NCBI GenBank assembly: GCA_030753015.1
Contig: JASMDC010000020.1
Span: forward strand, 1 to 64,000
Reading direction: 5' to 3'
From: Candidatus Undinarchaeales archaeon
GTDB taxonomy: Archaea > SpSt-1190 > JASMDC01
DNA: 64,000 nucleotides
Shown here: positions 1 to 64,000 of the stretch, piece after piece
Numbering within the stretch: position 1 is the stretch's first letter
How the letters are laid out: each line of letters opens with the position of its first letter
Program-made: the position numbers and the translations under genes
Notes under the pieces: model-generated
The model's input: only the letters and a program-made list of their open reading frames with translations
What the model was told of the DNA's origin: nothing
The model's database searches: none

Positions 1-262
1 GGTGCTTGAGGGCGATGATGAGTACGAACAGGGCCACCAGTGCTCCAACAAGCCCCAGCGGACCTACACCCCCCTGACCACCACCGGTAGCTCCACCAGC
101 AGCTCCGCCGGCACCCCCTCCCTGGCCGTATGCTCCCTGCTGGCCGTAGGCGTCGTACTGCTGCTGACCGTAGGCGCCATACTGGCCATAGCCCTGTTGG
201 GCGTAGTTACCGTACTGACCGCCGTACTGGCCACCGTACTGCAGCACGAAGGTGGGTATCAT
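1..262 (-). CDS. Gln/Tyr/Gly-rich (prion-like) membrane protein, C-terminus cut by window edge
   Basis: I do not recognise a family. The minus strand reads open from an ATG at 262 to the window edge (87 codons). After a short MIPTF start come about 40 residues of QYGGQYGG / QGYGQYGAYG type repeats made almost only of Gln, Tyr, Gly and Ala. A Gly/Ala/Thr linker follows, then a hydrophobic segment (LGLVGALVALFVLIIAL) ending at the edge. That composition is typical of prion-like, phase-separating or adhesive low-complexity domains, here tethered to a membrane. A TATA-like element at 287-294 is centred about 28 nt upstream of the ATG, matching the leaderless pattern seen across the window. It is divergent from a pilin-like gene at the start of a surface-protein cluster, so a cell-surface role is a reasonable inference. 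Confidence 0.6.
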   Translation of the reverse strand, partial: MIPTFVLQYGGQYGGQYGNYAQQGYGQYGAYGQQQYDAYGQQGAYGQGGGAGGAAGGATGGGQGGVGPLGLVGALVALFVLIIALKH

Positions 263-360
263 CCGTCTTGGTCTTGACCATCATCAGTTAAAAGGATTTT
301 GGGACCGCCGCCAGCCCCACCGCAGAAAAGGATATAAGCGTGGCTCGGGCAACTTTCAGA
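263..360. promoter_or_regulatory. Divergent intergenic promoter region with two TATA-like elements
   Basis: A TTAAAAGG element at 287-294 lies about 28 nt from the minus-strand ATG at 262. A second element, GGATATAAGC at 330-339, lies about 26 nt before an in-frame GTG at 361 on the plus strand. Each therefore fits a leaderless start for one of the two divergent genes. No factor-binding palindrome was seen. Confidence 0.45.
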
Positions 361-1635
361 GTGACGGTGCGGTCCCGCGGCAACCTGAACCTCGAATTCG
401 TGGTCAGCCTCCTTCTCTTCGCCATGATATTCAGCATCACCATCATGCAGTACACTCAATCGGTGAACCGCTTTCTGGCCTTCTCCTACGAGGAGAGTCT
501 TCGGGTCGCTGCACAGCAGCTTATATGGCAGCTCACGAACGATGCCGGCTGCGACGAGGCTTGCGACTGTATCGCCGATAAGAACTGCGATCACTGGGGG
601 AAGAATAATTACCTCCGCATCGGATTCGCCGACGCCGATGAACCGGTCCTGAGCGTACAGAAGTTGCACGAGTTCTCCGGCCTGTACGACGAGGCCATCA
701 AGTCGGTACGCAACTACACAAAGATGGTCCGCGCCATGAACATGCCTAACAAGACCTTCCACATGCGCATAGAGCGCGTACCCACCCTATCGATCAATGC
801 CATCGCAGGCTCTCCCCAGGACGGTTACCTCCATTGCTACTCCTACATGCCCATTTGCGCGAACATCAACAAGACGCGGTCCAACATAACTGCCATCTTC
901 TACGTCAACCGGAGCGATGTCGATCTCAACTGTATACCCTTCGTTCTAAAGGAAGGTCGATCCGTGGTCCAGCTGGAGCCGAAGCGAGAAACCCGCAGGC
1001 TCTGCGAGGTGGAGTACACCTTTGAGGATTACGATGCACCGGGGACCTACACTGTTCTAGCGTTGCTTAACTCGACCGAGTCCATGGGCTATCGGGCTAT
1101 CGACGTGAACGTCATCGGGGATGAGCCTGCCCGCACGTCCGCGCTGTACCCGCCTCTCGTCAACTGCTCGATCTATCCCATACGAGGGAACACTTGCAGC
1201 ATCAATCTCGAGCTCACCGCTCCCTCTGATTTACGGGGCATCCGCATCAAGCCCCGGGTGCACACGGTCACGCGACCGGAGGGGGATCCAGAGACGAGTG
1301 CGGTCAACAGGTACCAGGCTGACATCGAGCTCACTCCCGACCACTTCGCCTACCTCCGCAAGGGGGATATGGCCGTCTTTTCGACCACCTTCTTCATGAA
1401 CGAACCGGGTATCTACCAAGGCAACTTCACGATCATCGCTCGGGACGAGGAGGGTAACCAGATCACACCGTACGTGGCACCGTTCCAGGTGAGCGTAGAG
1501 GGGTCGTTCCTCATCATCGAACGCGGCGTCCCGCCACCCAGGCGAACGGCGTCGGCCAGTGTCGAACGCTACATCACGATTAAATATCCATCCGGGGAGA
1601 AGGCTATTGCGCGAATGACACTGGTCGTTTGGTGA
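361..1635 (+). CDS. Pilin-like secreted protein with class III signal peptide
   Basis: The N-terminus, MTVRSRG then NLNLEFVVSLLLFAMIF, is a textbook type IV prepilin: a short basic leader, Gly at -1, Glu at mature position +5 and a hydrophobic stretch of about 18 residues. I chose GTG 361 because a TATA element sits 26 nt upstream and it gives the ideal short leader; GTG 340 would add seven residues. The remaining 400 or so residues look extracellular: many N-x-S/T sequons, scattered cysteines and beta-rich Ig-like stretches. Prepilins of this kind are processed by a PibD/FlaK-type peptidase and anchored or assembled at the surface. The length (424 aa) is far beyond a major pilin, so a minor-pilin or surface-anchor role is more likely. 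It heads the cluster that also encodes a signal peptidase and two giant pilin-like proteins. Confidence 0.7.
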   Translation: MTVRSRGNLNLEFVVSLLLFAMIFSITIMQYTQSVNRFLAFSYEESLRVAAQQLIWQLTNDAGCDEACDCIADKNCDHWGKNNYLRIGFADADEPVLSVQKLHEFSGLYDEAIKSVRNYTKMVRAMNMPNKTFHMRIERVPTLSINAIAGSPQDGYLHCYSYMPICANINKTRSNITAIFYVNRSDVDLNCIPFVLKEGRSVVQLEPKRETRRLCEVEYTFEDYDAPGTYTVLALLNSTESMGYRAIDVNVIGDEPARTSALYPPLVNCSIYPIRGNTCSINLELTAPSDLRGIRIKPRVHTVTRPEGDPETSAVNRYQADIELTPDHFAYLRKGDMAVFSTTFFMNEPGIYQGNFTIIARDEEGNQITPYVAPFQVSVEGSFLIIERGVPPPRRTASASVERYITIKYPSGEKAIARMTLVVW

Positions 1636-1668
1636 GATTGTCATGATAACTACGAGGGACAACGTCTG

Positions 1669-2670
1669 ATGGCATCGAAGCGTGCCGGCTCGAAAAGAAC
1701 GAAGCGCAAGGACCGCTCCTCATCGGTTCTGAAGAAGAAGAAGACGTCAAAGGTACCTGAAAGCTCACCAGAAAAAGAAACGGATCGGTCCACCGTCGAC
1801 ACAGGGCTCGTTCCAGCGGACCGGCGGGACGCAGTCGAGCTCTTGCTCGTCCTCCTTCTCCTCGTCTACGTCTTCACGCAGATGGCGACCTCGTTCATCG
1901 CTCCAAGCCCACCTATGCTGCAGGTGCTGGCGGTCTCGGTCGTGCTCGGTGCCGGTGTGTGCATCGTCATCCGCAAGGAAGATGTCGTCGGCCACTACCT
2001 GCTCACATTCATCCTCCTCTTCTTCATCTTCACTGAGATCCCTGGACTCAACTCCCTGTTCGCAACGGGTTTTGTGACCCTCTTGGTGTTCGTCTGGACG
2101 GAGTTCATCGATCCAGAGGAGCACATCAGCGAAACTAGCATGTGCCTTGTGTATGCCATCGTGCTCGCCAAGGCCATCCTTTTCGTGCTCCACGCCACGC
2201 TCGCCACGAGCACACCTATCGTGGCAGTCGTATCGAACAGCATGAAGCATGATAATACCAACGAGGAGTATGCCGCATGGGTGAAGGAGAACGGTTTCCC
2301 CATCTCCAACGGATTCACGGGTGGTGATGTGCTCCTCGTCGTGGGTACCAAAGCAGAGGGCATCCGCGTGGGGGACGTCATCGTGTACTATCACAGCCGC
2401 GTCCCGATGCCCATCGTGCACCGGGCCGTGGGCGTCGCCTGCACCAACAAGGACGAGAGCCCCTGCACGAAGGTGCGGGCCCTCGCCACTCGCGGGGACC
2501 ATAATGCGGGACCTGACCGGTGGGCGGTGACCCCCGACATGCTTGAGGGGAGAGCTGTGTTACGCATCCCCAAGCTCGGGCTTATAAAAGCAGCACCAGT
2601 ATGCCTGCTCAAGTCCAGTTGCAGTGTCATTGCCTGCATAATGGAGGGCGAGTGTAAAGGAAGGTTGTGA
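1669..2670 (+). CDS. Signal peptidase I (SEC11-like), multi-pass N-terminal extension
   Basis: Archaeal type I signal peptidases release secreted proteins with a Ser/His(/Asp) active site of the SEC11 type. Visible here are a SNSMKH segment (nucleophile Ser, near residue 190), IVHRAV (catalytic His) and TRGDHN (Asp) in the expected order in the C-terminal half. The first 45 residues are Lys/Arg/Ser-rich. Residues 55-178 then form about five hydrophobic helices before the catalytic domain, which is unusual because most family members have one or two. It lies 33 nt after the pilin-like gene and 15 nt before TFS, consistent with one transcript. Its position inside a secreted-protein cluster suggests a role in exporting those products, but class III leaders are normally cut by a different enzyme. 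Confidence 0.8.
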   Translation: MASKRAGSKRTKRKDRSSSVLKKKKTSKVPESSPEKETDRSTVDTGLVPADRRDAVELLLVLLLLVYVFTQMATSFIAPSPPMLQVLAVSVVLGAGVCIVIRKEDVVGHYLLTFILLFFIFTEIPGLNSLFATGFVTLLVFVWTEFIDPEEHISETSMCLVYAIVLAKAILFVLHATLATSTPIVAVVSNSMKHDNTNEEYAAWVKENGFPISNGFTGGDVLLVVGTKAEGIRVGDVIVYYHSRVPMPIVHRAVGVACTNKDESPCTKVRALATRGDHNAGPDRWAVTPDMLEGRAVLRIPKLGLIKAAPVCLLKSSCSVIACIMEGECKGRL

Positions 2671-2685
2671 AAGGAGAGAACGATC

Positions 2686-3033
2686 ATGGATTTCTGTAAG
2701 GACTGTAGCGGCATGATGCTGCCTAAAAGACTGGAGGATGGAACGGTCGTGATGGAGTGTACCAAGTGCGGCGCCACCGTCGCCTCCGACAAGAAGGACT
2801 TCACGATCCAGACGAAGAAGAAGACGAAGAAGAAGGTGTCGAAGAAGGAGACCATCGCGGTCATCGATGAGGAAGAGGCTATGAAGAACATGGCCAGCAT
2901 CGAGGCCGAATGCCCGAAATGCGATAACAAACGCGCGCTCTGGTGGCTCGTCCAGACACGCGGTGTGGACGAACCTTCGACGCGGTTCTTCCGCTGTACC
3001 AAGTGCCGGCATACTTGGCGCGAGTACGCATAA
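2686..3033 (+). CDS. Transcription factor S (TFS, TFIIS-like)
   Basis: TFS rescues arrested archaeal RNA polymerase by stimulating transcript cleavage. This 115-residue protein has the full layout: an N-terminal zinc ribbon (CKDC near residue 4 and CTKC near 25), a Lys-rich linker and a C-terminal zinc ribbon (CPKC ... CTKC). The acidic DE pair inserted into the polymerase active site is in QTRGVDEP; most relatives read QTRSADEP, so the SA to GV change is minor. A clear Shine-Dalgarno-like GGAGAG precedes the ATG, unlike the leaderless genes, as expected for an internal operon gene. It sits between a signal peptidase and a small membrane protein. Confidence 0.92.
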   Translation: MDFCKDCSGMMLPKRLEDGTVVMECTKCGATVASDKKDFTIQTKKKTKKKVSKKETIAVIDEEEAMKNMASIEAECPKCDNKRALWWLVQTRGVDEPSTRFFRCTKCRHTWREYA

Positions 3034-3046
3034 ACGGTCGACTACC

Positions 3047-3403
3047 TTGGCGAGCCCCAATCGGGACCACCTCGTGTGGCTCGCGCTGGTGCTCTCCGCC
3101 TACCCGCTCATCTCCCCCCTCCCATCGAACCTCGTGAGGTTCGCTATCGGAACCGCTCTCCTCATCTGGTTGATGCGGGACGCGGCTCGGTTCGTCGGTA
3201 TCGATACTCGCCCGGAGGGGATATCCCCTCTCCACATCCTAGCGCTACTGTGGCTCGCTCTCTACTGGATGGCGTTCTCGGCCCTCAACACCCTCTTCAA
3301 GGGTAGGATGGGCGCGCGCGAATGGAGTGTGCTCCTTCTCCTTCTCGGGATGTTCGTGATGCTTATGCGCGAAGCGGACCGGGTCTATCGGGCCCGGCTC
3401 TAG
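3047..3403 (+). CDS. Small four-helix membrane protein, unknown function
   Basis: I do not recognise this protein. From a TTG at 3047 (13 nt after the TFS stop) it reads about 118 residues with four hydrophobic helices and short polar loops, ending in a basic tail (MREADRVYRARL). The open frame extends upstream inside TFS, but that part is a shadow with unrelated composition, so the start must be at TTG 3047 or GTG 3074. It stops with TAG. Its position suggests co-transcription with TFS and the signal peptidase. Confidence 0.55.
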   Translation: MASPNRDHLVWLALVLSAYPLISPLPSNLVRFAIGTALLIWLMRDAARFVGIDTRPEGISPLHILALLWLALYWMAFSALNTLFKGRMGAREWSVLLLLLGMFVMLMREADRVYRARL

Positions 3404-3524
3404 CAAACGGGATACCCATATAAATGATAGGAGACTCTCCCTCTATATCGGGAAGAGATACGAAGGTCTCCAGAAAGACCTTAACAAGCTTATCGACGGC
3501 TTAGCGAAGCACGACGACGAGGCG

Positions 3525-4019
3525 ATGCGTGACCTCTCGAGCAAGCTAGTCCGCGAAGCGTCCCGCATCCATGACCAGGACCTGATCAGTCTCACGATCA
3601 TCAGCTACAGCCTCTCAAAGATCCTACAGAAACGGTATTACCGCGAGGGACGGCGTTGGCCGTCATTCCTCGGGCGAGTGATGGACAATCTCGCCCGTGC
3701 GTCCGAGAGACTGCAGAGCGGCGACATCAAGGGTATGCGCGAATCCTTCAGGACCGTGTTCAACGCCATGGTGGAACTGGACGCCGAGGTGGGCCACCAC
3801 GTCAACTGGGTGATCGAGAAGGCCAAGATCAAGAAGGCGAGCACACTCTACGCTATCGGCTTCTCCATCGGTATGAGCGCCACGCTCACCGGCGCGAGCA
3901 TGTGGGAGGTCATGGACTACGCGGGTAAGACCAAAATCGTGGACGAGGAGAAGGTCACCCGTTCCGTATCGTCCAGACTTGAACTGGCCCGAAAGGTGTT
4001 CCGTGTGGAGGAACGATGA
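3525..4019 (+). CDS. Helical conserved-type protein of unknown function, true start probably upstream
   Basis: I do not recognise the family. The protein is largely alpha-helical and charged, and overlaps the following PIN-like gene by 4 nt (ATGA), so the two are translationally coupled. ATG 3525 is the first canonical start in frame. However, the frame stays open with clearly coding composition for at least 26 codons before it (reading IGKRYEGLQKDLNKLIDG from 3447), and a TATA element (CATATAAATG, 3417-3426) is centred about 27 nt before an in-frame ATC at 3447. The natural product may therefore start at a non-canonical ATC codon. Function is unknown; coupling to a PIN domain hints at an RNA-related or toxin-antitoxin-like role, which is only inference. 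Confidence 0.6.
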   Translation: MRDLSSKLVREASRIHDQDLISLTIISYSLSKILQKRYYREGRRWPSFLGRVMDNLARASERLQSGDIKGMRESFRTVFNAMVELDAEVGHHVNWVIEKAKIKKASTLYAIGFSIGMSATLTGASMWEVMDYAGKTKIVDEEKVTRSVSSRLELARKVFRVEER

Positions 4020-4759
4020 CGGACATCGTATGCGACGCTTCGAGCATCATCTCTCTCGCCACAAATTGCTTATTGTGGCTCCTCCCCTCGCTCCGCGAGC
4101 GGATGGGAGGGAACTTCATCATCCCGCCGTCAGTACGCCGTGAGCTCATCGACAAGCCCCTCAAGTCCACGCGATACCGGTTCGAGGCCATCCGCGTGGT
4201 GAGGGCCCTGGAGCAGGGAGACATAGTCATCCCAGAAGATCCCGAGCTGAAGACACGCGTGGCCGTGGACGCCGAGCAGCTGCTCTCCTGGGGAAACTCA
4301 ATCTTCGCAATCGGCAGGCCCCGAAAGGGAAGGAGCGGGCGGTATGCCAAGATCTTCCACCTCGGCGAGGCTGAGGCCGTGGCCATGACACGCCACATGG
4401 ATACCAACGTGCTTCTCATCGACGAGAAGACCACAAGGTTCCTCATCGAGGACCCGCTGGAGCTGGAGCGTATCATCGAACGGCGGACAAAGGCGAAGGT
4501 GTTCGTCAACGAACACTCCCTTCAGCAGTTCTTGGACTTTACCAAGAACGTCCAGATCATCCGGTCGGCCGAGGTGGCACTGGCCGCTTATGAGGCAGGA
4601 CTGTTCCGCGCCTTCCGCTCCGACGGGATCGACCAGGAACGGAATATCGTGTCCGGTGTGCTCCACGCCATCCGCAACTCCGGGTGTGCCATTGGTAGCA
4701 GTGAGATCGACGACTATGTGTCGCTCGAGTTCGGAGAGGTGCGTGCTGATGAGGAGTAG
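4016..4759 (+). CDS. PIN-like (DUF3368-type) nuclease-fold protein
   Basis: PIN domains are Mg2+-dependent ribonucleases with three or four conserved acidic residues. Here the N-terminus reads IVCDASSIISLA (first Asp), followed by IIPPSVRREL, then HLGEAEAVAM (Glu) and VLLIDEKTTRFLIE (Asp), in the order expected for DUF3368/COG2405-type PIN proteins. At 247 residues it is longer than a typical 150-residue PIN. The insert at about residues 45-105 and the C-terminal extension are unassigned. It overlaps both the upstream helical protein (4 nt) and the downstream giant pilin-like gene, so it belongs to the same transcription unit. It could be a degradative RNase or an inactive PIN fold. Confidence 0.65.
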   Translation: MTDIVCDASSIISLATNCLLWLLPSLRERMGGNFIIPPSVRRELIDKPLKSTRYRFEAIRVVRALEQGDIVIPEDPELKTRVAVDAEQLLSWGNSIFAIGRPRKGRSGRYAKIFHLGEAEAVAMTRHMDTNVLLIDEKTTRFLIEDPLELERIIERRTKAKVFVNEHSLQQFLDFTKNVQIIRSAEVALAAYEAGLFRAFRSDGIDQERNIVSGVLHAIRNSGCAIGSSEIDDYVSLEFGEVRADEE

Positions 4760-7700
4760 GTGCTCCCTGATCCACGACGAGCGTGGATTCGTGCACTCAG
4801 TGGAAGCCGTACTGGCAATCATGCTCCTTCTCTTCTATACATCGCGGATGCTGGACACGCCGCTGCGTGTGCAAGAGGATAAGAAGCGGGCGCAGCTCGA
4901 CGAACTGAGGGAACAGATCGTCGGTGTGCTCGCAGGATTGGACAGGCGTGGTCTACTGGGTGATATGGTGTTCAGCGCTGATTATGCAAGCCTTGACACG
5001 ACTCTCCAGGGGATTTTCCCTGAACGTGAGAGCTTCACAGCGTCCGTCACCTACATGGTGCCCATGACCGTCACGGAGACATCAGGCCTGCCACGTCGGC
5101 GTGATCCGGTCGAGGTATCGGTGGACGTCCCGTTGGCCACGGATATCCGATCGTTCGTGCTCAGGGACGAGGCGGGGAAGGTTCTAGCACCTCTCCAGAC
5201 CAGCCGACCCTGGATGCGCATCCCTCTAACCCTCACCTGGCATCATCTCTGGCACCGGGACGTGAGCCTTCCCATCTCCCAGTGCACCGCTGACCAGACC
5301 GACTTCTACGATGACATCGCAAAGGGCCTCAACTGCCGCGATCCCATGGTGGAGCTCCCGCCCGCCGACATCAACGACGACGGGTTCCTGGACTACCCGG
5401 ACCGCAACTCGTTAGCGCTCTATATGGAGGACTGGTTCGATACACGCTGGTCCTTCCGTATCAAGCTCCGCTCCCGTGGGAAGGATGCAAGCAAGGTGAG
5501 CGATAACGCCCGCATCACCATCAAACTCCATGAGCTCATCGACCATGCGGGGATGACCTGCAAGAAGGGCATCGACCTGAACTCGTTCATCGTCACGGAC
5601 CGATTGGGCGATCCCGTGGACCACTCCGTGTCCATATCTGGTGGCTGCACGTGCGACACATGCACGATCATCGTTGACTGGAAACTGGGCACGGCCGTGG
5701 ACCATGAGACCTTACTCACCCACTGGCTCTACTTCAACACGCTCGACGCCGAGTTCCCTGCCGCGGACTGTCCGAGCTTCACAGCGCACTTCCAGAAGGC
5801 CGACTCAGGCTCGGGCAAGTGCATCATTGAGGACTGGACGACCAATCCGCCCAACAACGGGGACGAGGACCTCACGCCACGTAAGAGCGTCGGGGCCATT
5901 ACGGTCAACGGAAAGGTGGAGACCACCCATTCACAGATCCAGTTGCCACGTGACGCCGATTACGTAGAGATACCGTTCACCCTGGCCGCATGGCGTGACG
6001 CCGAGACGTACATGGAGTCGAGGGCACGCACCGGCATCTCGATCATCAGGTTCCAGCCCGTGCGCCTTGAGCGGGCATGGCGGTTCAGGTGGCATATCCG
6101 CGCGGAGCGCGTGAACCGGTCGGTCGAGTTCCGCGGGTTCGTCTCCGGTGCACCAGGCACATGCCGCGGCTACAAGTGCATTACACTGGAGCCCATCGGC
6201 GGTGGTGACCGCCCCGATCAGAGCAAGTTGGACGACACCTACTACTTCAACAAGGACATCTACGAGGTCGCGGAGGGGAGTTTCTACATCTGCACGTCCA
6301 CCATGGTGGGCGATGAGGTCCACGAGATCAATGACATCTACGACCTCTTCGAACTGAACGTGACGATCCGCGACGAGGTCGTCGATTCCGCCGATCGCGT
6401 GTGGCGCAACGCGATGCCCAATGCGTTCATCACAATCTACAAACCCCAGAGCCGGGATGACGAAGGCGGACCGCGGTGCGCTTCGGACAACTCTGCGAGC
6501 TCGACATGGGACAGCCCGCTCTTCAATGATGACGCGTCATCCCTCATCTCATTGGAGTCAGGGCTCACCCTCGACCAGATGACAACCCTGGGCATCGTCC
6601 GGGGGGACTCGTCCTCATCCTCCACCTCGGCCGGTGTCACGACAGAGGCTATCGACTCGGTAAAGACGGGCATTGCTATCGCGCCCTACCCCTCGTCCTA
6701 TGCCAGCATTCTTCCAAAGATACCGTTCATCAGTTCTGCCGGTAACTACCGGCTCCGCCGGAAGTTCTATCTCTACTACGCTATGAACTCGGTGACCTTG
6801 CCCAAGGATGCGGTCGCCACCGGTACTGTGGTGGATCCCTCCTGGTACACTCTTGACACATCCGCGCCGGAGCATGCTCCCCGTGTACAGGTCACCTGGC
6901 GGGACAATTTCCGACCCCGACAGGTCAAGGAGTTCTATCTCTCCTATTCAGTGGGCACCGATGAGTCCGATCAGGGATACGAAACCGACCTTGAGGTCAC
7001 CGTGGACAAGCAGTGCTACGATTGCCTTTCGCTCCGCTGCTTAACCTATGAGGACTGCAAGGACTACACCGACGGGGACGGTGACAACATCATCGACGAG
7101 GACTTCCTCACTACGGTCACCGCTCTGAACAACACCCCTATCGACATCCACCTGGGCCCCTGTAGTACCGAGACACCCTCCGAGGATTGCGATGTCCTAT
7201 GGGTCGCCCACGAGAACATGAACATCACACGTCACGTATTCTCCAACGCCGGGGATCGTACTGCGGTCGTCGATGAGACTGGACCCGTGTTCACATCGGT
7301 GCGCATGACGACGAACAGCTCATCGATGAAATCACGTGACATCATCAGGATCTACCATGACACACCCTATATCCTTTACTCGAAGTACTTCATCCCGCTC
7401 AAGGACGGCGACCTCCCCTCCATCGCTGGCTCCATCGCCATCCCAATCTATAACTTCACTGCCTTGAAGGCGAACGACTCTCCCGTGTTCGACGTGGACG
7501 AAGTGGACTTCTCGACCCATAACAAATGGTTCGCTAACTGGGGTTATCCGTGCGGGAACATCGGGGTATGCACAGTCACCTACGCGATCCTCTCCGAGAA
7601 CGCCAAGAAGGCGACCTTCTCTCAGGACCGCTGGCACGACGAGTTCACGGACACTTCAGGGATTACGATCGCCGCTGCCGGCACTACCAACAATCTTGCC

Positions 7701-8381
7701 GCCACCGACGGCGTCATGGGCCTCACCGCCGATGCCTCGGAGAGCACGGGCGAGGATGTGCTCCTGATGTTCGACCTGTCGCACCAGTTCTCAACCGCAG
7801 GATCGCAGCTCATTATCAGGACCAAGCGTGCCTACACCGCTTACGGTGGCCGCTCGAGTCTCCAGTTGGGGATGCTGCCCGACGGCACCGGCCGATACAC
7901 TGTGGCCCGGTGGGGCGACACCGATATCTCCGAATGGACCACTCTGACCTACGACCTGGAAGAATTGTGGGGAGAGAAGCCGTTCAAGCACGTGTTCCTC
8001 ACCATCGAGGACCAGGACACCGTGTCGACGGGTACTCGCTCGCTGTACGTCGACTCCATCCGTGTGGAGGGTAGCGGTGGCACGAACATCACGATCGTAC
8101 CTACCTCCGATTCTCCCAAGGCGTTCGAGGCGTACCCGTTCCTCGGTAGCGTTCGGGTGTTCAAGGAGGATTTCAGGGAGAGTGATGACTTCTTCCGCCG
8201 ACGTGCTGCACCGTTCATCGTGGAGATGGAGCGACCGGTGACAATGGACGGTGGGACACCCTTCCCGTCCCGCGACAACAATCCATCCACAACGACAGCA
8301 ACTGCCACCTATGCAGTGACCTCCAACAACCGCAGGATCGGATTCGCCTGGGTCAAGCTGGCGGTATGGTCGTACATGTGA
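4749..8381 (+). CDS. Giant pilin-like secreted protein A (about 1,210 aa)
   Basis: The N-terminus, MRSRCSLIHDERG then FVHSVEAVLAIMLLLFY, has a basic leader, a Gly cleavage position, a Glu at +6 and a hydrophobic helix: a class III (pilin-type) signal. The remaining 1,180 or so residues are soluble and beta-rich with paired cysteines. A calcium-loop-like segment, DINDDGFLD, lies at nt 5367-5393 and a second acidic one, DGDGDNIIDED, near 7070-7100. It is a paralog of the next gene: shared blocks include the N-terminal helix, LDYPD followed by an aromatic DW segment, APYPSSYA and a C-terminal VTSNNRRIGFAW. ATG 4749 overlaps the PIN gene by 11 nt; GTG 4743 is also possible. It probably forms an envelope-anchored surface structure. 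I do not recognise a named family. Confidence 0.75.
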   Translation: MRSRCSLIHDERGFVHSVEAVLAIMLLLFYTSRMLDTPLRVQEDKKRAQLDELREQIVGVLAGLDRRGLLGDMVFSADYASLDTTLQGIFPERESFTASVTYMVPMTVTETSGLPRRRDPVEVSVDVPLATDIRSFVLRDEAGKVLAPLQTSRPWMRIPLTLTWHHLWHRDVSLPISQCTADQTDFYDDIAKGLNCRDPMVELPPADINDDGFLDYPDRNSLALYMEDWFDTRWSFRIKLRSRGKDASKVSDNARITIKLHELIDHAGMTCKKGIDLNSFIVTDRLGDPVDHSVSISGGCTCDTCTIIVDWKLGTAVDHETLLTHWLYFNTLDAEFPAADCPSFTAHFQKADSGSGKCIIEDWTTNPPNNGDEDLTPRKSVGAITVNGKVETTHSQIQLPRDADYVEIPFTLAAWRDAETYMESRARTGISIIRFQPVRLERAWRFRWHIRAERVNRSVEFRGFVSGAPGTCRGYKCITLEPIGGGDRPDQSKLDDTYYFNKDIYEVAEGSFYICTSTMVGDEVHEINDIYDLFELNVTIRDEVVDSADRVWRNAMPNAFITIYKPQSRDDEGGPRCASDNSASSTWDSPLFNDDASSLISLESGLTLDQMTTLGIVRGDSSSSSTSAGVTTEAIDSVKTGIAIAPYPSSYASILPKIPFISSAGNYRLRRKFYLYYAMNSVTLPKDAVATGTVVDPSWYTLDTSAPEHAPRVQVTWRDNFRPRQVKEFYLSYSVGTDESDQGYETDLEVTVDKQCYDCLSLRCLTYEDCKDYTDGDGDNIIDEDFLTTVTALNNTPIDIHLGPCSTETPSEDCDVLWVAHENMNITRHVFSNAGDRTAVVDETGPVFTSVRMTTNSSSMKSRDIIRIYHDTPYILYSKYFIPLKDGDLPSIAGSIAIPIYNFTALKANDSPVFDVDEVDFSTHNKWFANWGYPCGNIGVCTVTYAILSENAKKATFSQDRWHDEFTDTSGITIAAAGTTNNLAATDGVMGLTADASESTGEDVLLMFDLSHQFSTAGSQLIIRTKRAYTAYGGRSSLQLGMLPDGTGRYTVARWGDTDISEWTTLTYDLEELWGEKPFKHVFLTIEDQDTVSTGTRSLYVDSIRVEGSGGTNITIVPTSDSPKAFEAYPFLGSVRVFKEDFRESDDFFRRRAAPFIVEMERPVTMDGGTPFPSRDNNPSTTTATATYAVTSNNRRIGFAWVKLAVWSYM
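5367..5393 (+). other. EF-hand/dockerin-like calcium loop in giant A
   Basis: The segment encodes DINDDGFLD, matching the DxNxDGxxD calcium-binding loop pattern. The equivalent place in giant B encodes DVNGDNLLD (near 9080-9106), so the loop position is conserved between paralogs. Metal binding is inferred from the motif only. Confidence 0.45.
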
Positions 8382-11300
8382 CGGTGAAACACGTGGGAAG
8401 GACGTTGACCAGGCAGGGGCGCGGACGACTTGGACGTGGACTGGTCGAGGACGAGAGCGGGTTCATACACGCTGTCGAGGCGGTCCTGTCCATCTTCCTG
8501 CTGATGTTCTACTCCCAGTCGATCCTCCGCACCCCGGTGTTCATCCGAGTCATCCAGGAGGAGGAGGCGACACGTGAGCTGTCCGACCAGATCATGGGCA
8601 TCCTCTCGAGCCTCGACTCGAAGAACTTCCTCGGAGAGGCGGTGTTCGCAGCGGACTTCAACCTCCTGGACAAGACCCTTGAGAACATCCTGCCGGAGCA
8701 TGCTGGATTCTCCTACTCGATCAGCTATATGCAGCCATTCACGTTGGTGGAGCCGACCGAACGGTATGCCTGGACGAACTGGCCCGTCACGGTGTCCCTG
8801 GACCTCCCCAAGGCCACGGACACTGGCTCGATCAACCTGAGGAGCGGGAACGGCGACATAATCCTCCCCCTACAGGTGTCTTGGCCATGGTTCCGGTACC
8901 GCATCGACTTCGGACACAAGCTGACCTCGGCATGGCCCAACTTCACCCTACCCTTGCGGATGTGCGACCTGTACCACGATCCGCGCGATCTCTACAACAT
9001 CACGGAGGAGGACCGGGAGTACATAGTCAACTGCCTACCCGTGTCCGGTCCCGCCGACCTAGTCGAGCTGGAGCCTGCCGACGTCAATGGCGACAACCTC
9101 CTTGACTATCCCGATCCCGGTTCAGTACATCTCTACATGGACGACTGGTACGACGACAGGTGGGATTATCGTCTCCGCGTCTCTACCAAGGCCATCGGCC
9201 CGGCCAACGAGGCCAATGCGTCCATAGCCGTGGGGCTCGCTGACCTCATGGATGCCCAGGGCATTCCCTGTCGCCACGGCCTGGACATGAACAGCACACT
9301 CATCGCCGATCCCTATGGGACGCCCATGAACTACACAGCCGAGTCGCACTGCTGCGGCGACGGTGTATGCAGCTCAACGGAGAACTCGATATCCTGCCAT
9401 CTCGACTGCCCGGGGACGTGCGGTGACGGGCTGTGCGGTGTGGGGGAGAGCAACGCCAACTGCGATCAGGACTGCCTCGATACCTGCGGTAACAACGATT
9501 GTGAGGATGGAGAGGACTCACTCTCCTGTCCCTTCGACTGCCCTCGTCTCTACAAGTCATCATGCGATTGCACAATGTTCCTGAACTGGACCTTCCCGGG
9601 CCCGGTCTCTTACGGCGATAAGCGCACCTTCTTCCTGTACTTCAACACCTTCGATGTCGAGGAACCCGTGAACCGGTGCCGCCCCGACATGAATCCCGTA
9701 AAGGTAGTCTACCGCAACTGCAAGGCGGGCTACACCGATGTCCAAGGCGACTTCGTGTGCACAAACGGCCGCTGTTCCATCAGCGACTGCAGGGTGTACC
9801 CCCGGCTCAAGTGGTCCTACCCCGAGTTCGGTCCGCTTGAAGAAGGGCACTCCTGCCCCCGAAAGGACCTCATCCCCAGCGATCCCAACCTCGTGAGCAC
9901 CTACGGGCCAGTGGAGGTCATCAGCGACCGGGACTATGTGGAGATGCCCATGGAGGTGGTCGACTGGCGTGATGGTCGTGTGTACGAGGACGATGTCGTC
10001 TACTACGGTCTTACCCTCCAACGGCGCCGTGTGCGGGAGGTCAACCACTCAGGCATCCCCTCGTGGAACATGCAGGTTCGCGTGGTAGCGTACAAGGCCA
10101 ACCACACAGTGGAACTGGCCGGTGATGTGACCGGCATCGCCCCCGGGAGCTGCGTGGCCGAAGCAGGTGGCATCAACGATTGCGTCACGGTGGTCCGCGA
10201 GGTCGATGAAGAGGAACAGCTCGGGATGAACACCGAGTCAGTGGAACCCGATTACACCGACCTCCCCTCGCTCACCGAGCCCGTGAAGGCGGAATCCGGC
10301 TCCAAGCACTTCTACGTCTGCACGACGACCGTTGACCTCAACTTCCCCCGCATCTATCCTTCCACCAGGGATGATATGGACATATTCACCATCAACATCA
10401 CCGTCCCCAAGAAGGTGTTCGATGAGCGGACAGGGGTCATCAGGCGTAACTTCCCCAAGAACATCCGGTTACAGTTCTCCATCATGGAGACCCACGACAC
10501 TTCAGCGGTGTTCCCCCGTTGCATGACCAAGTACGAGGACAAGACAGACCTCGAGCTCGCTGCCGACCGCATGGTCGTGCTCCCGACGGGCGAGTCGCTG
10601 GAACTGGCACGCAGCTGGTCCCCCATGAGCAGGCCCTTCATCGCGCCCTATCCCTCGTCCTACGCACGTATCAACTTCCATCTCCCGTTCATCGAGGCAC
10701 CGGGCCCCGCGAACCAGTACCCTGGTGAGGTCCACCGCGATCTTTTCCTGTACTATTCCATGGGGACCGACAAGGACCCACCCGAACCCCCGTCAGCGCC
10801 CACATGCCTTGAGGAAAAGCTCTATTGTGTACGCGGGGACGTGTTCTTCGTCCGGGAGGCTGTGAACAAAGCGCCACGGGCCGACATCTCCTGGATGGAG
10901 AGCTTCCAACCCGCGGAGCACAAACGATTCTATGCCTTCTATCGCGTGGGTACAAACGAGGCACCGGTCACCGGCGAATCCGACCTTGCGCTGGGCAAGA
11001 AGCAAGTGTGCACGGACTGCTTCGCCGATACATGCCCCGATCGCACGTGCACCAACCGTCGCGACGACAACAACAACGGTATCCTCGACGAGACCGAGGT
11101 GCGCTCGGTGTCCAACGTCTCGAGCGATGCCGGATTCTGGTCCTTCACCTACAGCCCGGGCGTGAGCTGCGGAGTCCAGGCCTCCACGGGGCTCGGTGCA
11201 GTGTGCATGCTCAACTCATTCATCTCGAAACGTGCGCTAACGGGGACGGACCTGATGGAAGGGGGTCGGCCGTCTTTCACGATGGAGGTCCCCGGACTTG

Positions 11301-12043
11301 TGGAGGCGGCCATCCCTGCCACCCATAAATCGGCCACTGTCATGGTCGAGGGTCCCGTCCGGAACGTCGTACAGACGATCGCACAGCACGAACTGGGGAC
11401 TGTCATTAACCTATACACGTTCTATCCCTCCTCGACCCTATGGCGGATGAGCAAGACCATCATACCTTCCAATCTCATCAAGGCACCTACGGGAAAAAAC
11501 GTGGGGAACATCACCTTTGCATTCACCGGGGACTGGACCAACGTCACTTACTTCCCGGACAGCATGGACAAGGTCTTCGAGCGGAGGATCGAAGGGGGCC
11601 AGATCGTCGAGTTCGATGTCAGCGAGGACTGGATCACATATTGGAACGCGACCTGCGGGAAGTGGGGCTCCTGCGGGTTCACCGTGGCGCTTTCGGACAA
11701 GGACATGGTCTCTCGGGCCTCAGTGATGCCGGACGCATCGCTCAAACCCAGCATCACCCTTGACATAAAGCGTGAACAGCTCACCCCCTTCAACGCTACG
11801 ACCATCCGCACACTCATGGACTTCAGGGTCGATCCTGCTGAGACGGGCTCCCGGCTCGCTTCCCTCCAGAACAATCCCTTCCGGGTAGAATACGATCGAT
11901 TGATACCGCTCCATGGGGGCGAGGCGGTCCCAGAGAAGACCGTTCCTCCCCACATCTCAACGGGGACAGCAGCCTACGTGGTCACGACCAACGGCCGTAA
12001 AGTCGGGTACTCTTGGCTGCGGTTCCATCTCTGGTATGCCTGA
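8366..12043 (+). CDS. Giant pilin-like secreted protein B (about 1,225 aa), paralog of A
   Basis: After a 27-residue basic leader comes VEDESG then FIHAVEAVLSIFLLMFY, a class III signal like that of giant A. The ectodomain repeats the paralog's architecture (LDYPD near residue 245, APYPSSYA near 770, terminal VTTNGRKVGYSW). It adds a cysteine-rich insert at nt 9350-9543 with three tandem CGDGxC...DC-type repeats of about 22 residues, and an acidic DDNNNGILDETE loop near 11068-11100. The start overlaps the end of A by 16 nt, so the two are expressed together. Many N-x-S/T sequons suggest glycosylation. Even cysteine-pair spacing suggests extensive disulfides outside the cell. Role unknown; envelope filament, S-layer component or adhesin are all possible. 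Confidence 0.75.
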   Translation: MVVHVTVKHVGRTLTRQGRGRLGRGLVEDESGFIHAVEAVLSIFLLMFYSQSILRTPVFIRVIQEEEATRELSDQIMGILSSLDSKNFLGEAVFAADFNLLDKTLENILPEHAGFSYSISYMQPFTLVEPTERYAWTNWPVTVSLDLPKATDTGSINLRSGNGDIILPLQVSWPWFRYRIDFGHKLTSAWPNFTLPLRMCDLYHDPRDLYNITEEDREYIVNCLPVSGPADLVELEPADVNGDNLLDYPDPGSVHLYMDDWYDDRWDYRLRVSTKAIGPANEANASIAVGLADLMDAQGIPCRHGLDMNSTLIADPYGTPMNYTAESHCCGDGVCSSTENSISCHLDCPGTCGDGLCGVGESNANCDQDCLDTCGNNDCEDGEDSLSCPFDCPRLYKSSCDCTMFLNWTFPGPVSYGDKRTFFLYFNTFDVEEPVNRCRPDMNPVKVVYRNCKAGYTDVQGDFVCTNGRCSISDCRVYPRLKWSYPEFGPLEEGHSCPRKDLIPSDPNLVSTYGPVEVISDRDYVEMPMEVVDWRDGRVYEDDVVYYGLTLQRRRVREVNHSGIPSWNMQVRVVAYKANHTVELAGDVTGIAPGSCVAEAGGINDCVTVVREVDEEEQLGMNTESVEPDYTDLPSLTEPVKAESGSKHFYVCTTTVDLNFPRIYPSTRDDMDIFTINITVPKKVFDERTGVIRRNFPKNIRLQFSIMETHDTSAVFPRCMTKYEDKTDLELAADRMVVLPTGESLELARSWSPMSRPFIAPYPSSYARINFHLPFIEAPGPANQYPGEVHRDLFLYYSMGTDKDPPEPPSAPTCLEEKLYCVRGDVFFVREAVNKAPRADISWMESFQPAEHKRFYAFYRVGTNEAPVTGESDLALGKKQVCTDCFADTCPDRTCTNRRDDNNNGILDETEVRSVSNVSSDAGFWSFTYSPGVSCGVQASTGLGAVCMLNSFISKRALTGTDLMEGGRPSFTMEVPGLVEAAIPATHKSATVMVEGPVRNVVQTIAQHELGTVINLYTFYPSSTLWRMSKTIIPSNLIKAPTGKNVGNITFAFTGDWTNVTYFPDSMDKVFERRIEGGQIVEFDVSEDWITYWNATCGKWGSCGFTVALSDKDMVSRASVMPDASLKPSITLDIKREQLTPFNATTIRTLMDFRVDPAETGSRLASLQNNPFRVEYDRLIPLHGGEAVPEKTVPPHISTGTAAYVVTTNGRKVGYSWLRFHLWYA
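9350..9543 (+). repeat. Three tandem CGDGxC...CxxDC cysteine repeats within giant B
   Basis: Three consecutive units of about 22 residues each carry the pattern C-G-(D/N)-x-x-C ... E/D ... C-x-x-D-C. Giant A lacks this insert, so it was gained or lost after the duplication. Similar CGDGxC..GE..xxC..DC repeats are known from bacterial and archaeal secreted proteins and probably form small disulfide and calcium-stabilised modules. Confidence 0.6.
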
Positions 12044-12065
12044 GAACAGCTATTTTCCGACCTTG

Positions 12066-13598
12066 TCAAGGAGGGATAGACTTCTGTGCGTTCACCGCAC
12101 AGCGGTCGCCATGCAGGTGCTCGCACCGGTAGCAGCTGCGTCGCTCCTTCCAGTAAAGGCAATAACCCTCCCGACGCTGGCGTTCCGCCTGGCGCAGGAG
12201 CAGCAGTGTACCCATGGTATGGTCCGACACGTCCACGTTGGCGTCCATGAGCACAGCGACCAGCCGTTCAGCGGCGTCGATGCGTGTTTGGGCACGCTCC
12301 TCCCACGGCGGGCCGTCTACCTCATCGAAGGCCACATCGGCATCGGCCCACACAGTATTCCGGTGGATGCGGGCGATCCCATATCGCTCAGGGTGCTGCG
12401 ACATCTCAGATACGCGAGGGATAGTGAGGAGATTGACGACCGCCGTATCGATAGCAGGGGCCAGCCTCCGGACGAGCGCATCGGTGGCAGCAAGGTCTTC
12501 TTCTCTCTCGTCAGGGAACCCCACCATGAGGTTCACCTCACACGCGATGCCTGCATCATGGGCATCCCTGATGATCCGTTCTGCTTCGTCGACGGCTATG
12601 CCCTTGTGGAACCATTCCAGCAGACGTTGGGAGCCCGATTCCAGGCCGAGGTTGAGCTTGATACAGCCTGCCGTACGCATACGTGAGAGGAGCTGACGGT
12701 CGAGGCCCGTCGGCCTCGCATATCCTGACCATCGAACCGATAAGGGCGACAATACATCGCACAGTCCCTCCATGTGACCGGGGGAAATGTTGAGGGTGTT
12801 GTCCGTGAACACGAACTCATCGGCATCGAACCGGTCCACGAGAACGGCCAGGTCTGCGGCCACCCGCTCAGGGGAGCGTACATCCAGAGCATGGCCTAGA
12901 TGATGGGCGCAGTAAGCGCACGAGGCGGGGCACCCGCGAGAGATACGATAGGGTAGCCGCGCCAACTTGTCCCGGTAGCGATCCTCGGGAAGCCCCGTGA
13001 AGTCCGGCGGAGGAAGCTTATCCAAGGGCACCTCATGGGGCGGCGCTGCGCGCACGTCATCCCCCACACGCTCGACCAGCCCAGGCACGTCTCCGGCACC
13101 GGTCGCCAATGCATGGAATGCCTCCTCGGTACCGGCGAGCACGACACCTCGCAGGAATGGGAAGGAGGAGGTGCACGTCTCTGCGAACAGAGCCGCTGCT
13201 GCACCTGCCAGCACCACTTCCGTCCCTTTTTCCGCCAAGGTCCGGGCGAGGGCGAGCGCGGGCATGAGCTGCTCTATCCCAGGAGCGAAAACACCGACAA
13301 GGTCAGCTGAGGAGAGGTCCAGTGGGGACAGTCCGACCATCCGGTCGGCGGTTATGTCCATGTACCTGATACGCACCTTCCCTTGAAGATGGGCTACCGT
13401 ACGGTCCGGATCGTCGAACACACCGGTCTTAACTCTTTTCGACTGTCGCTGCTCGGAGGCCGCGCGCACGGCGAGGTCGTCCAGCTCCACGTCCACGCTC
13501 TTGGCCCGGAGGTATCCGGCCACGGACGCGGGTTCCAGCGGTGGCTCGTACCGGGGCCGGGATGCCGTGGTGGGTGCATTGACCAGAGCGAGGACCAC
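12066..13598 (-). CDS. B12-binding-domain radical SAM protein
   Basis: The protein has an N-terminal Rossmann-like cobalamin-binding-type domain (from VVLALVNAPT) and a radical SAM core with the cluster motif GCPASCAYCAHH, which binds a 4Fe-4S cluster and SAM. A C-terminal Cys/His cluster (CYRCEHLHGDRC) could bind another metal. Substrate unknown; relatives do methylations, ring closures and methylthiolations. I place the start at GTG 13598 because a TATA element (13620-13629) lies 27 nt upstream; the open frame continues further upstream but there it is the shadow of the divergent gene. The product is about 510 aa. It shares that promoter with a DUF362/ferredoxin gene, so the two may act in one pathway. 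Confidence 0.8.
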   Translation of the reverse strand: MVLALVNAPTTASRPRYEPPLEPASVAGYLRAKSVDVELDDLAVRAASEQRQSKRVKTGVFDDPDRTVAHLQGKVRIRYMDITADRMVGLSPLDLSSADLVGVFAPGIEQLMPALALARTLAEKGTEVVLAGAAAALFAETCTSSFPFLRGVVLAGTEEAFHALATGAGDVPGLVERVGDDVRAAPPHEVPLDKLPPPDFTGLPEDRYRDKLARLPYRISRGCPASCAYCAHHLGHALDVRSPERVAADLAVLVDRFDADEFVFTDNTLNISPGHMEGLCDVLSPLSVRWSGYARPTGLDRQLLSRMRTAGCIKLNLGLESGSQRLLEWFHKGIAVDEAERIIRDAHDAGIACEVNLMVGFPDEREEDLAATDALVRRLAPAIDTAVVNLLTIPRVSEMSQHPERYGIARIHRNTVWADADVAFDEVDGPPWEERAQTRIDAAERLVAVLMDANVDVSDHTMGTLLLLRQAERQRREGYCLYWKERRSCYRCEHLHGDRCAVNAQKSIPP

Positions 13599-13619
13599 GG
13601 GACCGACGCTCCTGACAAA

Positions 13620-13629
13620 GCTTATAACA
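13620..13629. promoter_or_regulatory. Shared TATA element between divergent genes
   Basis: The sequence GCTTATAACA is nearly symmetric. It is centred about 27 nt from GTG 13598 on the minus strand and 24-33 nt from GTG 13648 or ATG 13657 on the plus strand, so one TBP site could drive both. Confidence 0.5.
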
Positions 13630-13656
13630 TTTCCCGACCCCTCGCCGGTGAAGGCC

Positions 13657-15186
13657 ATGGTGACGGTGGGTGTGAGCCCCTGCGACGGGTACGGTCGGGA
13701 AGAGGTCGACAATGCCGTATCGACCGCCCTCGCCAAAGCCGGGGACCTTGCTTCGCTCATTCCTGCGGGAGGGACCGTGCTGGTCAAGCCCAATCTAATC
13801 GAGCCATACCCACCCTGGCGTGCTGCGACGACCCATCCGTCGGTCGTGGAAGCGATTGTCCGTCTGGCAGCGGACACCGGGTGCAGGGTGCTCGTGGGAG
13901 ACTGTGCAGGAGGTAGCGATCCGAAGATGACCGAGCGCGCTCTGGAGATCTCGGGAGTGGCCGAGGCGGCCCGGCGTGCGGGGGGTGAGGTCGTGAACCT
14001 CCAACGAGGTCCGCGTCGAAGGATTAACCTCCCTGAAGCCCATCCCGCGGCCGTGGACGTCGCCGTACCTGTGCTCGACGCCGACCTGATTATTAACCTT
14101 CCCAAGCTCAAGACCCATTCCCTCACTCTCCTCACGGGCGCCGTGAAGAACCTCTACGGCTGCCTCCCCGGACAGGGAAAGTCCGAGGGCCACCGTGCCA
14201 ATCCTCGCAGGGAGGACTTCTCCCAGATGCTCGCCGCGCTCTATGGCGAACTGCGGCCCAGGCTCTCGGTCATGGACGCCGTGGTGGCCATGGAGGGGGA
14301 AGGACCATGTGCGGGCCTGCCTCGGCATGTCGGCCTCGTGCTCGCTGCCACCGATGCGGTCGCACTCGACGCGGTCTCTGCCCACCTCATAGGATATGCT
14401 CCGGGGGCCATCCCTTCCACCCGGATCGCCGCGGCAAGGGGACTGGGCGAGAGCACCCTCGACCGGATCGAGATCGTAGGGCCCGAGCTGGAGCGCTTCA
14501 GGGTACCCGATTTCCGCAAGCCTGTAGCCATGCACGCGGACGGACAGAACGTAATCCCAGAGCTCGAACCGGAGCGATGCACCAGCTGTGGTACGTGTGC
14601 TGCTAACTGCCCCGTCCAGGCCATAACCATGGACCCTCTGCCCGTGTACGACAGGGAGCGATGCATCCACTGCCTCTGCTGCCAGGAGCTGTGCCCCCAA
14701 GGAGCCGTTGCGGCCCGTCCCACCAAGGGCCGTCCACCTCCGAGCCTTGACACTGAGGGGCCCGCGTGGGAGGAGGAGGGAAGACGCGTTCAGCTGTTCC
14801 CCGTGGTCGACCTGGAGGTGCCTCACGGGAGACCGGTGCTCCTTTCCCCCATGATAGGGGCGCTAAAGATGGCCGGGCTCTGCGATGCTATACTGGCTGC
14901 GGATCCGCCTCTTGTGGTCATCGCCCATAGAGTGGATCCAGACATCGCCAATCCGGGTGACGCACGCCCTCTGCTCGACTGCATTCTGGCCATGCGTGAG
15001 CGCGGTATCAACCTCGTGGTAGCCCGGCCGCTCCCTCCCTGCCTGCTTGCCAGGGAGGATGTAGAACTAGCCCGCACATTGGGCGTGCCCTCGGCAGTCG
15101 GTCGCCCTCGTAACGTAGACGCCCTGCCACCCCGATGTCAGAGATGTGTTTACCTGGTGCGGGGACGATGTCAGGGTGCGTGGTGA
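13657..15186 (+). CDS. DUF362-domain protein fused to a two-cluster ferredoxin and a C-terminal domain
   Basis: Residues 1 to about 300 form a DUF362 domain (VLVKPNLIEPYPPWRAATTH; NLPKLKTHSLTLLTGAVKNL), a family of unknown chemistry common in anaerobes. Residues 305-360 contain two 4Fe-4S motifs, CTSCGTCAANCP and CIHCLCCQELCP. About 150 more residues follow, ending with a CQRCVYLVRGRC cluster, and I cannot assign this last part. The protein probably transfers electrons or activates a redox substrate in the cytoplasm. ATG 13657 was chosen as the first ATG at the right distance from the TATA box; GTG 13648 is an alternative. It may partner with the divergent B12 radical SAM protein. Confidence 0.78.
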   Translation: MVTVGVSPCDGYGREEVDNAVSTALAKAGDLASLIPAGGTVLVKPNLIEPYPPWRAATTHPSVVEAIVRLAADTGCRVLVGDCAGGSDPKMTERALEISGVAEAARRAGGEVVNLQRGPRRRINLPEAHPAAVDVAVPVLDADLIINLPKLKTHSLTLLTGAVKNLYGCLPGQGKSEGHRANPRREDFSQMLAALYGELRPRLSVMDAVVAMEGEGPCAGLPRHVGLVLAATDAVALDAVSAHLIGYAPGAIPSTRIAAARGLGESTLDRIEIVGPELERFRVPDFRKPVAMHADGQNVIPELEPERCTSCGTCAANCPVQAITMDPLPVYDRERCIHCLCCQELCPQGAVAARPTKGRPPPSLDTEGPAWEEEGRRVQLFPVVDLEVPHGRPVLLSPMIGALKMAGLCDAILAADPPLVVIAHRVDPDIANPGDARPLLDCILAMRERGINLVVARPLPPCLLAREDVELARTLGVPSAVGRPRNVDALPPRCQRCVYLVRGRCQGAW

Positions 15187-15191
15187 CGCAG

Positions 15192-15210
15192 AAAGCCCTG
15201 AGCGGGCTTT
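15192..15210. terminator. Perfect 7-bp hairpin between convergent genes
   Basis: AAAGCCC, loop TGAGC, GGGCTTT lies in the 36-nt gap between the DUF362 stop (15186) and the converging small gene (15223). The stem is perfect and followed by T-rich sequence, so it could end transcripts from both sides. Archaeal termination does not strictly need hairpins. Confidence 0.45.
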
Positions 15211-15222
15211 ATACTGACCGCC

Positions 15223-15474
15223 TCACTCGTCGGTTTTTATCTCCTTTGACTTGTCCACGATCTTCTTAAGGGCGGTGACGATGTCCTCCGCCTTCTCGAT
15301 AGGGACCGTGACATTCGATTTGTACCGGGCGGATCCGTCATCCCGCTTCCACCCCTTCGAGATTCCCACGAACAGTTTGTCACCGTCGGGGGGGCAGGAG
15401 AGCTTGACCTCAACGAAATTTGCCCCGGTTAGTTCCACGGTCTCTTTTGCGAACTCACGCCATGGCTCGGCCAT
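15223..15474 (-). CDS. Small conserved-looking protein, possible PC4-like ssDNA-binding fold
   Basis: This 83-residue protein has a helix (EPWREFAKETVEL), then a strand-rich centre (FVEVKLSCP, KLFVGISKGWKRDDGSARYK, NVTVPI) and a C-terminal helix rich in Lys and Ile. The beta-beta-beta-helix order and the basic KGW-DG-RYK turn resemble PC4/transcriptional-coactivator-p15 proteins, but I am not certain. A TATA-like GTTAAAGC (15495-15502) lies about 25 nt before the ATG, giving a leaderless transcript. It has no obvious operon partner. Confidence 0.65.
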   Translation of the reverse strand: MAEPWREFAKETVELTGANFVEVKLSCPPDGDKLFVGISKGWKRDDGSARYKSNVTVPIEKAEDIVTALKKIVDKSKEIKTDE

Positions 15475-15579
15475 GGCGGGGATGGAGGGGAGTAGCTTTA
15501 ACTACCTTTTGGACAGCGAAGTACCGTAACGATAGGATCCTCTAGTGAATATTACCTTTCTGCAGGGTACGTTAATCGC

Positions 15580-15963
15580 CTACTTTCCGCGTAGGAGCTT
15601 ACGACCCATTATGTCCCAGTACGCGACCTCGCCACCTTCGGTAATGGTCCCGTCAAAGTCGTCCGGGACAGGGATCTCGAAGGTCTCGTAGGACTGGTTG
15701 TCCATAAGCTGCACGCGACCCTCGTGAACAGAGAGCACCTGGCCAATACGCTTGTCAACAATGGGAACAGAGACCTTGTTGTGGCTTGGCTGGACTATTG
15801 CGCGCTTTTGGCCATCAAAGATGCCAACGGCCTCCATACGTACCTTGGCATGGCCGTGCTTGCCGGGCGCGGATGATTGCGTGCTGACGACACGGCAGGG
15901 TTCTCCATCCAGGAGGATGAACTTACCCTTCTTGAGCGTGTTGATAGCGGCCTTCTCGATCAT
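15580..15963 (-). CDS. Translation initiation factor aIF5A
   Basis: aIF5A promotes peptide-bond formation at difficult sequences and needs its conserved lysine converted to (deoxy)hypusine. The modification loop is present as SSAPGKHGHAK with Lys35 as the target. The two-domain length (127 aa), the N-terminal SH3-like barrel and the C-terminal OB-like part (QSYETFEIPVPDDF) are normal for the family. The start is supported by the TATA box at 15985-15996, about 28 nt upstream. The divergent neighbour is a Nob1-like rRNA-processing nuclease, pairing two ribosome-related genes on one promoter. Confidence 0.95.
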   Translation of the reverse strand: MIEKAAINTLKKGKFILLDGEPCRVVSTQSSAPGKHGHAKVRMEAVGIFDGQKRAIVQPSHNKVSVPIVDKRIGQVLSVHEGRVQLMDNQSYETFEIPVPDDFDGTITEGGEVAYWDIMGRKLLRGK

Positions 15964-15984
15964 GAAATTGACCGCGCATCGAAT

Positions 15985-15996
15985 CTTTTAAATATG
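15985..15996. promoter_or_regulatory. Shared TATA element of aIF5A and Nob1-like genes
   Basis: CTTTTAAATATG is centred 28 nt from the aIF5A ATG (15963) and 29 nt from the Nob1-like ATG (16020). No other TATA-like stretch lies in this 56-nt gap, so one element probably serves both genes. Confidence 0.6.
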
Positions 15997-16019
15997 TTCC
16001 GAGAACGCGGGACTCCGGT

Positions 16020-16481
16020 ATGCGCTTCGTACTGGACGCATCCGCAGTGCTCGAAGGTGATCCCAATCCAGACGATGAGCTCTTCACGGTACCAGGGGTC
16101 ATGTTGGAACTGCGCAGCCAGGACGCGCAGACCGCGCTCGAGCGTCTGAGCGTAACCGTGCGCAAACCGGGCAACGATGCTCTGCGCCGCGCCCGTGCAG
16201 CAGCGGAGCGTACGGGGGATTCCCACCGGCTCTCCGAGACAGACACCGCCCTCATCGCCCTCGCACTGGAGGAGGGTGTTCCGCTGTTCACGAACGACTT
16301 CTCGATCCAGAACACATGTCGGGAGCTGGGAGTACCCTACGTCTCCCCCCGGGACGAGATCACACGGTCCTTCCGATGGGAACTTATGTGTCGTGACTGT
16401 GGCAAACGTCTGGAGCGGGCAGGCGAGTGCCCCGTGTGCGGCGGAGAGTCACGGATACGGCGCACGAAGCAACGTCGCTAA
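16020..16481 (+). CDS. Nob1-like PIN endonuclease with zinc ribbon
   Basis: Nob1 matures the 3' end of small-subunit rRNA. The N-terminus FVLDASAVLEG gives the first PIN Asp, ETDTALIALALEEGVPLFTNDF gives the later acidic residues, and the C-terminus is a zinc ribbon, CRDCGKRL ... CPVCGG, followed by a basic tail. Order and length (153 aa) fit archaeal Nob1. The start lies 29 nt after the TATA box shared with aIF5A. The last 4 nt overlap the convergent membrane-protein gene. Confidence 0.88.
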   Translation: MRFVLDASAVLEGDPNPDDELFTVPGVMLELRSQDAQTALERLSVTVRKPGNDALRRARAAAERTGDSHRLSETDTALIALALEEGVPLFTNDFSIQNTCRELGVPYVSPRDEITRSFRWELMCRDCGKRLERAGECPVCGGESRIRRTKQRR

Positions 16482-17023
16482 AGGTCCAGCATGGCTTCAT
16501 AAAGCCCCGGGCAGAGCGTGCGCAGGAGCTGGAAGAAAGCCAGGATGAGGTAGACCGAGGATGCTAGTCCTGCGATGATTGCCGCCTGCTTGCGTGGGAT
16601 GGTCCTCTCGTAGAGATCGGTCATAGACGCTATGAACGAGAAGCACACCACGAAAAAGAACACCAATCGTCTGAACAGCCTAAAGACACCCGTGATCGAT
16701 TCTCGGCCAAGGTAGAACACCGGATAGAACAAGAAGAGGGCTAGGAGCGCCATGATGAAGCCTAGATAAACCGCCTGATAGTCGCGTTTGAGGGACTGTT
16801 CCTTTTGGAGCGTGGAGAGCACCACTATCAGGGGCAAACCAAGCGCCGACGTAAGGTAGAACACGGCGGGGAGGCCGAGCACGCCCTCTGCCAGCTCGTC
16901 CATACCGACCGCCGCAGGTGAGCGGTAAAGCGCACTGAGAAGCGCGGCGTTCACGGCGCCCATGAGGAACACCATGACCATGAGCGCACCAAGGTCCAGC
17001 TCTCGCTTGGCGAGCATGCTCAC
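16478..17023 (-). CDS. Multi-pass membrane protein, unknown function
   Basis: I do not recognise this 181-residue protein. It has about five hydrophobic helices, starting with LGALMVMVFLMGAVNAALLSALY, and short charged loops (QKEQSLKRDYQ; LYERTIPRKQ). No metal, nucleotide or catalytic motif is visible. ATG 17023 and ATG 17017 are both possible. It is convergent with the Nob1-like gene (4-nt overlap) and lies downstream of the succinyl-CoA-synthetase-like pair with a 33-nt gap, so it may be on their transcript. Confidence 0.65.
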   Translation of the reverse strand: MSMLAKRELDLGALMVMVFLMGAVNAALLSALYRSPAAVGMDELAEGVLGLPAVFYLTSALGLPLIVVLSTLQKEQSLKRDYQAVYLGFIMALLALFLFYPVFYLGRESITGVFRLFRRLVFFFVVCFSFIASMTDLYERTIPRKQAAIIAGLASSVYLILAFFQLLRTLCPGLYEAMLDL

Positions 17024-17056
17024 CTACCGTGCGACGAACACTTATTAACCTGATCG

Positions 17057-17875
17057 CTACTGGCCGCTGAACTCGCCCAGGGCGTCGATGGCGCCCTCCA
17101 GCGATTCCACTACCAGTGCACCAGCGCTCTCCAGACCTTTCACGATCTCCAGGCGCTTGATGGTCGCATCGGCAGAACCGGGGACGTAGGCAACAGCGGG
17201 GAGCTTCAGTTCCTCGAGAGCCTCACACATCGGTACCACAGATCGCATGGGATCCATCACAAGGAGCACAGCTTTCGTCCGGTTGTCCTCCGAGATCACG
17301 GGGAGCACGTCACGCTCGTCCGTTCCAACTACATGCTCTCCACCAAGGCCTATGCACAGGGACTGGCCTAATCCTGCCGACGTGAGAGCGGCCGTCACCG
17401 CTACACCGAGGGTGCAGAACCGGGTCACTATCGCGATGTCACCCTTGGACAGAACCTCGTGTGGCCAGGAACCAAGAACTGAGGCTCCCGGGCGTGCGAT
17501 GCCCACGCTCGCGGGTCCGATGACCGCCGTACCCTTCTCCCGGGCCAAGCGTACGAAACGCATGGTGTCTCGCAGGGGGACGCCTTTCGCACTCACGACC
17601 ACGAGCTTCAGCTCGTCCTCGATCGCCTCGTACACCGAAGGCGGCACCTCGGGAGGGGGAGTGAAGACCACTGTGGCGTCGGCCTCGTGCTCATCCAGGG
17701 CGTCCGACACGGTCTCGTACACGGGCACGCCATGGATTGCGAGGCCACCACGGCCAGGGGACACTCCCGCTACGACTTTTGTACCTGCTTCGATCATGCG
17801 GCCGGTGTGATACGCCCCCCGCTCACCGGTGATGCCCTGTACGATGACCCTTGTCCCGGTACCGGGCAGCATCAT
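17057..17875 (-). CDS. Succinyl-CoA synthetase alpha-like protein lacking the catalytic histidine segment
   Basis: The fold and order of SucD/AcdA-type CoA-binding subunits are clear: an N-terminal CoA-binding Rossmann domain (VIVQGITGERGAYHTG), KGVPLRD, GPASVGIARPG in place of GPNCPG, TRFCTLGVAVT in place of SRSGTLTYE, and GLGGEHVVGTD in place of GIGGDPIPG. The phosphohistidine loop (normally APKGKRMGHAGA) is absent: the sequence runs from LPAVAYVPGSADATIK directly into the final helix. The conserved Glu motif GEIGG is also replaced (MDPMRS). It overlaps the beta-like gene by 4 nt. Ordinary ligase chemistry through phosphohistidine should therefore be impossible; a regulatory, CoA-binding or altered reaction is more likely. 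Confidence 0.78.
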   Translation of the reverse strand: MMLPGTGTRVIVQGITGERGAYHTGRMIEAGTKVVAGVSPGRGGLAIHGVPVYETVSDALDEHEADATVVFTPPPEVPPSVYEAIEDELKLVVVSAKGVPLRDTMRFVRLAREKGTAVIGPASVGIARPGASVLGSWPHEVLSKGDIAIVTRFCTLGVAVTAALTSAGLGQSLCIGLGGEHVVGTDERDVLPVISEDNRTKAVLLVMDPMRSVVPMCEALEELKLPAVAYVPGSADATIKRLEIVKGLESAGALVVESLEGAIDALGEFSGQ

Positions 17876-18864
17876 TCCTCCTCACTCCCGACAAGCGCAT
17901 CAACTGCCTTCCCAAGGGAAGTTACCATCTCTATATCGGCCTCCTTCAGCCTGGCAGAGGCCTCATCCTGTCCTCCACCCGTGATGTGCACTCCAAGAGG
18001 CAGTCCTTCGTGCTCATTATACCAAAGCACAATTTCGTTCGTCAGGTCCGAACAGGGGTATATGCAACACGCAATGGAGATCAGCACTTGTTCTGTCGCC
18101 TTCTCGTCGGCCACCTCGTGGAGCGCGACAGCGATCAGTTCCTTCGTGATTGCCGGGCCCAGATCTATCACTCGTGATGGTGCGAGGTCATGTGCAGCGA
18201 GAGCATCGATGGCGGCCAATGCCATGCCCTTACCGGACACGACGCATCCCACAGAACCCGGGCCATGGATGACAGGGATAATGGTCTCGGCGTCCTTCAG
18301 CTCGGGGTGACGGGCACGTGCCTCGTCATCGACATAGAGCGAAGCGTGGACAGCGAACACGTCACCCTCCACGACCGCCAGGCACTCCACCTCCAGTCGT
18401 TCTGCGTCAGTGGTCTCGAACAGCTCGTACAGTCCGATGATGATGGCTGATCCTCGCAGGAGTGGTTGGTCTATCCATTCGACGGTGCGCAGCAGGCGCA
18501 ACGCCCGGAACGCGTCGAATCCGAGGATGGGGTCCACGTACTCTATATGCTCGTCCCCCTCACCCTGGATGGCGATGAGGGCTTGACGCCGTTCCTCGCA
18601 TACACGCATGGAAAGACGCACGCCGTCGTTCAGCGGCACCTTCCGCTCTATCACACATCCTGCGGAAGGGAACGATGACTCAAGTGACTTGGCGTTCTCG
18701 CACACGACCTTGGAGCCCCGGTCGAGCGGTCGCAATACTACGGGATAGCCCACGCTCCCGGCCACGTCCATGGCCTCGTTCACGGAGTGGGCCACTCCTC
18801 CTGGGGGGATTCTCACCTGTCGTGATTCAAGGAGCTCGCGGACCACGTCCTCCCGCAGGAACAT
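17872..18864 (-). CDS. Succinyl-CoA synthetase beta-like (ATP-grasp) partner, degenerate
   Basis: This 330-residue protein follows the SucC plan: an N-terminal ATP-grasp-like region (SVGYPVVLRPLDRGSKVV), a middle segment ending in a ligase-like LEVECLAVVEGDVFAVH where SucC has an EINPL motif, and a C-terminal flavodoxin-like domain (GSVGCVVSGKGMALAAIDAL; CIYPCSD where SucC has FGGIVRCD). Several ATP and phosphate-binding residues are changed, including the Gly-rich HAGGRGKAGG-type loop. It is first in a two-gene unit; a strong TATA (18887-18895) is centred 27 nt before the ATG. The alpha-like partner lacks its phosphohistidine, so both subunits seem to have diverged together. Confidence 0.72.
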   Translation of the reverse strand: MFLREDVVRELLESRQVRIPPGGVAHSVNEAMDVAGSVGYPVVLRPLDRGSKVVCENAKSLESSFPSAGCVIERKVPLNDGVRLSMRVCEERRQALIAIQGEGDEHIEYVDPILGFDAFRALRLLRTVEWIDQPLLRGSAIIIGLYELFETTDAERLEVECLAVVEGDVFAVHASLYVDDEARARHPELKDAETIIPVIHGPGSVGCVVSGKGMALAAIDALAAHDLAPSRVIDLGPAITKELIAVALHEVADEKATEQVLISIACCIYPCSDLTNEIVLWYNEHEGLPLGVHITGGGQDEASARLKEADIEMVTSLGKAVDALVGSEEE

Positions 18865-18886
18865 GGCGCGTGAGGGTGCGCTAACC

Positions 18887-18895
18887 TATATAAAA
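18887..18895 (-). promoter_or_regulatory. TATA box for the succinyl-CoA-synthetase-like pair
   Basis: On the minus strand the element reads TTTTATATAGG and is centred 27 nt upstream of ATG 18864, which implies a leaderless message. Confidence 0.6.
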
Positions 18896-19191
18896 CCCCG
18901 GTTACCGCCCGCCCTCCAATCACCCACGGAAAGCGAATCCTTTTGTAATTTGACATTGGAAGGGGGACAATCCGGACACTGGAAGGACGTCCCATAGGCA
19001 TGCGGGTCCGGTGTCTGGATGGTAATTACGCGATGACGAACCTAGCACAGACCATCACCACTCTCATGCTCTTGCTCACTCCCGTCACTGCCGCGGTTCC
19101 GGGGGCCGAGGAGCGCCTCGTCGACGTCATGGACCCGTTGTCAGTGGCTCTTGGCACCCTCCTCTGAGCCGCAGTCATCCACCTGGGTCTC

Positions 19192-20271
19192 GTGCTCGCC
19201 CAGGCTGTGTCGGAGGTCTTGAACACCTTCCTGTCGACCATTCCCTTGGAAGCGGGATTCTCTAAGGTGGTCATCAATGCCATCGATGGAGTGTGGGGGG
19301 GAGAGTTCGTTCGTTCGGAGCAGGATAACATCACGTTCGACGGCGACGCTTTCCTCATCTTCTGCAGGAATAAGACCTCTACCGATAAAGAGATGGTGCG
19401 GTACATCTCCCGGCTCTACCTGCGTGCTCACCGTCTCGCTCTGGAACCGTTCAAGAGCTTCATGTCACGAGAGAAAATGGAAAAGGAATTGCGCGCGAAC
19501 ATCCGTGAGGTAGCCAATCGACCGCTCTATCGGGCGGCAGGCGTCTCTGATGTGATGATGAACGCGTTCTTTGCGGACGATCATCCTTGGGGTTTCGATG
19601 CAATCGAGCGGGAATGCGGAAGGCTCCCCAACAAGTACTCGGCCATCCTCACCTACGAAACCCAGTTCCCCAAGGACCTGTTCATCGCGACGTTCATGGC
19701 AGCTAACCTGCGTGCCTATCGGAACGCTGCCTGGTTGTCCCCGGTCCGCTCCTCAGTAGCTCACAACCTCCTATCATTCCAGGAACTCGATGTGGACGCC
19801 CTCCTCGAGGACGGCCGCTTCATGCTCGTGTCCCTCGATCCCAACATCGAGGAGACAAAGACCACCTCACCTGGCTGCAGTACGGTCAATACGGGATTCA
19901 ACTCCCTTTCCTACGAGCTAGGGCAGATCATGGAATCGTTCCCGATAAGCTCTATCCTCGTCGTGCTCGAGTTCCCGGTCTCGGTAATCAAATCGGACAC
20001 GACCCTCCTCTACAAGTTCCTCCATCACATAACCGCACTCTGTGACCGGCACGATGCCACGTTGCTCTTCGTCGCTGACGTCTCACTATGCGACGATGGG
20101 ACTGCGGCCATGCTGAAAGACCTCTCGGAGATCGTCATCTCTGCAAGGGAGGATGAGCTCATCATCAAGGACGTGGGCAGGAGCATCGCACGACGACTGA
20201 CGTACCAGCTGAGCGAAGGGAAGCTAATCATCGACCGACCTGTCAAGGGCCCTGACGATGAAGAGGAGTGA
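19192..20271 (+). CDS. Membrane-anchored protein with RecA/DUF835-like C-terminal part; in-frame TGA near its N-terminus
   Basis: The unbroken frame starts at GTG 19192, but the same frame is open upstream from ATG 19033 (or 19000) and interrupted only by a TGA at 19165-19167. The upstream part reads MTNLAQTITTLMLLLTPVTA ... LSVALGTLL, then the stop, then AAVIHLGLVLAQAVSEVL, which looks like a signal or TM segment followed by a second TM segment cut by the stop. The cytosolic 330 residues end in a fold with a hydrophobic strand (SSILVVLEF) and a following HDATLLFVADVSL strand, resembling RecA/KaiC-like or DUF835-like domains. No Walker A motif is visible. It is convergent with a HerA-family ATPase. 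The annotation could be a nonsense mutation, a base-call error or stop-codon readthrough. Confidence 0.5.
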   Translation: MLAQAVSEVLNTFLSTIPLEAGFSKVVINAIDGVWGGEFVRSEQDNITFDGDAFLIFCRNKTSTDKEMVRYISRLYLRAHRLALEPFKSFMSREKMEKELRANIREVANRPLYRAAGVSDVMMNAFFADDHPWGFDAIERECGRLPNKYSAILTYETQFPKDLFIATFMAANLRAYRNAAWLSPVRSSVAHNLLSFQELDVDALLEDGRFMLVSLDPNIEETKTTSPGCSTVNTGFNSLSYELGQIMESFPISSILVVLEFPVSVIKSDTTLLYKFLHHITALCDRHDATLLFVADVSLCDDGTAAMLKDLSEIVISAREDELIIKDVGRSIARRLTYQLSEGKLIIDRPVKGPDDEEE

Positions 20272-20313
20272 CCGGCCTATGGGCCACGACATCTAGGGTC
20301 CCGTCGTCCCGGT

Positions 20314-21648
20314 CTAGAGCACCTCGTCCTTGGCCAACTGGAGAGCGCATGCACCCTCACCCGCGTGCCAGCTGAGACGCGGCCGTGTGCGGATGGCGTA
20401 AACCTTCTCGTTGGCATCATCGAGCATGAGCGCCGAGCCCACCTCCTTGGGTAGAGCATGGATGTACCCCTCGAGGGACTTCGACATGTACGAGCCCATG
20501 ATTGAGTTGAGGGAATTGACGTCCGGCTGCGCCGTAACACGGTGGGAGAGCAGCAGGTCGGTCTGTGAGTGGACGTCGGTATGGATCTTACCGGGCTGCT
20601 GCGTGGCGGCCACCAAGGTCACGCCGGGCTGACGCCCCTCACGCAGGATCCGGATGAGAGGCACCGACGCCGGGGTCACGCCCTCGCTTGGGTGGGGCAG
20701 GGCCTGGTGTGCCTCGTCGATGATCAGCCATGTCATCGGGATCATCTTCTTGGCCATTGCTGCAGAGTCCTCTCCACCGAACATCGATTGTGATGACTCC
20801 ACACCAGCGTGCTCCTCCACCTTCCTGGTGAGCATGCGTGCCTCCAGTATCTTGAGGGCCACGAGTCCGATGACAAGTGCCTTTGTGGAGAAACCGCCGA
20901 TGGCCGCTTCCAGTGTCGACGTGTCCAGTATGTTCACCTTGCCACGGGCGGCGATATCGGCGATGGCGGTACCGTCCTTTGAGAATATCCCCCAGTCATC
21001 GGCCGCGCTGAACCGGTTCTCGAGCGCCTCCTTGATGGACACGTCGCACTTCTTGTCGTTCCGGATCGTGTCGATGATCTCATCGATACCGAAGTCGGTA
21101 GCTAACTCGTTCTTGAGCGTCTTTACGACACGCTCGATGATGACACCGTACTTGCCGAAGAGCTCGAGCCCGAACGTGTTGCACCAGTCGTTGGCGGTGA
21201 GTTCCCCGGGGATGAAGGAGAAGGGTGCGTCGAAGGGGATGTTCATCTCCTTGTACTTTTCCACCCATCCGAGGGGAACCATGACGTTGACGTCGATGCC
21301 CGTGGGATCGAGGTCCCACATCCGCACGAGGTCCGCCTCCCGCTCGTTGGGAAAGCGCATGGTCCAGTAGATACCCATGATGTCCACGATGACGCAGGCG
21401 AGGTTATCCTTCACCTTGCGAGGAAGGAGCTGGATGCCCTCGGCGATGGTGCCCATCGTGTAGGACTTACCGGTACCTCGCTTCCCGCAGATGAACATGA
21501 CGTGGGGTTTCACCAGGTCGAGATGGACCTTGTTCGAAAGATTGACCTCGCCCCCTGTGGTCACGTAGTGCTTTCCAAGCATGGCTGTGCCCACATCACC
21601 CCACTTCTTCACGTCCTTGTCGCTGCGGCCGATATAGATCTCTTTCAT
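20314..21648 (-). CDS. HerA/DUF87-family ATPase
   Basis: HerA-FtsK ATPases are hexameric translocases used in DNA end processing or in pumping macromolecules. This 444-residue protein has Walker A GKRGTGKS near residue 55, Walker B TWLIIDEAH near 315, and the family's Gln-rich sensor segment VAATQQPGKIHTDV with SQTDLLLSHRV, where an Arg finger is expected. The N-terminal HAS-barrel is reduced, so it is closer to the VirB4/DUF87-like branch than to classical HerA with NurA, and no nurA is adjacent. It is 4 nt from an upstream HTH-PRTase regulator and converges on the TM protein with the TGA. A membrane-associated motor is possible but inferred. Confidence 0.82.
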   Translation of the reverse strand: MKEIYIGRSDKDVKKWGDVGTAMLGKHYVTTGGEVNLSNKVHLDLVKPHVMFICGKRGTGKSYTMGTIAEGIQLLPRKVKDNLACVIVDIMGIYWTMRFPNEREADLVRMWDLDPTGIDVNVMVPLGWVEKYKEMNIPFDAPFSFIPGELTANDWCNTFGLELFGKYGVIIERVVKTLKNELATDFGIDEIIDTIRNDKKCDVSIKEALENRFSAADDWGIFSKDGTAIADIAARGKVNILDTSTLEAAIGGFSTKALVIGLVALKILEARMLTRKVEEHAGVESSQSMFGGEDSAAMAKKMIPMTWLIIDEAHQALPHPSEGVTPASVPLIRILREGRQPGVTLVAATQQPGKIHTDVHSQTDLLLSHRVTAQPDVNSLNSIMGSYMSKSLEGYIHALPKEVGSALMLDDANEKVYAIRTRPRLSWHAGEGACALQLAKDEVL

Positions 21649-21652
21649 GTCA

Positions 21653-22333
21653 TCACACCTCCACCATTACTCTCACAGGCATTGAGTCTGTTCCTTTCGG
21701 TCGTTTGAAGAGCGTCGTCGCCACGGGCACCACGGCGCCCAGGACCTGCCCCCTGGCATGCTGGACCGCTTCCTTCAGTGCATGAAGACCCGCTCCACTG
21801 TCGGTGACGTTGTCAACGATGAGGACGTCGTCGTCCGGTCTTACGAGCCGGCGTCTGAGGATCAGCGTTTTACCATCCTCGCCGAGTACGGCGATTGCCG
21901 ACCGAGCATTGAGCCGAGCAGCGATCTGGATCGCCAACGCGGCACTGTCACATGTCACGACGAGGTCCACCTCATGGCTCTGGAACCGTCCTGCAACATC
22001 GTCCGCGACCAGTACGAGCAGTGCAGGGTTCTCACCTAACAGGGACAGGTCAACGGAATCTCCCGGTTCCGGCACAACCTGATGCCGGATGGCCTCTGCG
22101 AGAGGGAACCGTTCGCCAAGCACGCGTATGAGCTCCCGTGCCTTTTCCTCGCTCGGGACCACGCGGCCCTTGACGTACCGGTTGAGCACGGTGATGTCCA
22201 ATCCGGTGACATCGGCCAGGAAACTGTAGGTATAGCTATCCTTCAGATACCGGAGTAGCCCCACCGCCCGCAGTTGCAGGCGCATGCGCTCAACGCGCGT
22301 GAGCACTTCGCCCGTAATAATCCCCTTATACAT
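21653..22333 (-). CDS. GfcR-like HTH phosphoribosyltransferase-domain regulator
   Basis: Residues 1 to about 75 carry a helix-turn-helix region (LADVTGLDITVLNRYVKGRVVP) with Arg-rich helices. Residues 85-226 form a type I phosphoribosyltransferase domain with the PRPP motif DDDVLIVDNVTDSGAG. This fusion is known in archaea; the haloarchaeal GfcR regulates glycolytic genes. Enzymatic orotate PRTase activity is unlikely because the HTH is intact, but cannot be excluded. A TATA (TATTTAAGG, 22348-22357) lies about 20-24 nt before the ATG. The 4-nt gap to the HerA gene suggests a shared transcript. Confidence 0.8.
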   Translation of the reverse strand: MYKGIITGEVLTRVERMRLQLRAVGLLRYLKDSYTYSFLADVTGLDITVLNRYVKGRVVPSEEKARELIRVLGERFPLAEAIRHQVVPEPGDSVDLSLLGENPALLVLVADDVAGRFQSHEVDLVVTCDSAALAIQIAARLNARSAIAVLGEDGKTLILRRRLVRPDDDVLIVDNVTDSGAGLHALKEAVQHARGQVLGAVVPVATTLFKRPKGTDSMPVRVMVEV

Positions 22334-22362
22334 AAACGTGTCTAATGGTATTTAAGGATTCC

Positions 22363-22674
22363 TCAGACGGGGAACTGGAACCCGAACCGCTGCAGGTCGA
22401 TAATCCCATCGATCACGTCGACGCCTTCCTCGTGTAAGAGTTCCACCTTACGGGGGACACCACCACCGTAGCCACCTATCGAGCCGTCGGCACGCACTAC
22501 GCGATGGCAGGGGACCACCACTGGACGTGTGTTCGCATGAAGGGCATTCCCTACCGCCCGAGCAGCCCGTGGGGAGCCCAGTGCCCGGGCCAGCTCACCG
22601 TAGGTCGTGACCCTACCTTTTGGGATATTGCATGTGAGCTCGAGCACCTTTTTGTTAAAACCCATGGACCCCAT
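22363..22674 (-). CDS. Methylated-DNA--protein-cysteine methyltransferase (MGMT/Ogt-like), single domain
   Basis: The suicide alkyl-transfer site PCHRVV is present near residue 56, with the DNA-binding helix-turn-helix TTYGELARALGSPRAARAVG before it and the Asn hinge (GNALHAN) in place. At about 103 residues it holds only the catalytic C-terminal domain; full MGMT has a further N-terminal domain of about 70-80 residues, so it resembles ATL or minimal Ogt proteins but keeps the active Cys. ATG 22674 is preferred over GTG 22680 because the shared TATA box is 26 nt away. It repairs O6-alkylguanine. Confidence 0.85.
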   Translation of the reverse strand: MGSMGFNKKVLELTCNIPKGRVTTYGELARALGSPRAARAVGNALHANTRPVVVPCHRVVRADGSIGGYGGGVPRKVELLHEEGVDVIDGIIDLQRFGFQFPV

Positions 22675-22693
22675 GCTCACGGTTATGCCTCCA

Positions 22694-22703
22694 AGTATTT
22701 ATA
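22694..22703. promoter_or_regulatory. Shared TATA element between MGMT-like and small lipoprotein-like genes
   Basis: AGTATTTATA is centred about 26 nt from ATG 22674 (minus) and about 27 nt from ATG 22727 (plus). The start codons are only 53 bp apart and no second TATA is visible. Confidence 0.55.
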
Positions 22704-22726
22704 TCTCGAACGCTATAATAATACAT

Positions 22727-23005
22727 ATGGACGAGCGCCTCATCATTAGTGCTCTGGTGGCGGCCCTCCTTGTCCTGAGCCTGTGTACGACACCGAAAAG
22801 CGAGTCGAAAGAACCCGAGATTACTGAGGAGGAGCTCCAGGAAGCGCTCGATAACTGCGCTTCTGTGGATTTCAACGATGAGCGGGACACCTGCTATAAC
22901 CGCCTCCTCGTCGAGACCGTCAATACCACGTTATGTGAGCTTATTTCGAACATAAACCTCAAGAAGGAATGTCGGGCTCGGACCTCGGAGAATGCCCTCG
23001 GTTGA
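22727..23005 (+). CDS. Small secreted protein or lipoprotein, unknown function
   Basis: This 92-residue protein starts MDERLIISALVAALLVLSLC, a hydrophobic signal ending in Cys20, followed by an acidic domain with four more cysteines (NCASVDF, DTCYN, TLCELI, KECRAR). The lipobox is imperfect (Leu before Cys), so it may be a signal peptide or an N-terminal anchor rather than a true lipoprotein. The even number of later cysteines suggests two disulfides. The start is supported by the shared TATA box. It converges with the DNA ligase gene 12 nt away. Confidence 0.6.
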   Translation: MDERLIISALVAALLVLSLCTTPKSESKEPEITEEELQEALDNCASVDFNDERDTCYNRLLVETVNTTLCELISNINLKKECRARTSENALG

Positions 23006-23017
23006 GTCTCCTGGCTG

Positions 23018-24703
23018 TCAGCCCCGTGCCTTCTGGATTGTGTAGATACGCCGTAAGCGGTCCACGTCGTCGGCGTCATCCGGTCCCAGGTCCTCGCGGA
23101 ACCGGACCAGTCGAGGGAAACGTAGAGCATACCCGGAGCTATAGGTCGGGGACTGCTGGAGCTCTTCGTACGCGACCTCTACCACTATACGCGGAGTGAA
23201 CGTGACCTCCCGTCCCGACTCCTGCACCATGAGCGGTCGGAGCTCCTCGGTTATGTGAGCGAACTGCTCGTCTGTCAGGCCGGTGCCCATCCGTCCCACA
23301 AGTGCGAAACCGTCACCGTCGCGGACCGCAAGCACAAGGCTACCGAACCAGGACGCACGGCGACCTTCACCCCACTCGGCACCCACGACCACCACGTCAA
23401 GCGTCTCGAGTGTTGGCTTGAGCTTGTACATGTAACCGACGCGCGAGCCGGCTTGATAGGGAGCATCGAGGTTCTTGATCATGGCCCCCTCATGCCCCTG
23501 GGAAAGAGCCTCCTCGTAGAACTCCCGCGCCGCATCGGCATCGGCGGTGACCAGAGTGCGGGAGAGGAGCACGCGACCGCTCTCGTCGACGATACCCTCG
23601 AGCTCTTGGCGCCGCTCGCGGAGGGGAAGCTCTACCAGTGTACGTTCTCCAACGAGGAGCACATCAAAGAGGTTGAGTATCACGGGGATGGCCCTCGCCA
23701 TGCGCTCTATGTCGTACTTGCGCCGGACGCGTCGGGACAGCTCCTGGAAGGGTAGGGGCATTCCTGTCTCGTCAACGGCCACCAGCTCACCTTCGATAAT
23801 ATACCGTTCGGCTCTGACAGCGTCACGTACAGCCCCGACGATCTCGGGGAACTGGCGTGTGACGTTCTCCAACCGGCGGGTGAAGAGGGTAATCGTGTCA
23901 CCGTCCCGGTGCACTTGGAGCCTGATACCGTCGTACTTGTATTCGAAGGCGGCCGTACCCCCGGCACCAGTCAGTCCTTCCTCGACCGTGGGCACCTTCT
24001 GGGCCAACATGCACTTGAGAGGTGTCCCCGGTGCAAGCTTGATGGCGTCCAGGGCCTCCTGGCCCCCATCTCGTGCGGCCACGGCCACACGGCCATAATC
24101 ATTGACCAAGGCGTGAGCGCGCTCGATAACGGCTGGCTCCACTTCGTACGCAAGAGCTATGGCGTCCCGCATCACGCCCTCTCCGACCCCTACACGCATC
24201 TGCTCCAGGACCAACCGGGTAAGGAAGCGGGCCTCAAGGGCGGTCGCGTTGCTCAGAAGGTCGATAATGACCTTGGCTTTGTGGGACTGGGAGTCCGTAC
24301 CGCTCTTCTGCGCGAGCCTGCAGAGCGCGTCGTGGACCTCGGTCACTGTGAGGGTACGCTCTCCCCCTCCACCAGCGAAGGTCAACAGGCTCGTCTGAGG
24401 TTTCTCTAGGACGCACGCTTCCACAGCGAGGCCAATGTCCCCCAGGTCCCGGATGCGCCGCTCCAGCGACTCGACGGTGAAACCGGAGACCGATGACGCC
24501 GCCTTGAGAAAGAGCTTCTCCCCGTACTCTAGCTTCTTGCCGGAATATGTGGGGAACACTCGTCCCATCACCAGAAGGGGGATGCGGTCCAGCAGTTCGG
24601 ACGGCGTCCGCCGGAGGAGCTCAGCAACGATGTCCCGCTTCTCCAGCCGCTTTGACGTGGCCTCGAGAGCAGCGTATACCTCAGCGAGCTCACCGAACCG
24701 CAT
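23018..24703 (-). CDS. lig: ATP-dependent DNA ligase
   Basis: The enzyme seals nicks using ATP and joins Okazaki fragments. Motif I with the adenylated lysine is EYKYDGIR (around residue 245); RYIIEGELVA and later EGAMIKN supply other nucleotidyltransferase motifs, and YKLKPTLETLDVVVVGAE is motif V. The N-terminal DNA-binding domain begins MRFGELAEVYAALEATSKR. The 561-residue length is standard for archaeal replicative ligases. I put the start at ATG 24703 because the residues before it are unrelated and the TATA box (24722-24733) lies 24 nt upstream. It shares that box with a divergent nitroreductase. Confidence 0.95.
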   Translation of the reverse strand: MRFGELAEVYAALEATSKRLEKRDIVAELLRRTPSELLDRIPLLVMGRVFPTYSGKKLEYGEKLFLKAASSVSGFTVESLERRIRDLGDIGLAVEACVLEKPQTSLLTFAGGGGERTLTVTEVHDALCRLAQKSGTDSQSHKAKVIIDLLSNATALEARFLTRLVLEQMRVGVGEGVMRDAIALAYEVEPAVIERAHALVNDYGRVAVAARDGGQEALDAIKLAPGTPLKCMLAQKVPTVEEGLTGAGGTAAFEYKYDGIRLQVHRDGDTITLFTRRLENVTRQFPEIVGAVRDAVRAERYIIEGELVAVDETGMPLPFQELSRRVRRKYDIERMARAIPVILNLFDVLLVGERTLVELPLRERRQELEGIVDESGRVLLSRTLVTADADAAREFYEEALSQGHEGAMIKNLDAPYQAGSRVGYMYKLKPTLETLDVVVVGAEWGEGRRASWFGSLVLAVRDGDGFALVGRMGTGLTDEQFAHITEELRPLMVQESGREVTFTPRIVVEVAYEELQQSPTYSSGYALRFPRLVRFREDLGPDDADDVDRLRRIYTIQKARG

Positions 24704-24721
24704 GTCCAGAGAGCGACCGTC

Positions 24722-24733
24722 AAAGATATAAAA
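24722..24733. promoter_or_regulatory. Shared TATA element of DNA ligase and nitroreductase genes
   Basis: AAGATATAAAAG lies midway between ligase ATG 24703 (24 nt) and nitroreductase ATG 24755 (27 nt). Start-to-start distance is 52 bp. Confidence 0.6.
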
Positions 24734-24754
24734 GTGGAGCGGGTAGGGCCGCCT

Positions 24755-25474
24755 ATGGAGGTGCTGCGGGCCATCAAGGAGCGAAGGAGCGTGCGCAAGT
24801 TCAAGCACAAGCAGGTCGACCACGAGCTCCTCATCACCATTCTCGACATGGCGCGGTGGGCGCCCTCAGCGGGCAACCTTCAGCCTTGGGAGTTCATCAT
24901 CGTTGAGGACAAGTCCGTCCAGGAGTCTCTGGCGTCCGCTGCCCTCAACCAGGACTACATCACCGATGCACCGGTGATGGTGGTGGTGTGCGCGGACACT
25001 GAGCGCAGTGCTCTCCGCTTCGGAATGCGAGGCAAGCATCTCTACTCATTGGCCGAGACCGCTGCTTCGGTCCAGAATATGCTCCTCGCAGTTCACGCTC
25101 TGGGTCTGGGCTCATGCTGGGTCGGTGCATTTCATGAGGACGCGGTGCGTAACATACTTGAGCTCCCTGAGTCGGTCGTGCCGATCGGTATCATCCCTAT
25201 CGGATGGCCCGACGAACAACCCAAGGCCCCACCCCGGGTCGATCTTTCCCACATGGTCCATCACGACAGGTACGGTCACATGGAGCCTGTGAAGGGCACA
25301 GGACGGTATGACGTCCACCGTGTGGTCGAGGAGGATGTGCGCAAGGACATCCTTGAGGAGGAACGGTCCAAAGAGGCCGCCGTCGATATCGACAGCGACC
25401 TCGACATCGAGCCTCCGCCGAAACGGAAGAAGCGACATAAGAAGGGGAATCCCTTGTTGCGTCTGTTCGGCTGA
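24755..25474 (+). CDS. Nitroreductase-family flavoprotein with charged C-terminal tail
   Basis: Nitroreductase-fold enzymes bind FMN and use NAD(P)H. The signature N-terminus ERRSVRKFKHKQ, APSAGNLQPWEFIIV and the later LGLGSCWVGAF and IPIGWPDEQP match the family. Residues from about 180 onward form a tail not typical of the family, Glu/Asp-rich then Lys/Arg-rich (PPPKRKKRHKKGNPL), perhaps for membrane or nucleic-acid contact. ATG 24755 is favoured by the TATA spacing. The real substrate is unknown. It is followed 49 nt later by an unassigned enzyme-like gene. Confidence 0.82.
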   Translation: MEVLRAIKERRSVRKFKHKQVDHELLITILDMARWAPSAGNLQPWEFIIVEDKSVQESLASAALNQDYITDAPVMVVVCADTERSALRFGMRGKHLYSLAETAASVQNMLLAVHALGLGSCWVGAFHEDAVRNILELPESVVPIGIIPIGWPDEQPKAPPRVDLSHMVHHDRYGHMEPVKGTGRYDVHRVVEEDVRKDILEEERSKEAAVDIDSDLDIEPPPKRKKRHKKGNPLLRLFG

Positions 25475-25523
25475 CCACAGCGGTAGGCGCGGATTTTTAT
25501 TTCTTATTGCTAGTCCCCTTCCT

Positions 25524-27098
25524 ATGGACCTCGACGCGGCGGAACGTCAGTGCAATCAGGACGCTCATCTCACATCGACATTCAACGGTATGGCAGAAGC
25601 TCTCCACCCATCGGAGCTGGACTCGTTCATTCCTAGGATCAGGTCCATTGCTATCGATGCCGCCCGCCAGGCGTCTGCAGCCTTCGATGGATCCTCCAGC
25701 TTCTCGGCATTCGCAGATTATTACGGCCGGTTCGACGGCTCGGCTTTCGAGCTGGTGAAGGCGGGCTTGTCCCCCTTCGAGCGCATCCCCTTCCTACGCA
25801 TCGACAATTTCCCCCTCGATAACGGTGAGTGGGCCTATCTCGAGTCCAACCAACAGGGACAGGGCTTCGCCGCCATCCCACCATCCCTCTACAAGGACAT
25901 CTACAAGGCAATGCTCCTCTCCTTCTCACAGATGCACGGGGGCCTCGATTCAGTGCTTGTCATGCCCCGGAAGGGTGACGCCTTGCTCAAGGAGAGCATA
26001 GACATTGCCCTTGCGGCGCGTGAGCTCGGTATGCATGCCACGGTCCGGGTCAATCCTCCGGAGAAGGAGAGCGTCGAAGGTGACGCCGTGGTGCTGGATG
26101 GTGAGAGGTTCCAGGCCGCCTTCGTCACCGGGGGGGAACCGCCCTCGATCCCTCATGTGTTCCCGGAGCCTGCGGCGAACATGATCATGGACAACAAGAT
26201 CGTCCAGCGCATCATCCTCGAGCGGTACACCGAGGAGGAGGGACTCCCTCTCCTCCAGACGGAGTTCCACGCAGCCTTCGACCACGGAGAGCTCGTCCGT
26301 GCGCTCGACCGTATCGAGGGGTTGGTAACGGTCAAGAACTTCCTTTACGGCTCAGGCAAGGGCGTGTACTTCGTCCGGGACGTGAACGACCTGGAGAGCT
26401 ACGGCATCGCTTTCCTCCTGGCCCAGTTCAGCAAGTTCTCCTACCGGTTCGCCAAGGACTATGTCATTTACCCCGTATGCGTCGAGAAGGCCATGGTCTC
26501 TAAGAAGTACCAGTTCCAGAGTAGCCTCCGCATCCACGACGGTACGGTGTTCACTCCGGGAGTTGCCATGGCCGCAATGTGTCGTGTCGCACAGCAGGAC
26601 TATGATCCCAAGTTCATGGAACACCTCGACGAGTACATGGCCACCATCCCCAAGACCACATTCACTGCCCTCAAGGACGTGCACGACAAGCTCATCGCTG
26701 CTGATGGACGCCTGCTTATGGACGTGGACGAGGCACTTAAGGAGTTCACTAGCGAATTCGCTAAGGCCAATGAGATCGCGGAGAAAGTGAACACCATCGT
26801 GCGCAACCAGTACCTTGTGTCGGCGGGATACCACGACGCCAACGGGGTCATGCATGTGGACGGCGAACGCGTCTTCCTCATCGGCTCGGACAAGGCCCGC
26901 CGGAACGCCCAGGTGGCCCAGGAGCTCGAGGGCAAGTACGCGACGAACCTCCTTCTCCAATCGAACCTCGTGATGGCGTGCCTGGACATGGGTGCACGGG
27001 AACTGAAGGTGCCCAATGTCATGACGCCCGCCTCCATCCGCCAGTCGCTGGTGGACAGCCGGTTCGGCAACTACTTCGACGTAGTGCCCGATATGTAA
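25524..27098 (+). CDS. Unknown protein, possible circularly permuted ATP-grasp enzyme
   Basis: I do not recognise this 524-residue protein with confidence. Features reminiscent of permuted ATP-grasp ligases are PFLRIDNFPLD followed by WAYLESNQQGQG (a metal/peptide-ligand-like ExN pattern), DNKIVQRIILERYTEEEG and a Lys-containing LVTVKNFLYGSGKGVYFV that could be the ATP-lysine and Gly loop. No TM or Cys cluster is seen. A TATA (GGATTTTTAT, near 25490-25500) sits about 28 nt before ATG 25524, so the gene has its own leaderless promoter. If ATP-grasp, it would join a carboxylate to an amine or thiol; the substrate cannot be guessed. Confidence 0.55.
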   Translation: MDLDAAERQCNQDAHLTSTFNGMAEALHPSELDSFIPRIRSIAIDAARQASAAFDGSSSFSAFADYYGRFDGSAFELVKAGLSPFERIPFLRIDNFPLDNGEWAYLESNQQGQGFAAIPPSLYKDIYKAMLLSFSQMHGGLDSVLVMPRKGDALLKESIDIALAARELGMHATVRVNPPEKESVEGDAVVLDGERFQAAFVTGGEPPSIPHVFPEPAANMIMDNKIVQRIILERYTEEEGLPLLQTEFHAAFDHGELVRALDRIEGLVTVKNFLYGSGKGVYFVRDVNDLESYGIAFLLAQFSKFSYRFAKDYVIYPVCVEKAMVSKKYQFQSSLRIHDGTVFTPGVAMAAMCRVAQQDYDPKFMEHLDEYMATIPKTTFTALKDVHDKLIAADGRLLMDVDEALKEFTSEFAKANEIAEKVNTIVRNQYLVSAGYHDANGVMHVDGERVFLIGSDKARRNAQVAQELEGKYATNLLLQSNLVMACLDMGARELKVPNVMTPASIRQSLVDSRFGNYFDVVPDM

Positions 27099-27113
27099 CG
27101 GGGGCGGCCGGCC

Positions 27114-28667
27114 CTAGGACCACGGTCCCAGCAGGACCATGATGCCTGAGACCATCCTCACACTGGCCCGGTAGAATACCTTGGCGGCCCGGCCCCTTCC
27201 GGTGGCGATGGGGGCGGACAGGTGATCGTACCCGTACATCACGAAGTACATGAAGCTCTCGTACGGCCCAAGACCGAGCCTCAGTCCGCGGTAAATGTAC
27301 CGCACCATCCGGGTGAAGAAAGCGGGCCCGTCCCGTCTGATGTGGGAGAGGACGGTCCTCGTACCGAAGAGTATCCGGGTCATCAGGGTAAAGGCCATGA
27401 TCTGGTTCCTCGTGATGTGCTCGTGCTCGAGGTGTATCCCTCTCAGATAGTCTGAGCTGACGTTCAGGCTCTCATCGTCGATAGTGGAGCCGTACTCTTC
27501 GGCCGTCTCGTAGGCGCGCGTCCCGGCCAGCGCCTTGTACAGGAAGAACACAGGGTGCTCGATGTCGTGCTCGATGGAGAACGTCAGCGATTCAAGGAGC
27601 CACTCGGGACGCTCCCCGGGCCCGCCCACGATGAAGTACCCCGTGGTGGATATCCCGGAGCCGGCCAGGAGCCTCATCCCCTCCTCGAGCGCGTCCTGGG
27701 GGAGGCGCTTGTCGTAGATATGGTTCCTCATGTGCTCGTTCGCCGACTCGATCCCGATCCTCAGGTGAATGCACCCACTGTCCCTCAGGGTATCCAGCAC
27801 CTCCCTGTTTATGTGGTCGGCCCGCGAGAATGCGCTCCACTTCAGGCGTTCGTTGAGACCCCTTCGCTTGTACTCCTCCACGAACCGCTTCACCCAGGCG
27901 TGGTCTATGAGGAAGTTGAGGTCATAGAAGAAGACGACCCTCATCCCGAGGGCGCCGTACCTCTCGTACTGTCGCTCGATCTCGTCTACGACGGTGACGG
28001 GATCCCTCAGCCGGAAGAACCGCTTTCCCCCGTACAGCCTCTGCACGTCCGGGATCGCGCAGTAGGCGCACGAGTAGGGGCATCCTCTGCTCGCCATGAC
28101 CGGCAGGATCCCAAAGAAGAACAAGTAGTTCCTGATGACCTCCTCGTCGTACACGCCCCAGTCGATGTCCGGTATCTCGTCTACGTCCAAAGGCTCGCCC
28201 ATCGGATTCCTTTCGATCCCGTCACCCTTCCTCCACCAGAGTCCCGGCACTTCCTCCAGCGGGCCGTCGGACTCCAAGGCGTCCAGGAGCAGGACCATGG
28301 CCTCCTCGCCCTCGCCAACGACGAGCATGTCGATGTTCCCGTGTGAGATGACATCCTCCGGGGCGAGCGTTGCGTGATGGCCGCCGGCCAGGACCGGCAT
28401 GTGGGTATCGATCCGCTTGACCTCGTCGACAATCTCCTTTACACTGGGGAAGTACGGATTGGATACATAGATCCCCACAATATCCGGCCCGAATCTCTCG
28501 ATGGCCTCCCTGAGACGGGCTCTCCACGCGTTGCGGCTGTACACGAAGTCCAGGACCTTCGCCTCATGCAAGCTGTGGATGTGGATGTACGACGCGAGGC
28601 AGGCTAGGCCGATGTGTAGCGGTTCGGGCTCGCCCGTGATCGTTGGGTTGATTAGCAGTATCCTCAT
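27114..28667 (-). CDS. B12-binding radical SAM protein 1 of the glycan-like locus
   Basis: The start RILLINPTITGEPEP is a cobalamin-binding-domain N-terminus with PVLAGGHHATLAPED and VGEGEEAM in the expected places. The radical SAM motif is ASRGCPYSCAYCAIP. The C-terminal 140 residues contain a basic and aromatic region (RMVRYIYRGLRLGLGPYESFMYFVMYGYD) that may contact lipid. At 517 residues it is typical of class B methylase or ring-forming relatives. Codons are visibly richer in AGG arginine than the flanking housekeeping genes. It is co-oriented with the next radical SAM gene. Likely role: modification of a lipid or polyprenyl-linked intermediate, inferred only. Confidence 0.8.
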   Translation of the reverse strand: MRILLINPTITGEPEPLHIGLACLASYIHIHSLHEAKVLDFVYSRNAWRARLREAIERFGPDIVGIYVSNPYFPSVKEIVDEVKRIDTHMPVLAGGHHATLAPEDVISHGNIDMLVVGEGEEAMVLLLDALESDGPLEEVPGLWWRKGDGIERNPMGEPLDVDEIPDIDWGVYDEEVIRNYLFFFGILPVMASRGCPYSCAYCAIPDVQRLYGGKRFFRLRDPVTVVDEIERQYERYGALGMRVVFFYDLNFLIDHAWVKRFVEEYKRRGLNERLKWSAFSRADHINREVLDTLRDSGCIHLRIGIESANEHMRNHIYDKRLPQDALEEGMRLLAGSGISTTGYFIVGGPGERPEWLLESLTFSIEHDIEHPVFFLYKALAGTRAYETAEEYGSTIDDESLNVSSDYLRGIHLEHEHITRNQIMAFTLMTRILFGTRTVLSHIRRDGPAFFTRMVRYIYRGLRLGLGPYESFMYFVMYGYDHLSAPIATGRGRAAKVFYRASVRMVSGIMVLLGPWS

Positions 28668-28717
28668 GCGTCACACTTCGGTATCGTATTCCCGGGCCGG
28701 GTGGCCGCTCCAGGGGC

Positions 28718-30127
28718 TCAAAGGAACCGTCCCCTCACGAACTGCGCCCCACTGGACAGCATCGCGGGGCCCGGCACCATCGATGCCAGGCGCCACACCC
28801 TGCCCGGTCGCGAGTAGAACCGTCGGTATCCCCTCCTGCAGGCTCCCGACAGCGCCGCCGGGTCCATGCCGTTTGCGGTCCGGACGGGGGTGGAGTACTC
28901 GAGGGCAGCCCAATCGGCGTCCCTCCGCTTCTCCCCGAATAGCTGTAGCTCGAGCTCGGTCCCTGGATAGGGCAAGGCGGGATAGAACTCCGCGAAGTCC
29001 AGGGGGAGCTCGCTGGCGAACTCGATCGTCCTCTCGATGGTCGCCTCCGTCTCCCCGGGCAGGCCGAACACGAAGAAGCCCGTGGTCACGATGCCCCTGT
29101 CCCTGGCCTCCGTCACCGCCCGCTCGGCCTGCTCCGGTGAGGCGCCCTTGCGGGCCTTGCCAAGGATGGACGGATCGGACGACTCTATCCCAAAGGATAT
29201 CGCGAAGCAGCCTGCATCGGCCATGGCGTCCAGGAGCTCGGCATCCACCGAGTCAACCCTAGAGTTGCAGAGCCACTTGACATCGAGCCCTCTCTCCACC
29301 ATCCCCCTGCAGACCTGCAGCACCTGCTCCCGTGCCTGCGTCACGGTGTCCCCGAACAGGTACAGGAGCTCCGCGCCGTGGTGGGCGACATCATGCTCCA
29401 TCTCGTCGAGGATCCCTTCAGCCGACCTCTGCCTCAGCTTCCCACCGTACCATAGCCGGGACACGCAGAACGTGCAGCGGTGAGGGCACCCCCTTGATGT
29501 CTGGACCATCACGTACCTCTCCCCGGTCAGGGGCATGACGTACTTGTCAAGGGGGAGGTCGCCCCAGTCAGGGAACGGCAACGCGTCCAGCTCCATGACG
29601 GGCTCCCTCGGACCGCCATGGACAGGCTGCCCCGAGGGATCCCTCCACACCATCCCGCTCACTCCGGCGGGGCCCCCGGACGCGGCCGCGTCAAGGACTA
29701 CCTGCTCCGGCTCGCCCACCACCGCAGCGTCCAGCCAAGGGAACGAGCGGAGGGTCTCCGCCGGCAGGGCAGTGACGTGCGCCCCGATGGCGACGAGTAA
29801 GCTCCCGGGATGCCGTTCCTTTAGACCCCCCGCGTAGGACATGTCGGAGGCCAGCGTGGGCGTGGTGGTGTTGATGATAACGAGGGCGCCCCGGCCGGCC
29901 TCGTCGATGGCAGCCTCGAGCCGCCCCAGCCCGCCGCGGTCGGCCTCCAGATCGAACGCCGCGCACGGTACTCCGTTTGCCCGGAGGACCGACGAGACGT
30001 ACGCGAGGGTGAGTGGTGGATAGGCGCCCAGCTTCCCGCCGAGCCGTTCCTGGCACCTACCCTCCCGTGCGAAGACCTCCGTGCCCGGGGACGGGGGATT
30101 GACGAGGGCTACGAACGGGATCGGCAC
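28718..30127 (-). CDS. B12-binding radical SAM protein 2 of the glycan-like locus
   Basis: From GTG 30127 the protein reads PIPFVALVNPPSPG, then the B12 domain (LVAIGAHVTALPAE, VVGEPEQVVLDA) and the SAM core TSRGCPHRCTFCVSRLWYGGK. The start was set because a TATA (ATTTATAA, 30151-30158) is centred 28 nt upstream; the frame is open further out but only as noise. It has about 469 residues. It diverges from the carbamoyltransferase gene, sharing that intergenic space. No substrate can be assigned. Its relatives act in natural-product, hopanoid or lipid biosynthesis. Confidence 0.8.
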   Translation of the reverse strand: MPIPFVALVNPPSPGTEVFAREGRCQERLGGKLGAYPPLTLAYVSSVLRANGVPCAAFDLEADRGGLGRLEAAIDEAGRGALVIINTTTPTLASDMSYAGGLKERHPGSLLVAIGAHVTALPAETLRSFPWLDAAVVGEPEQVVLDAAASGGPAGVSGMVWRDPSGQPVHGGPREPVMELDALPFPDWGDLPLDKYVMPLTGERYVMVQTSRGCPHRCTFCVSRLWYGGKLRQRSAEGILDEMEHDVAHHGAELLYLFGDTVTQAREQVLQVCRGMVERGLDVKWLCNSRVDSVDAELLDAMADAGCFAISFGIESSDPSILGKARKGASPEQAERAVTEARDRGIVTTGFFVFGLPGETEATIERTIEFASELPLDFAEFYPALPYPGTELELQLFGEKRRDADWAALEYSTPVRTANGMDPAALSGACRRGYRRFYSRPGRVWRLASMVPGPAMLSSGAQFVRGRFL

Positions 30128-30150
30128 GGTCCAGAACACCACTGGTAACA

Positions 30151-30158
30151 ATTTATAA
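30151..30158. promoter_or_regulatory. TATA element between radical SAM 2 and carbamoyltransferase genes
   Basis: ATTTATAA fits the minus-strand GTG 30127 at 28 nt. The plus-strand ATG 30220 is 65 nt away and carries its own Shine-Dalgarno-like GGAGAGG, so the plus message would have a leader. Confidence 0.45.
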
Positions 30159-30219
30159 CTTGTCCAGCGTGCCCTGTCGCAAGTGGGCCGCGCCACAGCG
30201 TAGGCCTGCGGAGAGGAAT

Positions 30220-31923
30220 ATGAAGGTCCTTGGTATCGTGGACGCCACGCAGAACAGCGCGGCGTGCCTTGTTGAGAACGGTGAGATCCTGGCATGTGTC
30301 CAGGAGGAGAGGCTGAGCAGGGTCAAGCACTGCGGGGGTTTCCCGGTACTCGCCATCAGGGAGGTGCTCCGCGCCACGGACACCCGCCCCGGGGAGATCA
30401 ACGTCGTCAGGGCCGGCTTCTCCGAATACGATTTGCCTCTCCGGCTGCTGTCTGGTGTCCTGAATCCCGGGCCCACACGCATGATGGACCATCCCCTCGA
30501 AGCGGTCAAGGTCGCGGGCATCGAGGCGTACCGCCGCACCGTCCGCTCCACGCCGCTCGTGAGGCTCGACACCAGGCTGTCCAAGGGGCTGTTCGGAAGG
30601 AGGGTGAGGGGTACAGGTCTGGGTGCCGCGAGGGTTGAGCACGTCAACCACCACCTGTCCCACGTCGCTGCATGCCACTTCACCAGCGGCTTCGACCGGG
30701 CGCTGGCCCTATCCATCGATGCCTACGGCGACGGCTTCTCAGGAGGGGTGTACGCGTGCATGGGCCGTGACATAGAGCGCCTCTCCAGTTTCCCGCTCTC
30801 CGCCTCGCTCGGGTACTTCTACGGATGCATCACGGAGCTTTTGGGGATGCGGTTCGGGTTCGACGAGGGCAAGACCATGGCCCTCGCATCCTACGGCAAG
30901 CCCCTGGCGTACGGTCGGCTGAAAGGATTATTCTCCGTGGACGGCCTCGAGCTCCGCGGCGACGCCGTGGCGCTGGGAGGCCTGAGCACCATTCGGTACT
31001 CTAGGCTGCTGTCGGGTGACAGGAAGAGGGACATCGCGGCATCAGCGCAGGACGTATTGGAGGACGTTGTGACCGAGCTGGTCACCAACGCCATGGACGA
31101 GACCGGTCTGAGGAACGTGGAGCTGTCCGGTGGCCTCTTCCTAAACGTCAAGCTCAACAGCCGCGTGGCACAGCTCGACGGCGTGGACGACGTGTTCGTG
31201 CACCCCGACGCTGGCGACGGCGGGTGCGCAGTGGGTGCCGCGCTCTCCGCGTTCGCCCCCAAGGGCCGGCTCCCACGCTCCAGGATGGACCACGCCTACC
31301 TCGGACCCGGAGCGGAGACGCCCACCCTTCGTGATATGGAACGGGCCTTCGGCAGGAGAGTGCAGGTGTCCGAGCACGCCGACGTGGCCGGGCTCGTGGG
31401 CTCCGAACTCCTCCCCGCCGGCAAGCTCGTGGGCGTGTACTGGGGCCGGATGGAGCATGGTCCCAGGGCCCTAGGGAACCGCTCAGTGCTGGCTGATCCC
31501 ACCAATCCTGCCTCCCCCCACCGCATCAGGACCACGATCAAGCGGCGGCCGGAGTACCAGCCCTTCTGTCAGACCGTGCTGGACCGGGACGCGGACGCCT
31601 ACATAGAGAATCCCAAGGGGATCGACGCGCCCTTCATGATCATTGCCTTCCCGGCCACCGAGCGGTCGAGGGAGGATACACCGGCCGTGGTGCACGTGGA
31701 CGGCTCGTGTCGGCCCCAGGTGCTCTCCAGGGATGTGAACGAGCCCTACTACAGGCTCATCGAGGCCTTCGCCGGGGAGACCGGGGTGCCTGTAGTGCTG
31801 AACACCTCGTTCAACCGTAGCGGTGAGCCCATCGTCCACACGGCCGAGCAGGCGGTCAACGACCTGTTCGAGGGCGGTCTCGACGCTGTCGTCATTGGCG
31901 ACCTTATCGTGGAAAGGGCATGA
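30220..31923 (+). CDS. Carbamoyltransferase, NodU/TobZ family
   Basis: These enzymes make carbamoyl-AMP from carbamoyl phosphate and ATP and transfer the carbamoyl group to a sugar or antibiotic hydroxyl. The N-terminal ASKHA domain has GIVDATQNSAACLVENGEI, the metal-site His pattern VNHHLSHVAAC, ALSIDAYGDGF, and LSGGLFLNVKLN. The C-terminal domain has DAGDGGCAVGAAL and GRMEHGPRALGNRSVLADP, all strongly conserved. Length (567 aa) is normal. The ATG has a Shine-Dalgarno-like GGAGAGG, unlike most genes here. The neighbouring deacetylase, GT2 and GT39-like genes point to carbamoylation of a glycan or lipid sugar. Confidence 0.88.
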   Translation: MKVLGIVDATQNSAACLVENGEILACVQEERLSRVKHCGGFPVLAIREVLRATDTRPGEINVVRAGFSEYDLPLRLLSGVLNPGPTRMMDHPLEAVKVAGIEAYRRTVRSTPLVRLDTRLSKGLFGRRVRGTGLGAARVEHVNHHLSHVAACHFTSGFDRALALSIDAYGDGFSGGVYACMGRDIERLSSFPLSASLGYFYGCITELLGMRFGFDEGKTMALASYGKPLAYGRLKGLFSVDGLELRGDAVALGGLSTIRYSRLLSGDRKRDIAASAQDVLEDVVTELVTNAMDETGLRNVELSGGLFLNVKLNSRVAQLDGVDDVFVHPDAGDGGCAVGAALSAFAPKGRLPRSRMDHAYLGPGAETPTLRDMERAFGRRVQVSEHADVAGLVGSELLPAGKLVGVYWGRMEHGPRALGNRSVLADPTNPASPHRIRTTIKRRPEYQPFCQTVLDRDADAYIENPKGIDAPFMIIAFPATERSREDTPAVVHVDGSCRPQVLSRDVNEPYYRLIEAFAGETGVPVVLNTSFNRSGEPIVHTAEQAVNDLFEGGLDAVVIGDLIVERA

Positions 31924-31950
31924 TCCAGGTGCTCACGCATACATCTTGTA

Positions 31951-32775
31951 TCATGCCAGTTCATCGGCCAGTTCACGCAACGTTACGATCTCATATTTAG
32001 CGGCCAGATGTACCACGGCCTCCTCGATAGCGCTCACGGAGGTCTCCCGGGGCTGGACGCGGAACCGCTGCTGGATGATGCGCTGTGAAACTCCCTCCAC
32101 AAGGTCCCGGGCGTGGAAGTTCACCACTAGGGGCGCTCCATCGTCCGCCCTTTGCTCCAGCTGACGCTTGAACCAGCTGAGACCGAAGGTGAGCATTGTA
32201 GTACCGTTCACAGGCAACCATGGGAATCCCGAGCTCAGGACAGGGAGTTCTACAATCCCTCCCTGGACGAAGGGTGCGCCGCCCCGATGGACACCCTCCC
32301 GGGACATGTAAGGCGGGAGCACGCATCGAAGAAGGGAAGAGTCATAGATGTATCCTTGCTCGGCCAGCACTGCGAGAGACCGCGGTGAGTAGTCGTAGTC
32401 CGGTGCACGGAAGCCCACTGGCTCAGAACCCAAACGGTCACGGATAGCCTCGTGAGCCTTGTGTACCTCCTCCCGCATCCGTGCCGGCGGGAGCGTCCCG
32501 AACCGATCAGGATGGGTATGCGTGTGGTTCCCCAGCTCATGTCGGTCAATACCGTCGAACACTTCCCGATCGAGACCTTCGAGCGTGCGCCCCACCACGA
32601 AGAGCGTGGCCCGACAGTCCGCCCGTTCGCACAGTTCCACTATCCGCGGAACGGCCTCGACCAGCACGGGATCGGCCGCGTCGGACGGTGTGGGAAGGAG
32701 GCCCATATCGGTCAGCAATCGGGGGCTCGTACCGTCGAGGTCGAAGCTCACCACAGCACGCGGTGCGCCGGTCAT
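31951..32775 (-). CDS. Polysaccharide deacetylase (NodB/CE4-like)
   Basis: CE4 enzymes remove N-acetyl groups from sugars using a metal held by Asp-His-His. VSFDLDGT supplies the Asp motif, HELGNHTHTHPDRF the two His, GFRAPDYDYS the Arg/Pro motif and VVNFHARD the late His. Length 274 aa matches the catalytic domain alone. No signal peptide is visible, so it likely acts inside the cell on a lipid-linked sugar. It lies 2 nt upstream-adjacent to the GT2 gene in the same orientation, forming the end of a four-gene unit that runs from 36.3 kb downward. Confidence 0.85.
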   Translation of the reverse strand: MTGAPRAVVSFDLDGTSPRLLTDMGLLPTPSDAADPVLVEAVPRIVELCERADCRATLFVVGRTLEGLDREVFDGIDRHELGNHTHTHPDRFGTLPPARMREEVHKAHEAIRDRLGSEPVGFRAPDYDYSPRSLAVLAEQGYIYDSSLLRCVLPPYMSREGVHRGGAPFVQGGIVELPVLSSGFPWLPVNGTTMLTFGLSWFKRQLEQRADDGAPLVVNFHARDLVEGVSQRIIQQRFRVQPRETSVSAIEEAVVHLAAKYEIVTLRELADELA

Positions 32776-32777
32776 CG

Positions 32778-33497
32778 TCAGCCCCCCCCGAACCGGCCGG
32801 CCACCAATCGAGCGAGCATCGATAGGTATCTGATGATCATGCCCGGGCCGAGGTGGAACTTGGAGTTCCCCCGCTCTCGGAATGTAAGAGTGATGGGTAC
32901 CTCAGCCAGCCTGAATCCCGCGTTACGGGCCTGGGACGCGGTCTCCACCTGGATGGTGAAGCCGGTGCTGGACGGCTCTATCGTCCGCCATACCTCGCTG
33001 CGCACCGCCCGGTAGCCCGAGGTCACGTCGGAGACCGGGAGCCCCAGCAGGAGCCTGAACAAAGGATTAGATATCCAAGAGAGCGCTCGCCTGAAGGCAG
33101 GGACGCCAATGACAGCACCACCCTGTGCGAACCGGGAGCCGATCACGAGGTCCGCGGCTCCCACCGCCGCCAGCAACCGGGGGAGCTCGTCCGGATCATG
33201 GGTCAGGTCGCCGTCCATGAACACGAGGACGTCCACCTCGTCCTTCAATGCCTTGGCACCGTCAGTGATGGCCACGCCCAGACCGCGGTTCACCTCGTGG
33301 GTGAGCACACGGAGATAAGGGTGCTCGGCCACTGATGCCTCAAGGAGCTGTGCTGTGGCGTCCGTGGAGCCATCGTCCACGACGAGGACCACGGCCTTCA
33401 GTCCCTCGTCTTTCAGGATGCGTGCCAAAGATGTGAGGAGGATCTCGACGTTCTCCTCCTCGTTGTACATTGGGATAACGATGCCGATCCTGTCCAT
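32778..33497 (-). CDS. Glycosyltransferase family 2 (dolichol-phosphate-sugar-synthase-like)
   Basis: GT2 enzymes transfer a sugar from NDP-sugar to polyprenyl phosphate. Nucleotide-binding VIPMYNEEENVE, VVDDGSTDATA and the metal DxD motif FMDGDLTHD are clear, with GSRFAQGG, SDVTSGYRAVR and VPITLTFRERGNSKF completing the DPM1-like pattern. At 239 residues it lacks a C-terminal TM domain, so it resembles the soluble archaeal DPM1 type. It lies between a deacetylase and a radical SAM gene with 0-2 nt gaps, so all are translated together. Product: probably a polyprenyl-phosphate-linked sugar for a GT39-like transferase. Confidence 0.85.
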   Translation of the reverse strand: MDRIGIVIPMYNEEENVEILLTSLARILKDEGLKAVVLVVDDGSTDATAQLLEASVAEHPYLRVLTHEVNRGLGVAITDGAKALKDEVDVLVFMDGDLTHDPDELPRLLAAVGAADLVIGSRFAQGGAVIGVPAFRRALSWISNPLFRLLLGLPVSDVTSGYRAVRSEVWRTIEPSSTGFTIQVETASQARNAGFRLAEVPITLTFRERGNSKFHLGPGMIIRYLSMLARLVAGRFGGG

Positions 33498-34850
33498 CTA
33501 CCCCTTCACCCCCAGCAATCCCAGGCCTTGGAACGCCGCAAGATAGGCACCAAGGCGAGTGTATGCTCGCGGTTTCGATAGGAACCATGTCATGACCTCG
33601 GCGACCTTCCCGGGCCGGAGATAGAACGTGCGCCATGCGGTATCCACGAAGTCGTCTATCTCCTCTGGCGAGAGGTCGCAGAGCTCCCCTTCGCCGGCTT
33701 TGGAGCTCAGTTCAGAGCCCTCGAGCAGGAGGTGCCGGTAGTATTTCGTAATGGTCGCATCCACGTCGTATGTGTAGGCCATGTTGCGCTCGATGGTAGC
33801 CGGGCTTTCGCCCGGTAGACCGAAGATGACATCAAGGAAGGTTAAATAGCCCAATCCCTTGGCTTGCGTCACGATACGCTGGCAGGCCTCTGCCGAGTCG
33901 GGCGCGCGGTGGATCTTCCTGAGCACCTCAGGGCAGGCCGACTGAACCCCGAGCTTGAGTGTGGTGCACCCCGCACGACGCATCTTCTCCAGGGGAGGAT
34001 CCCGTTTGAAGGGAAAGAGGTTGCAGCTCCACTCGATACCCTGGTCGAGCCCGATCATCATGTCCAGGAACCGGTCGAGCCAGGCTGGATCGGCGTTGAA
34101 CGTGTCATCGACTATGTCCAAGTACTTGATGCCCATTGTCTCGTGGAGCATGAGCACCTCGTCCCTGACGTTCTCAATGCTGCGGTAGCGTGGCCGGCCC
34201 CAGAAAGAGGGAGAAGTGCAGTATGCACACCGATTGGGGCATCCACGAGAGCAGATGATCGAGGTGAAGGGCTGGTTGGAGGTTATATTGAAGTAGTCGT
34301 AGTAGTTGTCCGGATCCGTGAAGGTCCGGTCAGGGAAGGGCAGCTCGTCCAGTTCGGCTATCTGCTTTCTGGGCGGACCGGTCACGACTCTCCCATTTCG
34401 GAGGATGGCCGTCCCATGCATTCCCGCGACATCGGTCCCTTGTGCAAGCGCCCCTGCCAGCTCGACCACGGTCCGCTCACCCTCCCCCTGCACGACCACG
34501 TCCACACCCGCTTCGAGGAACTTGTGCGGTTCCATTGATGAGGGTCCGCCGACGACCACAGGGAGGTCGGGCTCCCGGTCCTTGACCGCGCGCACGTACT
34601 CACGCACCACGGGCGCGTTGACCAGGGTGGAGTAGAATCCCACAAAGAGTGTGTCGGCCGCAACGGCCTCGTCGTACAGTCGCTCTGGAGTGATCGAATC
34701 GATAGTGAGGTCCAGGAGGCTGGTCCGGTAGCCCCTTGCTCTGAGCGTCGATGACAGGTACATCAGACCAAGGGGGGGTATCCGCTTGATAGCGTACTGA
34801 CGGGTGGCATTGGTGAAGCCGATGTCCTGGTGTGTCGGACACACGAGCAC
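33498..34850 (-). CDS. B12-binding radical SAM protein 3 of the glycan-like locus
   Basis: The N-terminus starts directly in a cobalamin-binding domain (LVCPTHQDIGFTNATRQY; VVVGGPSSMEPHKF; VVQGEGERTV), followed by the radical SAM motif CSRGCPNRCAYCTSPSFWG. The final 100 residues resemble those of the other two family members here (VDTAWRTFYLRPGKVAEVM). GTG 34850 overlaps no gene and follows the GT39-like stop by 7 nt. Three such proteins in 8 kb, with a GT2 and deacetylase between them, is unusual. The substrate is unknown. Confidence 0.8.
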   Translation of the reverse strand: MLVCPTHQDIGFTNATRQYAIKRIPPLGLMYLSSTLRARGYRTSLLDLTIDSITPERLYDEAVAADTLFVGFYSTLVNAPVVREYVRAVKDREPDLPVVVGGPSSMEPHKFLEAGVDVVVQGEGERTVVELAGALAQGTDVAGMHGTAILRNGRVVTGPPRKQIAELDELPFPDRTFTDPDNYYDYFNITSNQPFTSIICSRGCPNRCAYCTSPSFWGRPRYRSIENVRDEVLMLHETMGIKYLDIVDDTFNADPAWLDRFLDMMIGLDQGIEWSCNLFPFKRDPPLEKMRRAGCTTLKLGVQSACPEVLRKIHRAPDSAEACQRIVTQAKGLGYLTFLDVIFGLPGESPATIERNMAYTYDVDATITKYYRHLLLEGSELSSKAGEGELCDLSPEEIDDFVDTAWRTFYLRPGKVAEVMTWFLSKPRAYTRLGAYLAAFQGLGLLGVKG

Positions 34851-34857
34851 GATCCGG

Positions 34858-36345
34858 TCACCCAGGGGGCATCCCTCCCGAAGGCCGGAGCGTCATAGCG
34901 TGGACGGTGAACGCCCGTCCGGTGAACACGGGTTTGAGCGAGTAACTGGACCTGATACGCATGTCGAGCTCGGCGTAGAACCCCTCGTTCTTCATATGCA
35001 GGTAGTACGCGCACCCCTGGGAACGGTAGCGCGAAGTGAAGACGTTCTCATCGAAGCCGACGATCTGTGTATCGATGGCCTCATGTCCGAGGAAAGAAAT
35101 GGGGACGTAAGGAACATCGGAGACGAAGAAGCAGGAAGGTTCCAGCCGTCCCCGGGCGGTACCGAGCTCACGCCACAGCCCGTCCTTGGTCTCGATGGGT
35201 TCCATCAGTCCCCCTGTCCAGATCGCGTTGACACCGAATCCGAACACCGTGGCCGCAAGAACGATGCCCACCAGCCGTCTTCGGGCATCGGATCCAACAC
35301 GTGCGGCCATGGATCCTGCGCCGAGACCCGCGAGCAGGCATATGACGTGGGAGTACGTCAGCGTGTGCCGAGCGTGGACCGACGTACCGACGAAGGCGTA
35401 GAACACAAAGAACAAGGCAAGCCAGATGAGGAACGGTGCGATGCGCTCACGCTGTTTTCGGTCACGGAGAACGAGCGCGAGGCCTACGACGGCCGGGAGC
35501 GAGATCCACACGGGACATCGGGCCCATGTCGGGCCGAGCCCCCATCCTGCATGGAGCCAGAATCCGATATAGGGGACGATGTTCGTGCGGAAGTAGGTGA
35601 TGCCCAAGCCCGGCCACTGGCCATAGGTCATGATGGACTTCACGACCAGGGGCGAGCAAAGAAGGACGAATCCTGCCACTGGCCAACGCTCACCGGACCG
35701 GACGGGGAGCCGGCCCCGCCATAAGGTCACCGCTGCGAACGGGACGAGGGCCATGAGCCCCTCGGGTTTGACGTAGGCCACTAGACCGAATGTCGCCATA
35801 AGGAACGCCAGTGACGAGGGACGCCGATGGTCCTCCCAGGCGAGGAACGCGAGGCTCGCGAGGAGGACGGTGAACATGTAGATCGCCCCTGCCGCCCATG
35901 ACGTGGAGTACTTCACGTGGAGCGGGAGGACGGTGAGGAAGAGCCCGGAGAGGACCGCTGAGTTCCGGTCGCCGCCCACGGCCCGGGCGAGGAGGTAGAG
36001 CATCGGCACGGAAAAAGAGCCCAGGATGGCGGAAAGGGTGAGGAGACCCTCAACAGAGAATCCGAACAACCAAGAGTACACCGTACCGAGCACGGACATC
36101 CCCGGCGGATACCTGCAGAGGTCGAAGTCAGTGCAGCCTGAGGGGGAGCCGACGACGCACTGCTCGCAGCGGTTGTGGAGGAACACACTACTGACCACGT
36201 TCACGTGGACGTACTCGTCCTCCCACTCAATGAGCTCGTGGGGCACGATCACAACACGAAAGTGGAACGCGACCAGGAACAGAGCGAGCATGAGGAAGGT
36301 ATCGCGTCGGTCGATCCAACGCGATGCCCGGCGGAGAAATGGCAC
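34858..36345 (-). CDS. GT39-like polytopic glycosyltransferase
   Basis: Oligosaccharyl/mannosyl transferases of the GT-C fold are multi-pass membrane proteins with an acidic motif in the first loop. Here RDTFLMLALFLVAFHFRVVIV is the first helix and EWEDEYVH the catalytic-type motif, followed by about ten further helices and a periplasm-side-like C-terminal domain with cysteines. It likely uses a polyprenyl-phosphate sugar made by the neighbouring GT2. GTG 36345 is the first canonical start, but the in-frame sequence upstream still reads as a hydrophobic helix (AAEGFLLVLALFFVPF) as far as a TGA near 36438, with no standard start codon, so the N-terminus is uncertain. Confidence 0.75.
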   Translation of the reverse strand: MPFLRRASRWIDRRDTFLMLALFLVAFHFRVVIVPHELIEWEDEYVHVNVVSSVFLHNRCEQCVVGSPSGCTDFDLCRYPPGMSVLGTVYSWLFGFSVEGLLTLSAILGSFSVPMLYLLARAVGGDRNSAVLSGLFLTVLPLHVKYSTSWAAGAIYMFTVLLASLAFLAWEDHRRPSSLAFLMATFGLVAYVKPEGLMALVPFAAVTLWRGRLPVRSGERWPVAGFVLLCSPLVVKSIMTYGQWPGLGITYFRTNIVPYIGFWLHAGWGLGPTWARCPVWISLPAVVGLALVLRDRKQRERIAPFLIWLALFFVFYAFVGTSVHARHTLTYSHVICLLAGLGAGSMAARVGSDARRRLVGIVLAATVFGFGVNAIWTGGLMEPIETKDGLWRELGTARGRLEPSCFFVSDVPYVPISFLGHEAIDTQIVGFDENVFTSRYRSQGCAYYLHMKNEGFYAELDMRIRSSYSLKPVFTGRAFTVHAMTLRPSGGMPPG

Positions 36346-36695
36346 GAAGAAGAGGGCCAGTACGAGCAGGAAGCCCTCTGCCGCCAGAGGGAGGACACGT
36401 GCAAAGAATGCTGCATACTCTGGTCCCAGGTCTACTCACCTGGTCGGGATAAGCCCAGTCATCCATAAACACTTTTGGTTCCGAGAGCGGCTCACTCGCC
36501 GTTCTCGATGGTGCCGTCGCGGGCCCTCAGAACTAGGAGATCGCACCTCGTTGGAGGTCTGCGTCAGAAGCCCGTTTATATAGGTTGTTCCTCCGTTATA
36601 CGGCGTACCTAAAAATATGGGCGGGGGTAGGTAGGGCCCCGGCCGGGATGACCGGCCGGTGCCTGGGGGGTGGCCTGGCCCTCTTTCAGTACTAC
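36346..36695. other. 350-nt gene-free region with strong GC hairpin and TATA-like sites
   Basis: No convincing protein gene. It holds a TATA-like TTTATATA at 36575-36582 and a second near 36465-36470 facing the GT39-like gene. It also holds a perfect 8-bp CCGGCCGG stem around loop GATGA at 36639-36659, extendable by three more pairs across one mismatch (36635-36662). The hairpin lies 30-60 nt beyond the stop of the last paralog gene and could be its terminator, or part of a small RNA starting from the TATA at 36575. Confidence 0.5.
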
Positions 36696-37202
36696 CTACT
36701 CCGCGACGTACCGCACGTGGCGGACGTCGTCTGCGACCTCGGCCTCTTCCTTGACACAGTCCTCTATGATCTTGTGCGCTTGCAGAGCGGTCCAGAAGCC
36801 TTTCACGCTCTGGATGGGGTGGCGCCAGTCGGCCAGGACGCTCCTGTACTGGGATAGACCATAGCCCTCTGCGGCCACACTGATCATCATGTCCTCTATG
36901 GCCTCAGCGCTGCCAGTGATGGTCACGCGCATGCCCTCAGTGTTTATCTCCTGTGCCAGGAACCGGCCATAGTGGGTCGTGCGCTCCTCGTAGGGTGCGA
37001 CCTCGATGGTGGCTCCGTACGATTCGGCCACTTCCTGGCCGATCTCGGCAATGGACTCTGCGAAGCCCTCCTGTCGGTCGTCGTAGACCGTGGTCAGCTC
37101 GTTTGAGTTGCGGAACGGCCGCGTAGACATCCATTCATGCTCCTTCGTCACGTAGTCGATCTCGACGCGCTCGATAGGAGTGTCGGTTTCAATCTCGTAC
37201 AT
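36696..37202 (-). CDS. Unrecognised tandem-paralog family, copy 3
   Basis: This 168-residue protein belongs to a family of three adjacent paralogs. Shared features are an N-terminal ERVEIDYVTKE, VYDDRQEGFAESI, an acidic central region, EGYGLSQ, and the most conserved block ADWRHPIQSVKGF. The pattern of alternating strands and helices with no TM or cysteines suggests a small soluble alpha/beta protein, perhaps ligand-binding. It is last in the row, 2 nt after copy 2, with a TAG stop. Nothing I know matches the DWxHPxQSVKG motif. Confidence 0.75.
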   Translation of the reverse strand: MYEIETDTPIERVEIDYVTKEHEWMSTRPFRNSNELTTVYDDRQEGFAESIAEIGQEVAESYGATIEVAPYEERTTHYGRFLAQEINTEGMRVTITGSAEAIEDMMISVAAEGYGLSQYRSVLADWRHPIQSVKGFWTALQAHKIIEDCVKEEAEVADDVRHVRYVAE

Positions 37203-37204
37203 GT

Positions 37205-37720
37205 CTATTCCTCCCGTTCCACGTAGGTGACGGTGCGCTCGGCGTCACCGGTCTCCTGCAGGACGAACCGCTCGGCGAGCTCATCCTTGGTGTCCCGGGC
37301 CGTGCAGTAGCCTTTCACGCTCTGGATGGGGTGGTGCCAGTCTGCCATGAACCACTCCTCCTGTGGCAGGCCGTACCCACGCTCTGCGACCATGGTTACA
37401 AAGCCCTTTACGGCCTCCTTGGTGCCAGTTAGGGTGACCTTGATGCCATCGGTCTCACGGTACGCATTGGCGAGCGACCTGTTGGCACTGAGCACGTTGC
37501 CCTCGTATGAGCTGATATCCACGGACGCGCCGAACATGTCGTTCATCTCGGTGGCCATACCGTCCATGAAGTTGGTGAAGCCATCCTGACGCTGTTCGTA
37601 TACCGAATGCGTCCTAAATCCGCCCAGAAGGCTGCTGTTGAAGCAATCGGTCTGCTCGGTCACATAATTGAGCTCGACCCGCTCAAGGGGGCCGTCGGTT
37701 TCGCAGTACATGATGATCAC
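37205..37720 (-). CDS. Unrecognised tandem-paralog family, copy 2
   Basis: The 171-residue protein shares with its neighbours LERVELNYVTE, VYEQRQDGFTNFM, ERGYGLPQ and MADWHHPIQSVKGY. Compared with copies 1 and 3 it has His in place of Arg in the DWRHP block. Start may be ATG 37720 or ATG 37711. It follows copy 1 by 15 nt and precedes copy 3 by 2 nt, so the row is one operon. It ends with TAG. No homologous motif is known to me. Confidence 0.75.
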   Translation of the reverse strand: MIIMYCETDGPLERVELNYVTEQTDCFNSSLLGGFRTHSVYEQRQDGFTNFMDGMATEMNDMFGASVDISSYEGNVLSANRSLANAYRETDGIKVTLTGTKEAVKGFVTMVAERGYGLPQEEWFMADWHHPIQSVKGYCTARDTKDELAERFVLQETGDAERTVTYVEREE

Positions 37721-37735
37721 CCTGCTATTGCTTGT

Positions 37736-38260
37736 CTAGACATCATCTCGCTGGATCTCGTAGGTGATGTGGCGCACGCCGCTCTCGAGGTGCTCTTTCT
37801 CGACAACATCCCTTTCCAGGGCCTCGATACATCCCCGGGCGGAGAGGTAACCCTTGACGCTCTGGACGGGGTGGCGCCAGTCGGCCATGAATGACTTGTC
37901 CTGAGGGATGCCGTAGCCGGCCTTGGCGATGCCTCCCGTGAGCTCCTCGATGGCAAGGTCCGGACCGATGATGGAGACGCGGACGCCGTCGGTCTCGGTA
38001 AAGACCGCAGAGGACCTGCCGATGATGGGGTGCTTCTCCCCCTGGTAGGGTGTCACCTCGATGGCTAGGGAGCCGTCGTACCGGGACTCCAGCTCGGCGC
38101 CCAGGTCCGTCATGAAGTCGCTGAAGCCCTCCTGTCGGTCGTCGTACACGGTCTGCTCCGTTCGGGGGCTGAAGTACGCCGAGTGGAAGCTATCGGTCCG
38201 CTCGGACACGTAGTTGAGCTCGACACGCTCCAAGAAGCCTGTATCTAGTTCGCTGATCAT
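37736..38260 (-). CDS. Unrecognised tandem-paralog family, copy 1 (promoter-proximal)
   Basis: First gene of the row, 174 residues, with LERVELNYVSERTDSF, VYDDRQEGFSDFM, KAGYGIPQ and MADWRHPVQSVKGY. An AT-rich TATA-like TAATTAAAAA (minus strand, near 38303-38314) precedes it by about 45-50 nt, giving a short leader, unlike the leaderless genes around. The family has no cysteine, TM or recognised catalytic motif. Three diverged copies kept together suggest subunits of one heteromeric assembly or paralogs with different ligands, but this is inference. Confidence 0.75.
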   Translation of the reverse strand: MISELDTGFLERVELNYVSERTDSFHSAYFSPRTEQTVYDDRQEGFSDFMTDLGAELESRYDGSLAIEVTPYQGEKHPIIGRSSAVFTETDGVRVSIIGPDLAIEELTGGIAKAGYGIPQDKSFMADWRHPVQSVKGYLSARGCIEALERDVVEKEHLESGVRHITYEIQRDDV

Positions 38261-38351
38261 GGTTCGTCACGTCCTGATGAGGGTGCCTGCGGACATGAGG
38301 CGTTTTTAATTATTCCCTTTGGTCGGATGCGGGACACAGGATGGCACGGCG

Positions 38352-39119
38352 CTACTTGCCGTACCGTCGCTGGCGCTGCTGGTAGGTACGGATTGCACGA
38401 AGCAGGTCGATGCGGCGGAACATCGGCCAGTAGGAGTCGCAGAAGTAGAGTTCCGAGTAGGCGCACTGCCAGATGAGGAATCCGGAGAGCCGCTCCTCGC
38501 CGCTGGTCCTGATGATGAGGTCAGGATCGGGGAGCCCTGAGGTATAGAGGCTGCTTGAGACGAGGTTCTCATCCACCTGGTCAAGCTCGATCTCGCCCTT
38601 CTTGACGCGTTCGCAGATGTTGTGGATCGCGTCCAGCACCTCTTGCCGGCCACCGTAGCCGATGGCCACGTTGAACACGTGGTTGTCGTAGTCCTTCGTG
38701 GCCTCTTGGGCGACGTGGATGGCCTTCTGCACTCTCTCGGGGAGCTTGTCCACTTGGCCGATGGCTTGTAGGCGGACCTTCTTGCGGTGGACGCGGGAGT
38801 CGCGCGTGTATCTGGCGAACTCCTTCTCGAATAGGTCCATGAGGCCCTCAACCTCCTCGGTGGGGCGCTTGAAGTTCTCGGTGGAGAAGCCGTACACGGT
38901 CACCACCTTCACCCCCAGATCCCAGCACCATTCGAGCACCTTATGGAGCTTCTTGGCACCATACTCGTGGCCCTTGAGCCCTAGACCCACCTCGGTCCCG
39001 AACCGGCGGTTGCCGTCCATGATGATGGCGATATGCTTGGGTAGTGGGAATCGCTGAACCTCACGCTCGAGCATACGCTCGTACAGTGCGTACACCGGAC
39101 GAAGTAGCGGGAGGCCCAC
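38352..39119 (-). CDS. uppS: Cis-prenyltransferase (UppS/DHDDS family)
   Basis: The enzyme condenses isopentenyl diphosphate onto allylic diphosphates in cis configuration to make the polyprenyl carrier used for glycan assembly. HIAIIMDGNRRF is the Asp-containing substrate motif, FSTENFKRP and the C-terminal RTSGEERLSGFLIWQ motif complete the site. GTG 39119 is chosen because a TATA (GACTTATAAG, 39139-39148) is centred 25 nt upstream; the longer frame to 39173 would add 18 residues unlike the family. It is head-to-head with a small plus-strand gene. It fits functionally with the glycosyl transferases at 32.8-36.3 kb. Confidence 0.92.
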   Translation of the reverse strand: MGLPLLRPVYALYERMLEREVQRFPLPKHIAIIMDGNRRFGTEVGLGLKGHEYGAKKLHKVLEWCWDLGVKVVTVYGFSTENFKRPTEEVEGLMDLFEKEFARYTRDSRVHRKKVRLQAIGQVDKLPERVQKAIHVAQEATKDYDNHVFNVAIGYGGRQEVLDAIHNICERVKKGEIELDQVDENLVSSSLYTSGLPDPDLIIRTSGEERLSGFLIWQCAYSELYFCDSYWPMFRRIDLLRAIRTYQQRQRRYGK

Positions 39120-39207
39120 GGCTGCCAGCAGGGACGGATGACTTATAAGAGTTGTGGCATGGCGGACTGTCACAACCTATTTATTCTATCCCCGAGTCCC
39201 TTTTCTT

Positions 39208-39459
39208 ATGCGCCTACGGATCCTTGTGCGAGAGGTGCTCGTTGCCGGCCAGAAGGTCACCACCTGGATAGACGAGGACTTGGAGTTGAAGGTCGATGCA
39301 ACTGTGGCAAGTCTCCTCAAACAGCTTGAGGAGCGGCTCGCACCGATTGTCAACCAGGGCGCTCACCCGTTCGTCACACTCGAAGGAGAAGAGCCAGACC
39401 CGACATCCCGGATCAAGGACCTCTACAGGTCGGGGGACACGGTCGAGGTATGGCTTTGA
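39208..39459 (+). CDS. Small protein, possible ubiquitin-like beta-grasp fold
   Basis: 83 residues: an N-terminal strand pair (MRLRILVREVLVAGQKVTTWI), a helix (TVASLLKQLEERLAPIV), then strands FVTLEGEE and DTVEVWL. This strand-strand-helix-strand order fits ThiS/ubiquitin-like proteins, but there is no C-terminal Gly-Gly, so it would not be conjugated as is. A TATA (CCTATTTATTC, about 39176-39187) lies about 27 nt before ATG 39208. Function unknown. Confidence 0.6.
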   Translation: MRLRILVREVLVAGQKVTTWIDEDLELKVDATVASLLKQLEERLAPIVNQGAHPFVTLEGEEPDPTSRIKDLYRSGDTVEVWL

Positions 39460-39506
39460 CCGCCGGGGATAACCATATAAGCACGCACCTCCAGTGAAAT
39501 CGCCGG

Positions 39507-40292
39507 ATGCTTTCATACGTCCTCGGAGTGATGAAGGACTTCTTCCACTTCTTTATGCCCGCTCAGGGCCACGAGTTCGAGACCCGTTCCACCGCTTATC
39601 CCCCCTGGGCCAAGGAGCTCTGGCGATATGTCCGTCGCGACATAGCCAAGGTCCAGTTCTCCCGACTGATCGCCGAGACCAAAGCGTTCAAACGGTTCAT
39701 TGGCTGGAAGAAGGCCCATCTGGCGGCCGAGCACCTCGGTAGGATGGCCGATATCCTGCGAGGCAAGGACCAATACAACATCGATAAGTTCGAGGACCTG
39801 ACCGGTATCCCAATCCACCGTGTAGTGGACACGCCCGAGGAGGCGTCGACCTTGTCAGTGGAGATAATAGCAGGCGAGGTCAAGATGAAGATCCGACCTG
39901 AACGTATCCACACCAGGGACGCCAAGGCCGAGCTGGAAGAACGATGGAAAGAACGATTATGGGACCGCTTCCAGAAGAACACGTCGATGGTGTTCGAGAA
40001 CCTCAAGGAGAACGACCTATTCCATGCCGAGAGCTTCATGATGGACATCGTATTCCAGTACGACGGTCTCCAGCCCGAGCGTCGCGAGTTCATCAAGACC
40101 AGTTACCTCGATAAGTACGGCATCGACCTGGAGCGCATGCTGGAGCTGAAGGCCGACGAGAGGGAGCAGCTCAAGCAGTTCATCCGGCTCATCAAGGAGA
40201 AGAAGGAGATGGACGCCATGCTCGATGAGACGTTCGAGATGATGGATGGCCCCGACGACGGCACCGCTCCTGAAGAAGGTCACCAGGACTAG
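39507..40292 (+). CDS. Charged helical protein, unknown function
   Basis: 261 residues, rich in Lys, Glu and Arg with long helices (WKERLWDRFQKNTSMVFENL; MLELKADEREQLKQFIRLIK). No TM, Cys cluster or nucleotide motif. A TATA-like CATATAAGC (about 39473-39481) is 27-30 nt before ATG 39507. The end overlaps the convergent SfsA gene by 4 nt. I do not recognise a family; the charged helices suggest a structural or protein-binding role. Confidence 0.65.
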   Translation: MLSYVLGVMKDFFHFFMPAQGHEFETRSTAYPPWAKELWRYVRRDIAKVQFSRLIAETKAFKRFIGWKKAHLAAEHLGRMADILRGKDQYNIDKFEDLTGIPIHRVVDTPEEASTLSVEIIAGEVKMKIRPERIHTRDAKAELEERWKERLWDRFQKNTSMVFENLKENDLFHAESFMMDIVFQYDGLQPERREFIKTSYLDKYGIDLERMLELKADEREQLKQFIRLIKEKKEMDAMLDETFEMMDGPDDGTAPEEGHQD

Positions 40293-41017
40293 CGTTCCCT
40301 CACCGGGATGCGTTGCAGGTGGACGATCGTCCCACCTCTGTAACCAAGAACGATGGGTACGACCTTCACACCTGCGTCCAGTGCTCGATAGAACGTCTCC
40401 GCAAAGGCCGGATCGGTATCGGCCTTTGGTGCAAAAGAACGGGCGTCGGGTCGGAACACCAGGACCATGACCGCGGCAGAATCACCACGGTCGGCCAGGC
40501 CCATCAATATCTCCAGGTGTTTCCGGCCGCGGACCGTGGGCGCGTCCGGGAAGAGGGCAACACCATCCTCTGCGAGAGTGCATCCCTTCACTTCGAGCCA
40601 GAGGACCGAGCCGTCCGGACGGGTTATCCGGAAATCAAGACGGTGACGTCCGACAGTGACCTCGGGATGGACATCGGCAATCGGGCCGAAGGGCGAAAGG
40701 GCCATATCCCCAATGATGCGCTCAGCCAGGGCACGGTGGAGCCCCGAGTGCACGAGCACCCACTCCTCGCCGTAGCGCGCGGCTATGACGTCCCAAGCAG
40801 TGCTCCTCTTTTCAGATATGGCCCGTCGCACCAGCAACCGGTTGCCCGGATAGAGCAGCTCGTGCAGTCTCCCCGGATCGTGGACATGTACCCGTTCGCT
40901 AGGTAGGGTGCCCCTGTCCGTGTCGATGTCGACCAGCGCGAGGAACCGGTTCGGCCGTTCGACGAGGACACCCTCGGCGTCAACAGGAACATCCAGCAAG
41001 GGTCGCGGGGGCTCCAT
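40289..41017 (-). CDS. sfsA: SfsA-family protein (putative nuclease)
   Basis: SfsA proteins have an N-terminal OB-fold and a C-terminal PD-(D/E)XK-like nuclease fold. The OB part (RPNRFLALVDID; VHVHDPGRLHELLYPG) and the nuclease-type motif LDFRITRPDGSVLWLEVKGCTLA are clear, as is the FPDAPTVRGRKHLEIL segment. ATG 41017 fits the TATA at 41037-41050 (27 nt), so GTG 41023 is less likely. The end overlaps the convergent gene by 4 nt. The cellular role in archaea is not settled. Confidence 0.88.
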   Translation of the reverse strand: MEPPRPLLDVPVDAEGVLVERPNRFLALVDIDTDRGTLPSERVHVHDPGRLHELLYPGNRLLVRRAISEKRSTAWDVIAARYGEEWVLVHSGLHRALAERIIGDMALSPFGPIADVHPEVTVGRHRLDFRITRPDGSVLWLEVKGCTLAEDGVALFPDAPTVRGRKHLEILMGLADRGDSAAVMVLVFRPDARSFAPKADTDPAFAETFYRALDAGVKVVPIVLGYRGGTIVHLQRIPVRER

Positions 41018-41036
41018 CCGCACCCTCCCGGCAAGG

Positions 41037-41050
41037 AAAAGTATAAATGC
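41037..41050. promoter_or_regulatory. Shared TATA element of SfsA and M14-like genes
   Basis: AAAAGTATAAATGC sits 27 nt from SfsA ATG 41017 and about 30 nt from ATG 41074 (24 from GTG 41068) on the plus strand. Start codons are 57 bp apart with no other TATA. Confidence 0.6.
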
Positions 41051-41073
41051 GCACCGGGGGGCCGCCCGTGACC

Positions 41074-41949
41074 ATGCCCGAGATAGAGGTGGCTCCAGTG
41101 ACCTATTCCGAGGTTATGGACCGGCTCGAAGAGCTCGGTGGTCAGTACAGTGATGTGCTCACGGTCGATCCCGCCGGCACCTCCCCCAAGGGATACGACA
41201 TCCCCGGAGTCGTGGTCAGGCCCACGGGCGAGGTCCGTGGGACCATGATGGTCGTTGCCGGCCAGCACTTCAGCGAGGCCGCAGGCCCACCCGCCGCACT
41301 GGATTTCCTAGAGGGCTACCTTTCCTCGGAGGATCCGGTGTACCAGGAGGCACGGGAGCATATCGCCCTGGCGGTGGTCCCCTGCGTGAACGTGGACCGC
41401 TACCAGAAGAGGCCCCCCTGTTCCGACTGGATGGCCGACCAGTCGAACGCCCTCGACCAGTACCTCAACGACGGGTACGGCGAGGCTGGCTGGGCCACCC
41501 TCGAGGAACGGGCCGTGATGTCGTTCACCGATCACGTGGAGAGCGAGTACGGCACCATCGACGTAGCGATGGACCTGCACGAGACCTCGGCCAACCGCGG
41601 ACCCTTCAAGGCTCTCGGCTACCTCTCCAAGCGATGGCCTGTGCTCCACCGCATCTTCGGGTGGTCCCCCAACTTCCACGGATTCCTCCTCAACCACGAG
41701 GCACCGCCCAAGGAGGAGGACCGCGGCTACATCGAGGCCGTGCTGGATGCTGCTGACGGCCACATGGATCCGATAAGGGAGAACGAGTGCTCACTTTCCC
41801 ACACATACCAGGGCTATGCTGCTAGCAAAGGTGCCATGGCCATGACCACCGAGACCAACGAGTACGATCCCTTCGAACTGCGGGTGGAGGTCCAGGAGAG
41901 CTCCCTGGATGCGGTGCTACGCGAGCTCGTCGAGCGAACCCGGGAGTGA
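41074..41949 (+). CDS. M14-like zinc carboxypeptidase / AstE-type hydrolase
   Basis: The zinc-binding HxxE pattern is seen in VAGQHFSEAAGP, the distal His in AMDLHETSANRG, and the catalytic-type Glu in TTETNEYD near the C-terminus. The arrangement matches M14 carboxypeptidases and the succinylglutamate desuccinylase/aspartoacylase branch. No signal peptide is visible, so it is probably cytosolic. About 291 residues from ATG 41074. It lies 57 nt before the secreted-giant operon but has its own shared promoter with SfsA, so it need not belong to that system. Confidence 0.72.
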   Translation: MPEIEVAPVTYSEVMDRLEELGGQYSDVLTVDPAGTSPKGYDIPGVVVRPTGEVRGTMMVVAGQHFSEAAGPPAALDFLEGYLSSEDPVYQEAREHIALAVVPCVNVDRYQKRPPCSDWMADQSNALDQYLNDGYGEAGWATLEERAVMSFTDHVESEYGTIDVAMDLHETSANRGPFKALGYLSKRWPVLHRIFGWSPNFHGFLLNHEAPPKEEDRGYIEAVLDAADGHMDPIRENECSLSHTYQGYAASKGAMAMTTETNEYDPFELRVEVQESSLDAVLRELVERTRE

Positions 41950-42005
41950 ACCGGGGTCTGCTCGCGGGATATCCATTTTTATCATTCACATCTTTTGTGG
42001 TCCTT

Positions 42006-44723
42006 ATGAGGGAGTGGTGGGTTGGTCTGCTAGCGCTGTCCTTGCTCCTCGCCCAGTTCTCCGTTGCAGGAGAGACCGATATCGAGGAGAGCGTCGACCT
42101 GACGTCCCTTGGCCGTGCTCGCACGAGTGTCGTATTCCATCTGCGCGACGGCCGGACACGTGACCGTGAGTCGCTCGAGGCCGCTTGCCGCCGTATCCCA
42201 CAAGCGTTATCCTGCATCCCTAACGTCGTGACCATGCCCGAGGGCGAGGACGTGATCTTCGACATCGATGCGCTCCACGACCTTTCCATTCAATCCATTG
42301 AGGGTGAGGGCCCGGACCGGCTCGTGTTCCTCTCTCGTATCCGACCGCTCCAGTTCTCCCTCGGTACCGGGTTCGGGGAGATGTCCCGCATCCTGCTCGT
42401 TCGGTATCCGTCCCACACGACAGCTGTCGAGCGGGTGCAGGACGCCGTGCTCACAGCGACCATCCCCCTGGACCTCACCACTGCGGAGGAACTGGACATC
42501 CAGGCCCCGGATCCCGTCCCGGCCGGCGAGCTCGTACGTCTCCCCGGTCTCGAAGGCGCCCTGTGCGTTCTCGCCGTCCTCGACGACACCACGATCGTGG
42601 AACGACGCCTTCTGCCCGGATGCCAGAACACACTCATCCCCACCGTGGGCCTTGATCCCGACAACGAACATCGGCTCTTGGTAGTGGTCGTTGACATAGG
42701 GGCGATAAAGCGCGCGGTGGTCCCCATCACCATCCGTCCCGTCGAGTTCCATCTCTCCATGCTCCTTGACCGAGATCCAGTGGTCGCAGGGGAGAGCTTC
42801 ACCATCGAGCTGGGAAGGCGTGTCGAGTCGTGTGTGGTGACCCTCGAGGACGCGGGAGGGCATGTGATGGACCGGCTCGAGCTCACTGAATGTGAGCGTA
42901 TCCCCGTAGGCACCTCGTCTGGCATGGTACCAGGGATGTATATCGTCCGTGTGGACGCCACTATCGGTGGGAGGATGGTCTCGGTTGCGACGACCATCGA
43001 GATTCTCTCGTCCGGAATGGAAACGGCCGTCATCCACATGGAAAAGCGTTCGTTCCTACCGGGGGAGAAGGCCCGCATCCACGTGGACACCCCGGGGGAC
43101 TGGTGCACAACCGCCGTATACAACCTGGACGGCATCAAGGTGAGCGAGGAAGCGACCTTCGGATGTGGGACCTTCGATATCCAGCTCGACGACGCCCTGC
43201 CACCCGGGAAGTACATCATCAGGACCGAGGTGTTCAAGAAGGGGGTCCTCACGGCCGTAGTGGCCACACCCATCGAAGTGAAGGAGTGGCGTCCCGCGAT
43301 GCGGACTGCCCGTCACGAACTGTGCGCCCAGGGATTCCTGCCCGTCGACGAGCTCCGCATCCCGTGCATCGCGGAAGGTGACGTGTGCTCACCGTCCTCC
43401 CTTGCCACGCCCTTCTGCCTATGCTTCGCAGATGACGAGGCGACGGACGTGTGCAGGTACGGGAGCCCGTGCACGGCGGATGGTTGCGGTCCCCGCAAGC
43501 TCGCTGACCCATACGTCATCGTCAGAGAACCGGGCGGTAGATGTATTGCGAGACGGGGGAGCGACTCCCTATCCTGTGTCGAGGAGGGCGAGCTCTGCAC
43601 CGACCGTTGCGTCTGTCTCTCTGGAAGTGGTAGCCCTGTCGCCACCTGTTCCCAGGGTGAGAGCTGTCAGCCCGATGGGTGCCAGGCAACGAACCTGCAG
43701 TTCAGGATCAAGGAGCTTCCTGTGAACCATACCAGGACCGACGTCCTCGCGAAAGGAGTAACGCTCACGTGGAAGGGCTCCGTGCTCTTCGACGGTTCGC
43801 CCGTTGTCACGCAGGGCGCGGTCACTGGTAAGGCGTTCCTCAGCGACCTCAGGTCATCGGGATTCGAGGCTTTGTTCGACGGATCATGGAGCCTTACCGC
43901 CACGTTCGCGGGCGATCTTTCGCCTGGAACCCACGAGCTCTACCTTGTCGTCGAGCACAACGGTTTCAGGCACGTTATCCGCTCTCCTTTCGAGGTCTGG
44001 TATCCCCAGGACGACAGCGGCATCATCCTCTTCATGGAGCGGATGTCCCCCACCCAGCTCTCCAGAGCCGAGCTGGGCATCGGGAGCCCCCTGGAGCTCA
44101 TGGTGCGTGTACGTGATCTCGAGGGGCGTGACCTCGTCCACCTCCCCCAACGAGCGTTCACCCTCACGGCTGCTGGCCTTATGGCCGATCCCGTAACTGC
44201 CACGTATGACCATGTGGGAGGTATCTGGACCGTAGTGGGCTCCTTGCGGGGTATACCAAATGACAAGGATGGGTCGGTCCTCTCGGTAGAGCATCTTGGA
44301 CGGAAGGGGACACTTCGCGCACAGCTCTCCGTGGCCGACCGTGCACCGCTCTCGCTCCGGATCCAGAGGGTCGAGCCCGGAACGATGGACAAACCACTGT
44401 TCTACGTCCTTACGACCCTTGGCTTCGAACTGGACATCTACCTTCGTATCCATGGAGCGGAGGGCATCACCAAGGAGAGCTTCGATATCCGGCTCGGCGA
44501 GCTCGCCATCAGGCCAGATATGATCACCTACATCATCAACACGCTTGAGGGCACCCGGATCCACATCAGTGGAGTACGCCTATGTCCGCCGGAGCCCCCC
44601 GATACACTTCTGCCACTTGTCGTGAACCTGGCTGACAGCGGAAGGTCCGCTCATGATAGTACAACGGTCCTCATCAAAGGCAATCCCGGCCACTGGGACA
44701 ACGTGGAGGAGGTGTCGTGCTGA
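42006..44723 (+). CDS. Large secreted Cys-rich surface protein (905 aa)
   Basis: MREWWVGLLALSLLLAQFSVAG is a Sec-type signal peptide. The remaining 880 residues alternate Ig-like/macroglobulin-like beta segments (FHLSMLLDRDPVVAGESFTIEL; YIVRVDATIGG; FLPGEKARIHVDT) with a Cys-rich region at nt 43372-43690 that contains two copies of a C..C.C...C...C..DGC unit. ATG 42006 is supported by a TATA (CATTTTTATC, about 41971-41981) centred near 29 nt upstream. The end overlaps the next pilin-like gene. It heads a three-gene operon of giants. No TM anchor at the C-terminus is visible. Role unknown; a structural envelope component is most likely. Confidence 0.72.
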   Translation: MREWWVGLLALSLLLAQFSVAGETDIEESVDLTSLGRARTSVVFHLRDGRTRDRESLEAACRRIPQALSCIPNVVTMPEGEDVIFDIDALHDLSIQSIEGEGPDRLVFLSRIRPLQFSLGTGFGEMSRILLVRYPSHTTAVERVQDAVLTATIPLDLTTAEELDIQAPDPVPAGELVRLPGLEGALCVLAVLDDTTIVERRLLPGCQNTLIPTVGLDPDNEHRLLVVVVDIGAIKRAVVPITIRPVEFHLSMLLDRDPVVAGESFTIELGRRVESCVVTLEDAGGHVMDRLELTECERIPVGTSSGMVPGMYIVRVDATIGGRMVSVATTIEILSSGMETAVIHMEKRSFLPGEKARIHVDTPGDWCTTAVYNLDGIKVSEEATFGCGTFDIQLDDALPPGKYIIRTEVFKKGVLTAVVATPIEVKEWRPAMRTARHELCAQGFLPVDELRIPCIAEGDVCSPSSLATPFCLCFADDEATDVCRYGSPCTADGCGPRKLADPYVIVREPGGRCIARRGSDSLSCVEEGELCTDRCVCLSGSGSPVATCSQGESCQPDGCQATNLQFRIKELPVNHTRTDVLAKGVTLTWKGSVLFDGSPVVTQGAVTGKAFLSDLRSSGFEALFDGSWSLTATFAGDLSPGTHELYLVVEHNGFRHVIRSPFEVWYPQDDSGIILFMERMSPTQLSRAELGIGSPLELMVRVRDLEGRDLVHLPQRAFTLTAAGLMADPVTATYDHVGGIWTVVGSLRGIPNDKDGSVLSVEHLGRKGTLRAQLSVADRAPLSLRIQRVEPGTMDKPLFYVLTTLGFELDIYLRIHGAEGITKESFDIRLGELAIRPDMITYIINTLEGTRIHISGVRLCPPEPPDTLLPLVVNLADSGRSAHDSTTVLIKGNPGHWDNVEEVSC
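43372..43690 (+). repeat. Duplicated Cys-rich unit inside the 905-aa surface protein
   Basis: Two successive segments read G(D/E)xC, then C-x-C, then (V/T)C, G(S/E)xC and DGC with near-identical spacing. Each unit has six to seven cysteines and is separated from the next by about 20 residues, suggesting duplication of one disulfide-bonded module. Confidence 0.5.
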
Positions 44724-46531
44724 TGGGACGGAGGATCGCACGCCAACGGGGCCAGATGACCCTACTGGGCCTGATCGCCATAGCCCTCGTGGTCCTGCTG
44801 ATAGTGGGTGTCTTCCTGTATCGCGGTCGGACGGAACGTGAGGTCAGGGTCGGACGAATCTCATCGGAGTCAACTCGGGAGATGCTCATCAAGCTCGAGC
44901 GACAGGTGGACACACTTCTCGCCACTTCCATGTACGAGGCGGCCTTCGAGATGGGAGCGCATGGCGGGTACATCGCTGAGAGCGTGCCCCGCCTGAACCA
45001 CTATGGGGTACCGTACCTGTTCTATCGGGGCAAGGTCGTGAACCTTCCCTCGGTAAAGGCCATGCAGGAGATGTACGCCGACGAGGTGAAGCGCAGGCTT
45101 GAGACGAAGCTGGCCGTGCTCCGGCGTGAACTCGAGGGGAAGGTAGTGCTGGCGGTCCCAGAGGTGCGCATCACGCTCGTGGACGACAACGTCCTCGCCA
45201 AGATGGAGCTTCCCGTCGAGGTGCAAGGGGAGACGCGGGCCCGGTCCCGCATCCCCATCTCCATGAACCTTCCCGTCCGGCTCAAGCGATTGCGCGACCT
45301 TGCCGAGCGCTATGTGCGTGACTACACGAGGGAGCGCCGGATGGAGAAGAACTTCCTCTACGGTATGACGAACGATCCCAGGATAGCCACTCCTGGTAGC
45401 GACTTGCGCACAATCCCGTGTGAAGGTAAGACCGTACTGAGCACCTATAACCAGCTGGTGACGCCCTTCCGCGAGACCGCACAGCTCGCAGTGTCGCTGG
45501 AGCTCAAGCGCGTGCTCGAGTCGCCCATATACTCCTCCGAGCACATCCAGTGGGACGTGGACCTCAATCCACGAGAGGTCGAGTTCTCCTTCGTGGCCAA
45601 TCAGGGTGAGGGGACGTACGAGAGCACCGACACGATCCGCCTCATCCCGGTCCCGTTCCCGGCTGTGGCCCAGAGCGATGGGCTGTGCCTATCCCGGTTC
45701 TTCGTCCAGTACGATATCAACTTCCCCATGCGCTACACGATACGTGACGTCCAACCGACCTCGATGACCATCGGGGCCACCGAGAACCTCGCGGTCCGCC
45801 CGCTGGACTTCAGGTTCTACATGATGCCCCTTCTCCTCGGCGAGGACGTCAATGCCGTAGATGTCGAGGTGACAGCACCTGAGACTGTGGACGACCTGTG
45901 CCATGGGTCGTGCTCGGTCGACCTCACCATCACCAACTCGGACGCAGGTACCGTATGGCTCGACTCGTGCAAGTACCGCTATAGCGGTGGACGTCTCCAG
46001 GAGACGGGGACGGTATGCGGACGTCTCACCCTCATCGTCGAGCCTGACGCCCAGTTCAGCCTGGCCAAGTACGTGGAGCAGGTGACGATCATCGACAACA
46101 TCCGCTCCCTCATCACACTCAAGCCCTTCAGCACGGTCACGGGTTCGATGATGGAGAAACGTCGTGTGTACTGCTCGACATTGATGACCGTGCGTGAGGA
46201 CCCGTCGGTACCCCTGGGAGCTCAGGAGGGGACGACCCCCGGCACTGTGGAGGTCATCCTTCAACCCCTCTCGTCCCGGCTCGACCGACGTCGCGTGTCA
46301 GTGGACGAATCCGGCGCATTTGAGATCCCATTCGTGGTCCCTGGGCGCTATCTGGTCATGGCGGTCCCGTCTCGGAACGAAGCGGGAGTGCCCTACCAGG
46401 AGGTCGAGTCCGCGGGATTCATCCACGAGGTCACGGAGGGCCGGAACGAGCTGACCATCGAGCTCGAGCCCCTTGGCCTGATGAAAGTGGGCGACAAGTA
46501 CATCGGTATCACGTCTACGGAGGTATGCTAG
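44723..46531 (+). CDS. Pilin-like membrane-anchored protein (about 602 aa)
   Basis: The N-terminus MGRRIARQRG then QMTLLGLIAIALVVLLIVGVF has a basic leader, Gly at the cleavage site and a pilin-like hydrophobic helix. The start overlaps the previous stop (ATGA-type; GTG 44717 is also possible). The ectodomain has an early helical region (MQEMYADEVKRRLETKLAVLRREL) resembling the coiled coil seen next to pilin helices, then beta-rich parts with a C-x-x-x-C pair (CHGSCSVDL) and single cysteines, including one as the last residue. It lies between two signal-peptide-bearing giants and probably anchors or organises them. TAG stop. Confidence 0.7.
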   Translation: MGRRIARQRGQMTLLGLIAIALVVLLIVGVFLYRGRTEREVRVGRISSESTREMLIKLERQVDTLLATSMYEAAFEMGAHGGYIAESVPRLNHYGVPYLFYRGKVVNLPSVKAMQEMYADEVKRRLETKLAVLRRELEGKVVLAVPEVRITLVDDNVLAKMELPVEVQGETRARSRIPISMNLPVRLKRLRDLAERYVRDYTRERRMEKNFLYGMTNDPRIATPGSDLRTIPCEGKTVLSTYNQLVTPFRETAQLAVSLELKRVLESPIYSSEHIQWDVDLNPREVEFSFVANQGEGTYESTDTIRLIPVPFPAVAQSDGLCLSRFFVQYDINFPMRYTIRDVQPTSMTIGATENLAVRPLDFRFYMMPLLLGEDVNAVDVEVTAPETVDDLCHGSCSVDLTITNSDAGTVWLDSCKYRYSGGRLQETGTVCGRLTLIVEPDAQFSLAKYVEQVTIIDNIRSLITLKPFSTVTGSMMEKRRVYCSTLMTVREDPSVPLGAQEGTTPGTVEVILQPLSSRLDRRRVSVDESGAFEIPFVVPGRYLVMAVPSRNEAGVPYQEVESAGFIHEVTEGRNELTIELEPLGLMKVGDKYIGITSTEVC

Positions 46532-46532
46532 G

Positions 46533-49500
46533 ATGAGCATGAGGAACACAGCACTGACGGCCATCCTCGTCACTCTGCTCGTTCTGCCCGTACTTGGTCT
46601 GGGAGTATGCGTCCCCGACGGCGCTTCGAACATCTGCGTCCCGCGGTTGCTACCGGCACCGGGCGTTGACGGTGGTGACGGCCCCCGCCTTGATCCTTCC
46701 CTCACCGATTGCTCACCGGAGCGTACGACAGCCAACATGCGTGGGCACCTCGACGACGTCGTGGGCGACCTCGAAAGGGCCGCCAGGTACTACGACGCGC
46801 TCGCCACAAACCTTGATACCATCAGACTAGGGTTCGACCAGTGGTGCAGCAACTGCCGGGATGCGGTACAGGAGTTCGCGGCCAAGGAGTATAGCTCCTG
46901 TGGTGGTCGGCTCTCGACGGCGCCTACACCCGCCGGTGTGGCCACCGACCCTGGTTTCGGGCCTGACGTCTGTCGGGAGGCCGTCGCCACTCTCTGCCCA
47001 CCTGACGACCCCCGGTCCGCCTGGTGCACCGCGGACTCGGTCCCCGATCCGCTGGCGGAGTCATGTCCCCTCTGTCTCACTCTGGACTGCGTCTACGGCC
47101 ATGAGTGCCGTCTCGGCGCACCGAACGCCGCTGCCCGGAGCTCCACGGGCGCGACGAGCTGCCCTCAGGAGCCCGATGCAGCCAGCGCTGCTGCATGCGG
47201 CGGCCTCGATTTGGGCCGCGTGTTCCCACGGCCGGGAGACGATGGGGATGGCTTCGGCCTAGATATCGGTATCTGCATCGATATCAGCCTCTTCGTCGAT
47301 ATCAGTGTGTGCGCCTCGATCGGCGAGGACGGTATCGATGTGGACGCGGACGTCGGGATGAGCGGTGATGTGGGCGTTGCCGTCGAGGGCGAGGTGGGCG
47401 TCGACACGGGCGCGGGTGTCGGTGTCGAAGCCGGTGCGGGGATCGAGGTGGGTGACGAGGTCGACTTGGACGCGGATATCGGGATCATCGCTGACGAGGA
47501 CGAGGGTGGTCTCGTGGACGTGGACATCGACCTCGACATCCCTCCCTTCGACACCGGTGTGCCCCCGGACCAGTGCCTTACGCTCGATGACAGGACAGCG
47601 TGCAATGCCGGCGGTGAGCTCGATGTGTTCGATGCACCCGTTGGCACCATCGGCAGTGGGACCGACGATCTGGGCATCGAAGGATGCGTGACCGAGGGCT
47701 CGCCACGTACGTGCGAGCCGCCTGTGGAGGGCGAGGGCGTACCTGTCCCCGAGGAAGAGCCCGCACAGGAGCCCGAGGTCGTGGACTGCACACAGTGCGT
47801 GTACAAGCGCGTTTGGGAGATGCGCCCAATCGACGAGGATGGGATGGACTGCCTGGCCTGCGCAACGTGGTGTGATGAGAATTCACAGATGGCGGGGATC
47901 GTTGAGGGTGAGACCGTGGCCGACTGCCTCCTCTGCCGTAACTCCTGTCAATGGATGTCGGACCTCAAGCTGGTCGCCATCGACGGGGTGACCGACTGTA
48001 GCACCTGCGACGAGGACCAGGTCAGCGGCGTGATCTGGACATCGCCCATCAGGACTGTCGGCGACGCTTGGACCGTTGACTGCCCTGCCTGCGAAGTGTG
48101 GTGCGGGGACGGGACCATCTTCACAACGACCGACCAGGGATGGGTACTCGACTGCATAGCCTGCGAGAACCTGTGCAAGGAAGAGGAACCTGTGGAGATC
48201 ATCCAGGAAGAGGGGACTCCGATGCGTATGAACGCGGAGCCCGGAACGTGCACCGAGCGCCAGTGCTGTGGTCCGCCGTTCACCTGCCAGGACGGTTACA
48301 TCGACTTAACGTGGATGGTCACCGGTTGTCTCCCCGATGAGCACGAGTGTTCGCAGGTGACCCAGGCAAGCCTGGTGACCCGTCGGAAGCGGAACGCCAT
48401 CCCATCCCCCGGTGGGATGCACGAGTGCCAGCAGAACGTCGCCGACCTCAAGGACGTGTGCACAGTCGAGGGCTCGGCCGTGCTCGGTGAGGGGACGGTC
48501 GATCCCTGCACTGTGGCCAATCGGCTCACTGGCCTCGTTGTGGACATCCGTCTGCTCGCCACGCGTATCGACGAGACCACCGTTCTCCTCCGTCGGCTCG
48601 CTGAGCGGCTCCGGATCGAGCACGCCCAGGGATTCGCCGATCGCTCGAACGCCACCGCGGAGGCCATAGTCCGGGAGCTTGCGGTCCTGCTCAGCGACGT
48701 CCCAACATCAGAGGGATTCCAGAGCGAGCTCGTGGGCTTCGTACGGTTGTTCCAGAGCGAGGGTTTCGTACGAGACATCTCCATCTCTGAATGGCAGACG
48801 GGTGCGGAGTACGACATCCGCGCCGTCACTGGCGGTGGTCCCGGCGACGGTCTCTGGAACGAGTACTGTTCTGGTCACCGGCTCTGCGGCGCTTGTGCGG
48901 GGACGAGCGGCCCGGCCGGGTGTCTCGGACCCACGTCACAAGGTAGCTACGTGGAATACCGTGGCAACTACCGCGGCCGCTGCGCCTCTACTGGAGAGGT
49001 TGCAACCGTGGTCGAGGATAGAGGGCTAGACACATGGCGTGAGCGCGGGGCCATCGATAATCTGGGTACCATCGACGTTGATGAGGACCTTTTCATCGAC
49101 ACTGAGTCGTGCTACCGGTACGACGTCAAGGCCGCGCTCGCAGGCGCGGGGTCGAATCCCCTGGAGTGCACCGAGGTCTGTCGTGTGTGCGCCGGGGTCG
49201 ACCGTTCCCACTGCCAACCCCACCTTGGCGTATGCGTTTGCGAAGTGGGTTCCTGGTGGTTGCTCACGTCCCAGCGCTGCCGTCCAGCAGTCCCCGCCGG
49301 GGGACGGGAGCTGGCGTGCTGTGAGCGGGCGTTCGGTGTGGGTGCCGAACCAAGTCGCATCCCCCGTGGACCGGTGTGTGCAGGGCCCTTCGTTACCGGC
49401 GTTACTGTCGACTGGTGCCGACGATGGCCAGGGCTCTGCTGCACGTACCAGTTCGAGGAATTGCCCCTGGAACATGCCTGTCAGGCATTCGGAGCCGGAG

Positions 49501-51134
49501 GTGCAGGCGCGTGTACTGAGCTGTGCAGGAACCTCTTCAAGGACGAGAGGGCTGACATGTGCACAGCGCACTGCGACGACGTGGTGCCTGCATGCAATGA
49601 AGCATGCCTTGGATCAGGGGAGCGCGCATGTCTCGACGAGTGCTCCCCCTTGGCTGCTCCTTGCATCGAGGCATGCATCAAGGACCATCCTGAGAACGGG
49701 ACCGCATGCGAGGCGGCGTGCTCCGCAGGCGCTCCCGTCGGCACGGTCCGTGCGTTCGTGACCCGGAGCGATGCACCGATCGCCCCCAACCAAGTATTCA
49801 GCAAGGGCGACAAAGTGGACGTCGGCGGTATCCTGAACAATACAGGTAGCATCATCGTCCGTGGGACCGCGCGCTTGCATCTGGTCATCATCGATCAGTG
49901 CACATGCAAAGAAGAGGGATGCATCTGCCGTGAGGAGGTCGTGCTACTCAAGGAACGCCCGGTGCGGCTCTCGCCCGGTCAGGGACTGGACCTCGGCCGG
50001 ATCAGTTACATGCTCGAACGGGAAAACGTCTCGATCCAGGCGTTCATCGAGGTCGTGGACGAACGGGGCGAGGTCACACTCACTGGACGGGGTCCCATCT
50101 CCCATGTAGTACCTCCAGGCATCATCGCGGTCCGGGACGCATACTTCCTCGGCCCACGCGGGAGGACCACCGAGACCTATCCGGGGACGACGGTGAACGG
50201 TGCTGTCGTGATCGAACCCGCCGTGGTGCCCGTGGCTGTGGCGGTCTCTCTTGAGAAGGCTGGCGAGCCCGTGGCGAACGGGGTGGCATTCTATAAGCTC
50301 ACCATGGGCGCACCGAGCCGACCGCTGACCACCGGCCCGTTCACAGCCGAGGAGGACGATCTCGACTCGGTCGTGAGCATCCACGTCAAGGTCATCGGCC
50401 CCGACGGGACTGTGCTCCTGGACAGAACCCTCAAACAGCAGGGAATCGTGCCGGGTACGTGCGGGACGGAGATGACCGCAAGGTGCCTTGAGCAACTGGG
50501 TACGCGTCCTCCGTCCTATCCCTCCGCGTTCGTCCAGGTCCGAAGGCTGGTCCTTACCGTGATGCGTGCGGTCTTCATGAACGCCGACGGTCGCGTCCAG
50601 GACACCGTTGTGGACGATGAGGATGTGACAGCGGCCGTGTGGATCAAGAATCCCCTCGCCACGCCCTTCTCAGGACGGATCGAGACCACAATCGTCTCCA
50701 AGGAACACGGTGCAGTGACCTCGAAGGAGGAGACGCTCATAGGCAACCGCGCACTGAACCCTGGCGAGGAGCGGCTCATCCGGACCGAGTCCGTCCGCGC
50801 CGTCGCCCCCGATACCTACGTCCTGCGGGCGTTCGCTCGTGACGGGTCTGGCCGGGTGTGGCTCGATGAGATCGTGGACGCTCAGCTCCAGGTGCTCCCC
50901 GTACCAACGGCTCCTGTCGCCCCACCGGACCCATCGGCCATCGCGGCGTTCGCCTCCATCGACACCACCATCGGGATCGGCCAATGCCGGTTCACGGTGC
51001 TGTGCACGGGCTGTTCGCCCGACTGTCAGCTACGCATCGACATGGAACTGTGTACGCTCACTCCTCGCGACTGTGACTGCGAATGCAGGTCTACTGTCGT
51101 CGAGCGTACCAAAGATGGTATGTCCTCTGTTTGA
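46533..51134 (+). CDS. Giant secreted disulfide-rich protein (about 1,533 aa)
   Basis: MSMRNTALTAILVTLLVLPVLGLG is a signal peptide. Regions in order: a Cys-rich N-terminus with a helical stretch; an acidic GD/ID alternating segment at nt 47256-47541; six DCxxC units at 47784-48178; a Cys/helix region with QVTQASLVTRRKR; a helical bundle (LTGLVVDIRLLATRIDETTVLLRRL); another Cys-dense part; a CxxxC ladder at 49509-49723; and two Ig-like beta domains at the C-terminus, which ends in a Cys cluster. GGAGG precedes the ATG, 1 nt after the TAG of the upstream pilin-like gene. There are many dozens of cysteines, so folding must occur outside the cytoplasm with disulfide help. I know of no named family. 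Confidence 0.72.
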   Translation: MSMRNTALTAILVTLLVLPVLGLGVCVPDGASNICVPRLLPAPGVDGGDGPRLDPSLTDCSPERTTANMRGHLDDVVGDLERAARYYDALATNLDTIRLGFDQWCSNCRDAVQEFAAKEYSSCGGRLSTAPTPAGVATDPGFGPDVCREAVATLCPPDDPRSAWCTADSVPDPLAESCPLCLTLDCVYGHECRLGAPNAAARSSTGATSCPQEPDAASAAACGGLDLGRVFPRPGDDGDGFGLDIGICIDISLFVDISVCASIGEDGIDVDADVGMSGDVGVAVEGEVGVDTGAGVGVEAGAGIEVGDEVDLDADIGIIADEDEGGLVDVDIDLDIPPFDTGVPPDQCLTLDDRTACNAGGELDVFDAPVGTIGSGTDDLGIEGCVTEGSPRTCEPPVEGEGVPVPEEEPAQEPEVVDCTQCVYKRVWEMRPIDEDGMDCLACATWCDENSQMAGIVEGETVADCLLCRNSCQWMSDLKLVAIDGVTDCSTCDEDQVSGVIWTSPIRTVGDAWTVDCPACEVWCGDGTIFTTTDQGWVLDCIACENLCKEEEPVEIIQEEGTPMRMNAEPGTCTERQCCGPPFTCQDGYIDLTWMVTGCLPDEHECSQVTQASLVTRRKRNAIPSPGGMHECQQNVADLKDVCTVEGSAVLGEGTVDPCTVANRLTGLVVDIRLLATRIDETTVLLRRLAERLRIEHAQGFADRSNATAEAIVRELAVLLSDVPTSEGFQSELVGFVRLFQSEGFVRDISISEWQTGAEYDIRAVTGGGPGDGLWNEYCSGHRLCGACAGTSGPAGCLGPTSQGSYVEYRGNYRGRCASTGEVATVVEDRGLDTWRERGAIDNLGTIDVDEDLFIDTESCYRYDVKAALAGAGSNPLECTEVCRVCAGVDRSHCQPHLGVCVCEVGSWWLLTSQRCRPAVPAGGRELACCERAFGVGAEPSRIPRGPVCAGPFVTGVTVDWCRRWPGLCCTYQFEELPLEHACQAFGAGGAGACTELCRNLFKDERADMCTAHCDDVVPACNEACLGSGERACLDECSPLAAPCIEACIKDHPENGTACEAACSAGAPVGTVRAFVTRSDAPIAPNQVFSKGDKVDVGGILNNTGSIIVRGTARLHLVIIDQCTCKEEGCICREEVVLLKERPVRLSPGQGLDLGRISYMLERENVSIQAFIEVVDERGEVTLTGRGPISHVVPPGIIAVRDAYFLGPRGRTTETYPGTTVNGAVVIEPAVVPVAVAVSLEKAGEPVANGVAFYKLTMGAPSRPLTTGPFTAEEDDLDSVVSIHVKVIGPDGTVLLDRTLKQQGIVPGTCGTEMTARCLEQLGTRPPSYPSAFVQVRRLVLTVMRAVFMNADGRVQDTVVDDEDVTAAVWIKNPLATPFSGRIETTIVSKEHGAVTSKEETLIGNRALNPGEERLIRTESVRAVAPDTYVLRAFARDGSGRVWLDEIVDAQLQVLPVPTAPVAPPDPSAIAAFASIDTTIGIGQCRFTVLCTGCSPDCQLRIDMELCTLTPRDCDCECRSTVVERTKDGMSSV
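47256..47541 (+). repeat. Alternating acidic/hydrophobic beta-like repeat in the 1,533-aa protein
   Basis: About 95 residues alternate Asp or Glu with Ile, Val or Ala around glycines (for example DVDADVG, EGEVGVD, GVGVEAGAGIEVG, DVDIDLDI). Two-residue periodicity fits extended beta strands; Asp on one face could bind calcium, Val/Ile on the other could stack. DNA is similarly periodic, so some of it may have grown by slippage. Confidence 0.55.
47784..48178 (+). repeat. Six DCxxC repeats in the 1,533-aa protein
   Basis: DCTQC, DCLAC, DCLLC, DCSTC, DCPAC and DCIAC start at nt 47784, 47847, 47922, 47994, 48078 and 48150, so 21-28 residues apart. Most copies have a third Cys about four residues later (WC, SC or LC) and Trp in the spacer. 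Each unit is probably a tiny disulfide or metal-binding module. Confidence 0.65.
49509..49723 (+). repeat. CxxxC helical ladder in the 1,533-aa protein
   Basis: Six CxxxC pairs (CTELC, CTAHC, CNEAC, CLDEC, CIEAC, CEAAC) follow each other at 9-15 residue steps over about 70 residues. CxxxC on a helix places the cysteines on the same face, as in disulfide-braced helical hairpins. Confidence 0.6.
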
Positions 51135-51148
51135 GTCCTACCCTTGTA

Positions 51149-51958
51149 TCATGCCGTCGATGGCCGGTGCAATGATGACGTCAGCAGGAACGCTGTCCCG
51201 AGAACCATGACGATAGTAGCGCCCGATGCCAGGTCAAGCACGAACGAGAGCCACAGGCCTGCCACGGTGAGCACCATCCCCACGAGGACGGATAGAGCCA
51301 TGAGCCGGTCGAGGCGTGAGGTGAACTGCCTGCTGATGGCAGCGGGCATGGTCAGTAGCGCGACCACGAGAATAACACCAACGACCCGGATGAGCACGAC
51401 GACACTGAGGGCCACAAGGCATAGGAGCAGCATGTACAGAGCGCGTGACGGGGCTCCCGACACCGTGGCGAACTCCTCGTCGAAAGAGATGGCAAGGAAG
51501 TCCTGGTAGAACACTGCCACGGTCCCCAGGATCACGATATCCAGCGCCAGCATCATGTACAGGTCGGTGACCGGAACGGTGAGGATGTTACCGAAGAGGT
51601 AGCTGAGTAGGTCCGGGGCGTACCCGGGTGCCAGCCCGATGAAGATTATCCCCAACGCCATGCCCATCGCCCAGAGGATCCCGATGGAGGTGTCCTCACT
51701 GATGCGTTCCCTGTGACCCAGAACGCCGATGGCGACTGCCGAGACGAGGCTGAAGGGTATGGCGGTCAGAATGGGGCTGACACCAAGGAGATAGCCCAGG
51801 CCGATGCCGCCGAACGCCGCGTGGGCTATGCCGCCGCTGATGAACACGATGCGTTTGACGACCACGTAGGTGCCGACCACCCCGCAGGCGATGCTCACGA
51901 GCACGCTCGCCATCAGGGCGTTGCGCATGAACTCGTACTGGAGTATCTCGAGCATCAC
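51149..51958 (-). CDS. ABC metal importer permease (ZnuB-like)
   Basis: 269 residues with about eight hydrophobic helices and the family's [18 protein letters not shown] and [35 protein letters not shown] segments, typical of Zn/Mn/Fe-type ABC-3 permeases. It overlaps the ATP-binding gene by 1 nt. The partner substrate-binding protein lies 88 nt further upstream. Metal identity (Zn, Mn or Fe) cannot be decided from the permease. Confidence 0.88.
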
Positions 51959-52710
51959 TAATGCCTCCTGAGCACCCGGTGAGGGTGGCCGTGGTCGATG
52001 AGCTGGATCGGACAGGCGTACGCCGCCTCCAGGCCCTCAGCTCCGCCCTCGGCGTCCCCGTGGTGGAAGAGCTTCCGGTTGAGGCAGGCGACCTCCACGA
52101 CCTCCTCGGACATCACACCGATGTCGTGGGTGACCATCACGACGGCCATCCGGTCACGCAGTTCGGCCATGAGCTCGTAGAAGGACCGCTGCATGTCCGG
52201 ATCGATGCTGGCCATGGGCTCGTCCAGGAGCAGGAGCTCCGGTTCCCGCGCAAGGGCCCGGGCAAGGAGCACACGCTGGAGCTGACCTCCCGAGAGCGCT
52301 CCTATCTGCCGGTCACCATACTCGCTCATCTCAACGGTATCGAGCGCTTTGGTGACCTTCTGGCGGTCCATTGTCGTGTAGCCGCTGAAAGGACCGCGGT
52401 ATCGCCCCATGAGCACGACCTCGTTCACCGTTATGGGGAACTCCCGGTCGAACCGAGCGTACTGGGGGAGGTAGCCGATCCGCCGTCTCCCTTCCTCGGG
52501 CGAGGTGCCGAACACCTCCACCGTGCCGGCATCGGGCGGGATGAGACCCAGGATGACCTTGAGCAGGGTGCTCTTCCCACCCCCATTAGGGCCGAGGACC
52601 GCGATATAGTCGTTCTCGTGGATGTCGATCGTGACGCCCTCGAGCACCTGGCTGCCACCGAAGGAGACGTCCACCCCATCGAGCCTGACTATCACCTTCT
52701 CCTCAACCAT
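51958..52710 (-). CDS. ABC metal importer ATP-binding protein (ZnuC-like)
   Basis: Walker [10 protein letters not shown], signature LSGGQLQR, Walker B ELLLLDEP and a switch His in MVTHD are all intact. The C-terminus carries [15 protein letters not shown], a His-containing tail often seen in ZnuC/MntB-type subunits. Start at ATG 52710 matches the family better than GTG 52752, whose extra 14 residues are atypical. It overlaps the permease gene by 1 nt, and a TATA-like GTTTAAGAA (minus strand) near 52770-52777 precedes it with a leader. Confidence 0.88.
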
Positions 52711-52797
52711 GACGGTCACCGGGTGTGCCTGGAGGCACCGAGCCTCCGCCACTGAGACCGGGCTGCTCTTCTTAAACCTGACGCATGCTAGCGGCGC

Positions 52798-53712
52798 TCA
52801 GGAGAACTCCTCGACCAGTGCGTCTACAAGGATTCGCATGTCAGAGACGTACGCTCGCGGGAGCGGATCCAGGGGACGGGTTGTGCCATCGAACTCCCTG
52901 GCCACGGTCTCGGCATGGCGGGTCGAGAATTGTGGGTTCACGAAGACGAAGGCCAGATCGTGCGTCCGAGCGTCCTCGATGGCTTGTTGGAGCGCCTGGG
53001 GCGTCGGTTCCTTGCCCTCATGCTCGATCCCCCTCTGGTCGAGGCCGTACTCGCGGGCCAGATAGCTGAAAGATGGGTGGTAGGTCAGGAAGGTCCGGTC
53101 CGTCTTCCCCTCGAAGCTCTGCCGGACATAGGTGTCCAGCTCGTCGAGCTCTGTTAGGTACGCACCCGCGTTCGCGCGGTATTTACCTGAATCGTCCGGG
53201 TCCACTTCTGCAAGGCCTGCTGCGAGGTTCTCCACCATGCGCTTGGAGTTCACCGGGGAGAGCCAGACATGAGGATCGGTGCCCGCTTGGTGACGGAGCT
53301 CATCTCCGTCATGCGACTCACCAATTAGATCGATGCCCGCGGCCCCGTCGATTACGGGGAGCGACGGATTGACACCCAGGAGCTTGTCGAGCCAAGCGGT
53401 CTCGAACTCCACGCCCGATCCCACCTTGAAGTACGCGCTCGCCGAGGCGAGCTCCCGCATCTGCGATGGTGTAGGTTCGTATGTGTGGGGACTAGCTCCA
53501 GGAGGGACCATGAGGACGACGCGCACGCGGTCACCACCTACCCTCTCAACGAACTCGACCTGAGGAGTGAGCGTGACCACGACGACAAGACGGTCGTCGC
53601 TCTCGCCAGCGGGAGGACCGCTATTGCACCCCATGGCGAGCATGAGGAGCACCAGCACGACGTGCGCTCTGTACAGGTACGATCGGTCCGGTACGGGGCA
53701 CGCCGCGGCCAT
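52798..53712 (-). CDS. Metal-binding lipoprotein of the ABC importer (ZnuA-like)
   Basis: The N-terminus ends in a lipobox LAMGC (Cys29), so it is a membrane-tethered substrate-binding protein. The metal ligands are visible: His in GASPHTYEP, His in DPHVWLSP, His in TYHPSFSYLA and Asp or Glu near VDALVEEF, matching cluster A-I proteins. A short His/Asp loop (ESHDGDELRHQ) corresponds to the His-rich loop of ZnuA. TATA-like GTTATTAAAC (about 53732-53742) is 25-27 nt before ATG 53712, so it has its own promoter, 88 nt from the ATPase. Confidence 0.88.
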   Translation of the reverse strand: MAAACPVPDRSYLYRAHVVLVLLMLAMGCNSGPPAGESDDRLVVVVTLTPQVEFVERVGGDRVRVVLMVPPGASPHTYEPTPSQMRELASASAYFKVGSGVEFETAWLDKLLGVNPSLPVIDGAAGIDLIGESHDGDELRHQAGTDPHVWLSPVNSKRMVENLAAGLAEVDPDDSGKYRANAGAYLTELDELDTYVRQSFEGKTDRTFLTYHPSFSYLAREYGLDQRGIEHEGKEPTPQALQQAIEDARTHDLAFVFVNPQFSTRHAETVAREFDGTTRPLDPLPRAYVSDMRILVDALVEEFS

Positions 53713-53784
53713 GTTGCCGAGAGCTAGGTCGAAGTTTAATAACCCATGGGCTCCCGGACGGGACGCGGACCACAGGGGCGCCTT

Positions 53785-55155
53785 CTACTCTTCCTTATTC
53801 ACGACCTCTCTCTCGAACCGATCAAGCACATCGTCCAGGTCCGGGTTGCCGATGGTGGCAAGCTCGTAGTGCACACGAACGGTGGGCTTGTTAATGGTCA
53901 TGATGCGGTTTAGGTCGATGGGCGTGCCCATGACCACAACCTCAGCATCGCTCTCGTTGATCGTCTTCTCAAGGTCCTTCACCTGCTCGGGCGAGTAGCC
54001 CATGGCGGGCAGCACCTTCTCCAGGTGCGTGAACTTCTCGTAGACGTCCTTGAGCGAGCCTACTGCCGAGTCGCGGCCGTCCACCATCTCGGCAGCGCCG
54101 AACTTCTCCGCCGCGATGAGCCCTGCTCCGTAACCCATGCCACCATGGGTGCAGGTGGGGCCGTCCTCAACGACGAGGACACGCTTGCCCTCGACGAGGG
54201 AGACATCCTCAACGGTGATGACCGAGGCGGCGTCAACGATGGTCGCGTCAGGGTTCACCTCACGCGCGTTGTTGCGTACGGTCTCTATGTCTTTGTAGTC
54301 GGCAGTGATCTCTTTGCTGATGAGGACCACATCGGCGGTACGGAGGTTGACCTCGCCGGGGTGGTAGGCCAGTTCGTGGCCCGGGCGGTGGGGATCGACG
54401 AGAGTTATCTGGAGATCGGGCTTGTAGAAGGACACATCGTTGTTACCGCCATCCCAGAGGATTATGTCGGCCTCCTTCTCGGCCTCAGCGAGTATCTTCC
54501 CGTAATCGACACCCGCGTACACGACCATGCCCCGATCGATGTAAGGTTCGTATTCCTCCCGTTCCTCGATGGTGCACTCGTGTATGTTCAGGTCGTCGTA
54601 AGTTTCGAACCGCTGGCACTCCTGCTTCGCCAGGTCGCCGTAGGGCATGGGATGGCGCACGGCCACCACGTTGTAACCCCGCTCGATAAGCACATCGGCG
54701 ATGGCACGCGTGGTCTGGCTCTTGCCACACCCGGTGCGCACGGCGTTGACAGCGATGACGGGCTTGGACGACTCGAGCATGACATCGTCGGTGCCCAGAA
54801 GCTGGAAGTTCGCGCCTGCTGCGAGCACGATGGATGCCTTGTGCATCACGTCCTCATGGGCCAGGTCGCTGTAGGAGAGCAGCACGGTCTTCACGTTGTG
54901 CTCCTTGATGAGTCGTGGCAGCTCGCCCTCGTCGTAGATGGGGACACCGTCCGGATAGAGCTCACCCGACAGCTGGGCGGGATAGGTACGCCCGTCGATG
55001 TCGGGGATCTGGGTCGCCGTGAAGGCCACTACATTATAATGCGCGTCCTCGCGGAACTTGACATTGAAATCGTGGAAGTCGCGCCCCGCGGCGCCCATGA
55101 TGATGACGTTCTCACGCTCGGCGTCCTGATTAATCGTATCTTCGACATCGTACAT
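53785..55155 (-). CDS. Cyclic 2,3-diphosphoglycerate synthetase
   Basis: This COG2403-type enzyme forms cyclic 2,3-diphosphoglycerate, a thermoprotectant of some methanogens. The N-terminus ERENVIIMGAAGRDFHDF, the P-loop-like AVRTGCGKSQTTRA, PHRPGHELAYHPGE and HGGMGYGAG are family hallmarks as I recall them. ATG 55155 gives 456 residues; upstream in-frame residues (to 55290) look unrelated. A TATA (GGTTTATATG, 55221-55230) gives a leader of about 45 nt, and a palindrome at 55284-55298 lies just upstream of it. The function is inferred from family annotation; some COG2403 members may do something else. Confidence 0.78.
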   Translation of the reverse strand: MYDVEDTINQDAERENVIIMGAAGRDFHDFNVKFREDAHYNVVAFTATQIPDIDGRTYPAQLSGELYPDGVPIYDEGELPRLIKEHNVKTVLLSYSDLAHEDVMHKASIVLAAGANFQLLGTDDVMLESSKPVIAVNAVRTGCGKSQTTRAIADVLIERGYNVVAVRHPMPYGDLAKQECQRFETYDDLNIHECTIEEREEYEPYIDRGMVVYAGVDYGKILAEAEKEADIILWDGGNNDVSFYKPDLQITLVDPHRPGHELAYHPGEVNLRTADVVLISKEITADYKDIETVRNNAREVNPDATIVDAASVITVEDVSLVEGKRVLVVEDGPTCTHGGMGYGAGLIAAEKFGAAEMVDGRDSAVGSLKDVYEKFTHLEKVLPAMGYSPEQVKDLEKTINESDAEVVVMGTPIDLNRIMTINKPTVRVHYELATIGNPDLDDVLDRFEREVVNKEE

Positions 55156-55220
55156 ACGTACCACTTTCCCTGGGATTGTCTTCGATAGACCCGTGCCCAG
55201 CTCGAAACAGCAGGAGATTC

Positions 55221-55298
55221 GGTTTATATGTGTGGGTTTTGGGGCATGTGGTACTTGCGCTTGGTGACAGATGGTGCTGTCCTGTGTCATAGTGACAC
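55221..55298 (-). promoter_or_regulatory. Promoter and operator-like palindrome of the cDPG synthetase gene
   Basis: TATA-like element at 55221-55230 (minus strand CATATAAACC). The inverted repeat GTGTCA-TAG-TGACAC at 55284-55298 lies about 60 bp upstream of the TATA box, and a lone GTGACA half-site at 55264-55269 sits between them. This layout suits an activator or repressor binding site. Confidence 0.45.
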
Positions 55299-55321
55299 GA
55301 TGCCTGGGCAGTAAATCCTAA

Positions 55322-56026
55322 TTATGCGTAGGCCTCGGCGGCCGACGGAGCGACATCGTCGGGTTCGGGCTCCTCGTAGAAGTACTTCTCCCCCACGAGC
55401 TTGGCCCCCTCCACCAGTCCCTTCATATAGGCGACACGGTCCTTGGCAAAGGCCGTACCACCTTTGGTGGACAAGAGAGTACTGTTCTCATAGCGGGTTA
55501 TGTAGGCCTCGATGACCTGGAGTGAGTCCACGGCCTTCTCCCCCATGGTCCACAGCTTCTCACGGTCAGGATTATCAGGATCGTACACGGGCCGGGTAGA
55601 GCCGCCGTATTGGAGGGTGCGTACGCACCGCTCGCCCAGAGCGTCGATTCGATCTGCGTCTGCGAGGACCCGGTCCTCTAGATAGGACAGGGGCTCTCGT
55701 CCTTGGGGATCGTCCACGTAGGTCTCGTGGGAGAGGATAGCGTGTTTGACAGCGTCGACCTTCTCCTGGGGGAATCCGATCTCGTCGAGGATCTCCTCGG
55801 CCATCTGGGCGCCGAGAATCGGGTGCTGGTTTCCGTCCGTGGATGGGACGAGGGGGCGGGCCACGTCGTGGAGGTAGGATGCCGCGAACAGCACGTCATC
55901 ATCGCCGCCCTCGATATCGGCGATGGCCTGAGCGTTCTCATACACTCGCCGCCCGTGCTCGACGCCGTGGCCGATCGAGTGCTGACCGTCCTCCAGTTCC
56001 GCGACAAGATCCTCCCGCCAGCTCAT
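55322..56026 (-). CDS. HD-domain metal-dependent phosphohydrolase
   Basis: HD motif residues are present: HGVEHGRRVY, AASYLHDVARP, AILSHETYVDD and LADADRIDALGER, the standard H-HD-H-D order. At 234 residues it is a stand-alone HD protein of the nucleotidase/phosphodiesterase type. A TATA (GTTTATATAC, 56046-56055) is centred about 25 nt before ATG 56026. Substrate unknown; relatives hydrolyse dNMPs or signalling nucleotides. It is divergent from a lipoprotein gene. Confidence 0.82.
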   Translation of the reverse strand: MSWREDLVAELEDGQHSIGHGVEHGRRVYENAQAIADIEGGDDDVLFAASYLHDVARPLVPSTDGNQHPILGAQMAEEILDEIGFPQEKVDAVKHAILSHETYVDDPQGREPLSYLEDRVLADADRIDALGERCVRTLQYGGSTRPVYDPDNPDREKLWTMGEKAVDSLQVIEAYITRYENSTLLSTKGGTAFAKDRVAYMKGLVEGAKLVGEKYFYEEPEPDDVAPSAAEAYA

Positions 56027-56123
56027 GAGGGGGGTCGGCAGGGGAGGCGGTTTATATACATTCTCCTTGCCCCTGCATGGCGCTAGCGAACATCTTTTAA
56101 AGATGGGGCCTCTCCTACCATCC

Positions 56124-56777
56124 ATGGAAAGAACCGTAGTACTGCTCATCGCTCTGTGCCTCGTCGTGGGTTGCCTGGGTGGCGATGACGCTGGGACCGA
56201 GACCCCGACGGCCACCACACCGCCCAAAGTTCGCACGACGACTACCGAGCCTACCAAGGCCCCCGCCGCAACGGCAGAAACATCTGCCACGCCCGCTGCG
56301 ACGGCCGAACCGACAGAAGCGCCGGTAGCTACAGAGGCGCCTCCGACGGAGACGGTCGAACCGACAGAAGTTGCCACACCTACGCCCTCTCCCCTTGAGG
56401 CAGCGCTGGAGGCCGCCAAGGACGTGACCCGTTCCGAGGGCGATAACGTCATCAGTGACTACTGCGATGCATGGATGAAGAGCTCCTGGGCTGATCCTCC
56501 GGCTCTGGACCATGCGCCTGAAGTGTACGCCACCAAGGTGACCCCCGAGACAGGTCAGTTCCTGATCGAGGAGGAGGAGTACCTTGATGGTAGGACGCTC
56601 ACCAAGTGCGACTGTCGCGTGTACCTGAAGTTCCTCAGCCGTGTGGCCGATAGCGAGGTCCGGGCCGACTTCACCGCAGACACGGACTGCAGCGTGTGGT
56701 CCCATGCCTACGGATGCAAGATCCTCTGCTACGGTGACACCGAGGAAGAGTGCAAGGCCAACCACAACTGCGCCTAG
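56124..56777 (+). CDS. Thr/Pro-linker lipoprotein with Cys-rich C-terminal domain
   Basis: The start MERTVVLLIALCLVVGC shows a lipobox with Cys17. Then follow about 75 residues rich in Thr, Pro, Ala and Glu (TPTATTPPKVRTTTTEPTK...), a typical extended, likely O-glycosylated stalk. The C-terminal 110 residues form a globular domain with at least seven cysteines (CDAW, CDCRVY, CSVW, CKILC, CKANHNC). ATG 56124 fits a TATA-like CATCTTTTAAAG at 56091-56102. It precedes the GH1 gene by 22 nt. Function unknown; a surface-displayed binding domain is likely. Confidence 0.7.
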   Translation: MERTVVLLIALCLVVGCLGGDDAGTETPTATTPPKVRTTTTEPTKAPAATAETSATPAATAEPTEAPVATEAPPTETVEPTEVATPTPSPLEAALEAAKDVTRSEGDNVISDYCDAWMKSSWADPPALDHAPEVYATKVTPETGQFLIEEEEYLDGRTLTKCDCRVYLKFLSRVADSEVRADFTADTDCSVWSHAYGCKILCYGDTEEECKANHNCA

Positions 56778-56799
56778 CGCGGACGGGTGACTGGACGCT

Positions 56800-58176
56800 G
56801 TGAGCGCGCCCGACGACGTGCGATCCGAGCGAACGCTCAGCTTTCCCGAGGGCTTCCTCTGGGGCGCAGCGACAGCGGCCTACCAGATCGAGGGCGCTGT
56901 CAGCGAGGACGGCCGTGCTCCTTCCATCTGGGACGCATTCTGCCGTTCCCCGGGTGCTGTCGAGGACGGTGAGTCCGGCGATGTGGCCTGTGACCACTAC
57001 CACCGGTGGCGCGAGGACATCGCGCTGATGCGAGAGCTGGGCCTGCAGACCTACCGTCTGTCGTTGGCCTGGCCGCGTATCGTCCCGGACGGTGATGGTG
57101 AGGTCAATCCCGAGGGTCTGGTGTTCTATCGCCGTCTACTGGAAGGGCTGCATGAAGCAGGGATCTCCCCCATGGTCACCCTCTATCACTGGGACCTGCC
57201 CCTCAAGCTCCAGGAGCGGGGCGGCTGGGGATCACGGGACACTGTGGATGCTTTCGTCCGGTACGCCAGGACGTGCTACGAGGAGCTGGGCGACCTCGTC
57301 CCGCGATGGGCTACGATCAACGAGCCCTGGTGCGTGGCGATGAAGGGCAACCTCATCGGCGACCATGCCCCCGGTGAGAAGGACCTGTCCACCGCACTGG
57401 CGGTGGCGCACAACGTTCTGCTCGCACATGCACGGGCGGTGGCCGCCTTTCGTGACACCGGCCTCGCGGGGGACATAGGGATCGTGCTGAACCTCACACC
57501 TGCGACTCCTGCTTCGGGCCGTGAGCAGGACGTGGCCGCTGCCCGCCGGTTCGACGGATTCTTCAATCGCTGGTTCCTCGATCCGCTCCTTGCAGGAGCT
57601 TACGCGACTGATATGGTGGAGTGGTACAGCCGCCAGGGTGCCCTGCCACTGGTGTCCACTTGCGAGGTGGAGACGCTGGCCGAACCGATCGACTTCCTCG
57701 GAGTGAACTACTACTACCGCAAGGTCATCCGTGCGTCACGTAACGGCATGCTCCGACTCACCGAGGTTCCCCAGGAAGGCGAGCACACGACCATGGGGTG
57801 GGGGGTGACGCCCGAGGGCATCCATGACATCCTCGTCCGCCTGGCCCGAGACTATCGCCCCATCCCCATCTACATCACCGAGAACGGCGCGGCATTCCCC
57901 GATAAGATTGATCCCGATGGCAGGGTCCGCGATCCCCGTCGCCTGGCATACATCCGCGACCACCTGTCCCAGGTGCACCGTGCCATCGAGGATGGGGTCG
58001 ACGTGCGAGGGTACTATGCCTGGTCGCTCATGGACAACTTCGAATGGGAGCGGGGGTACAGCCAACGGTTCGGTATCGTGTACGTGGACTACCCCACTCA
58101 GCACCGCATCCCCAAGGACTCTGCCCGATGGTACGCACAGATCATCAAGAAGAACGGGCTCCCTGCAGAAGGATGA
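56800..58176 (+). CDS. GH1 beta-glucosidase/beta-glycosidase
   Basis: GH1 enzymes hydrolyse beta-linked glucose or galactose. The acid/base Glu is in WATINEPW, the nucleophile in IYITENGAAF, and the substrate-binding SLMDNFEWERGY is complete. Length (458 aa) and the N-terminal FLWGAATAAYQIEG are close to bacterial GH1 enzymes rather than the longer Sulfolobus type, suggesting transfer from bacteria. It has a GTG start and no own TATA, so it probably depends on the upstream lipoprotein promoter. No signal peptide, so it acts on imported disaccharides or glycosides. Confidence 0.92.
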   Translation: MSAPDDVRSERTLSFPEGFLWGAATAAYQIEGAVSEDGRAPSIWDAFCRSPGAVEDGESGDVACDHYHRWREDIALMRELGLQTYRLSLAWPRIVPDGDGEVNPEGLVFYRRLLEGLHEAGISPMVTLYHWDLPLKLQERGGWGSRDTVDAFVRYARTCYEELGDLVPRWATINEPWCVAMKGNLIGDHAPGEKDLSTALAVAHNVLLAHARAVAAFRDTGLAGDIGIVLNLTPATPASGREQDVAAARRFDGFFNRWFLDPLLAGAYATDMVEWYSRQGALPLVSTCEVETLAEPIDFLGVNYYYRKVIRASRNGMLRLTEVPQEGEHTTMGWGVTPEGIHDILVRLARDYRPIPIYITENGAAFPDKIDPDGRVRDPRRLAYIRDHLSQVHRAIEDGVDVRGYYAWSLMDNFEWERGYSQRFGIVYVDYPTQHRIPKDSARWYAQIIKKNGLPAEG

Positions 58177-58188
58177 CGTGTACCGGGC

Positions 58189-59433
58189 CTATTCCCGCAG
58201 CGTCTCGTAGATCACATCGTACTTCATGATCTCGTACCCGATAACGGAGCCCAGCATCGCAGGGATGGTGGCATCCACACCGAACAGCTCGATACAGAGC
58301 ACCATGGCGGCCACCGGGATGTTGAGCATGGTGGCAAGGATCGCCGACAGTGATACCACGATCATCATTCCCTCGTTCAGCACAAGCCACGCGGCCAGGA
58401 ACTTCCCGAGGAACACACCGAACACCATGGACGGGAACACGAGCCCGACCTAGGCACCGGACATGACGATGAAGGCGATGGCGATAACGTACGAACCCCC
58501 CTGGGTGAAGAGTTCAGAGACGACCATGGGCCGTGCGATGATCTCCTGGATTGTGAAGGGCTTGATCCAGGAGAAACCGAAGGCCAAGCCTATCATCGCG
58601 GCGATCCATATCCCGAGAAGCGGCTTGAGCTCGGTTCCCACGGTCTCCATGAGATAGCCAACGAGGTCGAAGAACTTGATGAGGACCTTGCCGACTATGC
58701 CTACCAGGACGCTTGCGGCGACGATCGTCCAGAGCGATGATATGTCCACCGTCACGGCGTGGACGGGCTCGAGGAACACCGCCTCGGTGCCCGAGAGCAC
58801 GTTGAACGTAATGAACCCGAAGAGGGCCGAGATCATGGCGGGGAATATGTAGGTGTACCGGATGTTCGAGCGGTCGAGGATCTCGGAGGCTATGAGGGCG
58901 GAGGCGATGGGGGTGCGCAACAACGCCGAGCAGGCGGCCGCCATCCCACTGATGAACAATACCCGGCGGTCCCGGTCCCCCAGTCCGAGCGCCCTGCTCA
59001 TCCACGTGCCCAGACCTGCGCACACGTACATCAGCGGACCCACCTTCCCGCCATAGCTGACAACGACGGTGAACAGGGTGGCGAAGTACTTGGCGACGGC
59101 GTTTGTCGGGCTGATGCGGTAGTGCTTCTTCCACGCTGCGGCGTAGAGCACATCGATGTCGGTACCATGGATCTCCGGGATGAGTACGATCAGTGCTGCT
59201 GCGAACACGGTGACCAGTGTGCCGAAGAACACGAAGGAGGGAAGTGGCACTGACAGGGCCGCTTCGAACATGCTCTCGAAGGCGAACACTGCCGCCCCCG
59301 ACAGGCACCCGATGATCAGTGAGAGGATGAGGCGTGTGACAAGGAAGCTGTACATGCGCGTCTCCTCGACGATCTTTTCTTGCATGATTAGGGGCGAGTA
59401 GTCGCCGAGCGAGGCCTGGCGCATATGCACCAC
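58189..59433 (-). pseudogene. ClC-type chloride channel/transporter gene interrupted by an in-frame TAG
   Basis: The two halves (from 59433 to 58453, and from 58449 to 58189) are in the same frame and together give about 413 residues with the ClC topology. The selectivity region is visible: GGKVGPLMYV in place of the usual GREGP motif, and FVFFGTLVTVF helices before it. The TAG (58450-58452) falls where ClC proteins normally have a Ser/Gly in SGxSGGLFAPS: here SGA, stop, VGLVFPSM. One base change from TCG (Ser) would give TAG. TAG ends many other genes here normally, so general recoding is unlikely. Either nonsense mutation, sequence error or local readthrough. GTG 59433 or ATG 59424 is the start. 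Confidence 0.6.
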
Positions 59434-59561
59434 GACCCTTGGGACGGGCCCGCCGTTTCTCCAGCACCTTTATGGCCTGGACCGTTGCCTTCTTGCCTGC
59501 CATTAACGCGTTGAACAATACGACCGAGCTTTTTTTATCTTGGTGCCCCAGCGAGGCCGGC

Positions 59562-60305
59562 CTAGAACTCCCGTCCGAACGCCCTGGTGCAGGCGGCGAT
59601 GGTCGCCACGGAGAAGCACGCCATGGCGCCCACGTTGAGCGCGATGCTGTTGGCCCCTTTCCCGAGTATGAGGTGGCGCAGGAGGTCCACGCCGTATGAG
59701 AGCGGGTCCAGGGCCACGAGCGCCCCGAGCCACGATGGTAGCTGCTCGATCGGAAAGAAGGCGCCCGACAGGATGAACATGGGCATGACGATGAAGGACA
59801 TGATGATCGAGTGCCCCTCGAAGGACTCGGAGAGTGCGGCGATTAGCAGGCCCAGGCCGACGATGCCCGAAGAGATGAGCGCCATGGTCCCGAGGATCGC
59901 AGGGACCGCTGCCAGGGGGACGCTGAGCCCCAGGAGCGGTGCCGCCAGCAGGAGCAGGCTGCCCTGGATCATGGCCACCGAGGTGCCCCCCAGGATCTTG
60001 CCCACCACAACCGACGTGCGTCGGATGGGTGCCACCAGTATCTCGCGCATGAAACCGAACTCCCGGTCCCATATCACCGACAGCCCCGAGCCGATGGAGG
60101 TGAACAGCAGGGACATGGCCAGGATGCCAGGGAACATGAACTGGAGGTAGTTCACGTTGTACCGGTCCGCAGTGAAGGCGGTGTTCAGCCCCGAGCCGAT
60201 GAAGAAGAGGAAGAACAGGGGCATGGCCAGCGAGGATACCACCCGGGACTTCTCCCGGGAATAGCGCATCATCTCCCGCAGCCAGATCGTGTAGATGCCC
60301 CTCAA
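59562..60305 (-). CDS. ABC-2 type permease (drug/lipid exporter)
   Basis: 247 residues with six hydrophobic helices and the ABC-2 family's REMMRYSREKSRVVSSLAMP start and LSGAFFPIEQLPSWLGAL late motif, as in DrrB/NodJ. I put the start at TTG 60305, because TTGA overlaps the TGA stop of the ATPase gene and leaves an ideal N-terminus; residues before it are shadow. It pairs with the ATPase to form an exporter. Substrate unknown. Confidence 0.85.
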   Translation of the reverse strand: MRGIYTIWLREMMRYSREKSRVVSSLAMPLFFLFFIGSGLNTAFTADRYNVNYLQFMFPGILAMSLLFTSIGSGLSVIWDREFGFMREILVAPIRRTSVVVGKILGGTSVAMIQGSLLLLAAPLLGLSVPLAAVPAILGTMALISSGIVGLGLLIAALSESFEGHSIIMSFIVMPMFILSGAFFPIEQLPSWLGALVALDPLSYGVDLLRHLILGKGANSIALNVGAMACFSVATIAACTRAFGREF

Positions 60306-61333
60306 CTCCGAGATCGTCTCCCCCTCCTGTGTACTATCTGTCGGATATGGTCCATGGCGTTCCCGTTCTCTGCCCGGAGGTCGGTTCCGGTGTGCTTGAG
60401 GAAAACATCGTTGAGCGTGGGGGTGCGAAGGTTCACCGAGCGGATACGGACCTTGGCGTCCCGGCACGCGTCCACTACGAGGGGGATCAGGGTATCGCCT
60501 CCTTTGGCCGTGACCATGAGCTTTCCTTTGCTCTCGTCCACGCTGAGCACACCATCAAGTCCCTCCAATGCGGTCCTGGCGGCGGCCACGTCGTCCCCCG
60601 AGGCGGTCTCCACGGTTATCAGGTCACCGCCCACCCCCTCCTTTAGCTCCGCCGGTGAGCCCGTGGCCACGATTCGCCCGTGGTCGATGACAGCTATGCG
60701 GTTGCAGAGTGCGTCCGCCTCGTCCATGTAGTGCGTAGTGAGGATGATGGTGACGTCCTTCTCCTTGTTCAGGGTGCGGACGTGCTCCCAGATGTGGTGC
60801 CGAGTCTGGGGATCGAGCCCAAGGGTGGGCTCGTCAAGGAAGAGCAGTCGGGGGTGATGGATGAGGCCGCGGGCGATCTCCAGGCGACGTTTCATACCTC
60901 CCGAGAACGTCTTGACGTCCCGGTCGGCATCATCCGTCAGCTCCACAAGCTGCAGCACTTCAGCTATACGTCGTGTTGCGAGGTCATTCGGTACATCGTA
61001 GAGCATGGCATGCAGCGTCAGGTTCTCGCGAGCCGTGAGCTTCGTGTCGAGGCTCGGGTCCTGGAACACGACACCTATGGACTTCCTGACCGCAAGAGGA
61101 TCGCCGACAACGTCGACCCCATCTACCTCTGCCGAGCCTGCTGTAGGTATGAGCAGAGTGCAGAGCAGGGATATGGTAGTAGTCTTGCCCGCGCCATTGG
61201 GCCCCAGGAGGCCGAACACCTCACCCTTGGCGACCTCGAGCGTGACATCGTCGACCGCCTTCAGATCGCCGAAGTGCTTTGAGAGCCCTTTCATACGGAT
61301 CATGGGCTTACCGGTGTTCTCACGCTCACCCAT
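60302..61333 (-). CDS. ABC transporter ATP-binding protein (DrrA-like)
   Basis: Walker A GPNGAGKTT, signature FSGGMKRR, Walker B LLFLDEPTLGLD and the switch His in LTTHYMDEAD are present, with a C-terminal DrrA-type domain of about 90 residues (GDDVAAARTALEGLDGVLSV; RTPTLNDVFLKHTG). Start ATG 61333 or 61303. A TATA-like GTTAAAAGC (minus strand; plus-strand 61366-61378) lies about 40 nt upstream. It overlaps the permease gene by 4 nt. Confidence 0.88.
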   Translation of the reverse strand: MGERENTGKPMIRMKGLSKHFGDLKAVDDVTLEVAKGEVFGLLGPNGAGKTTTISLLCTLLIPTAGSAEVDGVDVVGDPLAVRKSIGVVFQDPSLDTKLTARENLTLHAMLYDVPNDLATRRIAEVLQLVELTDDADRDVKTFSGGMKRRLEIARGLIHHPRLLFLDEPTLGLDPQTRHHIWEHVRTLNKEKDVTIILTTHYMDEADALCNRIAVIDHGRIVATGSPAELKEGVGGDLITVETASGDDVAAARTALEGLDGVLSVDESKGKLMVTAKGGDTLIPLVVDACRDAKVRIRSVNLRTPTLNDVFLKHTGTDLRAENGNAMDHIRQIVHRRGRRSRS

Positions 61334-61493
61334 CCACTATCACGCAGGCTGTACGGTAGAGGGGAAGCTTTTAACGTTGCCGTCTTCCCGGAGGGATCCG
61401 ACGTCCAGGACGTCGGTTTCGAGACGAAGGTACCTGCGAGGCGGCGCCATGGGAAAAAGGTTAATAAAAACTGCAGGGACGGAGCGTACTGCG

Positions 61494-62204
61494 ATGAGGC
61501 TGCTGGTGAGCCCACGGAACATGGAGGAGGCCCGTGAAGCGATCGCGGGTGGGACGGACATCCTGGACATCAAGAATCCCGCGGAGGGCTCTCTCGGAGC
61601 GAACTTCCCCTGGGTGGTCCGGTCGATCCGCACTATGGCACCCGCCGGGCTCGAGATCAGCTGTGCCATCGGTGACATGCCGGACCTGCCCGGCACCGCG
61701 TCAATGGCGGCACTGGGTGCGGCCCACGCCGGCGCGGACTACGTGAAGTTCGGGCTCCTGGGACCGAAGACCGGCGAGAGCGCTGTGACACTCGCTCGGG
61801 CGGTCGTCCGTGCCGTAAAGGATGAGTTCGTGGATGTCCGGATCGTGGTCGCTGGGTACGGCGACCATTTGACGGGCGGCACCGTCCACCCCCTGGAGGT
61901 CCCGGGCATCGCAGCGGCGTCCGGATGCGATGTGGCCATGCTCGACACCCTGGGCAAGCGGGGCTCGTGCCTGTTCGATCACATCGGTGCCGACGGTGCG
62001 GCTCGCTTCGTCGACGCTTGCCACGACCACGGACTGCAGGCCGCCCTTGCCGGGAACATTGGAATAGACCATCTTGAGGCGCTGAAGGACACTGGATGCG
62101 ACATAGTCGGGGTACGGGGTGCCGCATGCGAAGGGGGTGACCGGTCGTCCCAACTGAGGGGACACCTCGTTCGGGAGCTGGCGGAGCTCGTCAGGCAGGG
62201 ATGA
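61494..62204 (+). CDS. mfnB: (5-Formylfuran-3-yl)methyl phosphate synthase (MfnB)
   Basis: MfnB makes the furan precursor of methanofuran from two molecules of glyceraldehyde-3-phosphate. The Schiff-base lysine segment TDILDIKNPAEGSLG and the later YVKFGLLG lysine are present in a TIM-barrel of 236 residues, matching the family length. ATG 61494 is 28 nt after TATA TTAATAAAAA (61461-61470), so it is leaderless. Its 3' end overlaps the convergent mfnE gene by 14 nt. Together with mfnE and mfnF it shows that the organism makes methanofuran. Confidence 0.92.
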   Translation: MRLLVSPRNMEEAREAIAGGTDILDIKNPAEGSLGANFPWVVRSIRTMAPAGLEISCAIGDMPDLPGTASMAALGAAHAGADYVKFGLLGPKTGESAVTLARAVVRAVKDEFVDVRIVVAGYGDHLTGGTVHPLEVPGIAAASGCDVAMLDTLGKRGSCLFDHIGADGAARFVDACHDHGLQAALAGNIGIDHLEALKDTGCDIVGVRGAACEGGDRSSQLRGHLVRELAELVRQG

Positions 62205-62847
62205 TCCGCGTTCCCCCAAGGGGCTTGCCCGCTGCTATGGACCGAACGATACCTACATCTCCTCCGTGGACGAGGACAGCCTCCATCCCTAAGGACTCAG
62301 CGGCCTGGGGGAAGTGGTCGTCAACCGGCGAGTCATGGAGACGGGAGAGCTCGCTGGCCGCGATGGTCGCGTACCGTTCGGCCTGCCCTCCCTTGCTAGG
62401 ATCGGCGGTGTAGACGCCGTCGACGTCCTTGGCAAGCACGACAAGTTCAGCACCGGCGGCGGCTGCCACGTACAATGCGATCGAGTCGGAGGTGACGTGC
62501 CACCCCTCGGGGATATCGAGAGCAGGGGCCACGCCCATTATGGACACGACCCTCACGCCGGTCCTCTCGCATCGCAGCTCGTCGATCCCTCCTTCGAGCG
62601 GAGCGTCCATGAGCTGGGCGAGCATCCTCGCCATGGACTCCATAGCCAGCAGGGCCATCTTGTGGGAGGTACCGGTGGAGAGCGCGAACCGATCGTCCAA
62701 TGCTCTCACGGTGTCAGCGAGCCCGCCCCCGCCGGGGACGATGATTACATCATTGTCAGCTCCCGTGGCCTTGATATCGTCGAGCAGGGCAAGGAGGCGC
62801 GCCCTGTCACGCGTCAGGCTGCCACCCACCTTCACGACGAGTCTCAT
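62191..62847 (-). CDS. mfnE: Amino-acid-kinase-family protein, MfnE ([5-(aminomethyl)furan-3-yl]methyl phosphate kinase)
   Basis: The amino acid kinase fold is shown by VVKVGGSL, IIVPGGGGLADTV and LAKDVDGVYTADPSKGG. In methanogens this subfamily (MfnE) phosphorylates the aminomethylfuran phosphate to a diphosphate before coupling. ATG 62847 overlaps the upstream mfnF stop (4 nt ATGA), so the two are translated together. 218 residues. The C-terminal gene end overlaps mfnB convergently. Other aspartate/uridylate kinase functions are possible, but the neighbourhood strongly favours MfnE. Confidence 0.85.
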   Translation of the reverse strand: MRLVVKVGGSLTRDRARLLALLDDIKATGADNDVIIVPGGGGLADTVRALDDRFALSTGTSHKMALLAMESMARMLAQLMDAPLEGGIDELRCERTGVRVVSIMGVAPALDIPEGWHVTSDSIALYVAAAAGAELVVLAKDVDGVYTADPSKGGQAERYATIAASELSRLHDSPVDDHFPQAAESLGMEAVLVHGGDVGIVRSIAAGKPLGGTRIIPA

Positions 62848-63881
62848 GCGAGCAGGTCCTCCCGTACCATGTGCGCGAGGCCCACGCTGGGGGCCACGTC
62901 CCCCGAGCCGTCGCCGAACGCCTGTGAGAAGGATCGAACGCACCCGATGCCCGCCCTGACGGCCGCCGGACGGGCCAGCGCTTCCGCCCCGATCCCTGCC
63001 ACGATGGCCAGGGGGGGCGTGCTACGGATCCCCGCGCAGACCGTGGCGATACCATTGCGGACCGCCTCGATCTGCCGGTCGGCGAAGAATCGGCTCAGCT
63101 CACGGATATCGTCCGTGGAGAGCTGCGTCATGTCGGCACACACGACCCGACAGATACGGGCCATGGCCTCGGGCACGGTAACTCCCCGGCCGTCGAGGGT
63201 GTCGCACGTGTACCTCTCCTCGTCGATGTTCTCGAGGACCAGGTGGACGTCAGCGGACTGGGCGAAAAGCTCGGACGAGACACCGTACCTTATCCCCCCG
63301 ATCTCCGCGAATTGTGAGACCGCTGCGAGGTTCGTCCGCAGGAGGCCGGTGTAGACCAGCTCGCCGGTCCCGAGCCGTTCGAGGTCCGTCCCGCCCTTGG
63401 GAGCGACTATCCCATCGATGATAGGGATGATGTCCGTGGAGGTGCTGCCCGTGTCCAGGAGGAGGGCATCGGGGAACCTCTTTGCGGCCAGGAAGGCCGA
63501 AGCGTACCAGTTCGCCGCGGCAACGGCAACCGGTGCCTTCCGTGCACGTGTGGTGTCGAGGAGGTGACCTGAGACATCCAGCACACGCACCTCTGTGTCC
63601 CGTGCGACCTCGTCGATACAGTCGAGCACATGGGACACGCCCTCCGCCTTCGTTTCATAGGTATCGGACAGCTCGCACGTCATGGTAACGCCGATCCCGA
63701 GGACGTCCGTGGGAAGGGAGGACACGACGCCCCTGAGCATGGAGGCCAGTTCGTCCCGGCGCTGCCATACCGGGAAGTATGTGCAGGAAGTCGAGATCGT
63801 CTCCGCACCATCGGGACCGAACGACAGCACGGCCACCTTGGTGTTCGCGCCCCCGATATCAATGCCGACGTACGAGGCCAT
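62844..63881 (-). CDS. mfnF: MfnF-type coupling enzyme of methanofuran biosynthesis (ASKHA/hydantoinase-like)
   Basis: YVGIDIGGANTKVAVL is the ASKHA phosphate motif, ALLLDTGSTSTDIIPI a second, and the 345-residue length matches MfnF. The enzyme couples the aminomethylfuran diphosphate to gamma-glutamyltyramine to make the methanofuran core. It lies immediately before mfnE (4-nt overlap) and 3 nt after another minus-strand gene (63885 on). Hydantoinase/oxoprolinase relatives exist, but adjacency to mfnE and mfnB makes this call strong. Confidence 0.85.
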   Translation of the reverse strand: MASYVGIDIGGANTKVAVLSFGPDGAETISTSCTYFPVWQRRDELASMLRGVVSSLPTDVLGIGVTMTCELSDTYETKAEGVSHVLDCIDEVARDTEVRVLDVSGHLLDTTRARKAPVAVAAANWYASAFLAAKRFPDALLLDTGSTSTDIIPIIDGIVAPKGGTDLERLGTGELVYTGLLRTNLAAVSQFAEIGGIRYGVSSELFAQSADVHLVLENIDEERYTCDTLDGRGVTVPEAMARICRVVCADMTQLSTDDIRELSRFFADRQIEAVRNGIATVCAGIRSTPPLAIVAGIGAEALARPAAVRAGIGCVRSFSQAFGDGSGDVAPSVGLAHMVREDLLA

Positions 63882-63884
63882 GGC

Positions 63885-64000
63885 CTACACGCCCCCCTCT
63901 ACGGTCCGCTTGTGTCTGAGCGCCCCCTGCTCGGCATGCGCTGGTGTCCTGCCAAGGTCGAAAACCATTCCCCCAGTGGTCCCGTCGATGCTCACGGGCG
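63885..64000 (-). CDS. C-terminal fragment of an unknown protein, cut by window edge
   Basis: The last 37 residues read PVSIDGTTGGMVFDLGRTPA then HAEQGALRHKR, ending at TAG (63885-63887), 3 nt before the mfnF start. This is too short to identify. Position suggests another gene of the methanofuran or C1 pathway, perhaps one I cannot name; it is inferred only from the tight spacing. Confidence 0.4.
   Translation of the reverse strand, partial: PVSIDGTTGGMVFDLGRTPAHAEQGALRHKRTVEGGV

Follow-up and report, generated by a model that had tools for sequence, protein, structure and literature searches.

Introduction

The type IV pilus loci of archaea were surveyed by Makarova, Koonin and Albers in 2016, and large DUF2341 proteins were proposed as tip adhesins (PMC4858521). 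Conserved type IV pilus loci have also been described in cluster-2 DPANN and Undinarchaeota (Hamm 2024, PMC11291902). In the epd pilus locus of Methanococcus maripaludis, a DUF2341 gene was found in a transposon screen to be needed for transformation (PMC10133366). Outside this group, S. sanguinis PilB is a modular pilin in which a bulky module is grafted on the pilin helix (PMC8179133), while TadE/F/G and Myxococcus KilLMN are minor pilins, one of them large, whose genes accompany those of the Tad machinery and which prime the filament and come to lie at its tip (PMC12075869). A different kind of large, beta-rich surface protein is the altiarchaeal hamus protein, which carries a Sec signal peptide and S-layer-like parts (PMC4460559). 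Here we describe a gene cluster that ends in two giant proteins. The reading that we favor, and regard as probable, is that its first gene product, P0001, and the two giants are minor pilins of an archaeal type IV (Tad-like) pilus, with a doubled and enlarged large pilin, and that they would prime the filament and occupy its tip.

Content of the gene cluster

The window, that is, the whole stretch of 64,000 bases that was analysed, corresponds to bases 1-64000 of contig C30 (64,320 bases); the contig begins at window base 1, so that the upstream DNA lies beyond view. Positions 340-12043 of the + strand hold eight closely packed genes, and the full gene set named in the original prediction is present there on a single strand. 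The cluster opens with P0001 (340-1635, 431 aa), a class III protein whose N-terminus reads G|NLNLE with Glu at +5. The prepilin that had been proposed is thereby recovered, with its start moved from 361 to 340. It is followed by a Sec-type archaeal signal peptidase I with extra N-terminal helices (1669-2670, 333 aa; TIGR02228) and by transcription factor S (2686-3033, 115 aa), whose earlier identification agrees with a PF01096 match at 2.4e-17. This factor is probably an unrelated passenger, and it is absent from the pilus operons of relatives that were examined. A small membrane protein comes next (about 3047-3403; the likely start, TTG at 3047, was picked from its position), without a family match in Pfam, NCBIfam or PHROGs. 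The four 3'-most genes overlap end to start and encode a 164-aa protein (3525-4019), a 247-aa PIN-like protein (4016-4759), giant 1 (4749-8381, 1210 aa) and giant 2 (8366-12043, 1225 aa). At the contig end, divergent from P0001, an open reading frame on the - strand (2-262) shows QYGQ/YGAYGQQ repeats, a Gly-rich stretch and a hydrophobic C-terminal segment.

The 164-aa and PIN-like genes form a pair that is adjacent in 67 of 80 DPANN loci (L045-L124). The PIN-like protein has 129 GTDB matches, nearly all in DPANN, and its gene occurs as a single copy in 17 of 61 genomes, including 9 of the 10 of the class. Neither member of the pair matches a Pfam family, so that the label "PIN-like" finds no Pfam counterpart.

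P0001 and the giants as minor pilins

A profile of the P1 pilin, built from 14 proteins of other genomes, was searched against 560 open reading frames of the window and matched P0001 only (1.7e-12, the next at 3.5). The alignment spans the N-terminal domain of P0001 and, weakly, a C-terminal strand ending in W. Members of the P1 family match DUF7287 weakly, and most of them are shorter than P0001. By these matches P0001 is assigned to the pilin that follows TadC2 in archaeal type IV pilus operons. It lies 3.1 kb upstream of the giants on the same strand, with five genes between them; in relatives the P1 pilin and the large pilin are usually adjacent.

The two giants are paralogous over most of their length, as their shared internal blocks had led the original prediction to propose: one block, residues 8-293 of giant 1, shows 38% identity and the other blocks 24% and 38%, and a second comparison of the blocks gave 42, 31 and 35%. 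A large-pilin profile was made from 15 N-termini with this genome excluded and searched against the same 560 stop-to-stop frames of the window, among which it matched the giants only (1.2e-11 for giant 1 and 1e-8 for giant 2, the next at 1.8). In the reverse search with the N-termini of the giants, five proteins of this slot ranked at the top among 2,008 open reading frames (best 1.8e-5). When these N-termini were shuffled in blocks, so that leader, helix and the stretch after it each retained their composition, scores did not exceed 7.1 bits, against 42.2 and 35.7 for the real ones. In a whole-genome search with a family profile trained with the giants, the two giants emerged and nothing else above noise. 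Both carry the conserved N-terminal domain of the family (K/R-G-F/Y-x-H-x-x-E-x-V-I/L-A and about 90 further residues), and the strong profile signal is confined to their first ~100 residues. The class III N-termini ascribed to the giants are of pilin type, except that Glu falls at +6 and not at +5 if cleavage follows Gly, which is the pattern of their whole large-pilin family. Judged from sequence, then, the giants are the large pilin that follows the P1 pilin in archaeal type IV pilus operons. The expectation that they go with pilus machinery is borne out by their pilin-type N-termini and by the set that they form with P0001 in the P1 and large-pilin profile searches.

The giants were originally thought to build a large envelope structure. 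A lattice of the S-layer or hamus kind, stabilised by disulfides and calcium, would be in keeping with their 21 (giant 1) and 38 (giant 2) cysteines, with two D-x-D/N-x-D type motifs in each and with 8 and 14 sequons, and Altiarchaeota are known for hami (PMC4460559). The disulfides of that proposal derive from the cysteine counts alone, and the calcium only from the motifs. Moreover, both the N-terminus and the family of the giants are of pilin type, neither giant matches an S-layer family in Pfam or NCBIfam, the genome has two copies only, at one locus, and published descriptions of the hamus protein give it a Sec signal peptide and DUF1608-like parts instead of a class III pilin helix. Such an envelope structure is unsupported and we consider a lattice highly improbable. 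The giants do match a family with conserved neighbors, but it is one of large minor pilins, not of S-layer proteins.

Bodies of the giants and the DUF2341-like stretch

Giant 1 is laid out as a pilin helix (residues ~13-36), a pilin-like part to about residue 230, a diverged DUF2341-like stretch (229-335) and a beta-rich remainder. In giant 2, a Cys-rich insert of CGDGxC repeats (residues ~328-395, with CGDG at 330 and 352) lies inside the DUF2341-like stretch. No match above cut-off was obtained for either giant in Pfam, NCBIfam or PHROGs, PF10102 (DUF2341) included. A DUF2341-like profile of our own ranks giant 1 first and giant 2 second, at weak E-values of 0.013 and 0.31, which suggests that they hold at most a diverged DUF2341 domain. 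An AlphaFold model of residues 225-344 of giant 1, made with five sequences, is a beta-sandwich with a pLDDT of 61. Its structural matches (Foldseek E 0.16 at best, VIA Z at most 6.1) lie within the range of unrelated models; they are mostly Ig-like domains of Gram-positive pilins and adhesins, with no DUF2341 structure among the matches listed. For residues 1-800 of the same protein, modelled with two sequences, the mean pLDDT was 33 and no usable fold resulted.

For the bodies, of 900-1,000 residues, no homologue was demonstrated. BLAST with giant 1 in 60 other genomes and a pattern search of GTDB contigs returned no relatives, and a two-sequence profile of the whole giants gave, across the phylum, short weak matches only, over the Cys-rich part. 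On inspection the C-terminal strands of the giants look like those of secreted proteins of relatives, but the likeness proved not significant when tested.

Operon order, fusion and fission in relatives

With a TadC1 profile, 297 archaeal genomes were searched and the DNA around the matches was examined. The order that recurs is ATPase, TadC1, TadC2, P1 pilin and large pilin, usually followed by a KGQFF protein. The P1 pilins of these operons (KGQ..EF) have 140-600 aa and the large pilins, with an N-terminus like KGF.HA.EGVIA, 156-826 aa; the longest of the other open frames listed at or below E 1e-10 has 1,067 residues. Both genes were looked for in 35 other genomes with a confident large pilin (E 1e-10 or better); the large pilin lies within ~5 kb of TadC1 in 30 of them and is unlinked in 5. 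At E 0.001 the slot profile matches 128 of 394 genomes, a count whose weak end may include other pilins. The pilins upstream in relatives match DUF7289 (1.2e-6, above cut-off) and DUF7266 (1.9e-5), and one large pilin matches DUF7288 very weakly (0.065).

The large pilin has undergone fusion or fission among relatives. One genome (G002) encodes a fused form of 826 aa; in another (G004) a 228-aa pilin and a following 594-aa secreted protein correspond to the two parts of that fusion (2.7e-29 and 1.1e-14). The same 228-aa pilin finds residues 12-264 of giant 1 by BLASTP at 2.5e-6, and giant 2 at 2.5e-4. In family f2, as in G004, the body is a separate secreted protein; it has a DUF2341-type domain, and its profile falls on that part of a C45 protein in the present genome where PF10102 matches. 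The f2 profiles alone did not match the giants (hhalign P-values of 0.01-0.1 at best), and the connection between the two needed intermediates from family f3 and beyond.

In four genomes of the same class (G003, G005, G006, G007) the 164-aa/PIN-like pair stands directly beside a type IV pilus operon. Besides an ATPase (PF00437, 1.9e-29) and two TadC proteins (PF00482, 4.6e-18 and 1.4e-17), this operon encodes a Cys-containing secreted protein, a class III pilin, a pilin-like protein of 213-216 aa, a secreted protein of ~740 aa and another class III protein. The cluster of the window therefore sits where relatives keep their pilus operon.

Motor, peptidases and other pilus-type systems

In the present genome the operon is split. 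The minor pilins lie on C30, which starts just upstream of P0001, and the candidate motor and platform genes on C63, so that the giants are not linked to an ATPase or TadC gene. The C63 orthologues match strongly (ATPase 3.1e-196, TadC1 1.9e-82, TadC2 1.7e-91) and are accompanied by a coiled-coil protein and two class III pilins upstream of the ATPase and by other genes after TadC2. A second ATPase, on C55, matches the operon ATPase profile even better (2.7e-214); given this score, and since the minor pilins are unlinked to C63, either motor may serve the giants. No KGQFF third minor pilin turned up next to P0001 and the giants.

This separation bears on the idea that the giants, although derived from pilins, are lone adhesins that never enter a filament and use the N-terminal helix as a membrane anchor only. 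Their distance from the motor would suit such a role, bodies within proteins of 1,200 residues are big for a filament subunit, and f2 and G004 encode the body as a secreted protein of its own. However, homologues of the giants lie near ATPase and TadC genes in 30 of the 35 genomes and are always paired with a P1 pilin, and the pilin-like part is conserved past the helix. We hold lone anchored adhesins to be unlikely and favor minor pilins of a filament.

The signal peptidase of the cluster had been linked with the giants. The enzyme is indeed there (TIGR02228 at 8.2e-16, 58.3 bits against a cut-off of 51.85), but it is a Sec-type signal peptidase I and not a class III (prepilin) peptidase of the aspartic family A24; being of Sec type, it was rejected as the prepilin processor. 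It was not seen in the pilus operons of relatives that were examined, and a role in the pilus is doubtful. A protein on C117 that matches Peptidase_A24 (PF01478, 31 bits against a cut-off of 26.5) is a candidate prepilin peptidase; Arc_PepC_II was found in this genome below cut-off only.

The genome (G000) has 3.85 Mb in 117 contigs, with 98.9% completeness and 5.0% contamination; it greatly exceeds the nine further members of its class that were compared, which measure 0.6-1.1 Mb. It encodes five T2SSE-family ATPases above cut-off and seven T2SSF matches, and several distinct pilus-type systems are found on C63, C75, C55, C40, C26 and C117. The presence of several different ATPase/TadC sets, together with a major pilin of the system that was not identified here, could indicate that the giants serve a short pseudopilus or a secretion-type machine instead of a long pilus. 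C63, however, has its class III pilin genes upstream of the ATPase, and the corresponding genes of other archaea match DUF7289 (above cut-off) and DUF7266, which leaves the short machine improbable and a true pilus as the preferred reading.

Elsewhere in the window, on the + strand, 41946-44723 and 44717-46531 encode a 925-aa protein and a 604-aa class III protein (RGQMTLLGLIAIALVV), with paralogs on C26 (1.7e-128 and 2.1e-92) and on C117; on C26 the pair comes immediately after a T2SSE-family ATPase and a 726-aa polytopic protein. The 925-aa/604-aa pair is probably part of another, distinct pilus or secretion system. After it, also on the + strand (46533-51134), comes a 1,533-aa Cys-rich secreted protein, with no NCBIfam match and no paralog among the loci examined. 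On the - strand, three tandem proteins of ~170 aa (36696-38260) resemble one another on inspection and probably arose by a recent triplication.

A proposed model for assembly and a probable tip function

By analogy with bacterial systems, and with the large DUF2341 proteins of archaeal pili for which a tip role was put forward (PMC4858521), a likely sequence of steps can be proposed. P0001 and both giants would be inserted by Sec through the N-terminal helix, and a prepilin peptidase, for which the C117 protein is the candidate, would remove the short leader. An ATPase and two TadC platform proteins, possibly those on C63, would then assemble the three proteins. Through their helices the P1 pilin and the giants would form a complex that starts the filament and consequently ends up at its tip, as bacterial TadE/F/G or KilLMN do, leaving the beta-rich, Cys-rich bodies of ~1,000 residues to face outside as grafted adhesion modules.

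A more specific and tentative version, doubtful at present but worth stating, is that P0001 and the giants are the archaeal counterpart of the TadE/F/G (KilLMN) tip complex, the single large pilin having become two different adhesive heads by duplication, and that the relatives with split genes rebuild the same tip non-covalently. If this were true, the large-pilin slot would be a fast-evolving, exchangeable recognition head of DPANN pili. On the broader reading, two giants without recognizable domains, a prepilin and their counterparts in many archaea are assigned to a single slot of the pilus operon, likely that of a tip adhesin, and the question of how DPANN recognize and hold their partners gains specific candidates, namely the split, fused and duplicated versions of these genes.

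Comparison with known systems

The original prediction knew of no named system with this gene set, but the set belongs to a described type of archaeal type IV pilus operon (PMC4858521; for DPANN, PMC11291902). Like the double-TadC loci of the 2016 survey (PMC4858521), the operons of relatives bring together an ATPase, two TadC proteins, several minor pilins and large surface proteins. The likeness extends to families, with P1 resembling DUF7287, the upstream pilins DUF7289 and DUF7266 and, very weakly, one large pilin DUF7288. Unlike in those loci, the minor pilins and the motor lie here on different contigs, the large pilin is doubled and reaches ~1,200 aa, and any DUF2341 domain in it is highly diverged. 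Locus 1 of Hamm 2024 (CpaF, TadC, FlaF, PilA, GroEL, NTP hydrolase) resembles the operons of relatives, for example L191, in which a thermosome gene comes first. In the part of that study drawn on here (PMC11291902), coiled-coil proteins are stressed, a large-pilin slot is not described and Altiarchaeota are not on the list.

The epd locus (PMC10133366) is alike by description, not by sequence, in having a large DUF2341 protein among minor pilin genes. With PilB, TadE/F/G and KilLMN the giants share an analogy of architecture and gene position only, and no sequence relation is claimed. The hamus protein (PMC4460559) is likewise large and beta-rich, but it is set apart, by description, in lacking a pilin helix. 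Archaeal and DPANN pilus loci of this kind were therefore known already (PMC4858521; PMC11291902), and what the present locus adds to them is the membership of these particular proteins, the giant size and tandem duplication of the large pilin, its separation from the motor and the series of fusions and fissions.
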